52,479 nt of DNA from the IMG/VR virus record IMGVR_UViG_3300027850_000083, positions 1-52,479 of that record; one strand, 5' to 3'. Below, one piece after another: positions 1-52,479 of this stretch. The DNA is from a virus. Every line of letters starts with the position of its first letter. Within the stretch, counting starts at the first letter, position 1. The position numbers were made by a program, and so were the translations under genes. Below the pieces are notes generated by a model. The model did no database searches. It was not told the origin of the DNA and worked only from the letters and a program-made list of their open reading frames with translations.

Positions 1-7
1 TGTCACG

Positions 8-16
8 ATGATATCA
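8..16 (-). promoter_or_regulatory. Leftward promoter-like -10 element
   Basis: Read on the minus strand this is TGATATCAT, one base from the extended -10 box TGATATAAT seen elsewhere in the window. The flanking 17 bases (11-27) match 4951-4967 at 15 of 17 positions; that second copy belongs to the promoter of the leftward gene 3994-4923. This element probably drives a leftward gene beyond the left edge of the window. Confidence 0.45.
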
Positions 17-45
17 CATCTGCGAAGAAAGGTGTACCACCACGA

Positions 46-54
46 TGATATCCT
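46..54 (+). promoter_or_regulatory. Rightward extended -10 box, leaderless start at 61
   Basis: TGATATCCT is an extended -10 box ending six bases before the ATG at 61, with no Shine-Dalgarno sequence between, as expected for a leaderless transcript. The 12 bases CACGATGATATC occur twice, at 4-15 and 41-52, and could also be an operator. Confidence 0.45.
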
Positions 55-60
55 TGCTGC

Positions 61-285
61 ATGAACGTCTACGAAGGTGTGGCGCGCCTCTCGAAGATCG
101 ACCGCATGATCTCCGAGTTCGACTCGTTGTGCGATCAGCTCGACATCGACAACGACGCCCGTGCTGGTGTCGCGCGCAAGTTCACGCCGATGATGTGCCG
201 CCAACTCGCCGAGATCACAGGGTGCCCTCCGCCTTCTGACACAACGTGGATGACGTTGTGCGCCGTACTGGCTAGACGATGCTGA
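61..285 (+). CDS. Small hypothetical protein (74 aa)
   Basis: I do not recognise this protein. It is predicted to be mostly helical and has five cysteines (24, 46, 55, 67, 74) but no clear zinc-knuckle spacing. The ATG at 61 is chosen because a TATCCT -10 box ends six bases upstream and no ribosome binding site is visible, the same arrangement seen before several other genes here. An overlapping frame starting at 45 gives an arginine-rich low-complexity product and is less credible. A terminator-like hairpin follows at 329-350, so it is probably transcribed alone. Confidence 0.5.
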   Translation: MNVYEGVARLSKIDRMISEFDSLCDQLDIDNDARAGVARKFTPMMCRQLAEITGCPPPSDTTWMTLCAVLARRC

Positions 286-328
286 TACGGTTTCCGTAGC
301 CGCCATCGCGTCGGCTCCTTCCGACGAG

Positions 329-350
329 AGCCCGCCCTTCGGGGCGGGCT
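329..350 (+). terminator. Terminator-like hairpin
   Basis: AGCCCGCC and GGGCGGGCT form a GC-rich stem of about eight pairs with a CTTC-type loop, followed by a short T/G-rich stretch. It separates the gene at 61-285 from the methylase at 377. The T-tract is weak, so efficiency is uncertain. Confidence 0.6.
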
Positions 351-364
351 TCGTCGTTGTCAGC

Positions 365-370
365 TAGCTT
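365..370 (+). promoter_or_regulatory. -10 box TAGCTT, leaderless start at 377
   Basis: TAGCTT fits TANNNT and ends six bases before the ATG at 377. No Shine-Dalgarno sequence is present. It lies just after the terminator-like hairpin, where a new promoter would be expected. Confidence 0.4.
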
Positions 371-376
371 CCGCGA

Positions 377-1045
377 ATGCCACCGATCGGGAAGAAGGAT
401 CTCAACGGGCGCGGGCTCGCTCACCCGGCTCCGTACACTCGCTCGATCGTCGAGCTGTTCGGAACGCTGGAACTGAGCGGACGTGTGCTCGACCCGTTCG
501 CCGGGACCGGGCTCATCCACGACCTCGGGCTCGAAGCCGTAGGGGTCGAGATCGAGCCGGAGTGGGCCGAGCTGCGGGAGGGGACCATCATCGGAGATGC
601 CACGCGGCTGCCGTTCCGGGATGTCTGCTTCGACGCTGTGGTCACGTCATGCACCTACGGCAACCGCTACGCCGATCACCACAAGGCGAAGGACGGATCG
701 CTGCGCCGCACGTACACCCACGACCTCGGGCGCGACTTGCACCAGCGCAACACCGGCAAGATGGCCTGGAAGGGTCCGGGCGTTGGGCCGTACTGCGAGC
801 TGCACGAAGAAGCGTGGAGTGAGGTCTGGCGCGTGCTCGCGCGCGACGGCCGCTTCGTGCTGAACATCAAGAACCACATCAAGGCGGGCGTCGAACAGAT
901 GGTCACGGAGTGGCACGCCGAGCTGCTCTCGACGATTGGCTTCAACATGGTCCAGGCGCATCAGGTGTTCACGCCAGGAATGAGAGTCGGAGCCAATCGC
1001 CAACGGGTCCCGTTCGAGTCGGTCCTGGTGTGGCGCAAGCCATGA
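377..1045 (+). CDS. DNA methyltransferase (class I, SAM-dependent)
   Basis: A 222-residue methylase-like protein that probably adds a methyl group to adenine N6 or cytosine N4 of phage DNA. SAM-binding motif I is DPFAGTG (residues 39-45). The catalytic motif IV region reads TSCTYGNRYADHH (90-102), where classical amino-methylases have S/D/N-PP-Y, so both prolines are replaced. Phage methylases with similar SxTY variants exist as far as I recall, but the change makes activity uncertain. No target-recognition domain is obvious, and no restriction enzyme gene is adjacent, which suggests an orphan methylase protecting phage DNA from host restriction. The start follows a TAGCTT -10 box by six bases. 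Confidence 0.75.
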   Translation: MPPIGKKDLNGRGLAHPAPYTRSIVELFGTLELSGRVLDPFAGTGLIHDLGLEAVGVEIEPEWAELREGTIIGDATRLPFRDVCFDAVVTSCTYGNRYADHHKAKDGSLRRTYTHDLGRDLHQRNTGKMAWKGPGVGPYCELHEEAWSEVWRVLARDGRFVLNIKNHIKAGVEQMVTEWHAELLSTIGFNMVQAHQVFTPGMRVGANRQRVPFESVLVWRKP

Positions 1046-1050
1046 TGGTG

Positions 1051-1059
1051 TGATATAAT
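1051..1059 (+). promoter_or_regulatory. Perfect extended -10 promoter TGATATAAT
   Basis: TGATATAAT is a consensus extended -10 element (TG-N-TATAAT) in otherwise very GC-rich DNA. It sits six bases after the methylase stop and faces a stretch of about 500 bases with no convincing protein gene. Transcription would begin near 1065. Confidence 0.75.
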
Positions 1060-1065
1060 CGTGTT

Positions 1066-1520
1066 GTCGGAGGGGAGAGTCCCCGCCGGGAAGGAGTTCG
1101 CTTGACCAACAGGTGGCCCGGAGACGGGTGAGCCCCGCGAGTCAGGCGGGCGCCCTACGGACCGGAGCACGCGTTCCACCGTGCTGTGACCCCAGGCTCT
1201 GTCCGATCTACCGGTGAGCGTGCCGGTAGCACTCCTCTTGGGCATCCGTGGTGTGGGGGCCGTCTCGGTTTGCTGGTCCGAGCAGCACGAAGTCCAGGAG
1301 ATGACCCGAGAGGGGACAGGCTCGTGGGGCCGAGCGTGCAGCGGCCCGAGCAGGAAACTCCCTGGAGTTCGGATTCGCGGGAGTGTGTGACACGTCGGTC
1401 CGGGGGTGGCGCCCCATCAGTGACGCAGGCGTGAAGCGGCTCTCCCCGCCCGGTGACGGAGTTGAGACCGAGTGGCCGACCAACCACTCGGGAGGCTCGC
1501 TTCGAAACCGGGCTCCTTCG
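1066..1520 (+). ncRNA. Candidate long structured non-coding RNA
   Basis: No reading frame here looks like protein, yet the DNA is full of perfect inverted repeats behind the strong promoter at 1051. Local stems are 1166-1171/1180-1185 (6 bp), 1208-1214/1223-1229 (7 bp), 1264-1268/1278-1282 (5 bp), 1327-1332/1342-1347 (6 bp) and 1468-1475/1484-1491 (8 bp). Three of these have loops of exactly eight bases. GGGGAGAG at 1072-1079 is the exact complement of CTCTCCCC at 1440-1447, which would close a domain of about 376 bases. The transcript could be a free RNA or a long leader of the sigma-factor gene at 1578. It does not match RNase P, tmRNA or group I intron signatures I know. The boundaries are approximate. 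Confidence 0.5.
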
Positions 1521-1577
1521 CGAAACAACCGCCCAACGAAACGCCCTCGCGCGCGCTCGCGGGCGTACGTTGCGCGC

Positions 1578-2102
1578 GTGCTCGTATACGAGGACTTCGT
1601 CGAAGTAGCTCGACGATCAGCGGGACACTGGTGGGTGAAGCACACGAATCGCGGTCGACGATGGCCGTGGCTCGAACGTGCTGACGCCGAGAGCGAAGCG
1701 TGCGTAGCGCTCGTCAGGATCTGCGAGCTGTATGACGAGACCGTCGTCGTCGACATGCCACCTGAGCCGTTCGTCGCTCAACGGGTGCAGTGGGCGATGA
1801 TCGACTGGCACCGCCTCGTCTATGGCCGTGGTGATTGCCCGCCGCCTCCGCTGCATTTCGATTTCGATCTGTTCGCAGACGGCGGCTGGCTTGTTGATCA
1901 AGAAGTGATCGCCGAGTTCGAGCGGATCGAAGACCATGTCATGCTCGCCCAGATGATCGATGACCTCCCCGAGCGTGAGCGCGTGGTGATGCGTGGGCGC
2001 AGCCGGGGGCTCCGGTTGGCTGACATCGCTGACGACCTCGGGCTCACCGAAGGTCGGATCTGCCAGATCGAGAAGCAAGCGCTCGCTCGGCTCGCCTGCT
2101 AG
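1578..2102 (+). CDS. Sigma-70-family RNA polymerase sigma factor
   Basis: A protein of 174 residues from the GTG at 1578. Residues about 35-82 resemble sigma region 2, with VAQRVQWAMIDWHRL (66-80) matching the family pattern of a basic, tryptophan-containing helix. Residues 130-172 are a clear region 4: LPERERVVMRG followed by a helix-turn-helix (LADIADDLGLTEGRICQIEK). It would bind core polymerase and redirect it to phage promoters, perhaps one of the two promoter classes noted here. The frame stays open upstream to 1383, but that part is arginine/proline-rich and lies in the structured RNA region, so the later GTG is preferred. No clear ribosome binding site precedes it, so the start is uncertain. 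Confidence 0.65.
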   Translation: MLVYEDFVEVARRSAGHWWVKHTNRGRRWPWLERADAESEACVALVRICELYDETVVVDMPPEPFVAQRVQWAMIDWHRLVYGRGDCPPPPLHFDFDLFADGGWLVDQEVIAEFERIEDHVMLAQMIDDLPERERVVMRGRSRGLRLADIADDLGLTEGRICQIEKQALARLAC

Positions 2103-2131
2103 AAACGCGTTCCAAGGAACAGCTCGGGCAC

Positions 2132-2157
2132 GGACGCCCTCTCAACCGGAGGCGTCC
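2132..2157 (+). promoter_or_regulatory. Hairpin overlapping the endolysin ribosome binding site
   Basis: GGACGCC (2132-2138) pairs perfectly with GGCGTCC (2151-2157). The second arm includes part of the Shine-Dalgarno GGAGG (2148-2152) that serves the ATG at 2161. Folding would mask this site, and opening it would release translation. It may also act as a weak terminator after the sigma-factor gene. Confidence 0.5.
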
Positions 2158-2160
2158 TTC

Positions 2161-2868
2161 ATGCCCATCGGGGCGCATCAGCCTGTCGGCAACGCAGCGC
2201 AAGGTGGTTGCCGACCGGGTGCGACGGCACTTCACCAATACATCATCGATCGGTGGGGTGCAGGCGTTGGCAGCTTCGGGTGCTACAACCCGAACAGCCG
2301 CGCCGGATCGGGCTGGTCGCTGCACCGCGAAGGCCGTGCGATCGACGTGAGCATCGCCTCCTGGGCGAAGCAGAAAGGCGACCAGATCTTCACCTGGTGC
2401 GTCGCCAACGCCGATCACCTCGGACTGCAAGAGATCCAGTGGTCCGGGCGGATCTGGACGTCACGCAGGAATCAAGAAGGCATTCGCATTGACACGAGCG
2501 CGGCACGCGGCCTGCACTTCGACCACATCCACGTCGGACTCGCGTACGGCAATTCGTTCATCCCACCCGGCGGTGGCGGCATCCCCGGTGGTGGCAGCAC
2601 GCCCCCACCCTCACAAGGAGCAGAGGACTTGGCACAAGTACCGCAAGCGGAGTGGGACGAGATCCGGAACAAGGTGCGCGAGATCGACAACACCATGCAC
2701 AACAACGTCTACGGCGTGGCGATGAAGACGAACTCCATCGAGACGCTCGCGATGACCCGCAAGATCCGCGACGCGATCTTCAACAACACCTTCGGCGTGG
2801 CGCTCCAGAACATCACCATCGACACGTGGACCAAGGTCGGCGCGATGTTCGCACGAATGAAGGCTTGA
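2161..2868 (+). CDS. Endolysin, M15-like peptidase
   Basis: A 235-residue peptidoglycan peptidase. SLHREGRAID (53-62) and HFDHIHVG (119-126) give the zinc-ligand pattern H55, D62 and H122/H124 typical of M15/VanY-like LD-carboxypeptidases and L-alanyl-D-glutamate endopeptidases. A Pro/Gly linker (about 135-151) leads to an 80-residue tail in which two segments are similar (NNVYGVAMKTNSI and NNTFGVALQNITI); this is probably a wall-binding or oligomerisation part. There is no signal peptide, so export would depend on a holin. The ATG at 2161 has GGAGG eight bases upstream. A glycosidase partner, the Rpf-like protein at 15683, lies far away. Confidence 0.75.
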   Translation: MPIGAHQPVGNAAQGGCRPGATALHQYIIDRWGAGVGSFGCYNPNSRAGSGWSLHREGRAIDVSIASWAKQKGDQIFTWCVANADHLGLQEIQWSGRIWTSRRNQEGIRIDTSAARGLHFDHIHVGLAYGNSFIPPGGGGIPGGGSTPPPSQGAEDLAQVPQAEWDEIRNKVREIDNTMHNNVYGVAMKTNSIETLAMTRKIRDAIFNNTFGVALQNITIDTWTKVGAMFARMKA

Positions 2869-2870
2869 GA

Positions 2871-2876
2871 TATGAT
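2871..2876 (+). promoter_or_regulatory. -10-like TATGAT
   Basis: TATGAT sits in the short AT-richer patch right after the endolysin stop codon, about 100 bases before the gene at 2974. No good -35 box is visible, so it is a weak candidate. Confidence 0.3.
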
Positions 2877-2921
2877 CGTTTCAACGCTGCGTTCGGGGTT
2901 CTCCCGATCGTGAGCCTCCTG

Positions 2922-2951
2922 GCAGCCGGGGACCCCGCCCTCCCCGGCTGC
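2922..2951 (+). terminator. Strong 10-bp hairpin in the 2869-2973 gap
   Basis: GCAGCCGGGG (2922-2931) pairs perfectly with CCCCGGCTGC (2942-2951) around a ten-base loop. There is no T-tract, only TTCC, so it could be a factor-dependent terminator, an RNA processing signal or a stabilising leader hairpin for the gene at 2974, whose AAAGGAG follows closely. Confidence 0.5.
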
Positions 2952-2973
2952 TTCCGCGCCCAAAGGAGTTTCG

Positions 2974-3249
2974 ATGGCTGATGACCTTTCCGCCCAGCAG
3001 ATGACACCGGGGATGCTGATCGCACCAACGGACATGGCGTTCGGTGGTGGCGTGGTCTCTCCGCCCGACCAGCCGCCACTGATCAACCTACGCATCGAGA
3101 CGCCGAACGGCAGCTTCGCCTTCTTCTTCTCGGTCGAGATGGCGAGCCGGATGCGCCAGATGCTCGACGACATGCTGGTCGCCGCAGGCGGGCTCACGAT
3201 TCCGTCGTTGGTGCTCCCACCGGATGCAGGACGGCCCAACGGAAGCTAG
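2974..3249 (+). CDS. Hypothetical protein (91 aa)
   Basis: I recognise no family. The middle of the protein (LINLRIETPNGSFAFFFSVEMASRM, given here as features: two beta-like stretches around residues 36-52, then a helix) suggests a small alpha/beta fold. The ATG at 2974 has an excellent Shine-Dalgarno AAAGGAG at proper spacing, so translation is likely strong. It is preceded by a strong hairpin and followed by a separate promoter, which suggests its own short transcript. Confidence 0.6.
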   Translation: MADDLSAQQMTPGMLIAPTDMAFGGGVVSPPDQPPLINLRIETPNGSFAFFFSVEMASRMRQMLDDMLVAAGGLTIPSLVLPPDAGRPNGS

Positions 3250-3273
3250 GAGCGGCGGCGACCTCTGATCCCC

Positions 3274-3282
3274 GGTATCCTC
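3274..3282 (+). promoter_or_regulatory. Promoter core GGTATCCTC, leaderless start at 3290
   Basis: The -10 hexamer TATCCT (3276-3281) ends eight bases before the ATG at 3290, with no Shine-Dalgarno sequence. The core matches the boxes before the capsid protease (28992) and major capsid (36732) genes, which read GGTATC-N-TC. Confidence 0.5.
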
Positions 3283-3289
3283 GACTGAC

Positions 3290-3703
3290 ATGCAGGCGAT
3301 CGAGCAACCAACGCTGCGCAAGGCTCGGGAGCGATTGACCGAGATCGTGCCGGACGCGGTCGAGACGCTCGCCACACTGCTTGATGACGCTGATTCGAAG
3401 GTCCGCCTTGGAGCGGCGAAGGAAGTGCTGGATCGTGGCGGACTCCCGGCACGCATGGAGTTCGAGGCAACGCTCGACACGGCCGGGCTCGACGACGCCA
3501 TCGCGGGGCTCATCCTCAAGCTGGAGCGCAAGGGCACGATGCGACTCCTGCCAGACCTCGCTCCCGAGGAAGACGTCATCGACGCCGAGGTCATCGAGGA
3601 AGCAACGCTGGTCGTCGAGCCCCGTTCCCCGGAACTTCCACTCCCCGGTCTCGGTGACCTCGGGCACCCCAACGGCACCGGGAACGGCAACGGTCATGGC
3701 TGA
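3290..3703 (+). CDS. Helical DNA-binding-type protein, possible terminase small subunit
   Basis: The first 55 residues form two or three helices ending in KVRLGAAKEVLDRGGLP (37-53). To my knowledge this pattern is common in phage small terminase or related DNA-recognition proteins. The C-terminal half is acidic and Pro/Gly-rich (repeated P, G, N near residues 112-137). A small terminase normally binds packaging sites and the large subunit, but the large subunit gene is 10 kb downstream at 13906, so the assignment is tentative. The start is leaderless behind GGTATCCTC. The stop overlaps the next gene start. Confidence 0.55.
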   Translation: MQAIEQPTLRKARERLTEIVPDAVETLATLLDDADSKVRLGAAKEVLDRGGLPARMEFEATLDTAGLDDAIAGLILKLERKGTMRLLPDLAPEEDVIDAEVIEEATLVVEPRSPELPLPGLGDLGHPNGTGNGNGHG

Positions 3704-4025
3704 TCACCACTACACGACGCGTGACGGCATCATGTTCGTCGCCGGGGTGCTGCTCGTTGTAGCGATCGTGCTCGCGTTCACGTCGTCCTGGCTGTTGGCG
3801 TTGATCCCGGTCCTCGCGTGCGCGGGGGCGCTCGCGGGCGCTCCGTACGTGCGCTCTCGCGTGCCTGGCCGCAAGGCGAAGGGTGTCGTCTGGTTGCTCC
3901 CGCCGACGGGCTATGGCGAAGACGACGCGACCGAAGAGGAGCCCGAGTTGATCGAGCCCCTCCCCGCTTCGATGGTGATTGGTGACGGGCTGTTCAAGCC
4001 CGACGAACGATCATTGCCTTCGTAG
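3696..4025 (+). CDS. Small membrane protein, two predicted TM helices
   Basis: A 109-residue protein with hydrophobic helices at about residues 12-29 and 31-50 joined by a very short turn, then a basic stretch (VRSRVPGRKAK) and an acidic C-terminus rich in Glu/Asp. The topology (hairpin in the membrane, charged tail in the cytoplasm) resembles holin-like or superinfection-exclusion proteins, but nothing specific identifies it. The ATG at 3696 overlaps the previous stop by eight bases, implying translational coupling. Its 3' end overlaps the convergent gene 3994-4923 by 32 bases. Confidence 0.6.
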   Translation: MADHHYTTRDGIMFVAGVLLVVAIVLAFTSSWLLALIPVLACAGALAGAPYVRSRVPGRKAKGVVWLLPPTGYGEDDATEEEPELIEPLPASMVIGDGLFKPDERSLPS

Positions 4026-4923
4026 GCCGCTTACCGAAGCCGAAGAACTCGTCGTCTCGGCTGCGGATGATGTCGGCGTTGAAGCTGATCGTGTCACCGA
4101 CTTCGGCGTCGGCGATGGCGTTGGGCTTGGTGAGCCAGACCCGCCAGCCACCCTCACCTTCGACCAGCATCTTGAACTGGATCCCGTAGTCGCTGTCCTG
4201 GGTCTTGAGTGACTTGATCACACCGACCACCAGAAGGCGCTTGCCCTCGGGGAGCGGAACCTTCGGAGTTGCGTTCAGCTCCCGCACGAAACGCTCTGCC
4301 TCCTTCTCACCGTCACGCTCGAACGCACGAGCGATGGCGTCGATCTGGCGGTCGGAGATGGAACCGTATCGCTCCAGCTTCCAACCGACATCCCGCACGA
4401 AGCCGTCGGAGAAGTGGCGAGTCCCGTTCTCGTACTCAACCTCGTACGCTGCGAAGAACTCACCGACACCGGGGCGCTCAGCGAGAAAGGCGACCTTCTC
4501 CTCGGCGATGCGCTTGCGCTCCATCGCCGTTGCGTACGCCTTCGCCAGCTTGTTCTGAGCGAGCGTGCGCTTGTCGGTGACACCGAAGTAGGTCCCGGCG
4601 CAAACCTGACCGATGTGCCAGGCGAGTCCATCGAGAGCGATGGCGACTGCCCCGTGGTTGAAGCGCGCCCCGCAGTGATCACAGGTGCGCTTGGCAACGT
4701 CGGCGTAGCGGCCGTCGTACCAACCGGCAGGAACAGGAGCGCCAACAGTGACGAATCGCTCAGCGTCAATGCCACGCTCGACGAGCGCCGCTTCGAGAGC
4801 GCGCTCTTCGGGTGCGTAGATCTTGGCCCACTCGTCGGAGCCGCCATCGTAGAAGTAGCCGATGACGTTCCAGTCAGCAGGATCGAAGTCTGCGATGTGT
4901 CGGCTGAGTTGGTTCACGGTCAT
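3994..4923 (-). CDS. Hypothetical protein with zinc-binding motif and OB-like C-terminus
   Basis: This is the only convincing leftward gene in the window (309 aa). C81, C84, H103 and C108 could bind zinc (CDHCGARFNH onward). The middle (110-210) is helical. The last 80 residues alternate beta strands and end in a segment with GDTISFNADIIRSRDDEFFGFG, which resembles an OB-type nucleic-acid-binding barrel. A role in single-stranded DNA or RNA binding is an inference. The start has AGGAAGG upstream on the minus strand, and a perfect TGATATAAT promoter lies at 4956-4948. The opposite orientation suggests independent, probably early, expression. Confidence 0.75.
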   Translation of the reverse strand: MTVNQLSRHIADFDPADWNVIGYFYDGGSDEWAKIYAPEERALEAALVERGIDAERFVTVGAPVPAGWYDGRYADVAKRTCDHCGARFNHGAVAIALDGLAWHIGQVCAGTYFGVTDKRTLAQNKLAKAYATAMERKRIAEEKVAFLAERPGVGEFFAAYEVEYENGTRHFSDGFVRDVGWKLERYGSISDRQIDAIARAFERDGEKEAERFVRELNATPKVPLPEGKRLLVVGVIKSLKTQDSDYGIQFKMLVEGEGGWRVWLTKPNAIADAEVGDTISFNADIIRSRDDEFFGFGKRPTKAMIVRRA

Positions 4924-4947
4924 CTTCCCTTCCTTGGCTACGTACTT

Positions 4948-4999
4948 ATTATATCACATCAGCAAAGCGCCCGCACACCCTTTGTTCGTATGATATAAT
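4948..4999. promoter_or_regulatory. Divergent promoter pair with TGATATAAT boxes
   Basis: On the minus strand TGATATAAT occupies 4956-4948 and drives the gene ending at 3994 with a leader of roughly 18 bases carrying a ribosome binding site. On the plus strand TGATATAAT occupies 4991-4999 and ends six bases before the ATG at 5006, so that transcript is leaderless. The two start regions are about 65 bases apart, close enough for one regulator to control both. Confidence 0.8.
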
Positions 5000-5005
5000 G
5001 AAGAC

Positions 5006-5245
5006 ATGACTCAGGAACCCACCTTCGACGAACGAGTCGAACGACTCGTCCCGCTGACGGCTTACGGACCGACTTACAACCGGTTGGTGCGTGAGTCGCT
5101 GCTCGACGCGAAGCGTGAGCAGGACCGCGACAACGAGCAGTACGCCGAGCGGTGGCTGCTCAAGGCAGAGATGCACGCGAAGGTCATCACGTTCGAGGAG
5201 TACCAGGTACTCATCGCACAACGAGTAGAAGGGAAGCTGTTGTGA
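5006..5245 (+). CDS. Small hypothetical protein (79 aa)
   Basis: A charged, mostly helical protein without a recognised motif. It is the first gene of an overlapping operon running through the glycan cassette (GTGA overlaps at 5242, 5418, 5798). The ATG lies six bases after a perfect TGATATAAT and has no Shine-Dalgarno sequence, so translation should be leaderless. Being first behind a consensus promoter suggests early, strong expression. Confidence 0.65.
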   Translation: MTQEPTFDERVERLVPLTAYGPTYNRLVRESLLDAKREQDRDNEQYAERWLLKAEMHAKVITFEEYQVLIAQRVEGKLL

Positions 5246-5421
5246 TCGACGAAGAGCGTTGCCCCGACTGCGGGAGCGACAAGGAGTACGTCGAGTTCGA
5301 TTCTGATCGCGAAGGCATCGTCGGCTTTGCCCGATGCAGCGCGTGCGGCGAGACCACGGTCGAAGGATCGCAGGTGTGGGCCGAGTGGCTCAAGGGTCAG
5401 CGCCCGTGGCAGGAAGCGTGA
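5242..5421 (+). CDS. Zinc-ribbon mini-protein (59 aa)
   Basis: Four cysteines in two CxxC pairs (C7/C10 and C32/C35) with about 21 residues between fit a zinc ribbon. Such small phage proteins may bind nucleic acid or a host protein, but no specific function can be read. The GTG at 5242 overlaps the upstream stop as GTGA and the 3' end overlaps the next gene the same way, so it is translated in a coupled operon. Confidence 0.65.
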   Translation: MIDEERCPDCGSDKEYVEFDSDREGIVGFARCSACGETTVEGSQVWAEWLKGQRPWQEA

Positions 5422-5801
5422 GCACCACGTCGGTGTATCCCGCCGAAGACACTGTGTTCGCCAAGAAGATGCGCGGGCGCGACGTCGGAATGTCGATGCG
5501 TGATTCGACTGAGTTGATCCATCGCTACGTCCCCGACTACACCGTGCGGCGCACCTCGGGAGCGTTCGCCGCAGCGGGCTGGTGCAACTACAAGAAGAAG
5601 ATCATCAGCTTGCCGCGTGATGCAGGACTGCCGTACGTGTTGCACGAACTCGCTCACGCTCTTGCTCGGGAGCACGGTCACGGGCTCGCGTTCCAGAACG
5701 CGTACATCGATCTCGTCGCCAAGGAGATGAGCCCGTGGTGGGCTCGACGCCTGCGCGCATCGTTCATCAAGCACAAGACGAAGGGATACAAGTCACTGTG
5801 A
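5418..5801 (+). CDS. Zincin-type metallopeptidase-like protein
   Basis: A protein of 127 residues with HELAH (76-80) followed by a histidine at 86 or 88 (HGHG), the HExxH-type zinc site of SprT/WLM-like peptidases. Phages often carry such small single-domain zincins; their substrates are generally unknown. The N-terminal 60 residues hold beta strands that could form the sheet preceding the active-site helix. There is no signal peptide, so it should act in the cytoplasm. The GTG start overlaps the previous stop (GTGA), and the next gene starts the same way. Confidence 0.7.
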   Translation: MSTTSVYPAEDTVFAKKMRGRDVGMSMRDSTELIHRYVPDYTVRRTSGAFAAAGWCNYKKKIISLPRDAGLPYVLHELAHALAREHGHGLAFQNAYIDLVAKEMSPWWARRLRASFIKHKTKGYKSL

Positions 5802-6121
5802 AGGCGCTCACGATCACGCTCGAAGGCGTCGGTTCCATCCGCAACGGGGACTCCGTGCGCGTGCGCCCGCGCAAGGCTCGCGGGCGAGACGGCTTCACCG
5901 GGATCTTCCGAGGTGCTGTTCTTGACGACGCCGGTTCAGTACGGTGGCTCGAAGTCTTCGGCGGGCGCAACGGTGGATTCAACGCCGTGACCCCTGAGCG
6001 AATCGAGTGGGCCACCAGTGCAGGACGAGATCACGGTACTGACGCCGACGTTGCCCGACCGGAAGGATCTGCTGGAGCAAGCAAGAGAGTCCGTCGCCGT
6101 TCAGCTTCACGCCGCCGCTGA
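5798..6121 (+). CDS. Hypothetical protein overlapping a glycosyltransferase gene
   Basis: The first 73 residues look like a small beta-rich domain (NGDSVRVRPRKARG, then a strand pair ending EVFGGRNGGFNAVTPERIEW). The remaining 34 residues are Arg/Ser-rich and are encoded in DNA that also encodes the start of the glycosyltransferase at 6018, a 104-base overlap. The domain looks like a KOW/SH3-type barrel, but this is only an impression. The start is a GTGA overlap with the zincin gene. Confidence 0.55.
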   Translation: MKALTITLEGVGSIRNGDSVRVRPRKARGRDGFTGIFRGAVLDDAGSVRWLEVFGGRNGGFNAVTPERIEWATSAGRDHGTDADVARPEGSAGASKRVRRRSASRRR

Positions 6122-6551
6122 CCACGTCGTCATCACCGACGACGTCCAGGCAGGACCGGCGAAGACCCGCAACGCGGGGCTGGAGCACGTCTCCACACCG
6201 TGGACGGCGTTCCTCGACGACGACGACCTCATGGATCGTGGGCACCTCAAGCTGCTGATCGCTGAGGCCGAACGCTCCGAGGCGACCGTCGTTTGGAGCT
6301 GGTGCCGCCGCATCGACGGCGGGCCGGAGATTCCTCGGGCAGCGTTCTTCGATCCGATCGAGCTGCGCCAGGACAACTTCATCCCGATCACCGTGCTCGC
6401 TCAGACGGACGCTGTGCGCGCGGTTGGTGGGTTCGACCCAACGGCCGAACACGAAGATCACGATCTCTGGCTGCGGATGCTGGACAACGGGGCTAGGTTC
6501 AGCGTTGTACGGGCCGTGACATGGAGCTATCGGGGCCGGGAGAACGAGTGA
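6018..6551 (+). CDS. Family 2-like glycosyltransferase
   Basis: A short (177 aa) GT-A glycosyltransferase. The N-terminus ITVLTPTLPDR is the first Rossmann strand and nucleotide-binding turn, GPAKTRNAG (46-54) is a typical acceptor-side helix, and FLDDDDL (65-71) contains the metal-binding DxD. HEDHDLWLRM near 141-150 supplies the usual ED-type catalytic base. WTAFLDDDDL is shared with the gene at 6639, so the two are paralogues. It begins the glycan cassette. The start GTG at 6018 is needed to include the first strand. Confidence 0.8.
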   Translation: MQDEITVLTPTLPDRKDLLEQARESVAVQLHAAADHVVITDDVQAGPAKTRNAGLEHVSTPWTAFLDDDDLMDRGHLKLLIAEAERSEATVVWSWCRRIDGGPEIPRAAFFDPIELRQDNFIPITVLAQTDAVRAVGGFDPTAEHEDHDLWLRMLDNGARFSVVRAVTWSYRGRENE

Positions 6552-6817
6552 CGCCGTGGATCATGCTGGCTGTGGCAGCCGCTGTGCTGATCTTCCTCTT
6601 CCTCGTACTCGCGATGTTGCACACGTCGAAGGGCGCCGATGATCGAGTACGACGACTGCGACCCCCTTCCGATTTCGGTGTGCGTGCCCACCATCCAAGC
6701 CAGGGCGGACCGCTTGCTTCGCCGGGCGATCGAGAGCGTGCTGACCCAGCAGCGGCTACCGGCCCAGATCGTGGTGGTCCCGGATCGGGATCGCATGGGA
6801 GCGGGCCACACCCGTAA
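6548..6817 (+). CDS. Possible small single-TM protein
   Basis: The GTG at 6548 overlaps the previous stop as GTGA. The product would start with a hydrophobic helix (residues about 4-25, rich in A, V, L, F) followed by a Pro/Gly/Arg-rich tail. The tail is encoded in the same DNA as the start of the glycosyltransferase at 6639, so only the first 30 codons are independent. It could be a membrane anchor for the cassette enzymes or a spurious frame. Confidence 0.4.
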   Translation: MTPWIMLAVAAAVLIFLFLVLAMLHTSKGADDRVRRLRPPSDFGVRAHHPSQGGPLASPGDRERADPAAATGPDRGGPGSGSHGSGPHP

Positions 6818-7262
6818 CCGCTCCATCGATCTTGCTGATCAGGAGTGGACGGCGTTCCTCGACGACGACGACCTGCTGTACCCGATGCATTTGCGCGTGC
6901 TCTACGAGTGCGCGATGGAGTCGGGCGCCGACATCGTCTACCCGTGGTTCGACTGCACCGCTCCGTTGATGATCGAGCGTCACTTCCCCGACCGTGAGTT
7001 CGAGGTCTGGGACAACGACTATCCGCAGATCATCCCGGTCACCGCTCTGGTGCGTTCCGAGTTCGCCAAGCAGGCGCGCTTCGGCGTCGTCACGCGCGAG
7101 AGCATCAAGGACGGAAGCTGGGATGGTGATGACTGGCCGTTCTGGCGTGACTGCATGAAGCTCGGAGCGAAGATCGTTCACCTCCCGCTGCGCACTTGGC
7201 TTTGGGTCCATCACTACGATCGAACCGGATCGAACACGTCCGGGCTCCCCTGGCGGTGGTAG
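6639..7262 (+). CDS. Family 2-like glycosyltransferase
   Basis: A 207-residue GT-A enzyme paralogous to the one at 6018. PISVCVPTIQAR is the first strand, GAGHTRNRSIDLA (54-66) the acceptor-side helix, and FLDDDDL (73-79) the DxD motif. WDGDDWPFWRDCMKLGA near the C-terminus carries the expected acidic catalytic segment. The sugar donor cannot be read from sequence. GAAGGG precedes the ATG at 6639 at suitable spacing. It is probably a component of the pathway that builds a virion or cell-surface glycan. Confidence 0.8.
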   Translation: MIEYDDCDPLPISVCVPTIQARADRLLRRAIESVLTQQRLPAQIVVVPDRDRMGAGHTRNRSIDLADQEWTAFLDDDDLLYPMHLRVLYECAMESGADIVYPWFDCTAPLMIERHFPDREFEVWDNDYPQIIPVTALVRSEFAKQARFGVVTRESIKDGSWDGDDWPFWRDCMKLGAKIVHLPLRTWLWVHHYDRTGSNTSGLPWRW

Positions 7263-7273
7263 GAAACACTTTC

Positions 7274-7927
7274 GTGATCTCAATCGTGTTTCCCTATCGA
7301 TCCGACGGCGGAGAGCGTGACCGCATCCTGACCTGGGTCGAAGCGCGCTACCGACACCAGCTCCCCGATGCGGAGATCGTCTACGGCTGCGACCACGGCG
7401 ATCCGCAGTTCAACCGAGGCCAAGCCATCAACGACGGCGTCGAACAGTCGACCGGCGACATCTTGGTGATCAGCGACATCGACGTCTTCGTGCGCACGGT
7501 GAACATGCGAGGAGCCATCCAAGTCGCAGCTCGGGACATCGACAACGCCTGGGTGATCCCGTGGTCGACGTTCTACGTGCTGACCAAACCAGCGAGTGAG
7601 CACGTTCGCTACGCCAACCCCGTCGATGACATCTTGGTCGAGAACCTCGACTGGGAAGACCGTCTTCCGCCCGTTCCTCAAGGCATGTTCGTGGTCGGGC
7701 GATCGGCGTTCGAGCGTACTGGCGGCATGGACGAAGGCTTCATCGGATGGGGGTTTGAAGACAACGCGTTCGCTCACGCAGCGCGCAACACAGCGAAGCT
7801 ACGCCTCTCGACACTGCCGGGCGGGTGTGGGCACATCTGGCATCCACGCACGGTCAACGATGGGTTCAGTCAGCCCAACATCGATCACAATCGTCAACGC
7901 TGGGAGACACTCAGATGCGGGTCTTAG
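7274..7927 (+). CDS. Galactosyltransferase-like glycosyltransferase (GT2/GT7 type)
   Basis: A 217-residue enzyme with VISDIDVF (65-72) as DxD motif and GGMDEGFIGWGFEDNAF (150-166), which closely follows the GWGxED signature of the GT7/beta-1,4-galactosyltransferase C-terminal domain. HIWHP near the end fits the metal-binding histidine of such enzymes. The GTG at 7274 is chosen because AGGA lies nine bases upstream and the previous gene stops at 7262; frames upstream overlap that gene. The transferred sugar is probably a hexose such as galactose or a derivative, by family analogy. Confidence 0.75.
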   Translation: MISIVFPYRSDGGERDRILTWVEARYRHQLPDAEIVYGCDHGDPQFNRGQAINDGVEQSTGDILVISDIDVFVRTVNMRGAIQVAARDIDNAWVIPWSTFYVLTKPASEHVRYANPVDDILVENLDWEDRLPPVPQGMFVVGRSAFERTGGMDEGFIGWGFEDNAFAHAARNTAKLRLSTLPGGCGHIWHPRTVNDGFSQPNIDHNRQRWETLRCGS

Positions 7928-9141
7928 TTGCTGGGCTCGGCAAGTTGGGCGCTCCTCTCATGGCCGTGCTCGCCAACAGCGGAGTCGAGGCGATCGGTTA
8001 CGACCGCAACCCGAAGACTGTCGCCTTGATCAACGACCGCATCGCCCCCGTGGCTGAGCCTGGTCTCCAAGAGCTGATCGAGTCAGCGCCGTTCTTCACT
8101 GCCACGATCAACCCAGCAGCAGCCGAGATGTGCGACTACGTCTTCATCGTCGTGCCAACGCCATCGACGAAGCAGTCGCGACGCTTCTCGAACCGCTACG
8201 TGCTCGAAGCGATCGACGCCGTTGGGCCACACCTACAACCCGACACCGTCGTCGTCGTCAATTCGACGGTGATGCCGGGCTCGATGTCGGGAGTCATCCG
8301 ACAGTCGCTCCGTGACAGCACGCATCACGACGAAGAGTTGGGTCTCTGCTACAACCCCGAGTTCATCGCACTGGGCGAGGTCATCGACGGAATCCGTCAT
8401 CCGAGCTTCGTGCTGATCGGTGCAGAGCAGCAATGGGCTGCGGACCGCCTTACCGACCTCACGCGCAAGTTCGTCTCTCCGGTCACGACTCCGGTCAAGA
8501 TCATGTCGTCGATCGATGCTGAGATCACGAAGCTGGCGCTCAACAACTACGTCACAATGAAGATCAGCTTCGCCAACGCCATCGGCGAGCTGTGCGATCG
8601 CAACTACGGCGCTGACGCCGAGACGGTGCTCAACGCAGTCGGGCTCGACTTCCGAGTGGGTCAGCCCTACCTGCGACCGGCCACGGCCTACGGCGGACCG
8701 TGTTTCCCGCGCGATGTTCGAGCGTTCCAGGCATTGGTCGATGACGACCACATCCTTGGAGCGTTCGCTCGCGCGACCGAATCAGTCAACGACCACCAGA
8801 CTGAACGCATGATCACCAAGCTGCTCGCTACCGGCAAACGCACCTTCGCTGTCCTGGGTGTGAGCTACAAGCCGGGGACGGCTGTCGACGACGAATCGCC
8901 AGGGCTCCACCTGGCGGCGCGACTCGTCGAACAAGGCATGACAGTGTTCGTTCACGAACCGGCGCTCGGGCACGAGAATCCGTGCGACCTGATTCGCCAA
9001 GCTGATGTCGTCGTCGTGATGACTCCGGATCAACGCTTCCGCGGGATCGAAGAGTTCGGTGAGAAGCGGCTGTTGCTGGATCCGTGGCGGATCATCAAGG
9101 GTGACCAGTGGGATCGGATTCCGTGGGGAGGAACAGCGTGA
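7915..9141 (+). CDS. UDP-glucose/GDP-mannose dehydrogenase family enzyme
   Basis: A 408-residue nucleotide-sugar dehydrogenase that oxidises a sugar C6 alcohol to a carboxylate with NAD, for example UDP-glucose to UDP-glucuronate. GLGKLG (7-12) is the NAD-binding loop, YNPEFIALGEVIDG (146-159) is the family signature, K206 and N210 lie in the conserved active-site helix, and C263 in GGPCFPRD is the catalytic cysteine. The C-terminal third (YKPGTAVDDESPG) is the UDP-binding domain. Length and order are normal, so it is probably active. It overlaps the previous gene by 13 bases. Confidence 0.85.
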   Translation: MRVLVAGLGKLGAPLMAVLANSGVEAIGYDRNPKTVALINDRIAPVAEPGLQELIESAPFFTATINPAAAEMCDYVFIVVPTPSTKQSRRFSNRYVLEAIDAVGPHLQPDTVVVVNSTVMPGSMSGVIRQSLRDSTHHDEELGLCYNPEFIALGEVIDGIRHPSFVLIGAEQQWAADRLTDLTRKFVSPVTTPVKIMSSIDAEITKLALNNYVTMKISFANAIGELCDRNYGADAETVLNAVGLDFRVGQPYLRPATAYGGPCFPRDVRAFQALVDDDHILGAFARATESVNDHQTERMITKLLATGKRTFAVLGVSYKPGTAVDDESPGLHLAARLVEQGMTVFVHEPALGHENPCDLIRQADVVVVMTPDQRFRGIEEFGEKRLLLDPWRIIKGDQWDRIPWGGTA

Positions 9142-9929
9142 GGGTCACCTACAGCGCTCTCGGGAAAGTCGGTCGCCTCGGAAACCAACTGTGGCAGATT
9201 GCGTCGACAGCAGGCATCGCTGAGCGGCGCGACGCTGTGCCGATGTTCGACCCTGGCTGGATCTACCGCCCGTGGTTCTGCATCCCTGATGAGTTCTTCG
9301 AGTACGACGGCAAAGACGACATCGTCGACTCGACATGGATGTGCGAAGAGCTGGACCTTCGCGCGCGCCCGTACCTCCAGCGATACTCACTCATGGAGCC
9401 TGTTGCCGCTCAAGTGCGCGAGTGGTTCCAACCGAGCGATCTAGCGATGGAGCTGATCAACAAGCACCGCGGACTCATCCCCGGACCAGGACTCACCACG
9501 GCAGTCCACGTCCGCCGCGGTGACAACTTGCTGCCTGATCACGACGGCTACTACGAGGTCCCCGGTGAGAGCTACTACCGGCGTGCGCTCGGGCACTTCG
9601 ATGGCTACCCGGTGTTCTTCTCCGACGACATCGACTGGTGCATGAAGACGTTCCAGGATCTCGACGCTGTGTTCATCGTGCCGAACATCCTCACGGTTCC
9701 CGAGGATGGAATCGGAGAACGCGTCACTCCGGCGCTCGACTGGCTCGACATGCAGCTCATGGCACTCTGCGACTACCACGTCATCTCGAACTCGACGTAC
9801 TCATGGTGGGGAGCGTTCCTCAGTGGTGATGCTGTCGTAGCGCGTCCGAAGTGTTGGTTCGGTCCGAAGATCGACTGGACCAACGTCGACTTGATGATGC
9901 CGAAAGGATGGTTCGACGTTCCGTGCTGA
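9138..9929 (+). CDS. GT11 alpha-1,2-fucosyltransferase-like enzyme
   Basis: A 263-residue protein with GRLGNQLWQIA near the N-terminus, VHVRRGD (123-129) and SNSTYSWWGAFL near residues 212-223, the three hallmarks of family GT11. These enzymes use a GDP-sugar, usually GDP-L-fucose. Here the cassette lacks a recognisable fucose pathway but has a GDP-mannose 3,5-epimerase-like enzyme at 11330, whose product GDP-L-galactose is a close analogue. L-galactose transfer is therefore a reasonable inference. The GTG start overlaps the dehydrogenase stop (GTGA). Confidence 0.85.
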   Translation: MRVTYSALGKVGRLGNQLWQIASTAGIAERRDAVPMFDPGWIYRPWFCIPDEFFEYDGKDDIVDSTWMCEELDLRARPYLQRYSLMEPVAAQVREWFQPSDLAMELINKHRGLIPGPGLTTAVHVRRGDNLLPDHDGYYEVPGESYYRRALGHFDGYPVFFSDDIDWCMKTFQDLDAVFIVPNILTVPEDGIGERVTPALDWLDMQLMALCDYHVISNSTYSWWGAFLSGDAVVARPKCWFGPKIDWTNVDLMMPKGWFDVPC

Positions 9930-10600
9930 TGAACTTCAACGAGCTGGTCACCAAGCACAACATGCGAATCAAGAGGGTTCTGCATGTTGGTGGGCACCTT
10001 GGTGAAGAAGCGAACGACTACCGACACAATGGCGTTCGTCACGTCACTTGGGTCGAAGCAGATCCGATCGTCGCTCGCGATCTTGAACGAGCGGTGCGAC
10101 GCTTTCACCACCGAGTGATCAACGCACTCGTCACCGATCAAGACAACGTCGAGATGGAGTTCTACGTCACGAACGAGCAGAGCCTCTCGTCGTCGGTGCT
10201 GCATTTCGGTACGCACGCGAAGACGTCGCCGGACATGGTCGTCGAAGAAACGAAGGTGCTCACGTCACGCACGATCAACTCGCTGATGGCCGAAGGATCG
10301 CAGCGAGACTGGCGAGAGATCGACCTCCTGAACATGGACGTGCAAGGTGCTGAGCTGATGGTGCTGCGTGGGGCGACAGATCTGTTGCCTCAACTTCGCT
10401 ACGTGCTCAGTGAAGTCAATCACCAAGACGTCTACCAGAGCTGCGCTCAGATCGAACAACTCGACGCACTGTTGCTTCCGTACGGACTGGTGCGCATGGA
10501 CACGTACTTCACGATGGACGGCTGGGGCGACGCGCTCTGGGTCAAGCGAAAGGAACTCGCGAGTGATCAAGGTGCTAGTGACGGGCTACAACTGCCCTGA
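9929..10600 (+). CDS. FkbM-family SAM-dependent methyltransferase
   Basis: A 223-residue O-methyltransferase. VLHVGGHLGEE (17-27) is the SAM-binding motif, WVEADP (41-46) binds the ribose, and NMDVQGAELMVLRG (about 137-150) is the FkbM family signature. In glycan clusters FkbM enzymes usually methylate sugar hydroxyls, which fits the neighbours. The ATG at 9929 shares its first base with the previous stop (TGATG). Confidence 0.85.
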   Translation: MNFNELVTKHNMRIKRVLHVGGHLGEEANDYRHNGVRHVTWVEADPIVARDLERAVRRFHHRVINALVTDQDNVEMEFYVTNEQSLSSSVLHFGTHAKTSPDMVVEETKVLTSRTINSLMAEGSQRDWREIDLLNMDVQGAELMVLRGATDLLPQLRYVLSEVNHQDVYQSCAQIEQLDALLLPYGLVRMDTYFTMDGWGDALWVKRKELASDQGASDGLQLP

Positions 10601-11318
10601 GTGGATCGGAAGGGGACTGGCGAGCGTTCGTGACCAAGATCTCGATGAACCGTTCGAGGTCTGTATGGTCGACGATGGATCGACCGACCCAGCGCAACGT
10701 GAAGCAATGCTGGCTGTGCTCGACACTGTCCCAGAAGTTCAGACGTGGCATCTGCTGCTCCGAGGATCGAACCGCAAGGCGACGTTCTCCGTGCAGCAGG
10801 CGATGATCATCCTTGACCCCGACCCCTACGACATTGTCGTGCTGCTCGATGGTGACGACTACCTCGCCCCGTGGGCGCTCTCGTACTTGCGCGACATGTA
10901 CGAACGCGATGCCAACTGTTGGCTGACCTACGGACAGTACGAGCCCGTCCCACACAACACCGGGCAAGTGCTTGCGTCCGCGTACCCGCGTGAGGTGCTT
11001 GATCGTCGCACGTTCCGTCAGCACCCGATCGTCTTCAACCACCCTTACAGTTTCCGCTACTTCCTCTTCTCGAAGGTGCGGATAGCGGACGCGCAAGACG
11101 CATCGGGAAACTGGTTCCGCGCTGGGATGGACCAGGTGTACCTCTACCCGATGTTGGAGATGGCTGGGAAGCACCACATCCGGTTCATCGACAAGACGCT
11201 CTACTACTACAACGCTGTGAACCCGCGGAGCGAGACACACATCCAAGACGAGGAGCCGAATCCAGGAGAGCTGATTCGGTCCCTTCCGAAACGCGAATTG
11301 CTTCGACACCGCCCGTAA
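10563..11318 (+). CDS. Family 2 glycosyltransferase
   Basis: A 251-residue GT-A enzyme. IKVLVTGYNC is the first strand, VDDGSTD (36-42) the classical nucleotide-binding motif and LDGDDYL (95-101) the metal-binding DxD. It differs from the paralogous pair at 6018/6639 and so probably uses another donor or acceptor. The start overlaps the FkbM gene by 38 bases. A new promoter candidate lies across its stop codon. Confidence 0.85.
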   Translation: MIKVLVTGYNCPEWIGRGLASVRDQDLDEPFEVCMVDDGSTDPAQREAMLAVLDTVPEVQTWHLLLRGSNRKATFSVQQAMIILDPDPYDIVVLLDGDDYLAPWALSYLRDMYERDANCWLTYGQYEPVPHNTGQVLASAYPREVLDRRTFRQHPIVFNHPYSFRYFLFSKVRIADAQDASGNWFRAGMDQVYLYPMLEMAGKHHIRFIDKTLYYYNAVNPRSETHIQDEEPNPGELIRSLPKRELLRHRP

Positions 11319-11322
11319 AGTC
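11315..11322 (+). promoter_or_regulatory. Promoter core GTAAAGTC, leaderless start at 11330
   Basis: TAAAGT (11316-11321) fits TANNNT and GTAAAGTC fits the GTANNNTC pattern found before several late genes. The ATG at 11330 is eight bases downstream and has no ribosome binding site. Confidence 0.45.
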
Positions 11323-11329
11323 ACGCTCC

Positions 11330-12292
11330 ATGTGGGCAGTGACCGGGGCCGGGGGCTTCATCGGCGGGCACATGGTGAAGCGACTCATCGCGATGGGCGA
11401 AGACGTTGTCGGCATCGACCAGAAGTCGATCATGGACTGGTATCAGGTGCCGAGCGGCGAGGCGTGTCGCGCTGGCGTGAACCTCAGTCACGTCGACGAC
11501 GCTGTGAAGGCACTGCACGGTGCCAAGCATGTGATCCACCTCGCCGCTGACATGGGCGGGATGGGCTTCATCGAGACGCACAAGGCCGAGTGCATGTTGA
11601 GCGTGCTCAGCTCGACGGCGGTGCTGATCGGAGCGGCCCGCAACCAGGCTCACGGGCTCTTCTACGCCAGCTCGGCGTGCGTGTACCCCGGCTACCTCCA
11701 GGACACCACGGGGGTGGCTGATGGGCTCCGTGAGGCTGATGCCTACCCGGCGATGCCCGAGGACGGCTACGGGTACGAGAAGCTCTTCTCTGAGCGGATG
11801 TCCCGGCACTTCATGGAAGACTTTCACCTTCCGACTTTCGTGGGCCGCTACCACAACGTCTACGGACCGCACGGGACGTGGGAGGGCGGGCGCGAGAAGG
11901 CGCCAGCGGCAATCTGTCGGAAGGTGATCGAGGCGAAGCTCAGCGGGATCCACGACATCGAGATCTGGGGCGACGGTGAGCAGACCCGGAGCTTCATGTA
12001 CGTCGACGACTGCGTCGAAGGCACGCTGCGCCTCATGCGCTCGGACTTCCATGACCCCATCAACATCGGGTCCGATCGGCTAGTGACGATCAACGAGCTG
12101 GTGACGATCGTGGAGAAGATCGCGGGGATTTGGCTGGACAGGCACTACAAGCTGGATGCACCGTTGGGTGTGCGCGGCCGGAACTCCAACAACGAGCTGA
12201 TCCGTGCGACGCTCGGGTGGGAACCCAAGGTCTCGCTCGAAGACGGGATGGCCGAGACGTACGACTGGATCTACTCTCAGATCACTCAGTGA
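11330..12292 (+). CDS. GDP-mannose 3,5-epimerase-like sugar-nucleotide epimerase
   Basis: A 320-residue extended short-chain dehydrogenase. TGAGGFIG (5-12) binds NAD, and SSACVYP (114-120, C117) and YGYEK (147-151) carry the active-site residues. The segments LAADMGGMGFI, a long NVYGPHGTWEGGREKAP stretch, GDGEQTRSFMYVDDCVEG and VRGRNSNNE match GDP-mannose 3,5-epimerase of the ascorbate route rather than ordinary GalE or RmlB enzymes. The reaction would convert GDP-D-mannose to GDP-L-galactose (and GDP-L-gulose). The likely consumer is the GT11 enzyme at 9138. Confidence 0.8.
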   Translation: MWAVTGAGGFIGGHMVKRLIAMGEDVVGIDQKSIMDWYQVPSGEACRAGVNLSHVDDAVKALHGAKHVIHLAADMGGMGFIETHKAECMLSVLSSTAVLIGAARNQAHGLFYASSACVYPGYLQDTTGVADGLREADAYPAMPEDGYGYEKLFSERMSRHFMEDFHLPTFVGRYHNVYGPHGTWEGGREKAPAAICRKVIEAKLSGIHDIEIWGDGEQTRSFMYVDDCVEGTLRLMRSDFHDPINIGSDRLVTINELVTIVEKIAGIWLDRHYKLDAPLGVRGRNSNNELIRATLGWEPKVSLEDGMAETYDWIYSQITQ

Positions 12293-12314
12293 TCGTTGAC
12301 GGAAGGAAGATCCT

Positions 12315-13412
12315 GTGCGCGTGAAGATCTTCCCTGCTGATCGAAGCGGGTGCGGCTACTACCGCTGCATCTTCCCCGCCCGAGCAGTGCAAGCGTCGGG
12401 TAACGAGCGAGTCGAAGTGTTCGTCGTCGATGACGACGAGAACCAGGACATGATCCTCAACGCGAAGTTCGGTGGAACGGTCGGTCGACCGCAGATCTTC
12501 GAGATCGACAATCCCGAGTGCGACGTGTTGGTGTTGCAGCGTCCGATGGACCGCAAACTCGTCGAAGCGATTCCGCTCATCCAAGCACATGGAACGGCCG
12601 TGGTGGTCGAGATCGACGATGACTTCGACACGCTCTCGCCGAAGAACCCGGCGTTCCGTGCAGCGAGTCCACGATTCAGTCCCGAGTCCAACTCGATGTG
12701 GTTCGGGCTCGCTCTCCAGACGTGTGACTACGTGATCACCTCGACCGAAGCGCTGCTCAAGCGCTACGGCCAACGTGGCAATGCCTGCTCGATCTCCAAC
12801 TACGTCCCCGAGAGCTACTTCAAGACCGAGCCGTACACCAAGGGGATTCGAGAGGATCTCTGGATCGGCTGGCCGGGCAACCCGTTCTCGCATCCTGGTG
12901 ATCTCGAAGTGGTGTCAACGTCGGTTCGCGACGTGATGCGTGAGCACGACAGCACCTGGCTCTACACCGTTGGTCACGATTCCACGATCAGTCGCTTCCA
13001 GTGTGATGAGTTCACTCCCGCGCGCACGCACGTAGCGCACTGGTCACCGTTGCTGGAGCATGCTCAATCAACATGCGAACTGGATGTCGGACTTGCTCCA
13101 CTATCTCGCGTCCCGTTCAACACGGCGAAGAGCTGGATCAAGCCGTTGGAGTACGCAGCGCTCGGGGTCCCGTTCGTTGCATCGCCCACGCGAGAGTACC
13201 GGCGACTCCAGAAGCTGACGGGCGTTGGTGAGATGGCCGAATACCCGATCGACTGGAAACTCAGTCTGGGCAAGCTCGTCAGTGATGATGACTACCGAGC
13301 TGAACGTGCGGCGCTCCAGCGCGAAGCTGTGCGCACGCTGACCTACGAAGAACACCTCGACGAATGGGTGAACGCGTGGTCAATGGCTATGGCATATCGA
13401 TCGGCCCGGTGA
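12315..13412 (+). CDS. Glycosyltransferase (GT-B type)
   Basis: A 365-residue protein with two Rossmann-like halves. The N-terminus (PADRSGCGYYR) resembles phage GT-B glycosyltransferases that start with a GxGYYR loop. VVVEIDDDFDTL lies at about residue 95-106 and the C-terminal half holds DVGLAPLSRVPFNTAKSW and KPLEYAALGVPFVAS, the donor-binding signature with the catalytic glutamate of GT4-like enzymes. Substrates are unknown. The GTG at 12315 has AAGGA seven bases upstream. It closes the cassette; two small genes follow before the terminase. Confidence 0.75.
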   Translation: MRVKIFPADRSGCGYYRCIFPARAVQASGNERVEVFVVDDDENQDMILNAKFGGTVGRPQIFEIDNPECDVLVLQRPMDRKLVEAIPLIQAHGTAVVVEIDDDFDTLSPKNPAFRAASPRFSPESNSMWFGLALQTCDYVITSTEALLKRYGQRGNACSISNYVPESYFKTEPYTKGIREDLWIGWPGNPFSHPGDLEVVSTSVRDVMREHDSTWLYTVGHDSTISRFQCDEFTPARTHVAHWSPLLEHAQSTCELDVGLAPLSRVPFNTAKSWIKPLEYAALGVPFVASPTREYRRLQKLTGVGEMAEYPIDWKLSLGKLVSDDDYRAERAALQREAVRTLTYEEHLDEWVNAWSMAMAYRSAR

Positions 13413-13678
13413 GCGGACGAGATTGGGTCCCACACCGGGGTGGGTGGTGTTTCGGCAGCTTCGTGCGCGTGTACGGAGGCCGCGACTTCGAGGTCGCCGT
13501 TGTCCACGTCGAAACCGGAATCTACTTCCGGATCACGGCCGGTCCTACGAGAGACGACGTCGTGGCCGCAGCGCATGACGGGATCGACCGAGAGCTTGAT
13601 CGTCGGGCTCGAAAGCTCGGAGAACCCGACTGCGAGGTCACGGTGCTGACCAAGATCACTCGTAGGATGGTCGTGTGA
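13409..13678 (+). CDS. Hypothetical protein (89 aa)
   Basis: I recognise no family. The sequence suggests a small beta sheet ([24 protein letters not shown]) followed by a helix ([22 protein letters not shown]). The GTG start overlaps the glycosyltransferase stop (GTGA). Its 3' end contains a TAGGAT box that could be the promoter for the terminase operon. Confidence 0.55.
13663..13668 (+). promoter_or_regulatory. -10 box TAGGAT, leaderless start at 13675
   Basis: TAGGAT ends six bases before the GTG at 13675. It lies inside the end of the preceding gene. It is positioned to start the terminase transcript. Confidence 0.4.
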
Positions 13679-13905
13679 CCATCCCAACGAACCCCGTGCT
13701 CTGCTGGGCGTGCAGTCGCTACGACCGGTCTTCGTCTGACCTCATCCAGACATGTGAAGCGTTCCCCGATGGGATCCCCGTCGCGATCAACCCCTTGGGT
13801 GCTGATCATCGTCAGCCCGTAAAGGGAGATCACGGGCTGCAATTCGTTCTTCAAGATGGGTACAGCGAGTTGTTGTCTGACTACGAGGATGCGCAAGGCG
13901 GATAG
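13675..13905 (+). CDS. Conserved small phage protein (76 aa)
   Basis: The pattern of paired cysteines (C10, C13, C27), then [21 protein letters not shown] and a closing FVL segment matches a widespread small phage protein of unknown function that I recall from head-gene regions. The conserved G-ADHR-P-GD-G core is easily recognisable, but no activity is known to me. It directly precedes the large terminase gene with no gap, which suggests co-expression with packaging genes. Confidence 0.7.
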
Positions 13906-15210
13906 ATGGCTGCGCTCGACAACTGGCGCGAGTGGGATCCCGACAACAAGGCCGAGCTGCTCCGCCGTCTTCGACACGACTGGAAGTTGTGGGCGCGTGA
14001 CGATCAGCTCCCGCCAACTAACGACGAGTGGCTCGTCTGGATGCTCATGGCCGGGCGTGGATCGGGCAAGACGCGCGCGGGAGCTGAGTACGCACGCGAG
14101 AAAGCGGAGTCGCACCCGAAGTGGCGCGTTGGTGTCATCGCACCAACGCATGGCGACTGCCGTGATATCTGCTTCGAGGGCGAGTCCGGGCTCATGGAGA
14201 TCATCCCACCCGGCAACATCGAGCACTACAACCGATCGAATCTGGAGCTGATCCTGCGCAACGGCAGCCGGTTCAAGGGCTACTCCGCTGAGAAGCCTGA
14301 CCGCCTCCGTGGTCCTCAGCACCATCTGCTGTGGTGCGAGGAAATCGCAAGTTGGCAATTCCCCGAGACGTACGACCAGGCGCAGTTCGGTCTGCGCTTG
14401 GGCGAGCGCCCGCGCACGATCATCACCACTACGCCGCGACCGACGCAGTTCATCAAAGACTTTGTCGAACGCTCCGAAGAGGAACCGAACTATGTCGTCA
14501 TCTCGCGAGCGTCGACGTTCGACAACGCTGAGAACCTCCCGCAATCTCAACTTGACGAGCTGCGTCGTCGATACGCCGACACCTATCTTGGTCAACAAGA
14601 GCTGTATGGCGCACTCATCGACGACATTGAAGGCGCACTTTGGAAGCGAGCGGTGCTCGACGAGACGCGCATCACGCTCGCGCAACAGCCGCAGATGTCG
14701 CGTGTGGTGATCGGTGTCGACCCCGCAGTCACGTCGAACGAGAAGTCAGACGAGACCGGCATCATCGTGTTGGGCAAGGGGGTTGATGGTCAGGGCTACG
14801 TGCTTGGCGACTACTCACTCCGAGGCACACCCGACCAGTGGGCGCGCAAGGTTGTCGAGGCGTATCACGCGCATCGTTGCGACCGCGTCGTCGCCGAGGT
14901 CAACAACGGTGGCGAGATGGTGAAATACACGCTGCGAACGATCGAGTCGTCACTGCCGGTCAAGACCGTCACGGCCACCCGTGGCAAGGCCGTGCGTGCC
15001 GAACCGATCAGTGCGATGTACGAGCAGCGCAAGGTGCATCATGTCGGAATCTTCGGGGCGCTTGAAGATCAGATGTGTAGTTGGATTCCTGGTGAGACAG
15101 TCGGGCGCCGTGTCAAGAGTCCTGACCGCGTTGACGCTCTCGTCTGGGCTGGTCACGAACTTCTTCTCAAGTCTGGCGTGCCCAGCATGGCGGTCGCCCG
15201 ACCCCGATGA
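13906..15210 (+). CDS. terL: Terminase large subunit (ATPase and nuclease)
   Basis: A 434-residue packaging motor. The ATPase has Walker A GRGSGKTR (50-57) and Walker B LLWCEE (141-146) followed by ITTTPRP (173-179) as coupling motif. The RNase H-like nuclease has D272 in VIGVDPAV, E331 in VVAEVNN and D410 in SPDRVDALVW. It docks on the portal, pumps DNA into proheads and cuts concatemers. All key residues are present. It lacks an adjacent recognisable small subunit; candidates are the proteins at 3290 or 15401. Confidence 0.95.
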   Translation: MAALDNWREWDPDNKAELLRRLRHDWKLWARDDQLPPTNDEWLVWMLMAGRGSGKTRAGAEYAREKAESHPKWRVGVIAPTHGDCRDICFEGESGLMEIIPPGNIEHYNRSNLELILRNGSRFKGYSAEKPDRLRGPQHHLLWCEEIASWQFPETYDQAQFGLRLGERPRTIITTTPRPTQFIKDFVERSEEEPNYVVISRASTFDNAENLPQSQLDELRRRYADTYLGQQELYGALIDDIEGALWKRAVLDETRITLAQQPQMSRVVIGVDPAVTSNEKSDETGIIVLGKGVDGQGYVLGDYSLRGTPDQWARKVVEAYHAHRCDRVVAEVNNGGEMVKYTLRTIESSLPVKTVTATRGKAVRAEPISAMYEQRKVHHVGIFGALEDQMCSWIPGETVGRRVKSPDRVDALVWAGHELLLKSGVPSMAVARPR

Positions 15211-15216
15211 TATCGT
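15211..15216 (+). promoter_or_regulatory. -10 box TATCGT after terminase gene
   Basis: TATCGT directly follows the terminase stop codon, and with the upstream bases reads TGATATCGT, an extended -10 box. The GTG at 15226 lies nine bases downstream without a ribosome binding site. TATCGT is also the hexamer used before the capsid protease gene at 29008. Confidence 0.4.
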
Positions 15217-15225
15217 CGCCGCTTC

Positions 15226-15432
15226 GTGGATAGCGAGATCAGCTTCAAGATCAAGGGGCACGCCGGTGCCGGTTGGTGGTGCGAAGAAACCACTGACAAG
15301 GAGCGAGTTCTCCGGGTGATGTCCACGCGCCTGAAAGACCGCACTGGGGCCGGTGAAGTCCTGATCGACGTGCAATGCTCGGAACTTCCTAGCCCGGAAG
15401 GTGATCGTGGCAACGACGCTCAACAAGCGTGA
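15226..15432 (+). CDS. Small hypothetical protein (68 aa)
   Basis: The product starts with a beta-type stretch (SEISFKIKGHAGAGWWCEE) and ends with a polar tail. I recognise no family. The GTG at 15226 is nine bases after a TATCGT box. It overlaps the next gene by about 32 bases. Confidence 0.5.
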   Translation: MDSEISFKIKGHAGAGWWCEETTDKERVLRVMSTRLKDRTGAGEVLIDVQCSELPSPEGDRGNDAQQA

Positions 15433-15595
15433 GACGATCCTCCACACAGCACAACGCTCGAAGTCGGGCGTGGCGTTGGAGGACATGGTCGATCGATGCG
15501 ATGCGTCGTTGACCTACGTGCGCGCGGTGTTGCGTGACGCTGGTTACACGCCGACCGGGAAGCTGCGTTCCGGCAAGATCGTTTGGTCTCGCTGA
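15401..15595 (+). CDS. Small helix-turn-helix-like protein (64 aa)
   Basis: The 64-residue product looks like a winged-helix or helix-turn-helix domain: a first helix (KRETILHTAQRSKSG), then VALEDMVDRCDASLTYVRAVLRDAG, which resembles a recognition helix pair, and a closing beta hairpin (TPTGKLRSGKIVW). It could be a regulator or the DNA-binding part of packaging (small terminase). The start could also be the GTG at 15407. It lies between the terminase and lysin genes. Confidence 0.55.
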   Translation: MIVATTLNKRETILHTAQRSKSGVALEDMVDRCDASLTYVRAVLRDAGYTPTGKLRSGKIVWSR

Positions 15596-15682
15596 CGTAA
15601 CGAACCGTCGACGTACGCCGACGGCTGTCATCGGAGCGTGTGATCACGCCACGTTCCGGATCCCCCCATCAGGAGAAACTGT

Positions 15683-16288
15683 GTGCCGTTTGCTACCCAG
15701 AAGAGTTTCGTTGCCACCTTCATCATCTGCGTAGCGGCGCTCATCGCGATCGCTGCGATGAGCACTACCGCTTCAACAAGAGAGCCTGTTCGAGCACAGC
15801 TCCAGGTTCGCAGTACCCAACCCTGCTCGATCGGTTGTGAGTGGGGGCCAACAGTTGCAGCGTCGTTGCAGCAGAAGCAAGACGTTCGCGATGCTGTGTT
15901 CGCCGCCATCGTTGAACAACAACGACTCGCTGCTGAACAGGCTGCGGCGGAAGAAGAAGCTGCGGCAGAAGCTGCGAAGCGAGCATCCCGCTCGTCGTCC
16001 ACACGATCCACAACGTCATCCACAATGTCATCCACAATGTCATCCACAGAAGGTGGAACGGCGTGCGCGATTCCCGCGTACATCTGTGACCGCGAGTCGG
16101 GTGGTGATCTGACCGTCTACAACCACCAGGGCTCAGGGGCGTCGGGGAAGTACCAGTTCATGCCAAGAACCTGGAACGGCTACGGCGGCTACGCGAACGC
16201 TGCGGATGCTCCCGAGGCAGTGCAGGATGCGAAGGCAACGGAGCTATGGGCCGGTGGAGCAGGTTGCGGCCACTGGTCCGCCTGTTGA
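15683..16288 (+). CDS. Secreted Rpf-like transglycosylase
   Basis: A 201-residue protein. Residues about 8-27 are a hydrophobic signal or membrane anchor. An Ala/Glu/Gln-rich helix, probably coiled coil, spans 70-98, followed by a Ser/Thr repeat linker (100-123). The C-terminal 75 residues match the resuscitation-promoting-factor/lysozyme-like fold: CDRESGGDLTVYN with the catalytic glutamate, GKYQFMPRTWNGYGG, and a final CGHW segment. It should cleave glycan strands of peptidoglycan, either at host lysis or in the virion. The GTG at 15683 has AGGAGA at 15671. Rpf domains are characteristic of Actinobacteria and their phages. Confidence 0.8.
   Translation: MPFATQKSFVATFIICVAALIAIAAMSTTASTREPVRAQLQVRSTQPCSIGCEWGPTVAASLQQKQDVRDAVFAAIVEQQRLAAEQAAAEEEAAAEAAKRASRSSSTRSTTSSTMSSTMSSTEGGTACAIPAYICDRESGGDLTVYNHQGSGASGKYQFMPRTWNGYGGYANAADAPEAVQDAKATELWAGGAGCGHWSAC
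16015..16049 (+). repeat. 12-nt tandem repeat in the Rpf-like gene
   Basis: GTCATCCACAAT is repeated almost three times (16015-16026, 16027-16038, partial 16039-16049), encoding a Ser-Ser-Thr-Met linker. Length variation by slippage would stay in frame and change only the linker. Confidence 0.8.
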
Positions 16289-16300
16289 TCGCGAAACAGG

Positions 16301-16316
16301 CGCGCGGAGCCGCGCG
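16301..16316 (+). terminator. GC-only hairpin before the reductase promoter
   Basis: CGCGCGG and CCGCGCG form an inverted repeat with a minimal loop in the 16289-16376 gap. It lacks a T-tract. It may weakly separate the lysin gene from the ribonucleotide reductase transcript. Confidence 0.35.
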
Positions 16317-16334
16317 CGCGTGAACCCTCAGGTC

Positions 16335-16340
16335 TAGGAT
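16335..16340 (+). promoter_or_regulatory. -10 box TAGGAT for the reductase gene
   Basis: TAGGAT fits TANNNT and is 36 bases before the ATG at 16377. The leader would carry GAAGGGG as ribosome binding site. No B12 riboswitch-sized region is present in the 88-base gap. Confidence 0.45.
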
Positions 16341-16376
16341 CGGCGACACTCCGGTCACAGTCTTGAAGGGGCTCAG

Positions 16377-19022
16377 ATGGCAGATACACACGTTTCCTCC
16401 CCGCTCCGCCGACACTTCTCGGTGAGCGGGGAGGATCCGTACGCGCAGGTTGAGTGGGAGATCAGCACTGCGCAGGTCGGCACGTTCGTGCAGGAGAACG
16501 TGTGCTTTCCGAAGACGTGGTCAGCCGATGCTCGCAACATCGTTGCTCAGAAATACTTCCGGGGAACGCTCGGCACACTGGAGCGTGAGACGTCACTCCA
16601 GCAGGTGATCGAGCGCGTCGTCACGACGATCGTGAAGTGGTCGTTGGCGGACCGCGGCTCCCTCTCCGACCCTCAGATCGAAGATGTGCTCGCTGACGAA
16701 CTGCGCACGCTCATGCTCGATCAGCGCATGGCGTTCAACTCGCCGGTGTGGTTCAACCTCGGTGTTCCCGGTGAGGTGCAACAGGGCAGTGCGTGCTTTA
16801 TCCTCTCCGTTGACGACGACATGGACTCGATCCTGAACTGGATCCACGAAGAGGGCCGGATCTTCAAGCACGGATCCGGTGCTGGTGTGAACCTCTCCAA
16901 GATTCGTGCGAGCAGTGAACACCTCAAGGGCGGAGGCACCGCGAGCGGGCCGGTGAGCTTCATGCGGGGCGCTGACGCGTCGGCCGGGACGATCAAGTCA
17001 GGCGGCAAGACGCGCCGCGCCGCGAAGATGGTCCTGCTCGACGTCGATCACCCCGACGTCGAAGAGTTCATCTGGTGCAAGGCGAAGGAAGAGCGCAAGA
17101 TCCGTGCGCTCGAATCGGCGGGCTTCGACATGGGGCTCAACGGCGAAGATGCTCACTCGGTGCAGTACCAGAACGCCAACAACAGCGTGCGCCTCAGCGA
17201 CTCATTCATGGAGGCAGCAACGGCCGCTGGAGATGCCCCGTGGACGCTCACACCCAGGGTCAACGGTGACAACACCCAGGTCTCAGCGCACGACCTGCTC
17301 CACCAGATCGCTCAGGCAGCCTGGGAATGTGCTGATCCCGGCGTGCAGTTCTCGGGCACGATCAACGGGTGGCACACGCTCAGCGCCCACAGCCCGATCA
17401 ACGGCTCGAACCCGTGCAGCGAGTACCTCTCGATCGACAACTCGGCGTGCAACCTCGCCTCGATCAACCTGCTCAAGTTCCTGCACACCGACTCCACCTT
17501 CGACATCGAAGGTTTCCGCCAGGCTGTGCGGATCACCATCACCGCGATGGATGCGATCGCCGGGAATGCCGACTACCCGACCGAAGCAATCGGCGAGAAC
17601 ACCCGCAAGTTCCGCCAGCTCGGTCTCGGCTACACCAACCTCGGTGCGCTGCTCATGGCCGTCGGCGTGGCGTACGACTCCGACGACGGGCGCGCCATCG
17701 CCGGTGCGATCACCTCGTTGATGTGTGGACAGGCGTATCTCCAGTCGAGCGTGCTCGCAGAACGCACCGAACCGTTCTCGGAGTGGGACAAACACAAGTC
17801 AGCGACAATGGGCGTGCTACACCGACACACCGACGCAGCGAAGCTCGAACACCAGACGCAACGTGCGCGTAACGGAGCTGCTCATCCGCTCATCGCTCCG
17901 GTGTTCCGCGCAGCAGTCGACGACTGGGAGTCAGTCGTCATCGAAGCTGATCGCGTGGGCGTGCGCAACGCTCAAGCGTGCGTGCTTGCTCCCACGGGGA
18001 CGATCTCCTTCTTCATGGACGCAGACACGACTGGCATCGAACCCGAGTTCGCGTTGGTGAAGACGAAGACGCTGGTCGGTGGCGGCACGATCGAGACAGT
18101 CAACCGAGGCATGGTGCAAGCGCTCACGAATCTTGGCTACAACCACATCGAACGAGACACCATCTACGAGTACCTCTCGACCCGTGGCGAGTTGGGCGGG
18201 CTGATCCGAGACGAGCATCGCGAGATCTTCGCCACGTCTGTCGGAGCGGACGCCATCCACTACAGCGCTCACGTCAAGATGCTCGCCGCCGTGCAACCGT
18301 TCCTCTCTGGGGCAGCGAGCAAGACCGTGAACCTCCCCGAAGACGCCACGGTTGCGGACTTCATCGACGTAATCACCACGGCGTGGGAGACCGGCGTCAA
18401 GTGCTTGGCGCTCTACCGAGACAACTCGAAGGCGACCCAGCCTCTCAACATCGGCATCGAGAAGACAACCGCGGTGCTGGCCGAGCCCGCACGCAAGAAG
18501 CTCGAAACTCAGCGTCGGGCGCGCACGTACAGCTTCCATGTTGGCGAGTGCAAGGGCTACATCACGGCGGGAGAGTACGACGACGGCAAGCTCGGTGAGC
18601 TGTTCATCAAGGTGGCGAAGAACGGATCGACGCTCGCCGGGATCATGGACAGCTTTGCTATCAGCGTCAGCCTCGGACTCCAGTACGGAGTTCCGCTCGC
18701 TGCGTACGTCGACAAGTTCATGCACACTCGCTTCGAGCCGATGGGCATGACCAACGACTCCGACGTGCGCATCTCCAGCTCGATCGTCGACTACGTCTTC
18801 CGGCGCCTTGCTCTCGACTACCTCAGCTCCGACGAGCGAGAGACGCTCGGCATCGTCTCGACCGGTGAACAGATTCAGCAGATGGTTGCTCAGGACATCG
18901 AGAGGCCCTCGGCGGCTCAATCACTCGGCGTTGTCTGCACCGAGTGCGGGTCTGGGATCCTCCGCCGTGCAGGTTCGTGCCTCTCATGCGAAAGATGTGG
19001 CGCGAGTACCGGTTGCGGGTGA
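16377..19022 (+). CDS. nrdJ: Adenosylcobalamin-dependent (class II) ribonucleotide reductase
   Basis: An 881-residue class II reductase that makes deoxynucleotides for phage replication using coenzyme B12 and needs no radical-generating partner subunit. C140 (GSACFILSV) and C358 (SACNLASINL) are the redox pair, and N345, C347 and E349 in SNPCSEY are the radical-site residues. APTGTISFFMDADTTGIEP is the phosphate-binding loop. The C-terminus has a cysteine cluster (CTECG, CLSCERCG) typical of the NrdJ zinc-ribbon tail that regenerates the active site. No intein or frameshift is seen. It is inserted between terminase and portal genes and has its own promoter candidate. Confidence 0.93.
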   Translation: MADTHVSSPLRRHFSVSGEDPYAQVEWEISTAQVGTFVQENVCFPKTWSADARNIVAQKYFRGTLGTLERETSLQQVIERVVTTIVKWSLADRGSLSDPQIEDVLADELRTLMLDQRMAFNSPVWFNLGVPGEVQQGSACFILSVDDDMDSILNWIHEEGRIFKHGSGAGVNLSKIRASSEHLKGGGTASGPVSFMRGADASAGTIKSGGKTRRAAKMVLLDVDHPDVEEFIWCKAKEERKIRALESAGFDMGLNGEDAHSVQYQNANNSVRLSDSFMEAATAAGDAPWTLTPRVNGDNTQVSAHDLLHQIAQAAWECADPGVQFSGTINGWHTLSAHSPINGSNPCSEYLSIDNSACNLASINLLKFLHTDSTFDIEGFRQAVRITITAMDAIAGNADYPTEAIGENTRKFRQLGLGYTNLGALLMAVGVAYDSDDGRAIAGAITSLMCGQAYLQSSVLAERTEPFSEWDKHKSATMGVLHRHTDAAKLEHQTQRARNGAAHPLIAPVFRAAVDDWESVVIEADRVGVRNAQACVLAPTGTISFFMDADTTGIEPEFALVKTKTLVGGGTIETVNRGMVQALTNLGYNHIERDTIYEYLSTRGELGGLIRDEHREIFATSVGADAIHYSAHVKMLAAVQPFLSGAASKTVNLPEDATVADFIDVITTAWETGVKCLALYRDNSKATQPLNIGIEKTTAVLAEPARKKLETQRRARTYSFHVGECKGYITAGEYDDGKLGELFIKVAKNGSTLAGIMDSFAISVSLGLQYGVPLAAYVDKFMHTRFEPMGMTNDSDVRISSSIVDYVFRRLALDYLSSDERETLGIVSTGEQIQQMVAQDIERPSAAQSLGVVCTECGSGILRRAGSCLSCERCGASTGCG

Positions 19023-19033
19023 TCGTCCACTGA

Positions 19034-19039
19034 TACCCT
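19034..19039 (+). promoter_or_regulatory. -10 box TACCCT for the WhiB gene
   Basis: TGATACCCT (19031-19039) is an extended -10-like element 40 bases before the whiB-type start. The leader contains GGAGG at 19066-19070. Confidence 0.4.
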
Positions 19040-19078
19040 CCCCGTTCAGGAGGGCGGAGGGGTACGGAGGACGTCCGG

Positions 19079-19429
19079 TTGGACGTGGTGATCAAGGGGG
19101 ACCTGGAGCAGTCTGAGCTGTCCTGGTTCGAGCGAGGTGCGTGTCGTGGCCGCGGCCCTGATAGCTGGTACGTGGTCGATGAGAGCGACCCCGACGAGTC
19201 CCGAGAGACTCCCCAGCGGTACGAGCGCGCCGTCAGCATTTGCGACGTCTGCGTGGTGAAGACAGCGTGCCTCGACTACGCGTTGGAGCACCGGGAGTGC
19301 TGCGGCATGTGGGGCGGGAAGACCCGCTCGCAGCGGTTCTCGATCATTCGTCGACGGCGCAAGGCGGCGAAGAAGGCGGCGAAGATCGAGTTCGCCGAGA
19401 CCGCTCCCGGCGTCTTCGAGATCCGATGA
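19079..19429 (+). CDS. WhiB-family iron-sulfur transcriptional regulator
   Basis: A 116-residue WhiB-like protein. The four cluster ligands are C22, C55, C58 and C64, and GMWGG (76-80) is the family turn. A very basic helix (RRRRKAAKKAAK, 91-102) provides DNA contact. Two more cysteines (74, 75) precede the turn. WhiB proteins occur only in Actinobacteria and their phages and act by binding the primary sigma factor. It may switch host or phage transcription. A TTG at 19079 is chosen because GGAGG lies eight bases upstream; GTG at 19085 or 19088 is an alternative. Confidence 0.88.
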   Translation: MDVVIKGDLEQSELSWFERGACRGRGPDSWYVVDESDPDESRETPQRYERAVSICDVCVVKTACLDYALEHRECCGMWGGKTRSQRFSIIRRRRKAAKKAAKIEFAETAPGVFEIR

Positions 19430-19710
19430 TCGACGGGATCACTTTCGTCGTGCTCGCTCTTGGAGCATTCCGCATCACGCGTCTCATCGTCGTAGACACG
19501 ATCCTCGATGACGCTCGGGAGGCCACAGTCGGTCGGCTTGACCCCGATGGGAAGCTGGCCGAGCTGTTCGGATGCCCGTGGTGCATCGGATTCTGGATCT
19601 GCATCGTCATCGCGATCATCTGGATGTTGGCCCCAATAAACACCGAGCGAGTCATGTTGCCCTTCGCACTGTCGGCCATAGTGGGGCTCGTCGCGACCAA
19701 CTTGGAGTAG
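19426..19710 (+). CDS. DUF1360-like membrane protein
   Basis: A 94-residue membrane protein with LALGAFRITRLIVVDTI at the N-terminus, then GCPWCIGFW in the middle and hydrophobic helices at about 48-64 and 72-92. The combination of FRxTRL, the CxWCxGFW motif and length match DUF1360 proteins common in actinobacterial phages. Function is unknown. The ATG overlaps the WhiB stop (ATGA), so the two are co-translated. Confidence 0.75.
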   Translation: MIDGITFVVLALGAFRITRLIVVDTILDDAREATVGRLDPDGKLAELFGCPWCIGFWICIVIAIIWMLAPINTERVMLPFALSAIVGLVATNLE

Positions 19711-19713
19711 CCC

Positions 19714-22239
19714 GTGGCGTTGAACCCGTTCCGGAGACGAGCTGATCCGTCTCCGCGCGTCATCCGAGCTGCCGCCCAGCAAGTCTCCATCGGGGACTTT
19801 CAACAGGCACAGCAGCTTGCACTGACGCGCCAAGCGTGGCAACCGCGAGCGTGGGGCTACTACCACAGTGTTGGCGAGATCCACTACGCCGCGCAGTTCG
19901 TCGGCAACGCACTCAGCCGCATCCGTCTCGTCGGAGCGGAGATGGAACCGCCGACCAACAAGGAAGACGCTCCCGAGCCCATCCCCACGAAGGACAAGAA
20001 AGTTCAAGAAGCCGTCGACGCATTGCAGTCTGAGCGCGGCGGTCAGTCGTCGTTCATGCGCAACCTTGGGATCAACCTCTTCATCCCCGGCGAAGCGTGG
20101 TTGCTCGGTTACGAGAACGATGACGGCGACACTGTGTGGGAAGTGCTGTCGATCAACGAGCTGATCATCCAGCCCGGCGACTCCAGCGCGTACCGCCGTC
20201 ACACGCCCAACTCTCCACCGATGCCGCTCAACAAGGACGCGTTGCTGATCCGCGTGTGGCAGGAAGATCCGCAGTGGTCGTACCTCGCCGATTCAGCGAT
20301 GCAGACGATCATGGACGAGTGCGAGAAGCTCATCGCACTCACGAAGGCTGACAAGGCGATCTCGCGCTCGCGATTCGCAGGTTCCGGCTTGCTGTTCATC
20401 CCGAACGAGCTGGTGCCTCCGGCTGAGCAGCCCGACGGATCCGGAACCGATGTCGACGCCGCAGAGAACCCGCTCTTCAAGCAGCTCACCGAAGCGATGA
20501 TCGAGCCGCTCAAGAACGAGGGCCACCCGTCGTCGGTCGTCCCCGTGGTGTTGTTCGGCCCGAGCGAGTACGGGGAGAAGATCAAATACTTCTCGTTCGA
20601 GCGCGAGGCCGACAAGGCGAGTGAGCAACGACGTGACGCAGCGATCACGCGCATCGCCACGGCGATCGACCTCCCGCCCGAGATTCTGCTCGGCAAGGGT
20701 GACGTCAACCACTGGACGGCGTGGCAGATTCACGAAGAGACGTTCCAGGCACACCTGGAGCCGCTCGTCCAGATGATCTGCTCGGCGCTCACGCAGGGCT
20801 ACCTCCAACCCGCACTCAAGCGCGCGGGCGTGAAGGATCCCGAGAAGTACGTTGTCTGGTACGACGCTTCCAAGCTGATCGCCCGACCCGACCAATCCGA
20901 AACTTCGCAGCAGCTCCACGCCGTCGGAGCGCTCAAAGCGTCGTCGATGCGACGTGCGAACGGCTTCGACGAAGACGATGAACCCGACGACGAGGAGTAC
21001 GCCAAGCGCGTTGGTCTGTTGCTCCAGGTTCCTGAACTGGCGCTCACCGGCAAGATGCCTGATCCGCCTCCAGCTCCCGAACCCCCGCCTCAGTTCGGCG
21101 GCAAGCCACCCGAAGTCGATGAAGACGGCAATCCTCCCGATCCTGCTGATCAGGAGAAGCCCGCAGAGGGCAAGGCCAGTCCCGGCAACGTCACGAAGGG
21201 GACACCCGACTCGAAGACGCCGGGAGCTGATGCCCCTCCCAGCCCGAACGGCAGCGGCAAACAAGCCAAGAAGGGCACCACGGCAGCAGCCAGCCAGCGC
21301 GGGCACAAAGTCCCGATCGGCCAGCAGCTCGCTCAGCTCGACATCGACCTGATGACGCGCTTGCGCACGCAGATGGACGCCGTGCTCACGGAAGCGCTCA
21401 CGCGCGCTGGCAACCGTGTGCTGAATCGTGCGTCCAAGGACCAGCGGTACAGCGACATCGTCACTGGAGTCCCGAAGGAGAACGTCGCAGGACGACTTGG
21501 TCCGGCGATCGTCGCGTCACTCAACCTCAACGACGATGATCTGCTCAAGGGCAGCTTCACAGCGTTCACGGCTCAGGCAGCGGAGACCTTCAAGGCAGCA
21601 CAGCGGAGGCGTAACGAGCTGATCGCTCGCTACCTTCGAGAGAACGACGAGCGCGACTACGCCGAAGCGGACCAGCTCGACGAGACCTACGCCGAGCGCG
21701 ATCGCACTGCTCGGGACTTCGGGGTCGCTGCGCTTGGGGTCGCTTTGCTCACGCTCGCATCGAAGCGGCTCTACGACCCGCTTGCTGATGCCCCCACAAC
21801 TCAGGGCGAGTTCGATGGTGTGACCGTCCCCGGCGACATGGTTCGTCGCATCATTGAGTCGGCCGGAGGAACGGGATCGGGACTCCACGTCTTGAGTGAC
21901 CAGACACTCACCGAGACAGCAGGCGGCATCGGAACTGGCGCCGTAGCGCGCGACATCCTCGCTGACAACGGAGTGCGGACGGCCAACTACCAATGGGTCT
22001 ACGGACCGGCGATCCGCTCCACGTTCGAGAGCCATGCTGATCTCGACGGCGAAGAGTTCTCCGGGTGGGACGACGAAGCTCTCTCGGTGCAGCCGGGTGA
22101 CGAGTGGCTCGGCGTTGAGTATTACCACCCCGGTGATCACAAGGGCTGTCTCTGTTCGGTCGCCCCCGTGTTCGACGGGATGCTTGCAGACTTCGACACC
22201 CAAGAAGCGATCACGGCCAGCCCCAATGGTCACCGCTAA
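19714..22239 (+). CDS. Portal protein fused to a MuF-like head-morphogenesis domain
   Basis: An 841-residue protein. Residues 1-430 are an HK97/SPP1-type portal (early GYYHSVGEIHYAAQFVGNA, then GEAWLLGY, then a long stem helix near 330-380 containing DLPPEILLGKGDVNHW). A Pro/Gly/Lys-rich linker runs from about 445 to 535. Residues 540-841 are helical and end in the MuF-type signature: ESHADLDGEEF near 775, and HPGDHKGCLCSVAP near 815. The portal forms the dodecameric DNA gate, and MuF proteins are minor head proteins that enter the prohead. GGAG precedes the GTG start. The modular effector-type gene starts 13 bases before its stop. Confidence 0.88.
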   Translation: MALNPFRRRADPSPRVIRAAAQQVSIGDFQQAQQLALTRQAWQPRAWGYYHSVGEIHYAAQFVGNALSRIRLVGAEMEPPTNKEDAPEPIPTKDKKVQEAVDALQSERGGQSSFMRNLGINLFIPGEAWLLGYENDDGDTVWEVLSINELIIQPGDSSAYRRHTPNSPPMPLNKDALLIRVWQEDPQWSYLADSAMQTIMDECEKLIALTKADKAISRSRFAGSGLLFIPNELVPPAEQPDGSGTDVDAAENPLFKQLTEAMIEPLKNEGHPSSVVPVVLFGPSEYGEKIKYFSFEREADKASEQRRDAAITRIATAIDLPPEILLGKGDVNHWTAWQIHEETFQAHLEPLVQMICSALTQGYLQPALKRAGVKDPEKYVVWYDASKLIARPDQSETSQQLHAVGALKASSMRRANGFDEDDEPDDEEYAKRVGLLLQVPELALTGKMPDPPPAPEPPPQFGGKPPEVDEDGNPPDPADQEKPAEGKASPGNVTKGTPDSKTPGADAPPSPNGSGKQAKKGTTAAASQRGHKVPIGQQLAQLDIDLMTRLRTQMDAVLTEALTRAGNRVLNRASKDQRYSDIVTGVPKENVAGRLGPAIVASLNLNDDDLLKGSFTAFTAQAAETFKAAQRRRNELIARYLRENDERDYAEADQLDETYAERDRTARDFGVAALGVALLTLASKRLYDPLADAPTTQGEFDGVTVPGDMVRRIIESAGGTGSGLHVLSDQTLTETAGGIGTGAVARDILADNGVRTANYQWVYGPAIRSTFESHADLDGEEFSGWDDEALSVQPGDEWLGVEYYHPGDHKGCLCSVAPVFDGMLADFDTQEAITASPNGHR

Positions 22240-25200
22240 CCAGCGACTGGTCGTCGAGCTGGGCGACTACCCCGGCCACCCGTTCCGCGGAAACCAGTGG
22301 ACGAAGGTTGACGCCGATGATGGTGATGGGTTCAGTGAACTCAAGAACGGTGTCGACCTCACCGATCATCATTACGCCGCCGACAAGGCTGGGTCCAAGT
22401 CCCCGCTGCTCGTCAACGACGAACGCATTCAGACGGGCGTGCCGATCAAGCTCACCGGGCTCCACGTTGCCGAGAACCGCGGAGCTGAAATTGTGAAGAA
22501 TGGGTTCACCGACCCGATGCGCAGCGGTGGCAAGGCAGGAGCGGGAACGTACCTGCACATCGCCGGGGATCGCAGCGGTGACTACGCACACTTCGTGCGC
22601 GCCGGAAACGAATCCGCAGCGAAGAACCCGAATGCTCGCCAGATCAGTACCGACGTCACGCTCCAGAACCCCGTGGTGATTCGCCTCGGACTCGGTGCCA
22701 AGCTGGAGAACGAAGACCTGTACGACGCTCTCGCCTCGGCGCGCAACGAGCCACGGGACAAGGTGTGGGCCGACTCGACGACGCTCTCCAAGACGCTCAC
22801 ACGCGATGAGAACTTGGCGTCACCGATCGACCGTGCAATCACGAAGATGTTCCAGGAAGCCGGACACGACGGGCTTGTGATCCTCAAGCCGTCGGGCAAC
22901 GGCGGGCACGGTTCGATGGCGGTCGTGTACGACCCCGAGAACATCACCATCAGGGATTCGAAGCCGCTCGGAGCCGGGAAGGACAAGACGCTCGCCGCGG
23001 CACTGGAGTTCGGCGACTACCCCGGCCACCCGTTCAGAGGGAACCAGTGGACGAAGGTTGAGGGTGAAGGGAGCAAGGAGTCAGGCTCCAGATTCGGTGA
23101 TCAGACGACTCGTTTGATGTCCGAGGGCGGTCCTGCGCACGCTCCGTACATCCGCAGGATGAGCGAGCAGCTCGCCAAGTTCTCGAAGGTCACCGGCATC
23201 GCTCCAACGATCACGCGCGCCACTGGCAACATCGCTGACCGCCGCGGCGCACTCGCTGTCACGTCGCTCACCGAGAAGTATGGATTGCGAATCGACCTGA
23301 ACCCTGAACTGCTGACGAAGGAGAACCTCGACGGGCTGTCCGACAAGAAGTTCTTCTCTCCGGGGACGAGCACTCCCGAAGGATTGATCACGCACGAATG
23401 GGCGCACGCTGCTGTTGCGCAGATGACGCACGACGGCGAGTTTGACAGCAGTTTCGGCGCTGGTGGGCGCTGGGACAGGTCCCCATACCCCGACACCGGT
23501 GACGTGTGGCGCCCATCGACTATTGCTGTTCTCGACGCATTCAGCAATGAGACCGGACAGTACGAGAAGTGGGAGTCCGCTGCGAACGATGTTTCGAGGT
23601 ACGCGAAGACGAACGCGTCAGAGTTCCTCGCCGAGACCTACACCGACGGCAAGCTGAACCCCGGAGCTTCTGAGTACGCCAAGCAGTTTGCAGACTGGTT
23701 CGACGGGCGCGTCGCCGAGCATGCAGTCAACAACGATCCGATGATCAAGCAGACCCGCGAGTCGATCGCAGCATCTATCGATGGTGATTGGCAGCCTCAG
23801 TGGTTGGAGTTCGGCGATTACCCAGGCCATCCGTTCAGAGGGAACCAGTGGACTGACGGCGCTGGCGAAGAGAAGATCGACGTTGAGAAGTTCATCGCCG
23901 AGCACCCGCGCAAGGACGGCGAAGAGCTGTTCACCTGGCAAGGACGGGTTGTTGCCGACCTCTCACCGCAGCAGCAGAGCGACGTGCTGTTCCACGTTCG
24001 CGAGCGATACGAACCGAGCCCGGTCGTTGCCGAAGGGCTCAAGCGGTTCATCGAAGAGAAGGGTTTGCCCACCGACATCATCGACTCGATCATTGACACG
24101 CCTGTCGCTGTGCAAGAAGCCGACGCTGTTGCGCGCTACTTCGAGCGCACGCCCGATCAGTCCGATGATCCGAAGGTGATCGCTGCGTACGAGGATTTCA
24201 AGCGCCAGTCCGCAGAACAGTGGGACTTCATGGTCAAGCCTGAGTCCGAGGGTGGCATGGGCATCAGGGTCGAGTTCACCGACAAGGTCAACCCGTACGC
24301 CACGGCAGCGGACCAGGCGCGCGACATCAACGAGAACCGGCGAGTGGTGATTGAGTCCGGGCTCGGTGGGGCGCACGACGCCACGATGACGACTGAGGAA
24401 TACGACCGCTTCCGAGCCGTGCATGACGTGTTCGGCCACGCTGGAATCGGTGGTGGTTTCGATCGACACGGCGAGTACCAGGCGTGGCTTGTTCACGCCG
24501 CCATGTACGAAGGCGCCGGACGCGACGCCATGTCGACCGAGTACCACGGCGTGAACTCGGCGTCGTGGTCTGGAGCAGAAGGGTCCCCAGGGACGGGCAA
24601 GAGCTTGCTGCTTCCCGAGAAGTGGTCGAACCCTCCGTGGGATCGCGAGGGGCTCACCGCTGCGGGAGTTCGTTCAACGAAGGCCGCAGAGAAGATCGCC
24701 TCCGCACTCGATCTCGACGCTGCGTTCGCTCGCCGATTCGACAAGCTCCCGTGGCACCCGCTCCCCAAACGCAAGAGTGCGGAGTTCGGCGACTACCCCG
24801 GCCACCCGTTCCGCGGGAATCAGCACACTGACGCAGCCGGGGGTGACAAGGAAGACAGCGGCTTCGCCGAAGCCAAGAAGCCGAGGGGGAACTCCGATGT
24901 CGAGCGCCCGGAAGGAACGTCATCGTACGAGTGGGAGTACGACCTCCGCTCGTTGGAGAATCCCGACATCGCCGGGGGCACGCAGGGCAACCGCTCGCAC
25001 CTCATCACGCCGATCATCAAGAACGCTGGCTATGACCCCGGAGACTGGGTTGATGAAACGACACAGCTAAACGAGTACGGCGACGAGCTGTGGCCGACGA
25101 AGCATCTCACCAAGGACTTCTTCGATGAGTACCCCGCTGTCAAGGCGAAGCTGGAAGAAGTCGCCAAGCAGCCGTGGACAGCCGAAGCGCACGGCACAAC

Positions 25201-26239
25201 GGTGCGCGAAGGCGTCTTCGGCTTCATCAGACTTGCTGATCGGCTCTACGAACTCGGATCGAAGACAGCGTCCGGAATGGAGTTCGGCGACTACCCCGGC
25301 CACCCGTTCCGCGGAAACCAGTGGACGGATGGTGAAGGCGGCTCGTCGCTCGACGTCTTCAAGGGACCAGCGCGCACGAACGAAGCGACGATGTCAGCCT
25401 TCTCGAAGGAGATTCAGGACAAGATTTCTTCGAACCTAGAGAAGAAGTTCGGTGTCACCGCAGCGCAGGGCAAGGCGAACATCGAAGCGTTGCTCGACCG
25501 TGCGAAGGGCACAGCGGTGTGGGCAGCAGGATCGCAGTGGTATCAGAAGGCGAACGATGACGCAACGGAGATTGCAGCGCAGTTCGGACTGTCCGAGGAG
25601 ACGATCGTCGGAGCGTTCGCTGCGATTAGTCCCGGAAAGTATTGGGACGAGGAAGAAGTCGAAGTGCGGGCGATGGCCGAGTATGTCGGCAGTGACCAGC
25701 CGCTCAATCTCTCGGACGACCGCATGGAACTGCTGAACGCTCAGCTCGAAGCGATCGGTGAGCGTGCGGAGAACGGAACGAAGTTCTCCGAGTTCAGCGA
25801 TCGTGGCGCTGTGTTCGCCATGCGTCAGCAGTACCTCGATGACGGCGGCGCTGGCTGGGGGATCGGCAAGAGCTACGACAACTACGAGAAGGGCGTGTCG
25901 ATTCTGCGGGGGGCCGATCCCGACGACGTGCTGAACGGTGTCAAGGTTCGCAGCTTCTACAACAACATCGGCAACCCGGACGACCCGAGTGACGTCACGG
26001 TCGACATTCAGATGGTGCAGGCGTTCGCCAACGACAAGCAGGCTGAGAACAGTTCGTCCGTGATGGGCGCCCCGTCCATCTCCCGCAAGGGTGAGGGCAA
26101 GACCGAGATCGGTCCGACCCCGCTCGTCGCTGATGTCTTGCGGGAGGTCGCTAGTTCCTATGATATAATTCCGCAACAGGCTCAAGCGATCGCCTGGATG
26201 CAGTGGAAAGCCGAGAACCCTCCGGCGTCGAAGCGATGA
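22226..26239 (+). CDS. Five-module polyprotein with repeated GDYPGHPFRGNQ linkers
   Basis: A 1337-residue protein made of five modules, each preceded by a nearly identical 16-residue linker at 11-26, 261-276, 528-543, 853-868 and 1019-1034. Module 1 (27-260) resembles an ADP-ribosyltransferase of phage polyvalent proteins (H80 in TGLHVAEN, GAGTYLHIAGD, EAGHDGLVILK and a final VVYDPENITI). Module 2 (277-527) is a zincin with H390-E391-H394 and a distal SEFLAE (465-470). Module 3 (544-852) has RAVHDVFGHAG (H733, H738), known to me as a conserved phage domain of unknown activity. Module 4 is unrecognised. Module 5 (1035-1337) resembles a phage family with AAISPGKYW and VTVDIQMVQAF. The ATG at 22226 overlaps the portal stop, so the protein is co-translated with the portal and probably loaded in the head. 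A promoter lies inside its 3' end. Confidence 0.8.
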   Translation: MVTANQRLVVELGDYPGHPFRGNQWTKVDADDGDGFSELKNGVDLTDHHYAADKAGSKSPLLVNDERIQTGVPIKLTGLHVAENRGAEIVKNGFTDPMRSGGKAGAGTYLHIAGDRSGDYAHFVRAGNESAAKNPNARQISTDVTLQNPVVIRLGLGAKLENEDLYDALASARNEPRDKVWADSTTLSKTLTRDENLASPIDRAITKMFQEAGHDGLVILKPSGNGGHGSMAVVYDPENITIRDSKPLGAGKDKTLAAALEFGDYPGHPFRGNQWTKVEGEGSKESGSRFGDQTTRLMSEGGPAHAPYIRRMSEQLAKFSKVTGIAPTITRATGNIADRRGALAVTSLTEKYGLRIDLNPELLTKENLDGLSDKKFFSPGTSTPEGLITHEWAHAAVAQMTHDGEFDSSFGAGGRWDRSPYPDTGDVWRPSTIAVLDAFSNETGQYEKWESAANDVSRYAKTNASEFLAETYTDGKLNPGASEYAKQFADWFDGRVAEHAVNNDPMIKQTRESIAASIDGDWQPQWLEFGDYPGHPFRGNQWTDGAGEEKIDVEKFIAEHPRKDGEELFTWQGRVVADLSPQQQSDVLFHVRERYEPSPVVAEGLKRFIEEKGLPTDIIDSIIDTPVAVQEADAVARYFERTPDQSDDPKVIAAYEDFKRQSAEQWDFMVKPESEGGMGIRVEFTDKVNPYATAADQARDINENRRVVIESGLGGAHDATMTTEEYDRFRAVHDVFGHAGIGGGFDRHGEYQAWLVHAAMYEGAGRDAMSTEYHGVNSASWSGAEGSPGTGKSLLLPEKWSNPPWDREGLTAAGVRSTKAAEKIASALDLDAAFARRFDKLPWHPLPKRKSAEFGDYPGHPFRGNQHTDAAGGDKEDSGFAEAKKPRGNSDVERPEGTSSYEWEYDLRSLENPDIAGGTQGNRSHLITPIIKNAGYDPGDWVDETTQLNEYGDELWPTKHLTKDFFDEYPAVKAKLEEVAKQPWTAEAHGTTVREGVFGFIRLADRLYELGSKTASGMEFGDYPGHPFRGNQWTDGEGGSSLDVFKGPARTNEATMSAFSKEIQDKISSNLEKKFGVTAAQGKANIEALLDRAKGTAVWAAGSQWYQKANDDATEIAAQFGLSEETIVGAFAAISPGKYWDEEEVEVRAMAEYVGSDQPLNLSDDRMELLNAQLEAIGERAENGTKFSEFSDRGAVFAMRQQYLDDGGAGWGIGKSYDNYEKGVSILRGADPDDVLNGVKVRSFYNNIGNPDDPSDVTVDIQMVQAFANDKQAENSSSVMGAPSISRKGEGKTEIGPTPLVADVLREVASSYDIIPQQAQAIAWMQWKAENPPASKR
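26161..26169 (+). promoter_or_regulatory. In-gene extended -10 promoter TGATATAAT
   Basis: A perfect TGATATAAT inside the end of the five-module gene, 67 bases before the next start at 26236. It forces the codons TAT-GAT-ATA-ATT, and ATA is very rare in this GC-rich window. It would allow the ADP-ribosyltransferase gene to be expressed on its own. Confidence 0.65.
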
Positions 26240-27321
26240 AGACCATGAAGAGACTCGATCCGTTCAAGGGTGTGGACCCTGAGAACGACCCCACGCCCGA
26301 GAATCTCTGGCTGACTGAGTTGATGAATGCCACCACTCCTGGAGAGGTAGAGCGCATTCGCGGGCGCAAGCCCATCACTGCTGCTGCTGCTGCTGATGGT
26401 GATTGGACGCCCCCGTTGGAGTTCGGCGACTACCCCGGCCACCCGTTCAGAGGGAATCAGTGGACGGATGGCGGCGGATCCAAGCAGAGTGCTCTCACGG
26501 CTGACCAGTTTGCCAAGAAGCTCGGGAATCAGACTGGCCCTCGACTCTTCAAAGCGCGTGATGCTGGACCTGCGATGGTGAAACTCATGGATGGTCGTCC
26601 CGAGTTGAAGGAGCAGATGGATGCGTTGTTAGCGCAACCAGGGACCAAGGACCGTCTCGACGCGTACTGGGAGAGCAACCAGCGTGGTCCGCGCCCAGAC
26701 GACTACACGGCACTCGCGACCGAACGAGCTGACAACTACAAAGTCGAGTGGGATCGCTTCGGGTCCAACGAGCTGGGCGTCACGACGGTAGCGATTCAGC
26801 AGGCCACGGCGGACGAGTTCAGCGCAGTCTCTAGTGGGTTCAACAACTACCGCAAGGATGCTCTCGATTCAGAGACCAACCGAGAAGCGACCGACCTCAC
26901 CTCATCCGAAGGAGAGATAGCGCGCGCGTACGTTCGAGCGGAGTACGACGCAACGCAGTCGTACTTTGCTGATCGTGGGCTCAAGCCAGACGACGAGGTC
27001 ACACTGCTTCGTGGGACATCGCTCACTGATTCAGATGGCAACGAGCTTCCGATCCCAGCGGGATTTCCTCCCCGTGGTAGCGACACGGAGTCCAAGGTCG
27101 ATACGACGTTGAACCCAGCATCGTCGTTCACCTTCGATCCGAAGGTTGCTGCGATGTTCGCCGATTCTTCTGCGGGCGGGTGGGTGTTGCGCGACACGGT
27201 GAAGGTGAGCGACATGCTCTCCATCCCGAAGATTGGCCGTGGCGTGGGCACCGAGGCAGAGGTTCTCGTCAAAGGCGGAACGCGTTCACTCGACGTGAAG
27301 TTCCGACCAGCAGAGTTCTGA
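26236..27321 (+). CDS. Linker-tagged ADP-ribosyltransferase
   Basis: A 361-residue protein. Residues 62-77 are the repeated linker. The C-terminal domain has the R-S-E layout of toxin-type mono-ADP-ribosyltransferases: R259 in TLLRG, S296-S297 in SSFTFDP, and E340-A-E342 in GTEAEVLV. Such enzymes move ADP-ribose from NAD to a host protein, often arginine in the ExE class. T4 phage Alt is a known precedent for a virion-injected enzyme of this class acting on host RNA polymerase, but similarity to Alt is not claimed. Residues 80-230 are helical and may be an accessory part. The ATG overlaps the previous stop (ATGA) and the in-gene promoter at 26161 offers separate transcription. Confidence 0.75.
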   Translation: MKTMKRLDPFKGVDPENDPTPENLWLTELMNATTPGEVERIRGRKPITAAAAADGDWTPPLEFGDYPGHPFRGNQWTDGGGSKQSALTADQFAKKLGNQTGPRLFKARDAGPAMVKLMDGRPELKEQMDALLAQPGTKDRLDAYWESNQRGPRPDDYTALATERADNYKVEWDRFGSNELGVTTVAIQQATADEFSAVSSGFNNYRKDALDSETNREATDLTSSEGEIARAYVRAEYDATQSYFADRGLKPDDEVTLLRGTSLTDSDGNELPIPAGFPPRGSDTESKVDTTLNPASSFTFDPKVAAMFADSSAGGWVLRDTVKVSDMLSIPKIGRGVGTEAEVLVKGGTRSLDVKFRPAEF

Positions 27322-28907
27322 TGGCCTTCTACCTCGACGACCCGAAGATCCAACGCCGGAGTCGCAACCTCGCGCTCGCGTGGATTCCTCCGTGGGAACG
27401 AACGGAGTTCGGCGACTACCCCGGCCACCCGTTTCGCGGGAATCAGCACACTGACGCAGCCGGGGGCCGTCAGGCGACGAGTGACTACCACGATTCTGAT
27501 GAGCCAGGCCCATACGGTAACGGGAAGGTGCTGCAAGCGAAGCACGACGGGAAGGTCGTCGGTGAGCTGGAACACAAGATCAGCGGTCGCACGCTGACGC
27601 TCTACAACATCAAGGTCGACTCCTCCGTGCGGCGCCAGGGCGAAGCGAGCAAGATGCTTGATCACCTCGTCGAGCGACACAACGTGGCTCGGGTGCAGGT
27701 TGCCACGACGTTCACTGATGATGGTCACGGTTGGATGCTCGATTGGGAACGGAAGCACCCAGATCTCATTGCCCCGAAGGACGACTGGGCGAAGCTGCAC
27801 GACCGCATGTACGAGCGGAGGATGGCGGAGAAGACATCGGCGTCACTCACCGTCTTCGCGTACGAGACGTTCGGCGACTACCCCGGCCACCCGTTCCGCG
27901 GAAACCAGTGGACTGACGCAGCCGGGAACAGTGTCGCTGAGAAGAGCAACGACCCGCCCGAAGGGGCGAGACCCGAGTTCAAGGAGGGTGACGACTACGA
28001 CAAGTACCGCCCGCGTGATCAGGCGTGGAAGGCGCAGATGGAGCGTGCGCTCTCGATGGGCACGATCACCGAGAAGGATGCCGAGAAACGCGGGTTCTAC
28101 TCGACGTACTCCACCGACGGTTGGAAGCCGCTTCCCGACACGCTGTATCACGTCACGACTGCGAAGGACGCTGTCGAGCGCGACGGGCTCAAGACACGCG
28201 ACGAACTGGACATGGGCAGAGGAGCTGGGCTCGGCGGCGGTGAGTCGGACACGATCAGCTTCACGACCGATCCAGACATCGCAGCAGCGGTTGAGTACGG
28301 ACTCCGCGAGATGCACCAAGCCGCCAACGGTGAGATCACGCCCGCTGAGCTGATCGCACGCGCTGAACGCCCCGACGCTGACGAAGCACCGAAGCCGTTC
28401 GTCACGGACATGATGCAGTACCACGACAGAAACTGGCAGCCAGGACAGCCGTATCCCGAAGGCGTGCGCAACCTGCTCTCTGGTGAGAAGCGACTCAGCT
28501 ATGCCGAGGGCGGCAGCATAACCAAGCCGACCACGGAAACAGAAGCGGCGGAGAAGGGCTGGCGTCCGGCTGACTCAGCAATACCGATCGTTGGTGGCGA
28601 CGGCATCGAGCGTTACATGAACTGGGTCCGACCGATGACGCCTGACGAGAAGACCGAAGCAGAGGTCGACTGGTACAAGCACTATTCGTACTGGCGAGAC
28701 GCAGCAGGTGGGCGCACCGATCCGTTGTTCTTCACCTCGGACACCAAGGCGCTCGCAGCGATGAACCCCGACCAGTTCGCCACGTTGAAGTTCACGCCAG
28801 CACCAGGAGCCCAGGGCTACCAGACAAGCGGCATGGCCGAGTGGCGCACCAAGACGGGCGACGCAGTTCAGCTCGATGGAGTTGCCGCAGCGTTGGAGTT
28901 CGGCTAA
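27321..28907 (+). CDS. Linker-tagged GNAT-like and ADP-ribosyltransferase-like protein
   Basis: A 528-residue protein with linkers at 29-44 and 184-198. The first module (45-183) resembles a GNAT acetyltransferase: beta strands with GELEHKISG, then VDSSVRRQGEASKMLDHLV with the RRxGxA acetyl-CoA loop at 104-109. The second (199-528) resembles an ADP-ribosyltransferase: LYHVTT with H277, GLGGGESDTISFTTDPDIA, and GMAEWR with E507 as possible catalytic glutamate. The final residues (AALEFG) are the start of another linker cut by TAA, suggesting that a further module was lost. The ATG at 27321 overlaps the previous stop (TGATG). Confidence 0.7.
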   Translation: MAFYLDDPKIQRRSRNLALAWIPPWERTEFGDYPGHPFRGNQHTDAAGGRQATSDYHDSDEPGPYGNGKVLQAKHDGKVVGELEHKISGRTLTLYNIKVDSSVRRQGEASKMLDHLVERHNVARVQVATTFTDDGHGWMLDWERKHPDLIAPKDDWAKLHDRMYERRMAEKTSASLTVFAYETFGDYPGHPFRGNQWTDAAGNSVAEKSNDPPEGARPEFKEGDDYDKYRPRDQAWKAQMERALSMGTITEKDAEKRGFYSTYSTDGWKPLPDTLYHVTTAKDAVERDGLKTRDELDMGRGAGLGGGESDTISFTTDPDIAAAVEYGLREMHQAANGEITPAELIARAERPDADEAPKPFVTDMMQYHDRNWQPGQPYPEGVRNLLSGEKRLSYAEGGSITKPTTETEAAEKGWRPADSAIPIVGGDGIERYMNWVRPMTPDEKTEAEVDWYKHYSYWRDAAGGRTDPLFFTSDTKALAAMNPDQFATLKFTPAPGAQGYQTSGMAEWRTKTGDAVQLDGVAAALEFG

Positions 28908-28967
28908 AAACCGCCTGACGATCCCTAAGGTCACCATCGCCGAGCTGGGCTAAAAACCGCCTGACGA
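28896..28967 (+). repeat. Direct repeat after the module genes, remnant of linker
   Basis: GGCTAAAAACCGCCTGACGA occurs at 28902-28921 and 28948-28967, 46 bases apart. Before the first is GAGTTC and before the second GAGCTG, the two linker variants seen in full copies. The second would end a frame reading VTIAELG-stop, which looks like the tail of a deleted module gene. No gene is seen between 28908 and 29007. Confidence 0.8.
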
Positions 28968-28991
28968 AACCAGGTGGCGCCAAATCTCGCC

Positions 28992-29000
28992 GGTATCGTC
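28992..29000 (+). promoter_or_regulatory. Promoter core GGTATCGTC, leaderless start at 29008
   Basis: CGCCGGTATCGTCCG (28988-29002) nearly matches CGCCGGTATCTTCCG at 36728-36742 before the major capsid gene. The -10 hexamer TATCGT ends eight bases before the ATG at 29008, and there is no ribosome binding site. Confidence 0.6.
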
Positions 29001-29007
29001 CGCGGTC

Positions 29008-30501
29008 ATGGTCTCTATCGTTGCGCGCCGTGGGTACGAGCAGTTCTTGATCGACGCTGGTGAAGGCCGAGGGCAGGTCTTCGACGCCGTCCAGAATCGC
29101 CTCTTCGAACCGTTCGCCATCGACGACATCGTCGCCCGTGGCTTCTGGATCCCGACGACGACCTCGCTCATCGAGGCGAGCGTCATGGAGAAGATCGAAG
29201 CCGCGTTGCCGTTGGACACGGTCACCGCTGCGGGCAAGTCCGGCATCAAACGCGGCAAGGGTCCGGGTGAGTTCACGCTCACGCTGATCGACGAGGCCGA
29301 ACCGACCATCGATGGTCGCGTGTTCGATGGCGACGCTGTGACGTGGCGGGACCCCCCGCTCTCGCTCATGTACCTCACCGAGAACGTGCGCGACGGGCAC
29401 AAGGGCGCCAAGGTCGGGGGTTCGATCCAAGAGATCTGGCGCGAGGGTTCGAAGATCCTCGGCCGCGGCACGTTCGAGTCCGGTGACAACGGCCAGGAGC
29501 TGCGGCGGCTCATGGATGAAGGAGCGCTCACGGGTGTCAGCTCCGACGTCGGCGGCGCACTCGTCATCGACGAACTGAGCGAAGACGGTTCGAAACAGAG
29601 TCGGATCACCACGGGCAAGATCATGGGCGCCACCGTGTTGCCTTTCCCGGCGTTCGACGACACGCGCGCCGCCATCGCTGCTGCTGCGGTCATCGTTGCT
29701 GCGATCCCGGAGAACCCTCCGGCCGAGTGGTTCGAGAACCCGAAGCTCTCCGGACCGATGCCGTTCACCATCGACGAGATGGGGCGCATCACCGGACACG
29801 CAGCGCTCTGGGGTACGTGTCACATCGGCACGACCGGCCAGTGCATCACGCCGCCGAACTCGCGTCACGACTACGCCTACTTCCACACCGGCGAGGTGTT
29901 CTGCGCCGACGGGAAGCGTCGAGCCGTCGGAACGGTCACGCTCGGCACCGGTCACGCCAAGCTCGCACTCGGCTACCGACCTGCTGCGGAGCACTACGAC
30001 AACACTGGCACCCAGGTTGCTGATGTCGTCACCGGTGAAGATGCTCATGGCGTCTGGGTCGCCGGAGCGCTGCGACCGAACGTCTCGCCGGAGCGCCTAC
30101 GCGAGCTGCGTGCATCAGCACTGTCCGGCGATTGGCGATCGGTTGGCGGCGGACTGGAGTTGGTTGCGCTGCTCGCCGTCAACACGCCTGGCTTCCCGAT
30201 CCCGCGCACGCGGGCGAGCTTCTCCGACGAGGCCCCGCTTGCGATGGTCGCAGCCGGGATCCCCGGCACCGAGCACACCCACGAACAGGAGACGCCCGTG
30301 GCCGAAGATGAAGCGACGACCGCCAGCGCCAACTCGAACTGCAACTGCGGTTCGGGTGAGGCGGAGCTGGCCGTCGAAGAGATGAGCGTCGAGGAGATGC
30401 AGTCCCTCAGTGATCGCCTCGACGGCATCGAGACGGCACTCACTGCCATCGCGACGCACGTTGCTGAGCGCACGCTGCGGGAAGCTCCGAGCTTGGTCTG
30501 A
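29008..30501 (+). CDS. Capsid maturation protease with two protease-like halves
   Basis: A 497-residue prohead protease. The first half (80-225) resembles the S78/HK97 protease fold, with LTGVSSDVG (174-182) at the place of the catalytic serine. The second half (255-400) repeats the layout: GHAALWG (263-269), HTGEVFCADG, AAEHYDNTG, then SALSGDWRSVGG (370-381) with the serine typical of actinophage capsid proteases. The C-terminal 90 residues are acidic with a helix that may be scaffold. It would cleave the capsid scaffold and possibly other head proteins such as the linker-bearing polyprotein. The start is leaderless behind GGTATCGTC. Confidence 0.8.
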   Translation: MVSIVARRGYEQFLIDAGEGRGQVFDAVQNRLFEPFAIDDIVARGFWIPTTTSLIEASVMEKIEAALPLDTVTAAGKSGIKRGKGPGEFTLTLIDEAEPTIDGRVFDGDAVTWRDPPLSLMYLTENVRDGHKGAKVGGSIQEIWREGSKILGRGTFESGDNGQELRRLMDEGALTGVSSDVGGALVIDELSEDGSKQSRITTGKIMGATVLPFPAFDDTRAAIAAAAVIVAAIPENPPAEWFENPKLSGPMPFTIDEMGRITGHAALWGTCHIGTTGQCITPPNSRHDYAYFHTGEVFCADGKRRAVGTVTLGTGHAKLALGYRPAAEHYDNTGTQVADVVTGEDAHGVWVAGALRPNVSPERLRELRASALSGDWRSVGGGLELVALLAVNTPGFPIPRTRASFSDEAPLAMVAAGIPGTEHTHEQETPVAEDEATTASANSNCNCGSGEAELAVEEMSVEEMQSLSDRLDGIETALTAIATHVAERTLREAPSLV

Positions 30502-30505
30502 GGTC

Positions 30506-31060
30506 GTGTCCACTCCGAAGACACGCTCTCTGGAGGTCTACCAGGGGGACGACTTCGCCAAGGAGCTTCGCTTCGCGCGTGCGTTCGTCGAAGCGGATAT
30601 CACCACCGGGTCCGACATCATCAGGAGCACTGGATGTCTTGGCCGGTTCGAGACGTACTACGCAGGCTCGGTGATCCGTGGCTACGGAGTCCCCAACGGC
30701 ACGACACTGATCAGCGCAGCACTCACCGAAGCGCAGATGTCGGCCGTAGCCACCGAAGACGTTCCCTCAGTTGATGTGAAGCGATACCAGTACGCGATCG
30801 CTCCGTTCGATCTCACTGGCTACACCTTCCTCGCCCAGATTCGTGCGCAACCGCGTTGGGCGAGTCCACCGCTGCTGACCTTCTCGATGGGACTCGCTAA
30901 CGCAGCAGTCGGTGAGATCACCATGACGGCGAATGACACTCAGACGACAGTGCTTCCGACGAATGGGTGGTGGGACTTCCAAGCAACGCTCAACGGGATC
31001 ACCACGACGTGGATGCGCGGCCCCGTGATTTCAGGGCGCGAGATCTCGCGAGTCCCATGA
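30506..31060 (+). CDS. Hypothetical structural protein (184 aa)
   Basis: The N-terminus [15 protein letters not shown] resembles the start of small phage structural proteins, with a beta-rich remainder ([28 protein letters not shown]). I recognise no family with certainty; a fibre base or adaptor protein would fit the next genes, which encode collagen-like fibres. The GTG at 30506 is four bases after the protease stop. Confidence 0.55.
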
Positions 31061-31815
31061 CCGACGTCCTGCTGATCCAGGTCGACGCGTCGAGCCCCGC
31101 CGACTTCGATGTCGCTCTTACTCAGGGCGAGTTCGACATCTTCGAGGGCGGTCCCATCGGACCTCAGGGACAACAAGGCCCAACTGGCCCAACTGGCCCC
31201 GCGGGCGTCACCGGAGTGACCGGAGTGACCGGCGCAACTGGCGTCGGCACGACGGGTGCAACTGGTCCTCAAGGCACAACCGGCGCAACTGGCGTCGGCA
31301 CGACGGGTGCAACTGGTCCTCAAGGCACAACCGGCGTCACCGGCCCAGCGGGTGCGGGCGTGACCGGCGTCACCGGCGCAACGGGCGTGACCGGCGTCAC
31401 CGGCGTCACCGGCCCAGCGGGTGCGGGCGTGACCGGCGTCACCGGCGTGACCGGCGCAACGGGTGCGGGAGTGACCGGCGCAACTGGCGTCACTGGCCCC
31501 GCGGGTGCTGGCGTCACCGGCGTGACCGGAGTGACCGGCGTCACCGGCGTGACCGGCCCGGCGGGTGCGGGAGTGACCGGCGCAACGGGAGTGACCGGCC
31601 CAGCGGGTGCGGGAGTGACTGGCGTCACCGGCGTGACCGGCGCTGGAGTGACCGGCGCAACGGGCGTCACCGGAGTGACCGGCGTGACCGGCGCAACAGG
31701 TCCGACAGGTCCGACGGGTGTCACGGGCGTCGGCGTCACCGGCGTCACCGGAGCAACGGGTGCTGGTGGGACTGCTGGTTCGTACAAGACTCAACTACTC
31801 CTGATGGGCGGATGA
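31057..31815 (+). CDS. Collagen-like fibre protein with Gly-X-Thr repeats
   Basis: A 252-residue protein with a 32-residue N-terminal head, about 205 residues of Gly-X-Y repeats and a short tail ([10 protein letters not shown]). Most triplets are G-V-T, G-A-T or G-P-A, so threonine fills the Y position instead of proline. The register is broken about every 20-30 residues by Gly-X-Gly steps such as GAGVTG. Collagen-like triple helices occur in phage fibres. Threonine-rich repeats suggest O-glycosylation, as known for Gly-X-Thr collagen of deep-sea worms, and this phage has many glycosyltransferases. The gene lies between capsid protease and capsid genes, so it may be a head fibre. Start by ATGA overlap. 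Confidence 0.85.
31200..31785 (+). repeat. Collagen-coding DNA repeat
   Basis: Tandem nine-base units based on GGCGTCACC and GGAGTGACC encode the Gly-Val-Thr repeats, with frequent exact larger duplications (such as the block around GCAACTGGCGTCGGCACGAC at about 31232 and 31283). Length changes by recombination are likely. Confidence 0.85.
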
Positions 31816-31816
31816 C

Positions 31817-32146
31817 ATGCCAGCCACGTTGAAAGTGCTCGGCCAGGCGGCTCCACTCGCCGCGACCGAGACGGATCTCTACACGGTGCCGGGAGCTACC
31901 TCGACGGTCGTCTCGACGGTGATGATCTGCAACCGCAGCGCTACACCGACGACGTTTCGGCTTAGCATCGCGGTTGGCGGTGGAGCAACAACAAACCCGG
32001 ACTACATAGCGTTCGACGCTCCGATCGGAGCGAACGACGTCATCGGTCTCACCATCGGAGCGACGCTCGCCGCCACCGACAAGATCAGATGCTACGCGAC
32101 GCTTGCGACCGTGTCGTTCTCGGCGTTCGGTGAAGAGAACACCTGA
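31817..32146 (+). CDS. Small beta-rich virion protein (109 aa)
   Basis: A threonine- and valine-rich beta protein (LYTVPGATSTVVSTVMICNRS, FRLSIAVGGG, IRCYATLATVSFSAFGEE). The pattern is that of phage proteins that form small jelly-roll or immunoglobulin-like domains on virions; I recall such a domain in tail and fibre adaptors. It lies between two fibre genes and overlaps the next start (TGATG). It could cap or anchor the fibres. Confidence 0.65.
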   Translation: MPATLKVLGQAAPLAATETDLYTVPGATSTVVSTVMICNRSATPTTFRLSIAVGGGATTNPDYIAFDAPIGANDVIGLTIGATLAATDKIRCYATLATVSFSAFGEENT

Positions 32147-33156
32147 TGGCGGTCGAGACGCTCGCTCCCTCGACCACCGGCGCGTCGGGTGCATCAGGAC
32201 TTGCTGGTGCGACGGGCGCGAGTCCGACCGGACCAACAGGCCAAGGTGGCGAGCGTGCAGTGGCGGCGCTCGGGTTCTTCGGTGATGGAAGCGACGGGGC
32301 ATGGAATCCGGACGGCACGGACGGAGCGCTCGCGTTCTACACGTACGGGGTGTTCTTAGGGTTTGGCGTCTACACGCTCACGCGCGACATCTATCTCACG
32401 TCGTTCACGTCATCGATCTCCATCATCGCCCCTTCGGGCTTCCGCATCTTCTGCACCGGGACATTGACTCTCAGTGCTGATTCATTCATCGTCCGCACCG
32501 GAAGCGCCGCTAGCGGCCAAACCGCTGGCGCTGCTCTCGTTGCTGGAACAATCGGCGGTAGCGGAGCGGGGAGTAATGGAGGGTCTGAGGGCACAGCACT
32601 TTCGGCATCAGCGATCTTTCAATCGATCGGAGCTGACTCTGGTGCAGGTGGGTCTTCGGCAGGCGGCGGGGGCATCGGCGGAGGTGCGACGGGTGCGAAC
32701 GTCAACCGGCCAACTGCGGCGGAAGGCGGCGTCCCCAAGACTCCTGTCATGGCGACCCTCGCGCGAGTCGTTGGCGCTACCACCCTGGTCAGGGGTGGGT
32801 CGGGTGGTACGGGGGGCAATGCGACCGCTGGCGCTGGGAGCCTTGGCGGTGGCGGCGGTGGCGGAGCGGGCATCGTGTTCATCGCTGCAAATGTGCTCAT
32901 CATCAACGGCGCAATTCAAGCCATTGGTGGAGCAGGAGGCAACGCTGCTCTCGGAGCGGGAACTGGAGCAGGCGGCGGCGCAGGTGGCGGCGGCGGTGCG
33001 CTCATTCTGATCTACCACATCCGTGGAGGCTCAGTGACGCTCTCCCCCGGATTGAATTGCGCCGGAGGAGTGGGCGGGAATCCAGTTGGGACGGGAAACT
33101 TCGGCGGAGCAGGCAGCCCTACGGTTCCAGGCACCATCACCGAGATCGTCGTATGA
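32146..33156 (+). CDS. Glycine-rich fibre protein with short collagen stub
   Basis: A 336-residue protein: short N-terminal Gly-rich stub (residues 13-35, GASGASGLAGATGAS), a beta domain (40-115) with GFFGDGSDG and FRIFCTGTL, then long Gly/Ala-rich stretches (115-320) such as GGGGIGGGATG, and a hydrophobic end. Glycine-rich domains of this kind form polyglycine-II-like tips in some phage fibres. The gene at 33153 is a clear paralogue (shared GDGSDG, TLTRDVYY/TLTRDIYL and CTGTL). A receptor-binding or adhesive function is inferred. Confidence 0.7.
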   Translation: MAVETLAPSTTGASGASGLAGATGASPTGPTGQGGERAVAALGFFGDGSDGAWNPDGTDGALAFYTYGVFLGFGVYTLTRDIYLTSFTSSISIIAPSGFRIFCTGTLTLSADSFIVRTGSAASGQTAGAALVAGTIGGSGAGSNGGSEGTALSASAIFQSIGADSGAGGSSAGGGGIGGGATGANVNRPTAAEGGVPKTPVMATLARVVGATTLVRGGSGGTGGNATAGAGSLGGGGGGGAGIVFIAANVLIINGAIQAIGGAGGNAALGAGTGAGGGAGGGGGALILIYHIRGGSVTLSPGLNCAGGVGGNPVGTGNFGGAGSPTVPGTITEIVV

Positions 33157-34139
33157 GCACGCAACGCCTAGCACCGACGAGCGCTGGAGCGACCGGAGCA
33201 ACCGGCCCAACGGGCACGACGGGCGTCACCGGAGTGACTGGCGCAACGGGTCCAACGGGTGTGACGGGTCCAATCGCTCTCGGCGTATTTGGCGACGGAT
33301 CAGATGGTGGTGTCACCTTCGATGGGTCGAACGCGGTAGCTGGAACGACGCGCTCGGGCTCGACGTACACACTGACCCGCGACGTCTACTACATCGACGC
33401 CACGGTGAACTCGGGAAGCATCATCGTCATGGCGGGATTCCGGATGTTCTGCACCGGGACGCTGTGGGTCAAGAGTGGCGGTCTCGTCCACGGCGATGGC
33501 AACGCATCAGTCACGTCAACCGGCGGCGGCACGCTTAGTGGTGGCACGCTTGGTGCGGCGGGCAACGGTGGCAACGGAGCGGCCGGAGGGGCGGGTGGTG
33601 TTGCCGGAGGAGTTTCAAACGCACTCGGAGGCAACGGTGGTGACGGTGGCGCTGCGACCGGAGGTGGTGTCGGTGGTGGCGGAGCGGGAGCAACAGCGAC
33701 GGCGCCTACGGCAGCAAGTGGGCTCCCGCGTCACCTCGTATCGCTCATCACTGCGACGATTCAAGCGGCCGTGACCATCTACACCGGAGCAGCAGGCGGG
33801 CGCGCTGGTAACGCTTCGGCTGGCACTGGCCTCGGCGGTGGCGGTGGCGGTGGGGCTCGTGTGATCGGCCTCTACGCCAACGTGCTGATCTGTGACGGGA
33901 CGATCCGGTGTCTCGGTGGCGATGGTGGCCCCGCAGTCGTCGGCTCATCGGTGAACGTCGGCGGCGGCGGAGGAGGAGGCGGAGGGGCGATCATGGTCGC
34001 GTACCGCACCAAGTCGGGGACGAACTCGACGTTCACGGCCGCTACCGTCTGTGCGGGTGGCGCAGGTGGCGCACCCGCCGGAACCGGAGCGACTGGTGCT
34101 GCGGGTTCGGTCGGACACGTCTACGAGGTGCCCTGTTGA
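33153..34139 (+). CDS. Glycine-rich fibre protein, paralogue of 32146
   Basis: A 328-residue protein with a longer collagen stub (residues 12-45, [19 protein letters not shown]), then GVFGDGSDGGVTFDG and FRMFCTGTL like its upstream neighbour, then Gly-rich stretches (105-310) ending in GGAGGAPAGTGATG and VGHVYEVPC. It may form a heteromeric fibre with the gene at 32146, or provide an alternative tip. The ATG overlaps the previous stop (ATGA). Confidence 0.7.
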   Translation: MSTQRLAPTSAGATGATGPTGTTGVTGVTGATGPTGVTGPIALGVFGDGSDGGVTFDGSNAVAGTTRSGSTYTLTRDVYYIDATVNSGSIIVMAGFRMFCTGTLWVKSGGLVHGDGNASVTSTGGGTLSGGTLGAAGNGGNGAAGGAGGVAGGVSNALGGNGGDGGAATGGGVGGGGAGATATAPTAASGLPRHLVSLITATIQAAVTIYTGAAGGRAGNASAGTGLGGGGGGGARVIGLYANVLICDGTIRCLGGDGGPAVVGSSVNVGGGGGGGGGAIMVAYRTKSGTNSTFTAATVCAGGAGGAPAGTGATGAAGSVGHVYEVPC

Positions 34140-34957
34140 GCGTCGAGAAGCTGTCGGGTGGTCCCACTGGTCCGATTGGGCCAACTGGCGCTATGGGTCC
34201 GACTGGTGCAACGTCGACGCTGAACCTGACCGTGATCGAACAAGATCTCGGTTCGCTGTTGCGTTACTCCGGGACGTTCGACATCGCCGGACTGTCCGGA
34301 CTCAGCGCGGGGACCTCGGTGCTCGTTGTGCAGCTTGCAGGTGCGTACACCGGCAAGGGTGACCGTTACGACGAGGTCGAAGACGACATGGTCACCGCCA
34401 CGGGGGTCGCCGTGGACGCTACGACGATCCGCGTGTTCTGGCAGTCGGTCGAAGCACCAGTGAGCGGGAACATCCGGTTCGGCTACAGCGTCAGCAATGC
34501 AGGCACTGTTCTCGCAGTCGGGTTGCGGCGCTTCGCTGTTGGTGGGATCGAACCTGCGAATGCTGTTTCAGGATTCACTGCGCAGTCTGATGCTTCAAGT
34601 CCGACTCCTGGATACCGTGGATACGCCCAAGCAGTAGTGCAGAACTCGACGATTGACTACGAGCTGCTGTTGGAATCTGGCACCTGGTCGTTCACGATCA
34701 CTTCACCGAAGAACAACAACGCCGCGATCATCAGCACGCTAATGAAGCTGGACGGTGGGGCGTTTGGTGCGACCGTTGCCGACTTCGATCTTTACAACGC
34801 AGGTCTCACCTATGACAACATCTCTACTGTGACCGGTATTGTCATAGCGACGACCGGGCGTTATACGATCCGTCTCACGAACGCTACGAAGAACGCGTCA
34901 TCATCTGACTTCTCAGCGTACTTTGCGATGTTCGTCGGTGCCCGCACGGGCGCATAG
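34136..34957 (+). CDS. Fibre protein with collagen stub and beta domains
   Basis: A 273-residue protein starting at a TTG that overlaps the previous stop (TTGA). Residues 7-24 are a short collagen-like stub (GGPTGPIGPTGAMGPTGA). The rest is beta-rich with two repeat-like segments (residues 30-125 and 130-270); the latter ends in TGIVIATTGRYTIRLTNAT. The shared stub with the three upstream fibres suggests that all are assembled through a common triple-helical stalk. Confidence 0.65.
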   Translation: MSVEKLSGGPTGPIGPTGAMGPTGATSTLNLTVIEQDLGSLLRYSGTFDIAGLSGLSAGTSVLVVQLAGAYTGKGDRYDEVEDDMVTATGVAVDATTIRVFWQSVEAPVSGNIRFGYSVSNAGTVLAVGLRRFAVGGIEPANAVSGFTAQSDASSPTPGYRGYAQAVVQNSTIDYELLLESGTWSFTITSPKNNNAAIISTLMKLDGGAFGATVADFDLYNAGLTYDNISTVTGIVIATTGRYTIRLTNATKNASSSDFSAYFAMFVGARTGA

Positions 34958-34972
34958 GAACAGGGAGCAATC

Positions 34973-35641
34973 ATGGGTGTCATCCAATCCGGCGCAACCG
35001 TCGACCTCTCAACCGTCGACCCGACCTCGAAGGCACTGCGCGTATCGCAGCGGCCGATCGAAGGCGAGCAATACCGTCTCGCAGCTACCTCCGGCCTCCT
35101 CACCGCTGTCGCTGCCGGTACCGCTACGGCTGGATACCTGTTCGCCTTCCGATGGGGTTCCGCAACGGAAGCGTGCTTGTTGCACCGCGTCATCGCGAAG
35201 TGGCGCACCATCGCCGGGTTCACCGCAGCACAGGAGATCAACCTCGACATCATTCGAGCGACGGGTTTCAGCGCGTCAACTACCGGCGGCACTGCGGCAA
35301 CCCTCACCGGGAACAACACGCTCAAGCGCACATCGCAGAACGTGACTCAGCTCACCGACGCCCGCATTGGGACAACCACAGCACTGACTGCGGGCACGCA
35401 GACGCTCGACACGATGTCGATGGCGTTCGATGGTGCGTCGGAGATGGCTACAGGTGCAGCTATTCCGAGGACGTCATTCGAAGTCGAAGCGGACTTCACC
35501 GTTGTTCGTGGTGGACCGCTCGTGCTGTTGCAGAACGAAGGTTTCATCGTCCGCAACTTGATCCTCATGGGTGCTGGCGGCACGGCGCGTGTGAGCGTTG
35601 AGGTCGACTGGTCTGAGGTGGGAACCGGCACCAACTGGTGA
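34973..35641 (+). CDS. Virion structural protein (222 aa)
   Basis: A beta-rich protein beginning MGVIQSGATVDLSTVDPTSKALRVS, a pattern I recall from actinophage virion proteins near head or tail fibres (N-terminal 40 residues conserved, variable remainder). ATAGYLFAFRWGSATEACLLHRVIAKW and the following strands suggest a jelly roll. GGGAG precedes the ATG at good spacing. It overlaps the glycosyltransferase at 35638. Confidence 0.65.
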   Translation: MGVIQSGATVDLSTVDPTSKALRVSQRPIEGEQYRLAATSGLLTAVAAGTATAGYLFAFRWGSATEACLLHRVIAKWRTIAGFTAAQEINLDIIRATGFSASTTGGTAATLTGNNTLKRTSQNVTQLTDARIGTTTALTAGTQTLDTMSMAFDGASEMATGAAIPRTSFEVEADFTVVRGGPLVLLQNEGFIVRNLILMGAGGTARVSVEVDWSEVGTGTNW

Positions 35642-36762
35642 CACTGCATCTCTGCGCACTCCCGCACACTCAGATCACCGACGAATACCTCACCTGCGCG
35701 TACACGCAGAAGATCGCGAAGTTCTGTCGGATGTTCCCCGACGACGTCGTGCTCTACGCCCCCGAAGGTTCGGAGGCTCCGTGCAAGGAGCACGTCGTCA
35801 CGATGACGCGCGACGAACAGCTCGGGTGGTTCGGAAAGTGGGACGCCACGCAATCTCCCAACGTCGACTGGGACTCGACCAAGCCGTGGTGGACGCAAGC
35901 GAACGTCACATCGATCCTGGGCATTCAGCGACGACACGAAGATGGTGATCTTGTCCTGATCACGGCCGGGCTCTCGCAGAAGCCCATCGTCGACGCTCTT
36001 CCCGGCGTGCTTCCTGTCGAGTGGGCTGTTGGGTACAAGGGCATCCTCACCAGTGGTCATCGGATCTTCGAGAGCTACGCGTGGATGCACCACATCTACG
36101 GGCTGAACGGCATCGAGGACGGTGCCTTCTTCGATTCGGTCGTTCCCAACTTCTTCGACCCGGACGAGCTGCCGCTTGGCGACGGCGACGGTGAGTACGC
36201 CGTCTGGCTCGGGCGTTGGACCGAGCGCAAGGGCTTCGAGACAGCGATCGCCATCTGTCAAGAGGCGGGCATTGAGCTGATCATGGCCGGGCCAGGCTTT
36301 GATGGGCGCGAGCTACCCGACGGCGTGCAGCACATCGGTCCCGTGGGTGTCACCGAGCGAGCAGCGCTGCTCGGCGGAGCGCAAATCGGCTTCGTGCCCA
36401 CCGGCTACATCGAACCGTTTGGCGGAGTCGCCGTCGAGATGATGCTCTGCGGCACGCCGGTGATCAGCACCGATTGGGGCGCTTTCGCTGAGACGGTCGA
36501 GACCGGAGTGACCGGTCATCGGATCCGCACCCGTGGCGAAGGGGTCGATGCGATCCGACGATGCCAAGAGATTCCGCGTGCCAGCGTGCGCGAGCGTGCG
36601 TTGGAGCGATACTCGCTCGATGCCGTCAAGCCGCAGTTCGAGGCTGTCTTCGGGCGCCTCACTGAGCTGTGGACCGATGGGTGGTACACGAAGAAACCGC
36701 TCCACGAAACGCGTTTGGTCGATGTAGCGCCGGTATCTTCCGACGCACGGGCAACGACATAG
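35638..36762 (+). CDS. GT4-family glycosyltransferase inside the head-gene cluster
   Basis: A 374-residue GT-B enzyme. VWLGRWTERKGFETAI near residues 187-202 is the start of the donor-binding domain and EPFGGVAVEMMLCGTPVIST (about 262-281) carries the E-x7-E motif of GT4. The N-terminal half (PHTQITDEYLTCAYTQK) binds acceptor. Its place between fibre and major capsid genes suggests that it modifies virion proteins. The GTG start overlaps the previous stop (GTGA). Confidence 0.82.
   Translation: MTLHLCALPHTQITDEYLTCAYTQKIAKFCRMFPDDVVLYAPEGSEAPCKEHVVTMTRDEQLGWFGKWDATQSPNVDWDSTKPWWTQANVTSILGIQRRHEDGDLVLITAGLSQKPIVDALPGVLPVEWAVGYKGILTSGHRIFESYAWMHHIYGLNGIEDGAFFDSVVPNFFDPDELPLGDGDGEYAVWLGRWTERKGFETAIAICQEAGIELIMAGPGFDGRELPDGVQHIGPVGVTERAALLGGAQIGFVPTGYIEPFGGVAVEMMLCGTPVISTDWGAFAETVETGVTGHRIRTRGEGVDAIRRCQEIPRASVRERALERYSLDAVKPQFEAVFGRLTELWTDGWYTKKPLHETRLVDVAPVSSDARATT
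36732..36740 (+). promoter_or_regulatory. Promoter core GGTATCTTC for the major capsid gene
   Basis: CGCCGGTATCTTCCG nearly matches the box before the capsid protease. Transcription from near 36746 gives a leader of about 95 bases containing small hairpins (for example CAACGAC/GTCGTCG near 36752-36768) and AAAGGA at 36827-36832 before the ATG at 36841. Confidence 0.55.
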
Positions 36763-36840
36763 TCGTCGCCGGGGGCACTGAGGACGCAGTCCTTGAGGGC
36801 CAGTGAACGTCCGCTGTCTCTCGATCAAAGGACCACTCAG

Positions 36841-38556
36841 ATGCAACTGCCCAAGCTGACCGAACTCACCAACGAGCAGCTCATCGAGCTGCACGCTTCG
36901 TTGGGCGAGCTGTTCCAGACCCGCAAGACCGAAGAGCTGTCTGTCTCCGGCGTGACCGAGCTGGCCGAACTGACCGCCTCGATCGAATCCGTCGTCGCCG
37001 AGATGCGCACCCGCGAAAAGAGCCGCAGCGATCTGGCGAACCAGGTCAACGCACTCGTCGAGCGCGTCACCACGGCTCCCGAAGCAGCCGAGCTGGCGAC
37101 CAAGGACGAAGCCCCGGCTGAGCCCGAAGCCGAAGCAGCCGAGCTGGCGACCGAGACCGAAGCTCCGGCTGAGCCCGCTCCCGAAGTTGCCGAGCTGATG
37201 CACGACGACTCGAAGACCAAGGACGACAAGGAAGAAGACGAAGACGCCATGACCGCCGCATCACTGAGCCCCGTGGGACTCAACAGCCCGGATCTGGCGA
37301 AGGCTGCTGCGGAGCAGTCACCCGCTGTCATCGTCGCCGCCGCGGACATCCCCGGCGTCCCGGTCGGCAAGGAGATGGAGTCCTGGAGCGATGTTGCTCA
37401 GGCGTTCATTTCTCGTCGCGCTGGCTTCCGTGGGGTGAGCCCGTCCGGTGACGGCGATCAGGTGATCGTTGCTTCCGTGCGCGGGAACTACCCCGAAGAA
37501 CGGGTCCTCGAAGAGAGCAACCTCCAGCGGAACATGGACAAGATCGACACGGTCGCGTCCCCGACAGCGATCACCGCATCCGGTGGTCTCTGTGCTCCGC
37601 TGACTCCGTACTACGGGCTCCAGGTGATCAGCGACGCTTCTCGCCCGGTGCGCGACTCCCTTCCGCAGTTCCAGGCTGACCGTGGCGGCGTGCGCTTCAT
37701 CGCTCCGCCTCGCCTTTCGGACGTGACCGCCGCCATCGGCGTGACCACGGCCGCACAAGACGAGGGTCCGTACGGGAATGGTGGAGGCGACACCCCGTTC
37801 AAGCCTTGCCTGCACGTCACCTGCGGCACCGAGGAAGACGTGACCATCACGGCCATTCACCGTTGTCTCACCTTCGGCAACTTCGGGGCGCGTACGTTCC
37901 CCGAGCAGGTGGAAGCGTGGCTTGCGCTCACGCTCGCATCACACGCACGTCGTGCGGAGACGCTGCTCCTCGACGCCATCGCGGCGGCGAGTACGGCGAC
38001 AACCGCAGCGCAGACGTATTCGGCGGTGCGCACGCTGCTCCCGCAGATCGACCAGGCGGTCGCTGCATACCGGAGCCGCAACCGCACCAGCGAAGGCATC
38101 GCTCTTCGAGTGATGCTCCCAAGCTGGGCGCGTCAGCTCATCCGTGCCGACCTTGCCCGGTCGTACCGCGGCGACGATCTCGACTCGCTCATGGTGAACG
38201 ATGCGCAGATCATGTCGTGGTTCACGGCACGCAACGTCAACGTCACCTGGTACATCGACTCGGCCACGGGTGCGAACCAGGTGTTCGGTGCGCAGGGAGC
38301 GGGTGCGCTCACAGCGTTCCCGACGACTGTGCAGTGGTTCCTCTTCGTCGAAGGCAGCTTCGTCTTCCTCGACGGCGGAACGCTCGACCTCGGACTCGTC
38401 CGGGACTCCACGCTCAACTCGACGAACGATTACCAGATCTTCGCCGAGACCTTCGAGAACGTCGCCTTCTACGGCGTCGAGTCGATCAAGGTGACGAGCA
38501 CGGTCTGCCCGAACGGCGTCTACGCACCGGCAGCCACGGCCAGCGCACCCTGCTGA
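36841..38556 (+). CDS. Major capsid protein with N-terminal scaffold domain
   Basis: A 571-residue HK97-fold capsid protein. Residues 1-70 are a helical delta/scaffold domain, 75-135 a Glu/Ala/Pro-rich linker with internal repeats (AAELAT, EAPAEP), and the capsid body begins near 160. SGGLCAPLTPYYG, then an extended region with RFIAPP, the spine-helix region near 360-390 and the final strand pair match actinophage capsids. The scaffold portion is probably removed by the protease at 29008. Cysteine pairs (CLHVTCG) may stabilise shells. The ATG at 36841 has AAAGGA upstream; an in-frame start at 36793 lies in the leader and is rejected. Confidence 0.88.
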   Translation: MQLPKLTELTNEQLIELHASLGELFQTRKTEELSVSGVTELAELTASIESVVAEMRTREKSRSDLANQVNALVERVTTAPEAAELATKDEAPAEPEAEAAELATETEAPAEPAPEVAELMHDDSKTKDDKEEDEDAMTAASLSPVGLNSPDLAKAAAEQSPAVIVAAADIPGVPVGKEMESWSDVAQAFISRRAGFRGVSPSGDGDQVIVASVRGNYPEERVLEESNLQRNMDKIDTVASPTAITASGGLCAPLTPYYGLQVISDASRPVRDSLPQFQADRGGVRFIAPPRLSDVTAAIGVTTAAQDEGPYGNGGGDTPFKPCLHVTCGTEEDVTITAIHRCLTFGNFGARTFPEQVEAWLALTLASHARRAETLLLDAIAAASTATTAAQTYSAVRTLLPQIDQAVAAYRSRNRTSEGIALRVMLPSWARQLIRADLARSYRGDDLDSLMVNDAQIMSWFTARNVNVTWYIDSATGANQVFGAQGAGALTAFPTTVQWFLFVEGSFVFLDGGTLDLGLVRDSTLNSTNDYQIFAETFENVAFYGVESIKVTSTVCPNGVYAPAATASAPC

Positions 38557-38573
38557 TCGTGATTGCGGGGCTG

Positions 38574-38615
38574 AGCCCCTGGAGTGGTGAGAGCGCTCTC
38601 ACTGCTCCAGGGGCT
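38574..38615 (+). terminator. Strong nested terminator after the major capsid gene
   Basis: AGCCCCTGGAG (38574-38584) pairs with CTCCAGGGGCT (38605-38615), and inside it GTGAGAGC pairs with GCTCTCAC. The hairpin is followed by TTTCCCT. This is the clearest intrinsic terminator in the window, 17 bases after the capsid stop. Confidence 0.85.
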
Positions 38616-38657
38616 TTCCCTGTGCCAGAAACCGACCGACGAGAGCAGGTTCACCAG

Positions 38658-38684
38658 ATGACCGCTGCAAGGATCAACGCATGA
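38658..38684 (+). CDS. Eight-codon leader peptide MTAARINA
   Basis: An ATG at 38658 opens an eight-residue frame whose TGA overlaps the ATG of the next gene at 38681 (ATGA). It probably serves translational coupling. A similar eight-codon frame precedes the gene at 51826. Confidence 0.35.
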   Translation: MTAARINA

Positions 38685-39535
38685 GTCTTGGCCCCGGCAC
38701 CGTCGTCCCTGCACCACCCGCAACACCACCGACCATCTCGCTGCTCACTGCGGCTGGAGGTGGCACCGAAGAAGCTGATCTTCGATGGGAGAACGGGATC
38801 GGCTTCGCTCCCGAGGGCTGCGGAAGCGGACAGGTTGTCTCGACATGCGCTGGGACGACGAAGACCGTTCCCGAGAACGCTGCGATCGAAGAGTGGGTCC
38901 CGTACGGACTCGTCGCTGCTGATCGCTGCTCTGCGTTCGGATGGCAATCACATGACTATGTCGCGCGCGCCACGCGCAAACTGCTGGCGTGTGAATCGAA
39001 GATGCTTGCGGGCGAGTTGTGGACTGCGCTCGTCGAGACCGCGAACGCCGACTACGCATTCATCAACGCTGCTGAGCTGATCACCGCTGTCTGGTCACCG
39101 ACTGCTGCCATCGCGCAGCTCGAACAGGCCAGTGGCGGAACGTGTGGATGTGGCGGTCGCAAGATGATCCACATGCGCCCACGGATCTTCGAGCGGATTC
39201 TCGCTACTGCTCCATCAATGCTCCGCCGTGAAGGCAACCGGTGGCTCACGGGGATGGACAGCATCATCGTTCCCGACTACGGCTACCCCGGCACCGGTCC
39301 TGGCGCCGCCGCCGCCACTGTTCTTGCCGTCAACGCTGCGACCGAGTTCATCTACATCACCAACCCCGTGGATGTTCGGCATGGTCCGGTTGATCCGTTC
39401 CCTGGAACGCTCGGTGAAGCGATGGACCGAGCGACGAACACCGTCACGTACTACGCCGAGCGAATTGGCGTTGCGTCCTACGACGTGTGCTGCGCGTACG
39501 CCATCGAAGTCAACCCAACTCTGACCGTAGCGTGA
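38681..39535 (+). CDS. Virion (head-associated) protein, 284 aa
   Basis: The N-terminal part has RWENGIGFAPEGCGSG and the body has ADRCSAFGWQSHDYVARATRKLLACES, conserved patterns that I recall from actinophage head-gene clusters. The last third (GTLGEAMDRATNTVTYYAERIGVASYDVCCAYAI, described here by its features: helix then strand pair) resembles the end of HK97-fold shells, so it might be a minor capsid paralogue. It directly follows the capsid terminator and precedes the connector. Confidence 0.6.
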   Translation: MSLGPGTVVPAPPATPPTISLLTAAGGGTEEADLRWENGIGFAPEGCGSGQVVSTCAGTTKTVPENAAIEEWVPYGLVAADRCSAFGWQSHDYVARATRKLLACESKMLAGELWTALVETANADYAFINAAELITAVWSPTAAIAQLEQASGGTCGCGGRKMIHMRPRIFERILATAPSMLRREGNRWLTGMDSIIVPDYGYPGTGPGAAAATVLAVNAATEFIYITNPVDVRHGPVDPFPGTLGEAMDRATNTVTYYAERIGVASYDVCCAYAIEVNPTLTVA

Positions 39536-39539
39536 TTCG

Positions 39540-40322
39540 ATGAGCGCGTTTCTGCTCGCGAACGCGTGCAGCCCGTGGACAGACGTCGAAAGCGTACGCG
39601 GCTGTTGCGGAGGAGTCGCCACCACCAACGACGATGTCGTCGAAGACTCAATCAATCTCGCGACAGATCTGCTCTTCACTCTCTCGGGCAAGCAGTTTCC
39701 CGGAACTTGCACCGAGACAATCCGTCCTTGCACGACGGGCCAGACATGCTTCTACGCATGGTGGCTGCGCGATCCCGATTCGTTTCCACTACGAGTGTGC
39801 GGGTGTGCATGGACTCCGCAGCGCGACCTCGGGAAATGGCCGGTCACCGACGTGACCGAAGTGCTGATCGACGGCGTCGTTCTCGCGCCGTCGAAGTACC
39901 GCATCGATGAGTACCGCTACCTCGTGCGCATGGCCGGACCAGCACCCGACTACGTGAACGATGGCTGGCCGCGGTGCCAACATCTCGATCGACCGACGAC
40001 CGAAGAAGGAACGTGGAGCGTCACGTTCGAGTACGGACTGGCAGTGTCTGCGGGCGCTGAATCAGCCGTGCGCACGCTCGCTTGCGAACTGGTGAAGGCA
40101 TGCACACCAGGGACCAACTGCGAACTTCCGGGGCGTGCGACTCGGGTCGATCGTCAAGGCGTCAGCGTCACGCTGATGGATCCCAACCTGCTCGCTCAGG
40201 GACTCACCGGGCTCTACCTGGTCGACCTCTGGCTCAAGGCCGTCAATCCCGATGGGCATCGAGGCTCCGCTCGCATTTGGAGTCCCGATCTCTCCGTGGG
40301 CGGACGTCGGGCAGGGACGTGA
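39540..40322 (+). CDS. Head-to-tail connector (adaptor) protein
   Basis: A 260-residue protein. LATDLLFTLSGKQFPG near the N-terminus, RPC and WP-CQ cysteine-containing loops, VLIDGVVLAPSKYRID, then FEYGLAVSAGAESAVRTLACELVKAC and LYLVDLWLKAVNP match the actinophage head-tail adaptor family. It would form a ring beneath the portal. It is placed between capsid and tail genes as expected. Confidence 0.75.
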   Translation: MSAFLLANACSPWTDVESVRGCCGGVATTNDDVVEDSINLATDLLFTLSGKQFPGTCTETIRPCTTGQTCFYAWWLRDPDSFPLRVCGCAWTPQRDLGKWPVTDVTEVLIDGVVLAPSKYRIDEYRYLVRMAGPAPDYVNDGWPRCQHLDRPTTEEGTWSVTFEYGLAVSAGAESAVRTLACELVKACTPGTNCELPGRATRVDRQGVSVTLMDPNLLAQGLTGLYLVDLWLKAVNPDGHRGSARIWSPDLSVGGRRAGT

Positions 40323-40362
40323 GAAACAGCTCGGCGAAACCATTCGCCGCCAAAGTCGGAAG

Positions 40363-40370
40363 GTAGGTTC
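40363..40370 (+). promoter_or_regulatory. Promoter core GTAGGTTC, leaderless start at 40376
   Basis: TAGGTT (40364-40369) ends six bases before the ATG at 40376; no ribosome binding site is present. It matches GTANNNTC found before other late genes. Confidence 0.5.
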
Positions 40371-40375
40371 GCTAC

Positions 40376-41044
40376 ATGGCTCAGACAGGGTGTTTCCAGT
40401 CGTTCATGGTGTGCGCCATGCGGGTCGGGCGTCTCAGCGCCACTGGGACCCCCATGACGGGCGCCGAGATGGGTTACGTCGCCAAGGCTCCGGTCGAAGT
40501 GACGATGACGCCTGACTACCAGGCGGGCGTCGAGCTGACGTCGGAGAACGGATGCGGTTCGCTGTGCGGGTACTTCAAGGCGCCCGACCAGCTCAAGAAG
40601 TACGACATCTCCTTCACGTTGTGCGACCTCGACGCCGAGCTGATCAACATCCTCACCTCGGACGAAGCCGAAGTCATCACGGCGGGAGGCAACTCGATCG
40701 GGTACGCATTCCCACGGGCGACGTCGTGCTCGGGAGCTGCTGCACCGAACGGAGTGTCGCTGGAGTTCTGGTCGCGTCGTTGGGACGCTTGCTCGACGCC
40801 GTCGGGCAACGAGGGTCTCTACTGGCGCTGGTCGCTTCCGCGTGCGTACCTGAACGTCGGGGCGATCACGTTGGGCAACGACTTCCTCAAGGTGCCGATC
40901 GAAGGCTTCCTCCAGGAGAACGGCAACTGGAACCGCGGACCGTTCGGGGACTTCCCCATCGGTGGTGCGCCACTGCTCGCCGTCGGTGCCGTCACCGAAG
41001 ACGACGCGTTGCCGACCGTCGAGTGTGGCTGGGTCAGCGTCTGA
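40376..41044 (+). CDS. Probable major tail tube protein
   Basis: A 222-residue protein. MRVGRLSATGTPMTGAEMGYV, then PVEVTMTPDYQAGVELTSENGCGSLCG and the LCDLDAELINILTS segment follow the layout of actinophage tail-tube proteins (two beta sheets, cysteine-bearing loop). The last 60 residues (LPRAYLNVGAITLGNDFLKVPIEGFLQEN) form the second sheet. It is present in hundreds of copies, fitting its own promoter candidate. Confidence 0.7.
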   Translation: MAQTGCFQSFMVCAMRVGRLSATGTPMTGAEMGYVAKAPVEVTMTPDYQAGVELTSENGCGSLCGYFKAPDQLKKYDISFTLCDLDAELINILTSDEAEVITAGGNSIGYAFPRATSCSGAAAPNGVSLEFWSRRWDACSTPSGNEGLYWRWSLPRAYLNVGAITLGNDFLKVPIEGFLQENGNWNRGPFGDFPIGGAPLLAVGAVTEDDALPTVECGWVSV

Positions 41045-41062
41045 TCGAAGGGTGATCGCCCG

Positions 41063-41476
41063 GTGATCAACGGGCTGCGTGAGATCGTTGAGGAGTACGC
41101 CTCGGCCGTTGTTCGTGAAGCGGCCGAGGCACTTCTCGATGCGGCCGAAGAAGCTGCACCCGAAGACAGTGGTGATCTCAAAGCGTCTCGACGAGGCCCC
41201 GAGTACGCGGACACGGGGACATCACGCATCACGGCGCTCATCTTCTTCGACGCCGAGTACGCGACGTACACCGACGAAGGGACGGAGCCGCACCAGATCC
41301 GCGCCAAGAACTACGAGTTCCTGCGCTTCCAGTGGGAGAACGGCCCGGACACAATGCGATCGCCGGACGGGTTCTTCTACTTCAAAGAGGTCAACCACCC
41401 CGGCACCACGGGGACCAAGTGGTTCACTGAGACAGTCGAGAAGTGGATGGACTTCGTGCAGGAAGCAGCTCAATGA
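41063..41476 (+). CDS. Tail completion / HK97 gp10-like protein
   Basis: A 137-residue protein. APEDSGDLKASRRG, YATYTDEGTEPHQIRAKN, then VNHPGTTGTKWFTETV match the gp10-like family of head-tail joining proteins. It starts at GTG 41063 and its stop overlaps the next start (ATGA). It should form a ring linking the connector to the tail tube. Confidence 0.75.
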   Translation: MINGLREIVEEYASAVVREAAEALLDAAEEAAPEDSGDLKASRRGPEYADTGTSRITALIFFDAEYATYTDEGTEPHQIRAKNYEFLRFQWENGPDTMRSPDGFFYFKEVNHPGTTGTKWFTETVEKWMDFVQEAAQ

Positions 41477-42030
41477 CGACGACCGTGCGCACGCTCGACA
41501 AGGATCAGCTCGGAGACTTCCTCACGCACGTGCTCGACACTGCTGTCCGCTTCCTGGAGCGCAACGACATCCCGGTTCCCGATCGGCGCATCATCAGCCA
41601 CACCGATCCTCCGGCCGACTGCTGCGACCTGCTCGCCGTCAGCTACGAGTTCGGAAAGCCGACGACGCAGGCGCCGCTCCCGCAATTCGCCGGGCTCCAG
41701 TGTGCGGCGCGCACGGCGATCTCGATCACGGTCACGATCATGCGTTGCGCTCCCAGCCTGCATGACGGGACATCAGTCGCAGCGGTGACGCCAACGGCCG
41801 AAGAGCTGAGCAACTCGGCGCTGGAGCTGGCTCAAGATGCGTGGGTGCTGTTCGAAGAGTTCCTCGAAGCGTTGGTGCGCGGCACGATCTTCAACGACTG
41901 TGACAACTGCTGCCAGAACGGCGGGTGCCAAGTGACGAGCTTCGCCGGAGTCAACCCGATCTCCCCCCGTGGCGGATGCGCTGGGAACAGGCTGACGTTC
42001 TCCGTGACGATGGACCCGGTTCGGAGCTAA
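41473..42030 (+). CDS. Tail terminator-like protein
   Basis: A 185-residue protein with PDRRIISHTDPPADCCDLLAVS near the N-terminus and CAARTAISITVTIMRC in the middle, patterns of actinophage tail terminators. The last third has a cysteine-rich loop (FNDCDNCCQNGGCQ) and GGCAGNRLTFSVTM. It stops tail-tube growth and joins the tail to the head. The stop is followed by TAAGGT, a possible -10 box for the chaperone genes. Confidence 0.7.
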   Translation: MTTTVRTLDKDQLGDFLTHVLDTAVRFLERNDIPVPDRRIISHTDPPADCCDLLAVSYEFGKPTTQAPLPQFAGLQCAARTAISITVTIMRCAPSLHDGTSVAAVTPTAEELSNSALELAQDAWVLFEEFLEALVRGTIFNDCDNCCQNGGCQVTSFAGVNPISPRGGCAGNRLTFSVTMDPVRS

Positions 42031-42071
42031 GGTGCCGATCGTTCAGCGGGCGCTACGGGGAGAGAGGCACA

Positions 42072-42461
42072 TTGGCCGACGACTTCGACCTACGGCGAGA
42101 CGGCACAGCCGTCTTCAAGTTTCAGCACAACGAGAACGAGGTCACTCGAACACTCCGCCGACCAGTCCTAGAGGAGTACCGGGATCTGACCGGCGATCTG
42201 ATGGATCTGCGGGACGATCTCGCAGAGGACATGCGCCCGGAAACTGGCGACACCGAACTGGAAATAGCAGCTCGGGTGAACCGCGCCCAGCTCGAACGCC
42301 AACAAGACCGGATGCTGGATTGGCTCCGCAAGGTCTTCTCGGCGCTCGGCAACGAGCCACTGCCCGAGATCGGGTTGCCCCCGTGGATCATGTCTCCCGA
42401 GGTGGCGACCGATCTGATCAGCCACTGGCAGTCCGTCCCTTCTCGCCGTGGAGGCAAGTAG
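42072..42461 (+). CDS. Tail assembly chaperone (G-type)
   Basis: A 129-residue, highly charged helical protein directly upstream of the tape measure pair, as in lambda gpG. It contains EEYRDLTGDLMDLRDDLAEDM and WLRKVFSALGNEPLPEIGLPPW, typical of this group. The TTG at 42072 has GGGGAGAGAGG upstream; it is the only start with a ribosome binding site. The C-terminus (SVPSRRGGK) ends where a -1 frame opens into the T-type extension. Confidence 0.75.
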   Translation: MADDFDLRRDGTAVFKFQHNENEVTRTLRRPVLEEYRDLTGDLMDLRDDLAEDMRPETGDTELEIAARVNRAQLERQQDRMLDWLRKVFSALGNEPLPEIGLPPWIMSPEVATDLISHWQSVPSRRGGK

Positions 42462-42862
42462 CGGGCGAAGGCCCCTCCGAGCCTCCCGTCCCGATCACCA
42501 CCGATGACCCGCTCTACCCATTGCGAGAAGTCGGCGTGCTCTTCCAGTGCGCCTTGGTGTACCGCGAGCTGGTGAAGATCAACATCGCTCCACCCGTGGT
42601 CGACAAGATGGAGTTGTGGCAGATCGCTGCGCTCATGGGTGATCGGGCGAGCGAGGGCGACAGTGTTCCAGCGAACGCTCCGCCAGGATCACCACCATCT
42701 GTTGCGCCAACTGGCACACTGACAGGCGACGCTCTGCTCGAAGCGCGTGTGCGAGCTGCACGGGAAGGCCGAGAGTTGGACGTCGAGTCCATCGCTGGGT
42801 TCACGCCGGAGAGCATGGTCGCCCAGTTCCGTCAACGGGCTGTTGACCGGAGAACGCAGTAA
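42437..42862 (+). CDS. Tail assembly chaperone, T-type -1 frame extension
   Basis: The -1 frame relative to 42072 is open across the end of the G-type gene and continues to 42862 with good coding character: ITTDDPLYPLREVGVLFQCALVY, then PPVVDKMELWQIAALMGD and a C-terminal helix with ESMVAQFRQRAVDRR. It lacks a good start codon near its beginning, so translation by programmed -1 frameshift, as in lambda G-T, is likely. The exact site is not clear: C-CCT-TCT at 42437-42443 permits only one of the two tRNAs to re-pair. The stop overlaps the tape measure start (TAATG). Confidence 0.6.
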   Translation, partial: PFSPWRQVAGEGPSEPPVPITTDDPLYPLREVGVLFQCALVYRELVKINIAPPVVDKMELWQIAALMGDRASEGDSVPANAPPGSPPSVAPTGTLTGDALLEARVRAAREGRELDVESIAGFTPESMVAQFRQRAVDRRTQ

Positions 42863-45800
42863 TGGCTTCCGCTGAGGGTGAACTCGAACTCGATATCCAG
42901 CCAGCGCTCGATGCGCTGGACAAGCTCGATGAAGCTTTCAACGAGATCGTCTCGAACTTCGGCGACACCCTCGCGAAGACTCTCGACGATGTCTTCGATG
43001 AAGCTCTTCGATCACTCGACTCTGGGTTTGACTCGTCTGTCAACGCGTTCGCAACGTCGCTCTCGGAAACCTTCGATTCGATCAGCACTCAACCGATCGA
43101 GTTGACGATCAGCGATGGGGCGCTGCAAGAATCGCTCACCGAACAGATCAATGACGCGATCCAACCGTCACAGTTCGACCCGATCGAGTTGACAGTCAAC
43201 GAAGATTTGCTCGTAGCTAGCATCAGCGACGCTATCGAGTTTGCCGTCAACGATCCGGTCACACTGTTGATCGACGAAGACGCACTCAGCGAGAGTTTGG
43301 CCTCAGCGTTTGAATCAGCGATCAGCGAAGCGACTGGTGGCATAGATGCAGCGGCCGGAGCCGGAAGTCAGAGTCTCTTCGATCAGTTCGCTGGAGCTGG
43401 CGGGATTGCTTCTGGACTGCTCGACACCGGAGCAGCGGCAACGATTGCGACGAGGCAGATCAATGGGACAGCAATAGCAACCACAGGTCTTGCCACCGCA
43501 TCTGCTGGAGCAACGGGGGCGTTCGGTGCGCTGATCACGCGAGCGGTCCCTGGGCTTGCGGTATTCACTGGCGTCACGCTCGCTGTGAAGTCTCTCGCTG
43601 AACGCGCTGAACAAGCGCAGCTCTCCAACGAGCGGTTGAACAGTGTGCTCGGCAAGAGCGCTGCTGCGTTCGACAACATCACCATCGGCACCGTCACGAA
43701 GTCGTTGGCGGAGTTCAACAAGCAGACCGGTTCTAGTGGAACTCAACTGCGGTTGGCGATTGCGAACTTCGCTCAGCTTGGTGTGTCCGCAGGTAAATCG
43801 CAGGGGCAAGTGGCGAACCAGACCAAGGGACTCATCGCTCTGTCACAGACGTTGTCGGTCTCGAACCCGTCGCTCGGAACTGCTGATCGCATCTTCACGC
43901 AACTCCAGCGCGGGCTCGCGCGAGGTGGACCGATCTTGAACCGGTTCGGCATCTCGCTCACCCGTGCGCAGATTCAGCAGGAAGCGTTCAACCAGACTGG
44001 AAAGACGACCGTCAGGGAACTCACGCAGTATGAACTGGCGGTAGCTGGTTCAACGCTTGCTACAGGTCAGCTCGGGAAGGAGTTCGCGAACTTTGACGAG
44101 AACTCGAAGTCGACCACGGTCCGACTACGCGCTCTCCGTCAAGAAATCGCCGCGGGACTGACAGTGGCGGCAGCACCATTGCTTGAACCGTTCTCGAAGA
44201 TCGTCGAATCGCTGACACCAATCGGAGTTGCGATCTCGAAGATCTTCGTTGGTCTTCTCGCTGCTGTTGTGCCGATCGCTGCGGCGATCGCGGTAGCACT
44301 GGCTGGGATCATCAAGGCGTTTGAGCCGTTTCAGGATGACTTCTTCAAGGGCGTCACCGACGGGATCAAGGAGTTCTCTCGCGCTGTGGACGGAGCCATC
44401 AGCGGCATCACGGGGGCACTCACACCAGCGTTGAAGCAACTCGACACTGTCCTGGGGACGGGCTTCTTCGGTGCGATTCTCAAGGACTTCGGCAAGTTCG
44501 TTGGGTTCGCCGGTGGCGCTGCTGTGTCGGTCCTTCTTCTCAAGGGTGCGTTCGCACTTCTGATTCCGGTGGTCGGCAAACTCCCCGCACTGTTCGCGTT
44601 GATCTCGAAGAATCCTCTTGTGGTCGGCATCACCGCTGCGGCCATTGCAGTCTCATTCCTGACATCGAAGGTCGAGTTCCTCGACGACCTTCTCGGAGGA
44701 GACGCAAGCACGACGATCATCATCACTGCGGCAGCGTTCCTCGGGTTGACTCAAGTTCTTGGGTTCTTGGCACCAGCACTCGTTGCGGCTACTCAGGCCG
44801 TGCTCGGGTTCAGTGCGGCGACGCGCGTGGCGGCAGCGCTCGCTGGTCCGATCGGCATAGCGCTCGCTGCTGCCGGAGCGCTCGCTATCGGCTTCGGGTT
44901 GTTCGGTGGGAGTGCGAAGGAAGCGAGCACCGACACCGCTGAGTTGTCCGACCAGATCTTCAAGGTGGGGAAGACATCGGCGAACGCTCTCCCATCGGTC
45001 GAAGCGCTGACCGAGAACATCGCGAAGTTCATCACCAAGAGTGGAGAAGCCAAAGGGTTGCGCGACTACTCCGACGGGTTGAACCGAATTGGTGTCTCGC
45101 AAGCTGATGTGGTCAAGGCGATCATCAACGGATCGTCCGCTCTCCCGCTCTTCGACAAGCGGATCAGCGAGTCGAAAGCTAGGGAGGTCATTGGGAGTCT
45201 CAACGAGGTCTTGCGCGAATCGCTCGACGAAACGCTAACTCTTAGGGACGCCGCTAACCAACTAGGAATATCGTACGAGACTGTCAGAGCGGCGCAGGAC
45301 CGGCTATCTCCGGGCGCAGATGCCGGAGTGCAGTCGTACAAGAAAACACGCGAAGCAGTTCGTGGCGCTGCCGACGCGACGCTGGCACAAGGTGTTGCGC
45401 TTGATTTGATCACGCTGAAAGAAGCCAACAACATCAAGGGGACGAGAAATCGTCTCATCGCTGCGCAGAAGGTGAAGGTAGCGATCCAGGAGCAGGCTGC
45501 TGCAACCGAGATCGCATCTCAGGTCGAGGCGGTGCAGAACCAGCAACAGTCGATCACCACGTCGGCGCTCGGAAAGCATGCGGATGCGTGGCGATTCCTT
45601 GCGGCCAACATCGCAACGGGGGCCACGACTCTCGCTGATGCCGCGACAGTGTCGGCACAGTTCGGTATCGGCGTGCAGGACGTGTCGAAGTTCATCGACC
45701 AGGTGAATCAGAGCCTTGACGCGTTTGTGCAAGCGGCGCTCTCGAAACTCCCAACTGTGTCTGACGCTCTGAACGCGTTGGGAAACCCGGCCGGTCTGCA

Positions 45801-47274
45801 AGAGGCTGTTACCTCTGCTCAAGAGGATCTCGCGAAGCTGAGTAGTAACGCTGATTCGACGGCCGAAGAGATCGGAGCGGCAAACCAGAAGGTCATCGAC
45901 GCCCAAGAAGCGCTGAAACGCAGCATCGATCCACAGGCGTTCGTCGATCAACTGCTCAAGCAGCAAGCAGAGGTCGGAAAGTTCCTCGACAACATCGCGG
46001 AACTCTCTGCACGCGGGAACAGGAAGTTGGCGCAGTTTCTCGCAGAACAAGGACCATCTGCGGCTGGGCAAGCGCAGGCGTTCATTGACGCTGGGAAAGA
46101 CGCTGCGGTAGTGAAGGCTGCTGAAGATTCTCTCGGTCCCGCAGGGGATGCGCTCACCGCACGGGCGAAAGAGATCTACAAGCAGGTCGGTGTTGTCTCC
46201 GTCGATGGTGCAACTCAAGCGTCGGGGATGTACGGAATCCAATTCGTCAACGGCATCGCGACAGCGACAGCGACTGGTGTCGGTGCAATCGCTCCCGCTA
46301 TCGACAATGGACTTGGTGCAGCGCTCGTTGCGGCTGCGGAAGCTGGGATCAAGATTCGCAAGGCAACAGCAGGTGACGTTTCGTTGCTCCCCGCTGACCT
46401 CGCGCAGATCCTCATCGACTCTGGCGTCGCTGTGAAGCTCAGCTCGGCCACGGTCATCGACGCTGCTGGGAACGCCAGCGAGCGGACCCAGGTCAAGTTC
46501 AAGGAGAACTTCAATCCAGCGACCGCCGTGGCAGATGGCATGGGGAAGATCCCTTCCGCAATCACTGAGCAGCAAGCTCCGGCAGAGGCCGCGGCAGCAA
46601 CAGTGGGAACAGCAGTCGGCAAGAAGCTCACCGTCACGGTCGCAAGCGGAATCCACGACAACCGAAGCGTGATTCGCGAAGCTGCTGAGCATGATCTCTC
46701 GGTAGCACTCCGCAACTCCACGGGGGTAGCGACACTGCAAGGGGTCGCTCTTGGATTCGCCATCGACTCTGGGATCGCGGCAGGAATCCTGATCAACGCC
46801 GGAGTCGTCAACGCTGCGGGGAAGGCGTTGATCGCCGGGCTCGACAAGAATGTCCGCAAGCTCTTGGGCATCGCATCACCGTCGAGGGTGATGGCCGACC
46901 GGGTGGGCTCGCCCATCGCGCAGGGCATCGCTCTCGGGATCCGCGAAGCGACCCCTGACGTGATCTCGGCCATCAACGACCTGAACAGCGCTGCGCTGAA
47001 CGCAACGCTGGCTGGGAGCGTGGGACAGGTCTCTTTGGACACGCCTCAGGTGAGCCTCGCGGGCGCTGTAGCGGGCAACGCCGTGGGAACGGCAGCGGGT
47101 GTCATAGGATCCGGCCCTGGATTAGCTCCGGCGACGGGCGGGGTCGGGCTGGCTGGAGTGACCGGTGGCGTCAACATCGAGAACCTCAACGTGACGGGCG
47201 TGAAGAACGAGGTCCAGGCAGGCTTCGAAGCCGCACGCCAGCTCCGGGCCGAATCGTTCCGGAGTGGGCGCTGA
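42862..47274 (+). CDS. Tape measure protein
   Basis: A 1470-residue tail length-determining protein, the longest gene. The N-terminus is helical with short repeats (ELTISDGALQESLTEQI, ELTVNEDLLVASISDAI, TLLIDEDALSESLASAF), several hydrophobic segments lie between about 450 and 690, and the C-terminus has LGIASPSRVMADRVGSPIAQGIALGI, the classic tape measure tail motif. At 0.15 nm per residue the tail would be about 220 nm, typical of siphoviruses. Residues about 790-815 resemble a helix-turn-helix and are encoded with unusually rare codons. The ATG overlaps the chaperone stop. Confidence 0.9.
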   Translation: MASAEGELELDIQPALDALDKLDEAFNEIVSNFGDTLAKTLDDVFDEALRSLDSGFDSSVNAFATSLSETFDSISTQPIELTISDGALQESLTEQINDAIQPSQFDPIELTVNEDLLVASISDAIEFAVNDPVTLLIDEDALSESLASAFESAISEATGGIDAAAGAGSQSLFDQFAGAGGIASGLLDTGAAATIATRQINGTAIATTGLATASAGATGAFGALITRAVPGLAVFTGVTLAVKSLAERAEQAQLSNERLNSVLGKSAAAFDNITIGTVTKSLAEFNKQTGSSGTQLRLAIANFAQLGVSAGKSQGQVANQTKGLIALSQTLSVSNPSLGTADRIFTQLQRGLARGGPILNRFGISLTRAQIQQEAFNQTGKTTVRELTQYELAVAGSTLATGQLGKEFANFDENSKSTTVRLRALRQEIAAGLTVAAAPLLEPFSKIVESLTPIGVAISKIFVGLLAAVVPIAAAIAVALAGIIKAFEPFQDDFFKGVTDGIKEFSRAVDGAISGITGALTPALKQLDTVLGTGFFGAILKDFGKFVGFAGGAAVSVLLLKGAFALLIPVVGKLPALFALISKNPLVVGITAAAIAVSFLTSKVEFLDDLLGGDASTTIIITAAAFLGLTQVLGFLAPALVAATQAVLGFSAATRVAAALAGPIGIALAAAGALAIGFGLFGGSAKEASTDTAELSDQIFKVGKTSANALPSVEALTENIAKFITKSGEAKGLRDYSDGLNRIGVSQADVVKAIINGSSALPLFDKRISESKAREVIGSLNEVLRESLDETLTLRDAANQLGISYETVRAAQDRLSPGADAGVQSYKKTREAVRGAADATLAQGVALDLITLKEANNIKGTRNRLIAAQKVKVAIQEQAAATEIASQVEAVQNQQQSITTSALGKHADAWRFLAANIATGATTLADAATVSAQFGIGVQDVSKFIDQVNQSLDAFVQAALSKLPTVSDALNALGNPAGLQEAVTSAQEDLAKLSSNADSTAEEIGAANQKVIDAQEALKRSIDPQAFVDQLLKQQAEVGKFLDNIAELSARGNRKLAQFLAEQGPSAAGQAQAFIDAGKDAAVVKAAEDSLGPAGDALTARAKEIYKQVGVVSVDGATQASGMYGIQFVNGIATATATGVGAIAPAIDNGLGAALVAAAEAGIKIRKATAGDVSLLPADLAQILIDSGVAVKLSSATVIDAAGNASERTQVKFKENFNPATAVADGMGKIPSAITEQQAPAEAAAATVGTAVGKKLTVTVASGIHDNRSVIREAAEHDLSVALRNSTGVATLQGVALGFAIDSGIAAGILINAGVVNAAGKALIAGLDKNVRKLLGIASPSRVMADRVGSPIAQGIALGIREATPDVISAINDLNSAALNATLAGSVGQVSLDTPQVSLAGAVAGNAVGTAAGVIGSGPGLAPATGGVGLAGVTGGVNIENLNVTGVKNEVQAGFEAARQLRAESFRSGR

Positions 47275-47741
47275 TGGCCGGGCTCAACTGCACTGGTTGC
47301 GGTGGCGAGTTGGTGATCGAGGGCTTCGAAATGAACACGGCTGCGTGGTGCCTGGTCGATCTGGTCCCGCTCTGGTTCAACACCGAGACCCGTGGCAGCA
47401 ACGTGCTCATCCCCGGAGCCAGCGGCCAGCGGGCTTACCCGATCCGTGTTGATGAGACTCGTCACTCGCTTCCGATGATCATCACCGGCGAGGTCAATGA
47501 GTTCTGCGTTCTCTACAATGACCCGATGATCGGACTGGAAACCAATCTCGCTCTGATCGTCGCTGCTGTGGTGAACCCACCGGCAGCTCCTACCGCAACG
47601 CAGACGGCGACACTCACGCTTCCTTCGGGAGCAACGCGTACTGCGGAGATTCAAGTCAACGGACTCACACCGGGCGAGCATGTCGGTCCGTTGCTCAAAG
47701 CGACGTTCGACATCACCATCCCTCTGGGGAAGTTCTCGTGA
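47274..47741 (+). CDS. Minor tail protein (distal tail type)
   Basis: A 155-residue beta-rich protein starting MAGLNCTGCGGELVIEG and containing VNEFCVLYNDPMIGLETN and TATLTLPSG. Its location directly after the tape measure is that of the distal tail protein. A CxxC in the first ten residues may bind metal. I recall similar proteins in actinophages. Start overlaps the tape measure stop (TGATG). Confidence 0.65.
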   Translation: MAGLNCTGCGGELVIEGFEMNTAAWCLVDLVPLWFNTETRGSNVLIPGASGQRAYPIRVDETRHSLPMIITGEVNEFCVLYNDPMIGLETNLALIVAAVVNPPAAPTATQTATLTLPSGATRTAEIQVNGLTPGEHVGPLLKATFDITIPLGKFS

Positions 47742-48142
47742 GCAGCGCCGTCTACCCGAAGGCCCTCGCCGCAGCGTTGCAGGGCAACCTCAACCTGACG
47801 GGCACGGTGAAGATCCGCGCTCTCGACAACACCCAGCTCTACGACGCGACAGATGAGTTCCTCGCCGACCTCGACTCGGGTGCGTTCCTCGGCTCGACGG
47901 GCACCCTCGCATCGAAGACGTACACGGGCGGGGTGTTCACCGCCGCAACGGTCGCTATCGCAGGCGTGAGCAGTCCAGATGTTGTGACGGCCTACGTCAT
48001 CTACATCGACACCGGCAGCGCAGCCACGTCGCGCTTGGTTGTGTATCTCGATACCGCTGCTGACACGACACTCATCAGCGTTACGGGCAACGGGGCCGAC
48101 ATCTCGGTGAGCTGGCCGCTCGGCGCAATCGCGAGCATCTGA
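47738..48142 (+). CDS. Minor tail protein (134 aa)
   Basis: A small beta protein: helix at the N-terminus (ALAAALQGNLNLTGTVK), then alternating strands ending VSWPLGAIASI. Such proteins of about 130 residues in the same place in other actinophages are tail-tip components of unknown detail. GTG start at 47738 overlaps the previous stop (GTGA). Confidence 0.6.
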   Translation: MSSAVYPKALAAALQGNLNLTGTVKIRALDNTQLYDATDEFLADLDSGAFLGSTGTLASKTYTGGVFTAATVAIAGVSSPDVVTAYVIYIDTGSAATSRLVVYLDTAADTTLISVTGNGADISVSWPLGAIASI

Positions 48143-48145
48143 GTC

Positions 48146-50665
48146 GTGAGCTACGACTCCGAAGTCGCGGCTGACACCCCGCGCGTCTGGTGGAAGCTCG
48201 ACGAAACGACGGGCACGGCCGTCGCCGACTCGTCGGGCAACGTGAAGCCGGGCACGAACAACGGCACACCGTCGTGGGGCCAGCCGCCTCTTGTCACCGG
48301 TGGACTCACGGCCGTCAAGCCCGGCACCTCCGATGTCGCGGTCATCTCGAACGACAACGGCGCCTACTACGCGACGGCCACCTTCGCGGTCGAAGCATGG
48401 TTCGAGATCGAACCTGGGACGAACTTCTTTGGAGGGCGGTTCGGCATCGCGGCCGTCCAGGCCAACGCAGGGGGGCTCAACCGGTGGGCGCTTGTTGCCC
48501 GCCCGGCGGCAACCGAGATCGACGTGGTGCTCGATACGACCCTCGACGTACTCACGTTCACGCAGACGTTCGTCGAGGGCGAGACGTACCACGTCGTTGC
48601 TGAGTACGACGGCACCGACGTCAAGGTCTACGTCAACGGCACGTCGCTCGGAGCGCACGCTTTCACCTACGGAGCGGCCGTGAACCCACGGTTCCGTGTC
48701 GCCGAGTACGTCGCGGGTAGCTGGTCGAACGACCCCGGCGTGATCTTCCAGCACTTCGCCCTCTACAACGCTGTGCTCGGCGCGACGCGCGTCACGGCGC
48801 ACTACGACGCTGGGTTGATCGGTCCCAGCTCCCCGGTGCAGCCGGTACTCCGACAGGCGATCCCCTACGGTCCGCGTTCGACATTCGATGGTGAAGTCGT
48901 CTCGGACATCGTGGCAAAGCTGACAACGATCAGCACTGCAATGAGTGGAGCGCCGATCGTTGCAACGCTCAACGACACTCTCTCCCGACAGTGGGTCGAT
49001 CCGCTCAATGAGACGGGCAGTGGACAGTTCACGATCCAGAACGACGACCCCGATCTCGCTCTGATCATCGGTGACGGCAACGATCTCGTCCGATTCTATT
49101 ACAAGGGCTACGCAGCGTTCACGATGATCTGCGAAGCCTACGAGGCGACGATCATCGCCCAAGGTGAAGAAGCTGACGAAGCGACGGTGTGGTCGGGGCG
49201 CGGACATCTCGCGTTACTCGAACGGGCGCTCGTCTACCCAGCGCGCGGGGTCACCAACGAAGACACCTGGTACCTCGCCGACTTCGACGACACGTTCTGG
49301 CCCGTCGCGACCGTCGTCCTAGCGAACGCTGGCGGCACAGTTCCTAGCTTTCCCTCCGCGACTGCTGACTGGATCTGGGGAATACCGGGCGACACGACGT
49401 ATGCTCCGCCGGGCGAGTGTTGGTTTCGAGTGTCGTTCAACCTCGCGGCGCCCGAAGCGATCGACTTCTACTTCTCGACCGACGACTTCGGCACGGCGTA
49501 CCTCGATGGCGTGGAACTGATTGATCTTCCGCAGCCTCCGACCGGGTTCGCATTCTTCACCGGGATCAACAACGTCTCGCTCGCAGCAGGCGACCATGTG
49601 CTCGCCGTGAAGGTCGTCAACCGGTTCGACGGGCGCCCACCTCCCGGCAATCCCGGTGGACTCATCGCTGCTGTGCGCAACTCTGCGAACGCGTTCATCG
49701 TGGAGTCCGACGCGACGTGGAAGGTTCGTGCCTATCCGGCGCACGTCGCGGTGTACCCGATCGAGGAGGACCGCACGTTCACGTGGTCGTCGCTCGGGTT
49801 CGATGACTCCGGGTGGGGGCCAGCCGTTGAGATCACCACGGTCGGTGTGGCGAAGATCTCGTGGCCGATTCCGTGGTCAACAGAGTTCCCTGATGACACC
49901 GCCCGAGTGCTGTGGGGGAACGGTTCGTCGATCATTGACGCTCCGCAAGGCAACTGCTACTTCCGCAAGACGTTCACGGTTGCATCACCGGGGAAGTACC
50001 TGATCTACGCCTGCGCTGACAACGGAGCGAGCATCTACATCGATGGCGGTTTGTTGCTGAACATCGCTGGCGGTGGCACATACAACGACCTCGGTGCGTT
50101 CACGAAGGTCCACACTGAGAGCGTGTTGCTCGATGCTGGAGAGCACCTGATCGCAGTGTCTGGGTTCAACTACTTTGACGTCGGCGGTCCTGGGCTCAAC
50201 CCCGGAGGTATTGCAATCGCTGTGTATTCGACCGACATCGACGGTTCGACAGCGCTCGCTCTCATGCTGCACACCGACGCTTCATGGCTCATGGTCGACT
50301 ACCCGGTGATTCCACCGGGCATGACGCCCGGCCAGGTCATGCGCATCGTGATCGAAGAGTTCCAAGCGCGCGGTGTGCTACCTGGTCTCGTGCTCCACTG
50401 CACTGACGGGGCGGACTCTGCGGGCAACCCGTGGACCGTCGTCGCCGACATAGCGACGAAGGTCGGCACCGACGTGCTGACATTCTTCCGAGAGATGAGC
50501 GGGACCTACGTCGACTTCTGGATGGCGCCGGGCGGACTCGACCTCTACGCGTGGATCAAAGACAAGCGGGGCCGCGCGTCGGGTGTCGTACTCACCGGTG
50601 CGACCAACCCGACCGACCCTGATTCGGGGAACCTGACTGCGTTGATCTTCAAGGGGTCGACGTGA
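48146..50665 (+). CDS. Tail hub/baseplate protein with LamG-like and duplicated lectin-like domains
   Basis: An 839-residue protein. Residues 5-220 resemble a LamG/concanavalin-like lectin (WWKLDETTGTAVADSSG, TFAVEAWFEIE, VKVYVNGTSLGAH, FQHFALYNAVL). Residues about 235-340 match the first part of a Gp37-like tail hub (NETGSGQFTIQNDDPDLALI, LVRFYYKG). Two related beta-sandwich insertions follow (about 371-528 and 529-715, each with GECWFR/GNCYFRK, FYFSTDDFGTAYLDG/YLIYACADNGASIYIDG). The hub resumes to the end. It would bind host-surface sugars. GTG start three bases after the previous stop. Confidence 0.75.
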   Translation: MSYDSEVAADTPRVWWKLDETTGTAVADSSGNVKPGTNNGTPSWGQPPLVTGGLTAVKPGTSDVAVISNDNGAYYATATFAVEAWFEIEPGTNFFGGRFGIAAVQANAGGLNRWALVARPAATEIDVVLDTTLDVLTFTQTFVEGETYHVVAEYDGTDVKVYVNGTSLGAHAFTYGAAVNPRFRVAEYVAGSWSNDPGVIFQHFALYNAVLGATRVTAHYDAGLIGPSSPVQPVLRQAIPYGPRSTFDGEVVSDIVAKLTTISTAMSGAPIVATLNDTLSRQWVDPLNETGSGQFTIQNDDPDLALIIGDGNDLVRFYYKGYAAFTMICEAYEATIIAQGEEADEATVWSGRGHLALLERALVYPARGVTNEDTWYLADFDDTFWPVATVVLANAGGTVPSFPSATADWIWGIPGDTTYAPPGECWFRVSFNLAAPEAIDFYFSTDDFGTAYLDGVELIDLPQPPTGFAFFTGINNVSLAAGDHVLAVKVVNRFDGRPPPGNPGGLIAAVRNSANAFIVESDATWKVRAYPAHVAVYPIEEDRTFTWSSLGFDDSGWGPAVEITTVGVAKISWPIPWSTEFPDDTARVLWGNGSSIIDAPQGNCYFRKTFTVASPGKYLIYACADNGASIYIDGGLLLNIAGGGTYNDLGAFTKVHTESVLLDAGEHLIAVSGFNYFDVGGPGLNPGGIAIAVYSTDIDGSTALALMLHTDASWLMVDYPVIPPGMTPGQVMRIVIEEFQARGVLPGLVLHCTDGADSAGNPWTVVADIATKVGTDVLTFFREMSGTYVDFWMAPGGLDLYAWIKDKRGRASGVVLTGATNPTDPDSGNLTALIFKGST

Positions 50666-51186
50666 TTGTCAACGTGATGTTGGTGCGATGGGTCGGCGGC
50701 TGGTCCGAAGTGTCGCGCGGTCCTTCGATCACCGACTTCGGGCGCGTCGAGGGGTTGCTCGGGCTCGGCGCTGTCGGCTCCCAGCCCGAGATGTACCGCG
50801 TCGCTGCCGGTCAGCTCGACGTGTACCAGAACCCACGCGAGGAAATCGACACGGGCCTCGAACCCGTCGACGACACCGACTCGCCGTACCTAGCGTTCCT
50901 CGTCGGCGACACCGTCACGTTGCCGGGTCGCGAGTTCGGCACGTTGACGGAACGGTGTGTGGAAATTGCGGTGAACGAGGACAACTCAACTGGGCGAGCG
51001 ACACTCAACCCAACGTTCAAAGACGTAGTGCTGAACGCTCAGGAACGGTTCTCGCAGTCGATCAAGAAGATGACGAACGGCACGCTCGGCGGAACAAGCA
51101 AGGTCGCGACACCCATCGACCAGATTGGTGGTGGTGATCGCGTCGTGTGCTGTCCACCGCCCGTTGCTCCACCACCATGCAGTTGA
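50662..51186 (+). CDS. Minor tail protein (174 aa)
   Basis: The product starts with a strand-rich domain (IVNVMLVRWVGGWSEVSRG), then LVGDTVTLPGREFGTLTERCVEIAVN, and ends in a helix and a Cys/Pro tail (VVCCPPPVAPPPCS). The gene is the last of the tail-tip row and probably encodes a tail-tip component that works with the hub. The GTG overlaps the hub stop (GTGA). Confidence 0.6.
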   Translation: MIVNVMLVRWVGGWSEVSRGPSITDFGRVEGLLGLGAVGSQPEMYRVAAGQLDVYQNPREEIDTGLEPVDDTDSPYLAFLVGDTVTLPGREFGTLTERCVEIAVNEDNSTGRATLNPTFKDVVLNAQERFSQSIKKMTNGTLGGTSKVATPIDQIGGGDRVVCCPPPVAPPPCS

Positions 51187-51746
51187 CCATTCATCGGTAC
51201 TGGTGCGGACCTGACCGAGCCCCCCTCCCGTGGCTTGCTCAGTATCTCCGTCACGTGCATGGTCTCGGCGAAGTTGAGGTCGTGGATTGGACCGACCACA
51301 AATTGCCAGGTGAGTTGCTGCGGTTGTGTGACACTGCTGATCGGCTCGTTGTGTCCAGTGATCGCTGGCGCCACCGAGCGAACATCGTGCGGTGGTGGCT
51401 GCTTCGCGAGCACGGTGGTATCTGGCTCGACCATGATGTTGTGCCGTTGAGTCGTGTAGATCAGCTCGCTGAACGATGGACAGCGGCAGCGCGCAACTAT
51501 CGCGTGACTTGCGCTCTCGGATTTCCGAAGGGCGATCCGCTTCCGATCAGGATGCTTGCTCGTCTCGATGTGTTCCTCGAAGCGATGAATCCACCGATGC
51601 ACTCAGCGACTGTTGTAGGAAGCCGCGCTCTCGACGATCTCGTAGATCCCGGCGTCGAAGCGATCAATCTGCTCGTTGATGGTCACGGCGACCTTGTCAA
51701 TGCCCGTTCACCACTGCTTCATCTGTGGGCGCACCACGGGCTCTAG
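51177..51746 (+). CDS. Glycosyltransferase with DxD motif (GT32-like)
   Basis: A 189-residue enzyme. DRWRHRANIVRWWLLREHGG (62-81) followed by IWLDHDVVP (82-90) is the signature of the GT32/capsular-polysaccharide-type sugar transferases, with DHD as metal site. The C-terminus (GVEAINLLVDG, HHGL) is short. It overlaps the tail gene by ten bases. A role in modifying tail or host-surface components is inferred from position. Confidence 0.75.
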   Translation: MQLTIHRYWCGPDRAPLPWLAQYLRHVHGLGEVEVVDWTDHKLPGELLRLCDTADRLVVSSDRWRHRANIVRWWLLREHGGIWLDHDVVPLSRVDQLAERWTAAARNYRVTCALGFPKGDPLPIRMLARLDVFLEAMNPPMHSATVVGSRALDDLVDPGVEAINLLVDGHGDLVNARSPLLHLWAHHGL

Positions 51747-51798
51747 AAACAGCCCGACGAGACGCAGTTCGCAGTGAACTGTGAGGGAGAATCGAAAG

Positions 51799-51825
51799 AT
51801 GCTCGTCGCGATTGGTGGCTGGTGA
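51799..51825 (+). CDS. Eight-codon leader peptide MLVAIGGW
   Basis: An ATG at 51799 with GGGAG ten bases upstream opens an eight-residue frame whose TGA is directly followed by the ATG of the next gene at 51826. It probably delivers ribosomes to that start, which has no good site of its own. In the 51747-51798 gap a short hairpin (CGGGCT/AGCCCG, 51737-51756) overlaps the end of the glycosyltransferase gene. Confidence 0.4.
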   Translation: MLVAIGGW

Positions 51826-52152
51826 ATGCTCGCCGCCTCAGACATCCCCCCGTTCATCTACGGGGGCGCGGGCCTCGCTGCGCTCATCGCGATCGGTGGG
51901 CTCATGCTCCGGCTGTTCTCCTACCAGGGCACGACGTTGCGGGAACTCATCAAGGATTCCACGCACCGCATCAGCGAACTGGAGAAGTCGAACGACTCGC
52001 TGACGAAGCAGCAACGGTGGTGCGACTGGCGGTTCACGGAACTGGCGATCGCGTTCCGCGAGGACGGCAAGCACATCCCCGCCGAGTTCTTGCAGAACGA
52101 ACCGCCGCCGATGCCGTGGCCGACGATCGGAGACATCCGTGACCGCACTTGA
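51826..52152 (+). CDS. Small membrane protein, holin candidate
   Basis: A 108-residue protein with one transmembrane segment (about 9-30, IYGGAGLAALIAIGGLMLRLF), then a helical region (LRELIKDSTHRISELEKSNDSLTKQQ) likely to be a coiled coil and a short aromatic segment. Such single-TM proteins after tail genes are often holins or holin-like in actinophages. It is followed by a second small membrane protein overlapping it. Function is not proven. Confidence 0.6.
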   Translation: MLAASDIPPFIYGGAGLAALIAIGGLMLRLFSYQGTTLRELIKDSTHRISELEKSNDSLTKQQRWCDWRFTELAIAFREDGKHIPAEFLQNEPPPMPWPTIGDIRDRT

Positions 52153-52479
52153 CGGGCTGCCGTCCGACGGGCAGGCAGGCGCTGACGAGCTACTCATCCG
52201 CGAGTTGCAGGGCGAACTCGACCGTGCTCGGGCTGCCCGTGACCGCTGGCAGGAAGCCTCACTCGACCTGTTGCAGAAGTTCCGTCTCGGCATCGGGCTC
52301 GGGGTGGCACTCGTCATCTTGACGTTCGGTGCGCTCGTCGGTGCCTACTTCAATGGGCAGACCGTCTCGGACCTCACCACCGTCGAGCGGTACCAGCAGC
52401 GGATCGGAGATGCGAACGCCTGCCGTCAGGCCGTCGCCCAGGCACACCAGTCGGCGCTCGGCACGTTCGCTGTCACCGA
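52139..52479 (+). CDS. Membrane protein, partial at window end
   Basis: The GTG at 52139 overlaps the previous gene by 14 bases. The visible 113 residues start with an acidic helix (ELLIRELQGELDRARAARDRW), continue with a transmembrane helix (about 57-76, LGIGLGVALVILTFGALVGAYF) and a second helix. The frame is open to the last base, so the C-terminus is missing. With the previous gene it resembles a pair of holin-like proteins. Confidence 0.65.
   Translation, partial: MTALDGLPSDGQAGADELLIRELQGELDRARAARDRWQEASLDLLQKFRLGIGLGVALVILTFGALVGAYFNGQTVSDLTTVERYQQRIGDANACRQAVAQAHQSALGTFAVT

Follow-up and report, generated by a model that had tools for sequence, protein, structure and literature searches.

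A probable long noncoding transcript or untranslated leader ahead of the sigma-factor gene of an uncultured phage

What does an uncultured phage make from the longest gene-free gap of its recovered sequence, which lies directly ahead of a putative sigma-factor gene? IMGVR_UViG_3300027850_000083 is a 52.5-kb virus record encoding terminase, portal and major capsid genes; all 52,479 nucleotides of it were analysed and are referred to below as the window. The named phages nearest to its capsid protein are Arthrobacter phage Mimi and Actinomycetia phage DSL-LC01, and the host is therefore probably an actinobacterium. In the gene list used, the gap (positions 1046-1577) is 532 nt long, followed by gaps of 290 and 216 nt. 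With 67.7% GC it is among the more GC-rich gaps and in the top 2% of windows; GC-rich long intergenic regions are a criterion for enriching structured noncoding RNAs (PMC8723152). Judging from its sequence, the likely product of the locus is either a long noncoding RNA or an untranslated leader, also long, ahead of the sigma gene. Our preferred, tentative reading (probability of about 0.4) is a noncoding transcript of ~450 nt that ends at a 3' hairpin, beyond which some transcription would continue into the sigma gene. The elements on which this reading depends are the following.

377-1045, plus strand: DNA methyltransferase-like gene (Pfam N6_N4_Mtase and Methyltransf_11; coding score)
1051-1059, plus strand: extended -10 promoter TGATATAAT, a perfect match, with transcription expected to start at ~1066
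1066-1522, plus strand: proposed noncoding transcript of ~450 nt, whose 5' end would be set by the promoter and 3' end by the terminal hairpin
1448-1513, plus strand: 3' hairpin (7+6+3+8 bp, 8-nt loop) followed by TCCTTCGCG, a candidate terminator or attenuator and 3'-end stabiliser
1578-2102, plus strand: WhiG/FliA-like sigma factor, 174 aa from GTG 1578 (TIGR02937, FliA_WhiG, PDB WhiG 7lq4, Pfam Sigma70_r4)

Of the whole finding, the promoter is the most secure component. It begins 5 nt after the methyltransferase stop codon, and the first-pass annotation, which had placed a consensus promoter at 1051, is borne out by its enrichment: four TGNTATAAT sites occur in 52 kb, each of them in the form TGATATAAT, against 0.02 expected from dinucleotide shuffles, and no shuffle contained four. 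Copies at 4948 (minus strand) and 4991 (plus strand) are located just upstream of two gene starts. These two form a divergent pair within an AT-rich gap (4924-5005, 44% GC), and the plus-strand copy apparently drives a leaderless gene with its ATG at 5006. The 11-mer TGTGATATAAT was also found in five fetched capsid-related virus records, where it stands upstream of other sequences. A 13-16-nt match covering GGTGTGATATAAT recurs in seven capsid-related virus records and was 22-54 nt upstream of an ATG in the five loci read, a recurrence that suggests a promoter type common to these viruses.

Downstream of the promoter, about 500 bases had been described as lacking a credible gene. This stands for 1046-1382, where most frames have codon scores of zero or below and none is clearly positive. 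Translations of the ORFs of this part matched no family in Pfam or PHROGs, two of them had no credible match in phage records, and a search for a conserved reading frame across 1066-1520 came back negative. The noncoding status of 1383-1577 is less certain, since the sigma reading frame stays open as far upstream as GTG 1383.

At the far end of the proposed transcript lies what is, on its statistics, the only strongly non-random element of the region. The segment 1446-1515, which contains the 3' hairpin, has a predicted folding energy of -39.7 kcal/mol (z -5.2; none of the shuffles was equally stable), is in the top 0.1% of 70-nt windows and ranks 11th in stability among non-overlapping 70-nt windows of both strands of the 52 kb. 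Several other windows of top stability fall in gaps after genes (38557-38680, 2869-2973 and 286-376) and have weak T tails: CTTTCCC at 38557-38680, CTTCCGCG at 2869-2973 and CTTCGTCG after 286-376. These hairpins look like terminators in their sequence and setting, and the TCCTTCGCG tail appears similar. A terminator scanner that needs a T-rich tail, run on positions 1-6000, called neither the 3' hairpin, whose U-tract is poor, nor the other weak-T-tail hairpins of that interval. The record's most stable hairpin (38557-38625) has a near-perfect 20-bp stem directly after the major capsid gene and is a probable terminator. Ahead of the gene at 2974, the 2869-2973 gap has a TATGAT box as well as a GC hairpin of 12 bp, and it may be a short structured leader or attenuator.

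According to our preferred reading, transcription would start at ~1066 from the extended -10 promoter at 1051 and run to about 1520; the 1448-1513 hairpin would stabilise the 3' end and terminate transcription incompletely, with most transcripts stopping near 1515-1522 and a minority continuing into the sigma gene, which begins at 1578. In this way one locus would both supply a free structured RNA and determine the level of the phage sigma factor; any function in trans is conjectural. For a ~450-nt RNA we count the motif enrichment, the 532-nt GC-rich gap, the weak or absent coding signal, the z -5.2 hairpin and the sigma gene downstream. Counted against it are folding of the whole domain within the range of ordinary windows, the poor U-tract, the absence of a diverged homologue and the ORF open to GTG 1383; a 3-nt indel in a near-identical sister contig fits either reading.

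The same elements could serve in cis alone, as a roughly 510-nt 5' UTR of the sigma mRNA that has no separate RNA function and controls expression by attenuation at 1448-1513 or by masking of the ribosome site. We consider this possible, though doubtful. The strand is that of the sigma gene, and no nearer TGATATAAT-type promoter was seen, in particular none between 1513 and 1578. Attenuation might also involve a mini-ORF at the 5' end of the transcript:

1091-1131, plus strand: possible leader mini-ORF of 9 codons (MTNRWPGDG) with AAGGAG, TTG start at 1102 and stop at 1129-1131

The predicted pairing of TTG 1102 with the anti-Shine-Dalgarno sequence, -12.4 kcal/mol, was surpassed by only one of 45 tested gene starts. 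Such a Shine-Dalgarno sequence followed by nine codons would suit leader-peptide attenuation, and may also be a chance occurrence. Phage-satellite operons with untranslated leaders of 150-200 nt have been described (PMC7567579); a leader of about 510 nt would be a long one. The sigma start itself has no good Shine-Dalgarno sequence (-3.4 kcal/mol at GTG 1578, about the random median), and no riboswitch or leader family of Rfam matched. Sequence alone does not tell a trans-acting RNA from an attenuated leader.

How much of the region is folded was a separate matter, as the claim of a long structured RNA had been built on perfect stems and a long-range match. The predicted fold of the region consists of a closing helix, a long arm, several hairpins and the separate 3' hairpin at 1448-1513; in addition to the latter, its parts are as follows.

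1072-1081, plus strand: 5' strand of the proposed closing helix P1, pairing with 1438-1447 (mean pair probability 0.83)
1438-1447, plus strand: 3' strand of P1, pairing with 1072-1081
1116-1129, plus strand: hairpin with a GAGA (GNRA-type) tetraloop (pair probability 0.99; z -2.9 for 1113-1132)
1132-1330, plus strand: long arm closed by 12 bp (1132-1143 with 1319-1330; pair probability of the closing helix 0.97)
1357-1384, plus strand: hairpin (z -2.4 for 1355-1386)

The long arm contains hairpins 1166-1185 and 1208-1229 and a rod at 1232-1315 (z -2.3 for 1162-1189, -2.5 for 1204-1233 and -2.8 for 1230-1317); segment 1389-1435 has a z of 0.1. The 8-bp match of 1072-1079 with 1440-1447, which encloses 376 nt and can be lengthened to 10 bp if one G-U pair is included, is present as claimed; one such match was observed against 1.62 expected by chance, so it is not significant. 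The three stems with eight-base loops are likewise there (1166-1185, 1208-1229 and 1468-1491). The claim of at least five perfect local stems holds for arms of at least 5 bp, of which there are ten, and fails for arms of at least 6 bp, of which there are four; these counts were matched by 4.4% and 5.5% of shuffles, respectively, and four stems of at least 6 bp were also reached in 6% of genome windows, which makes the excess marginal (P about 0.05). Because they are near chance at 68% GC, the long-range helix and most of the perfect stems give no support to a designed fold. A 7-bp pseudoknot (1090-1096 with 1513-1519) was set aside, since chance alone is expected to produce long-range matches of such length.

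Statistics for the whole region point the same way. Its folding z is -2.6 for 1064-1530, -2.2 for 1066-1530 and -1.0 for 1066-1465, where 104 windows per strand of the genome have a mean of about -0.55, an SD of 1.26 and extremes down to -4.5. The absolute MFE is in the lowest 1% of plus-strand windows, largely because GC is 68%, and the ensemble confidence is ordinary. The multi-branched fold of 1072-1447 is a model prediction only and an elaborate folded RNA domain is unproven, while a noncoding transcript with one exceptional hairpin is credible. At this GC content, perfect stems and an 8-bp long-range match weigh little; the promoter, the gap length and the single exceptional hairpin weigh more.

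The marginal stem counts, the chance-level long-range match and the z of -1.0 for 1066-1465 would also be expected of an ordinary spacer, in which GC-rich sequence under no selection for structure, for instance the remains of a gene or a 5' UTR that does not fold, follows the promoter. A 19-nt imperfect direct repeat (17/19), which occurs at the end of the methyltransferase gene (1018-1036) and again inside the candidate RNA (1394-1412) and has a probability of about 1% by shuffling, fits this explanation as well, and so does the failure to find homologues. We nevertheless regard a spacer as unlikely: the phage is tightly packed elsewhere, no frame matches any protein family, and both the promoter enrichment and the z -5.2 hairpin would be left unexplained.

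The search for relatives returned a single further copy. The sister contig IMGVR_UViG_3300007521_000180 carries the same region with 99.86% identity over 7.1 kb; across the region the only difference is a 3-nt indel at about 1524, and the two are identical over the modelled structural parts, too close a match for covariation to show. The region gave only short chance pieces in blastn against phages and plasmids, and only the sister and short pieces, the promoter motif included, against 50 records (46 from IMG/VR, the sister among them, and four phage genomes). Two covariance models of 172 and 203 positions that followed the predicted structure retrieved the sister alone from 100 records, the rest scoring at noise, and an nhmmer search of ~1.6 Mb of fetched DNA gave no match. 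Hits to exact 16-19-mers from the RNA in IMG/VR and 84,980 species genomes were chance matches that did not extend. Four relatives located by methyltransferase synteny have no similar RNA downstream, and the sigma protein had a relative in the viral and genome collections only in the sister contig. The long gap of DSL-LC01 (17499-18278), considered as a homologue, proved to be unrelated AT-rich sequence. No diverged homologue was thus found in IMG/VR neighbours or in phage, plasmid and sampled genome data, an absence that is not proof, since close relatives may be missing from the data searched, many of the records are incomplete and a model built on one sequence does not reach far.

The statement that the RNA matches no class that can be named agrees with our comparison: Rfam gave no match in the window at the gathering threshold, and with an E-value limit of 10 only the unrelated RF02975 (E 4.4, minus strand), so nothing credible emerged. 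A resemblance to RNase P (GGAAACUCC...GGAG) was dropped, as it had no Rfam match. The 532-nt gap does fall within a loose class of phage long noncoding RNAs, described as gene-free regions with a promoter and longer than about 300 nt. The nearest precedent in this class is phage ICP1, which produces an abundant ORF-less transcript of ~800 nt seen by RNA-seq (PMC7567579). The likeness consists in a long gene-free gap in a virulent phage that gives a noncoding transcript away from tRNAs; the ICP1 transcript, however, is longer, was shown by RNA-seq and lies by the lysis cluster, whereas here transcription is deduced and the neighbour is a sigma gene. The phage ornate large RNAs GOLLD and ROOL (PMC12286853) are likewise large phage-encoded noncoding RNAs, but the candidate is shorter (the studied ROOL has 659 nt and GOLLD often has over 800 nt; PMC12286853) and has neither an Rfam match nor a covariation-supported structure. 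Membership of either family was rejected for lack of a covariance-model match, and ARAGORN detected neither a tRNA nor a tmRNA anywhere in the 52 kb, whereas these RNAs often lie close to phage tRNA islands.

Binding of RNA polymerase, which had been suggested for the candidate, would liken it to 6S RNA and to Ms1 of Actinobacteria, the phylum infected by the phage's relatives; the known cases are about 180-300 nt long (PMC9130861). We rejected membership, as there was no Rfam match and the MFE fold is multi-branched instead of a rod with a central bubble. Positive evidence was found neither for a polymerase decoy, the 6S/Ms1 match being absent, nor for a ribosome decoy. That the locus represents a new class of large structured RNA confined to one actinobacteriophage lineage, co-transcribed with the WhiG/FliA-like sigma gene and influencing transcription of the host or the phage, perhaps through sequestration of RNA polymerase or of the sigma factor, is in our estimate quite improbable. 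The candidate is an orphan of a known kind (a phage long noncoding RNA or leader) and not a demonstrated new RNA class. If real, it would add one more orphan to the few long noncoding RNAs of phages, in an actinophage lineage, and its position ahead of a phage sigma factor would make a role in transcription switching testable.

An RNA-based replication origin of an extrachromosomal prophage is very unlikely: the transcribed noncoding regions of 400-500 bp in mycobacteriophages Alma and LadyBird provide an actinobacterial precedent of similar size, but they adjoin parABS (PMC7157519), and here iterons are absent from the region and neither PF13614 (ParA-type) nor PF02195 (ParB) had a match in either copy, both records being fragments.

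The remaining question is where the sigma protein begins. The claim that the region precedes a sigma-factor gene is upheld by the TIGR02937 model of the sigma-70 superfamily, which matches residues 6-172, counted from GTG 1578, with 45.6 bits, above the curated cutoff of 42.9, and so places the protein in the sigma-70 family. Pfam Sigma70_r4 matches at 1.3e-9 and FliA_WhiG at 2.9e-14, the latter under that model's own cutoff; the nearest solved structures are WhiG and FliA (PDB WhiG 7lq4 at 1.7e-5). A structure prediction of the protein was unusable (pLDDT 39). Since the sigma domain starts at residue 6 after GTG 1578, no part of the gap is required for a complete protein, and the gap is probably not a missed N-terminus. 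Translation from GTG 1383, which would leave only 1046-1382 untranslated, agrees with the open frame, a coding score slightly above zero across ~1351-1500, a predicted anti-Shine-Dalgarno pairing of -5.9 kcal/mol and the in-frame length of the sister's indel, but the score drops to zero or lower over about 1441-1620 and the extra 65 residues are basic, of low complexity and without a family match, and we hold this start to be very unlikely and coding of 1383-1577 to be unlikely.

Two further observations concern other parts of the record. Glycosyltransferases, a UDP-glucose dehydrogenase and a nucleotide-sugar epimerase follow one another at 6018-13412 and form a phage glycan cluster. A collagen-repeat protein is encoded at 31057-31815, and phage DSL-LC01 is annotated with one too.
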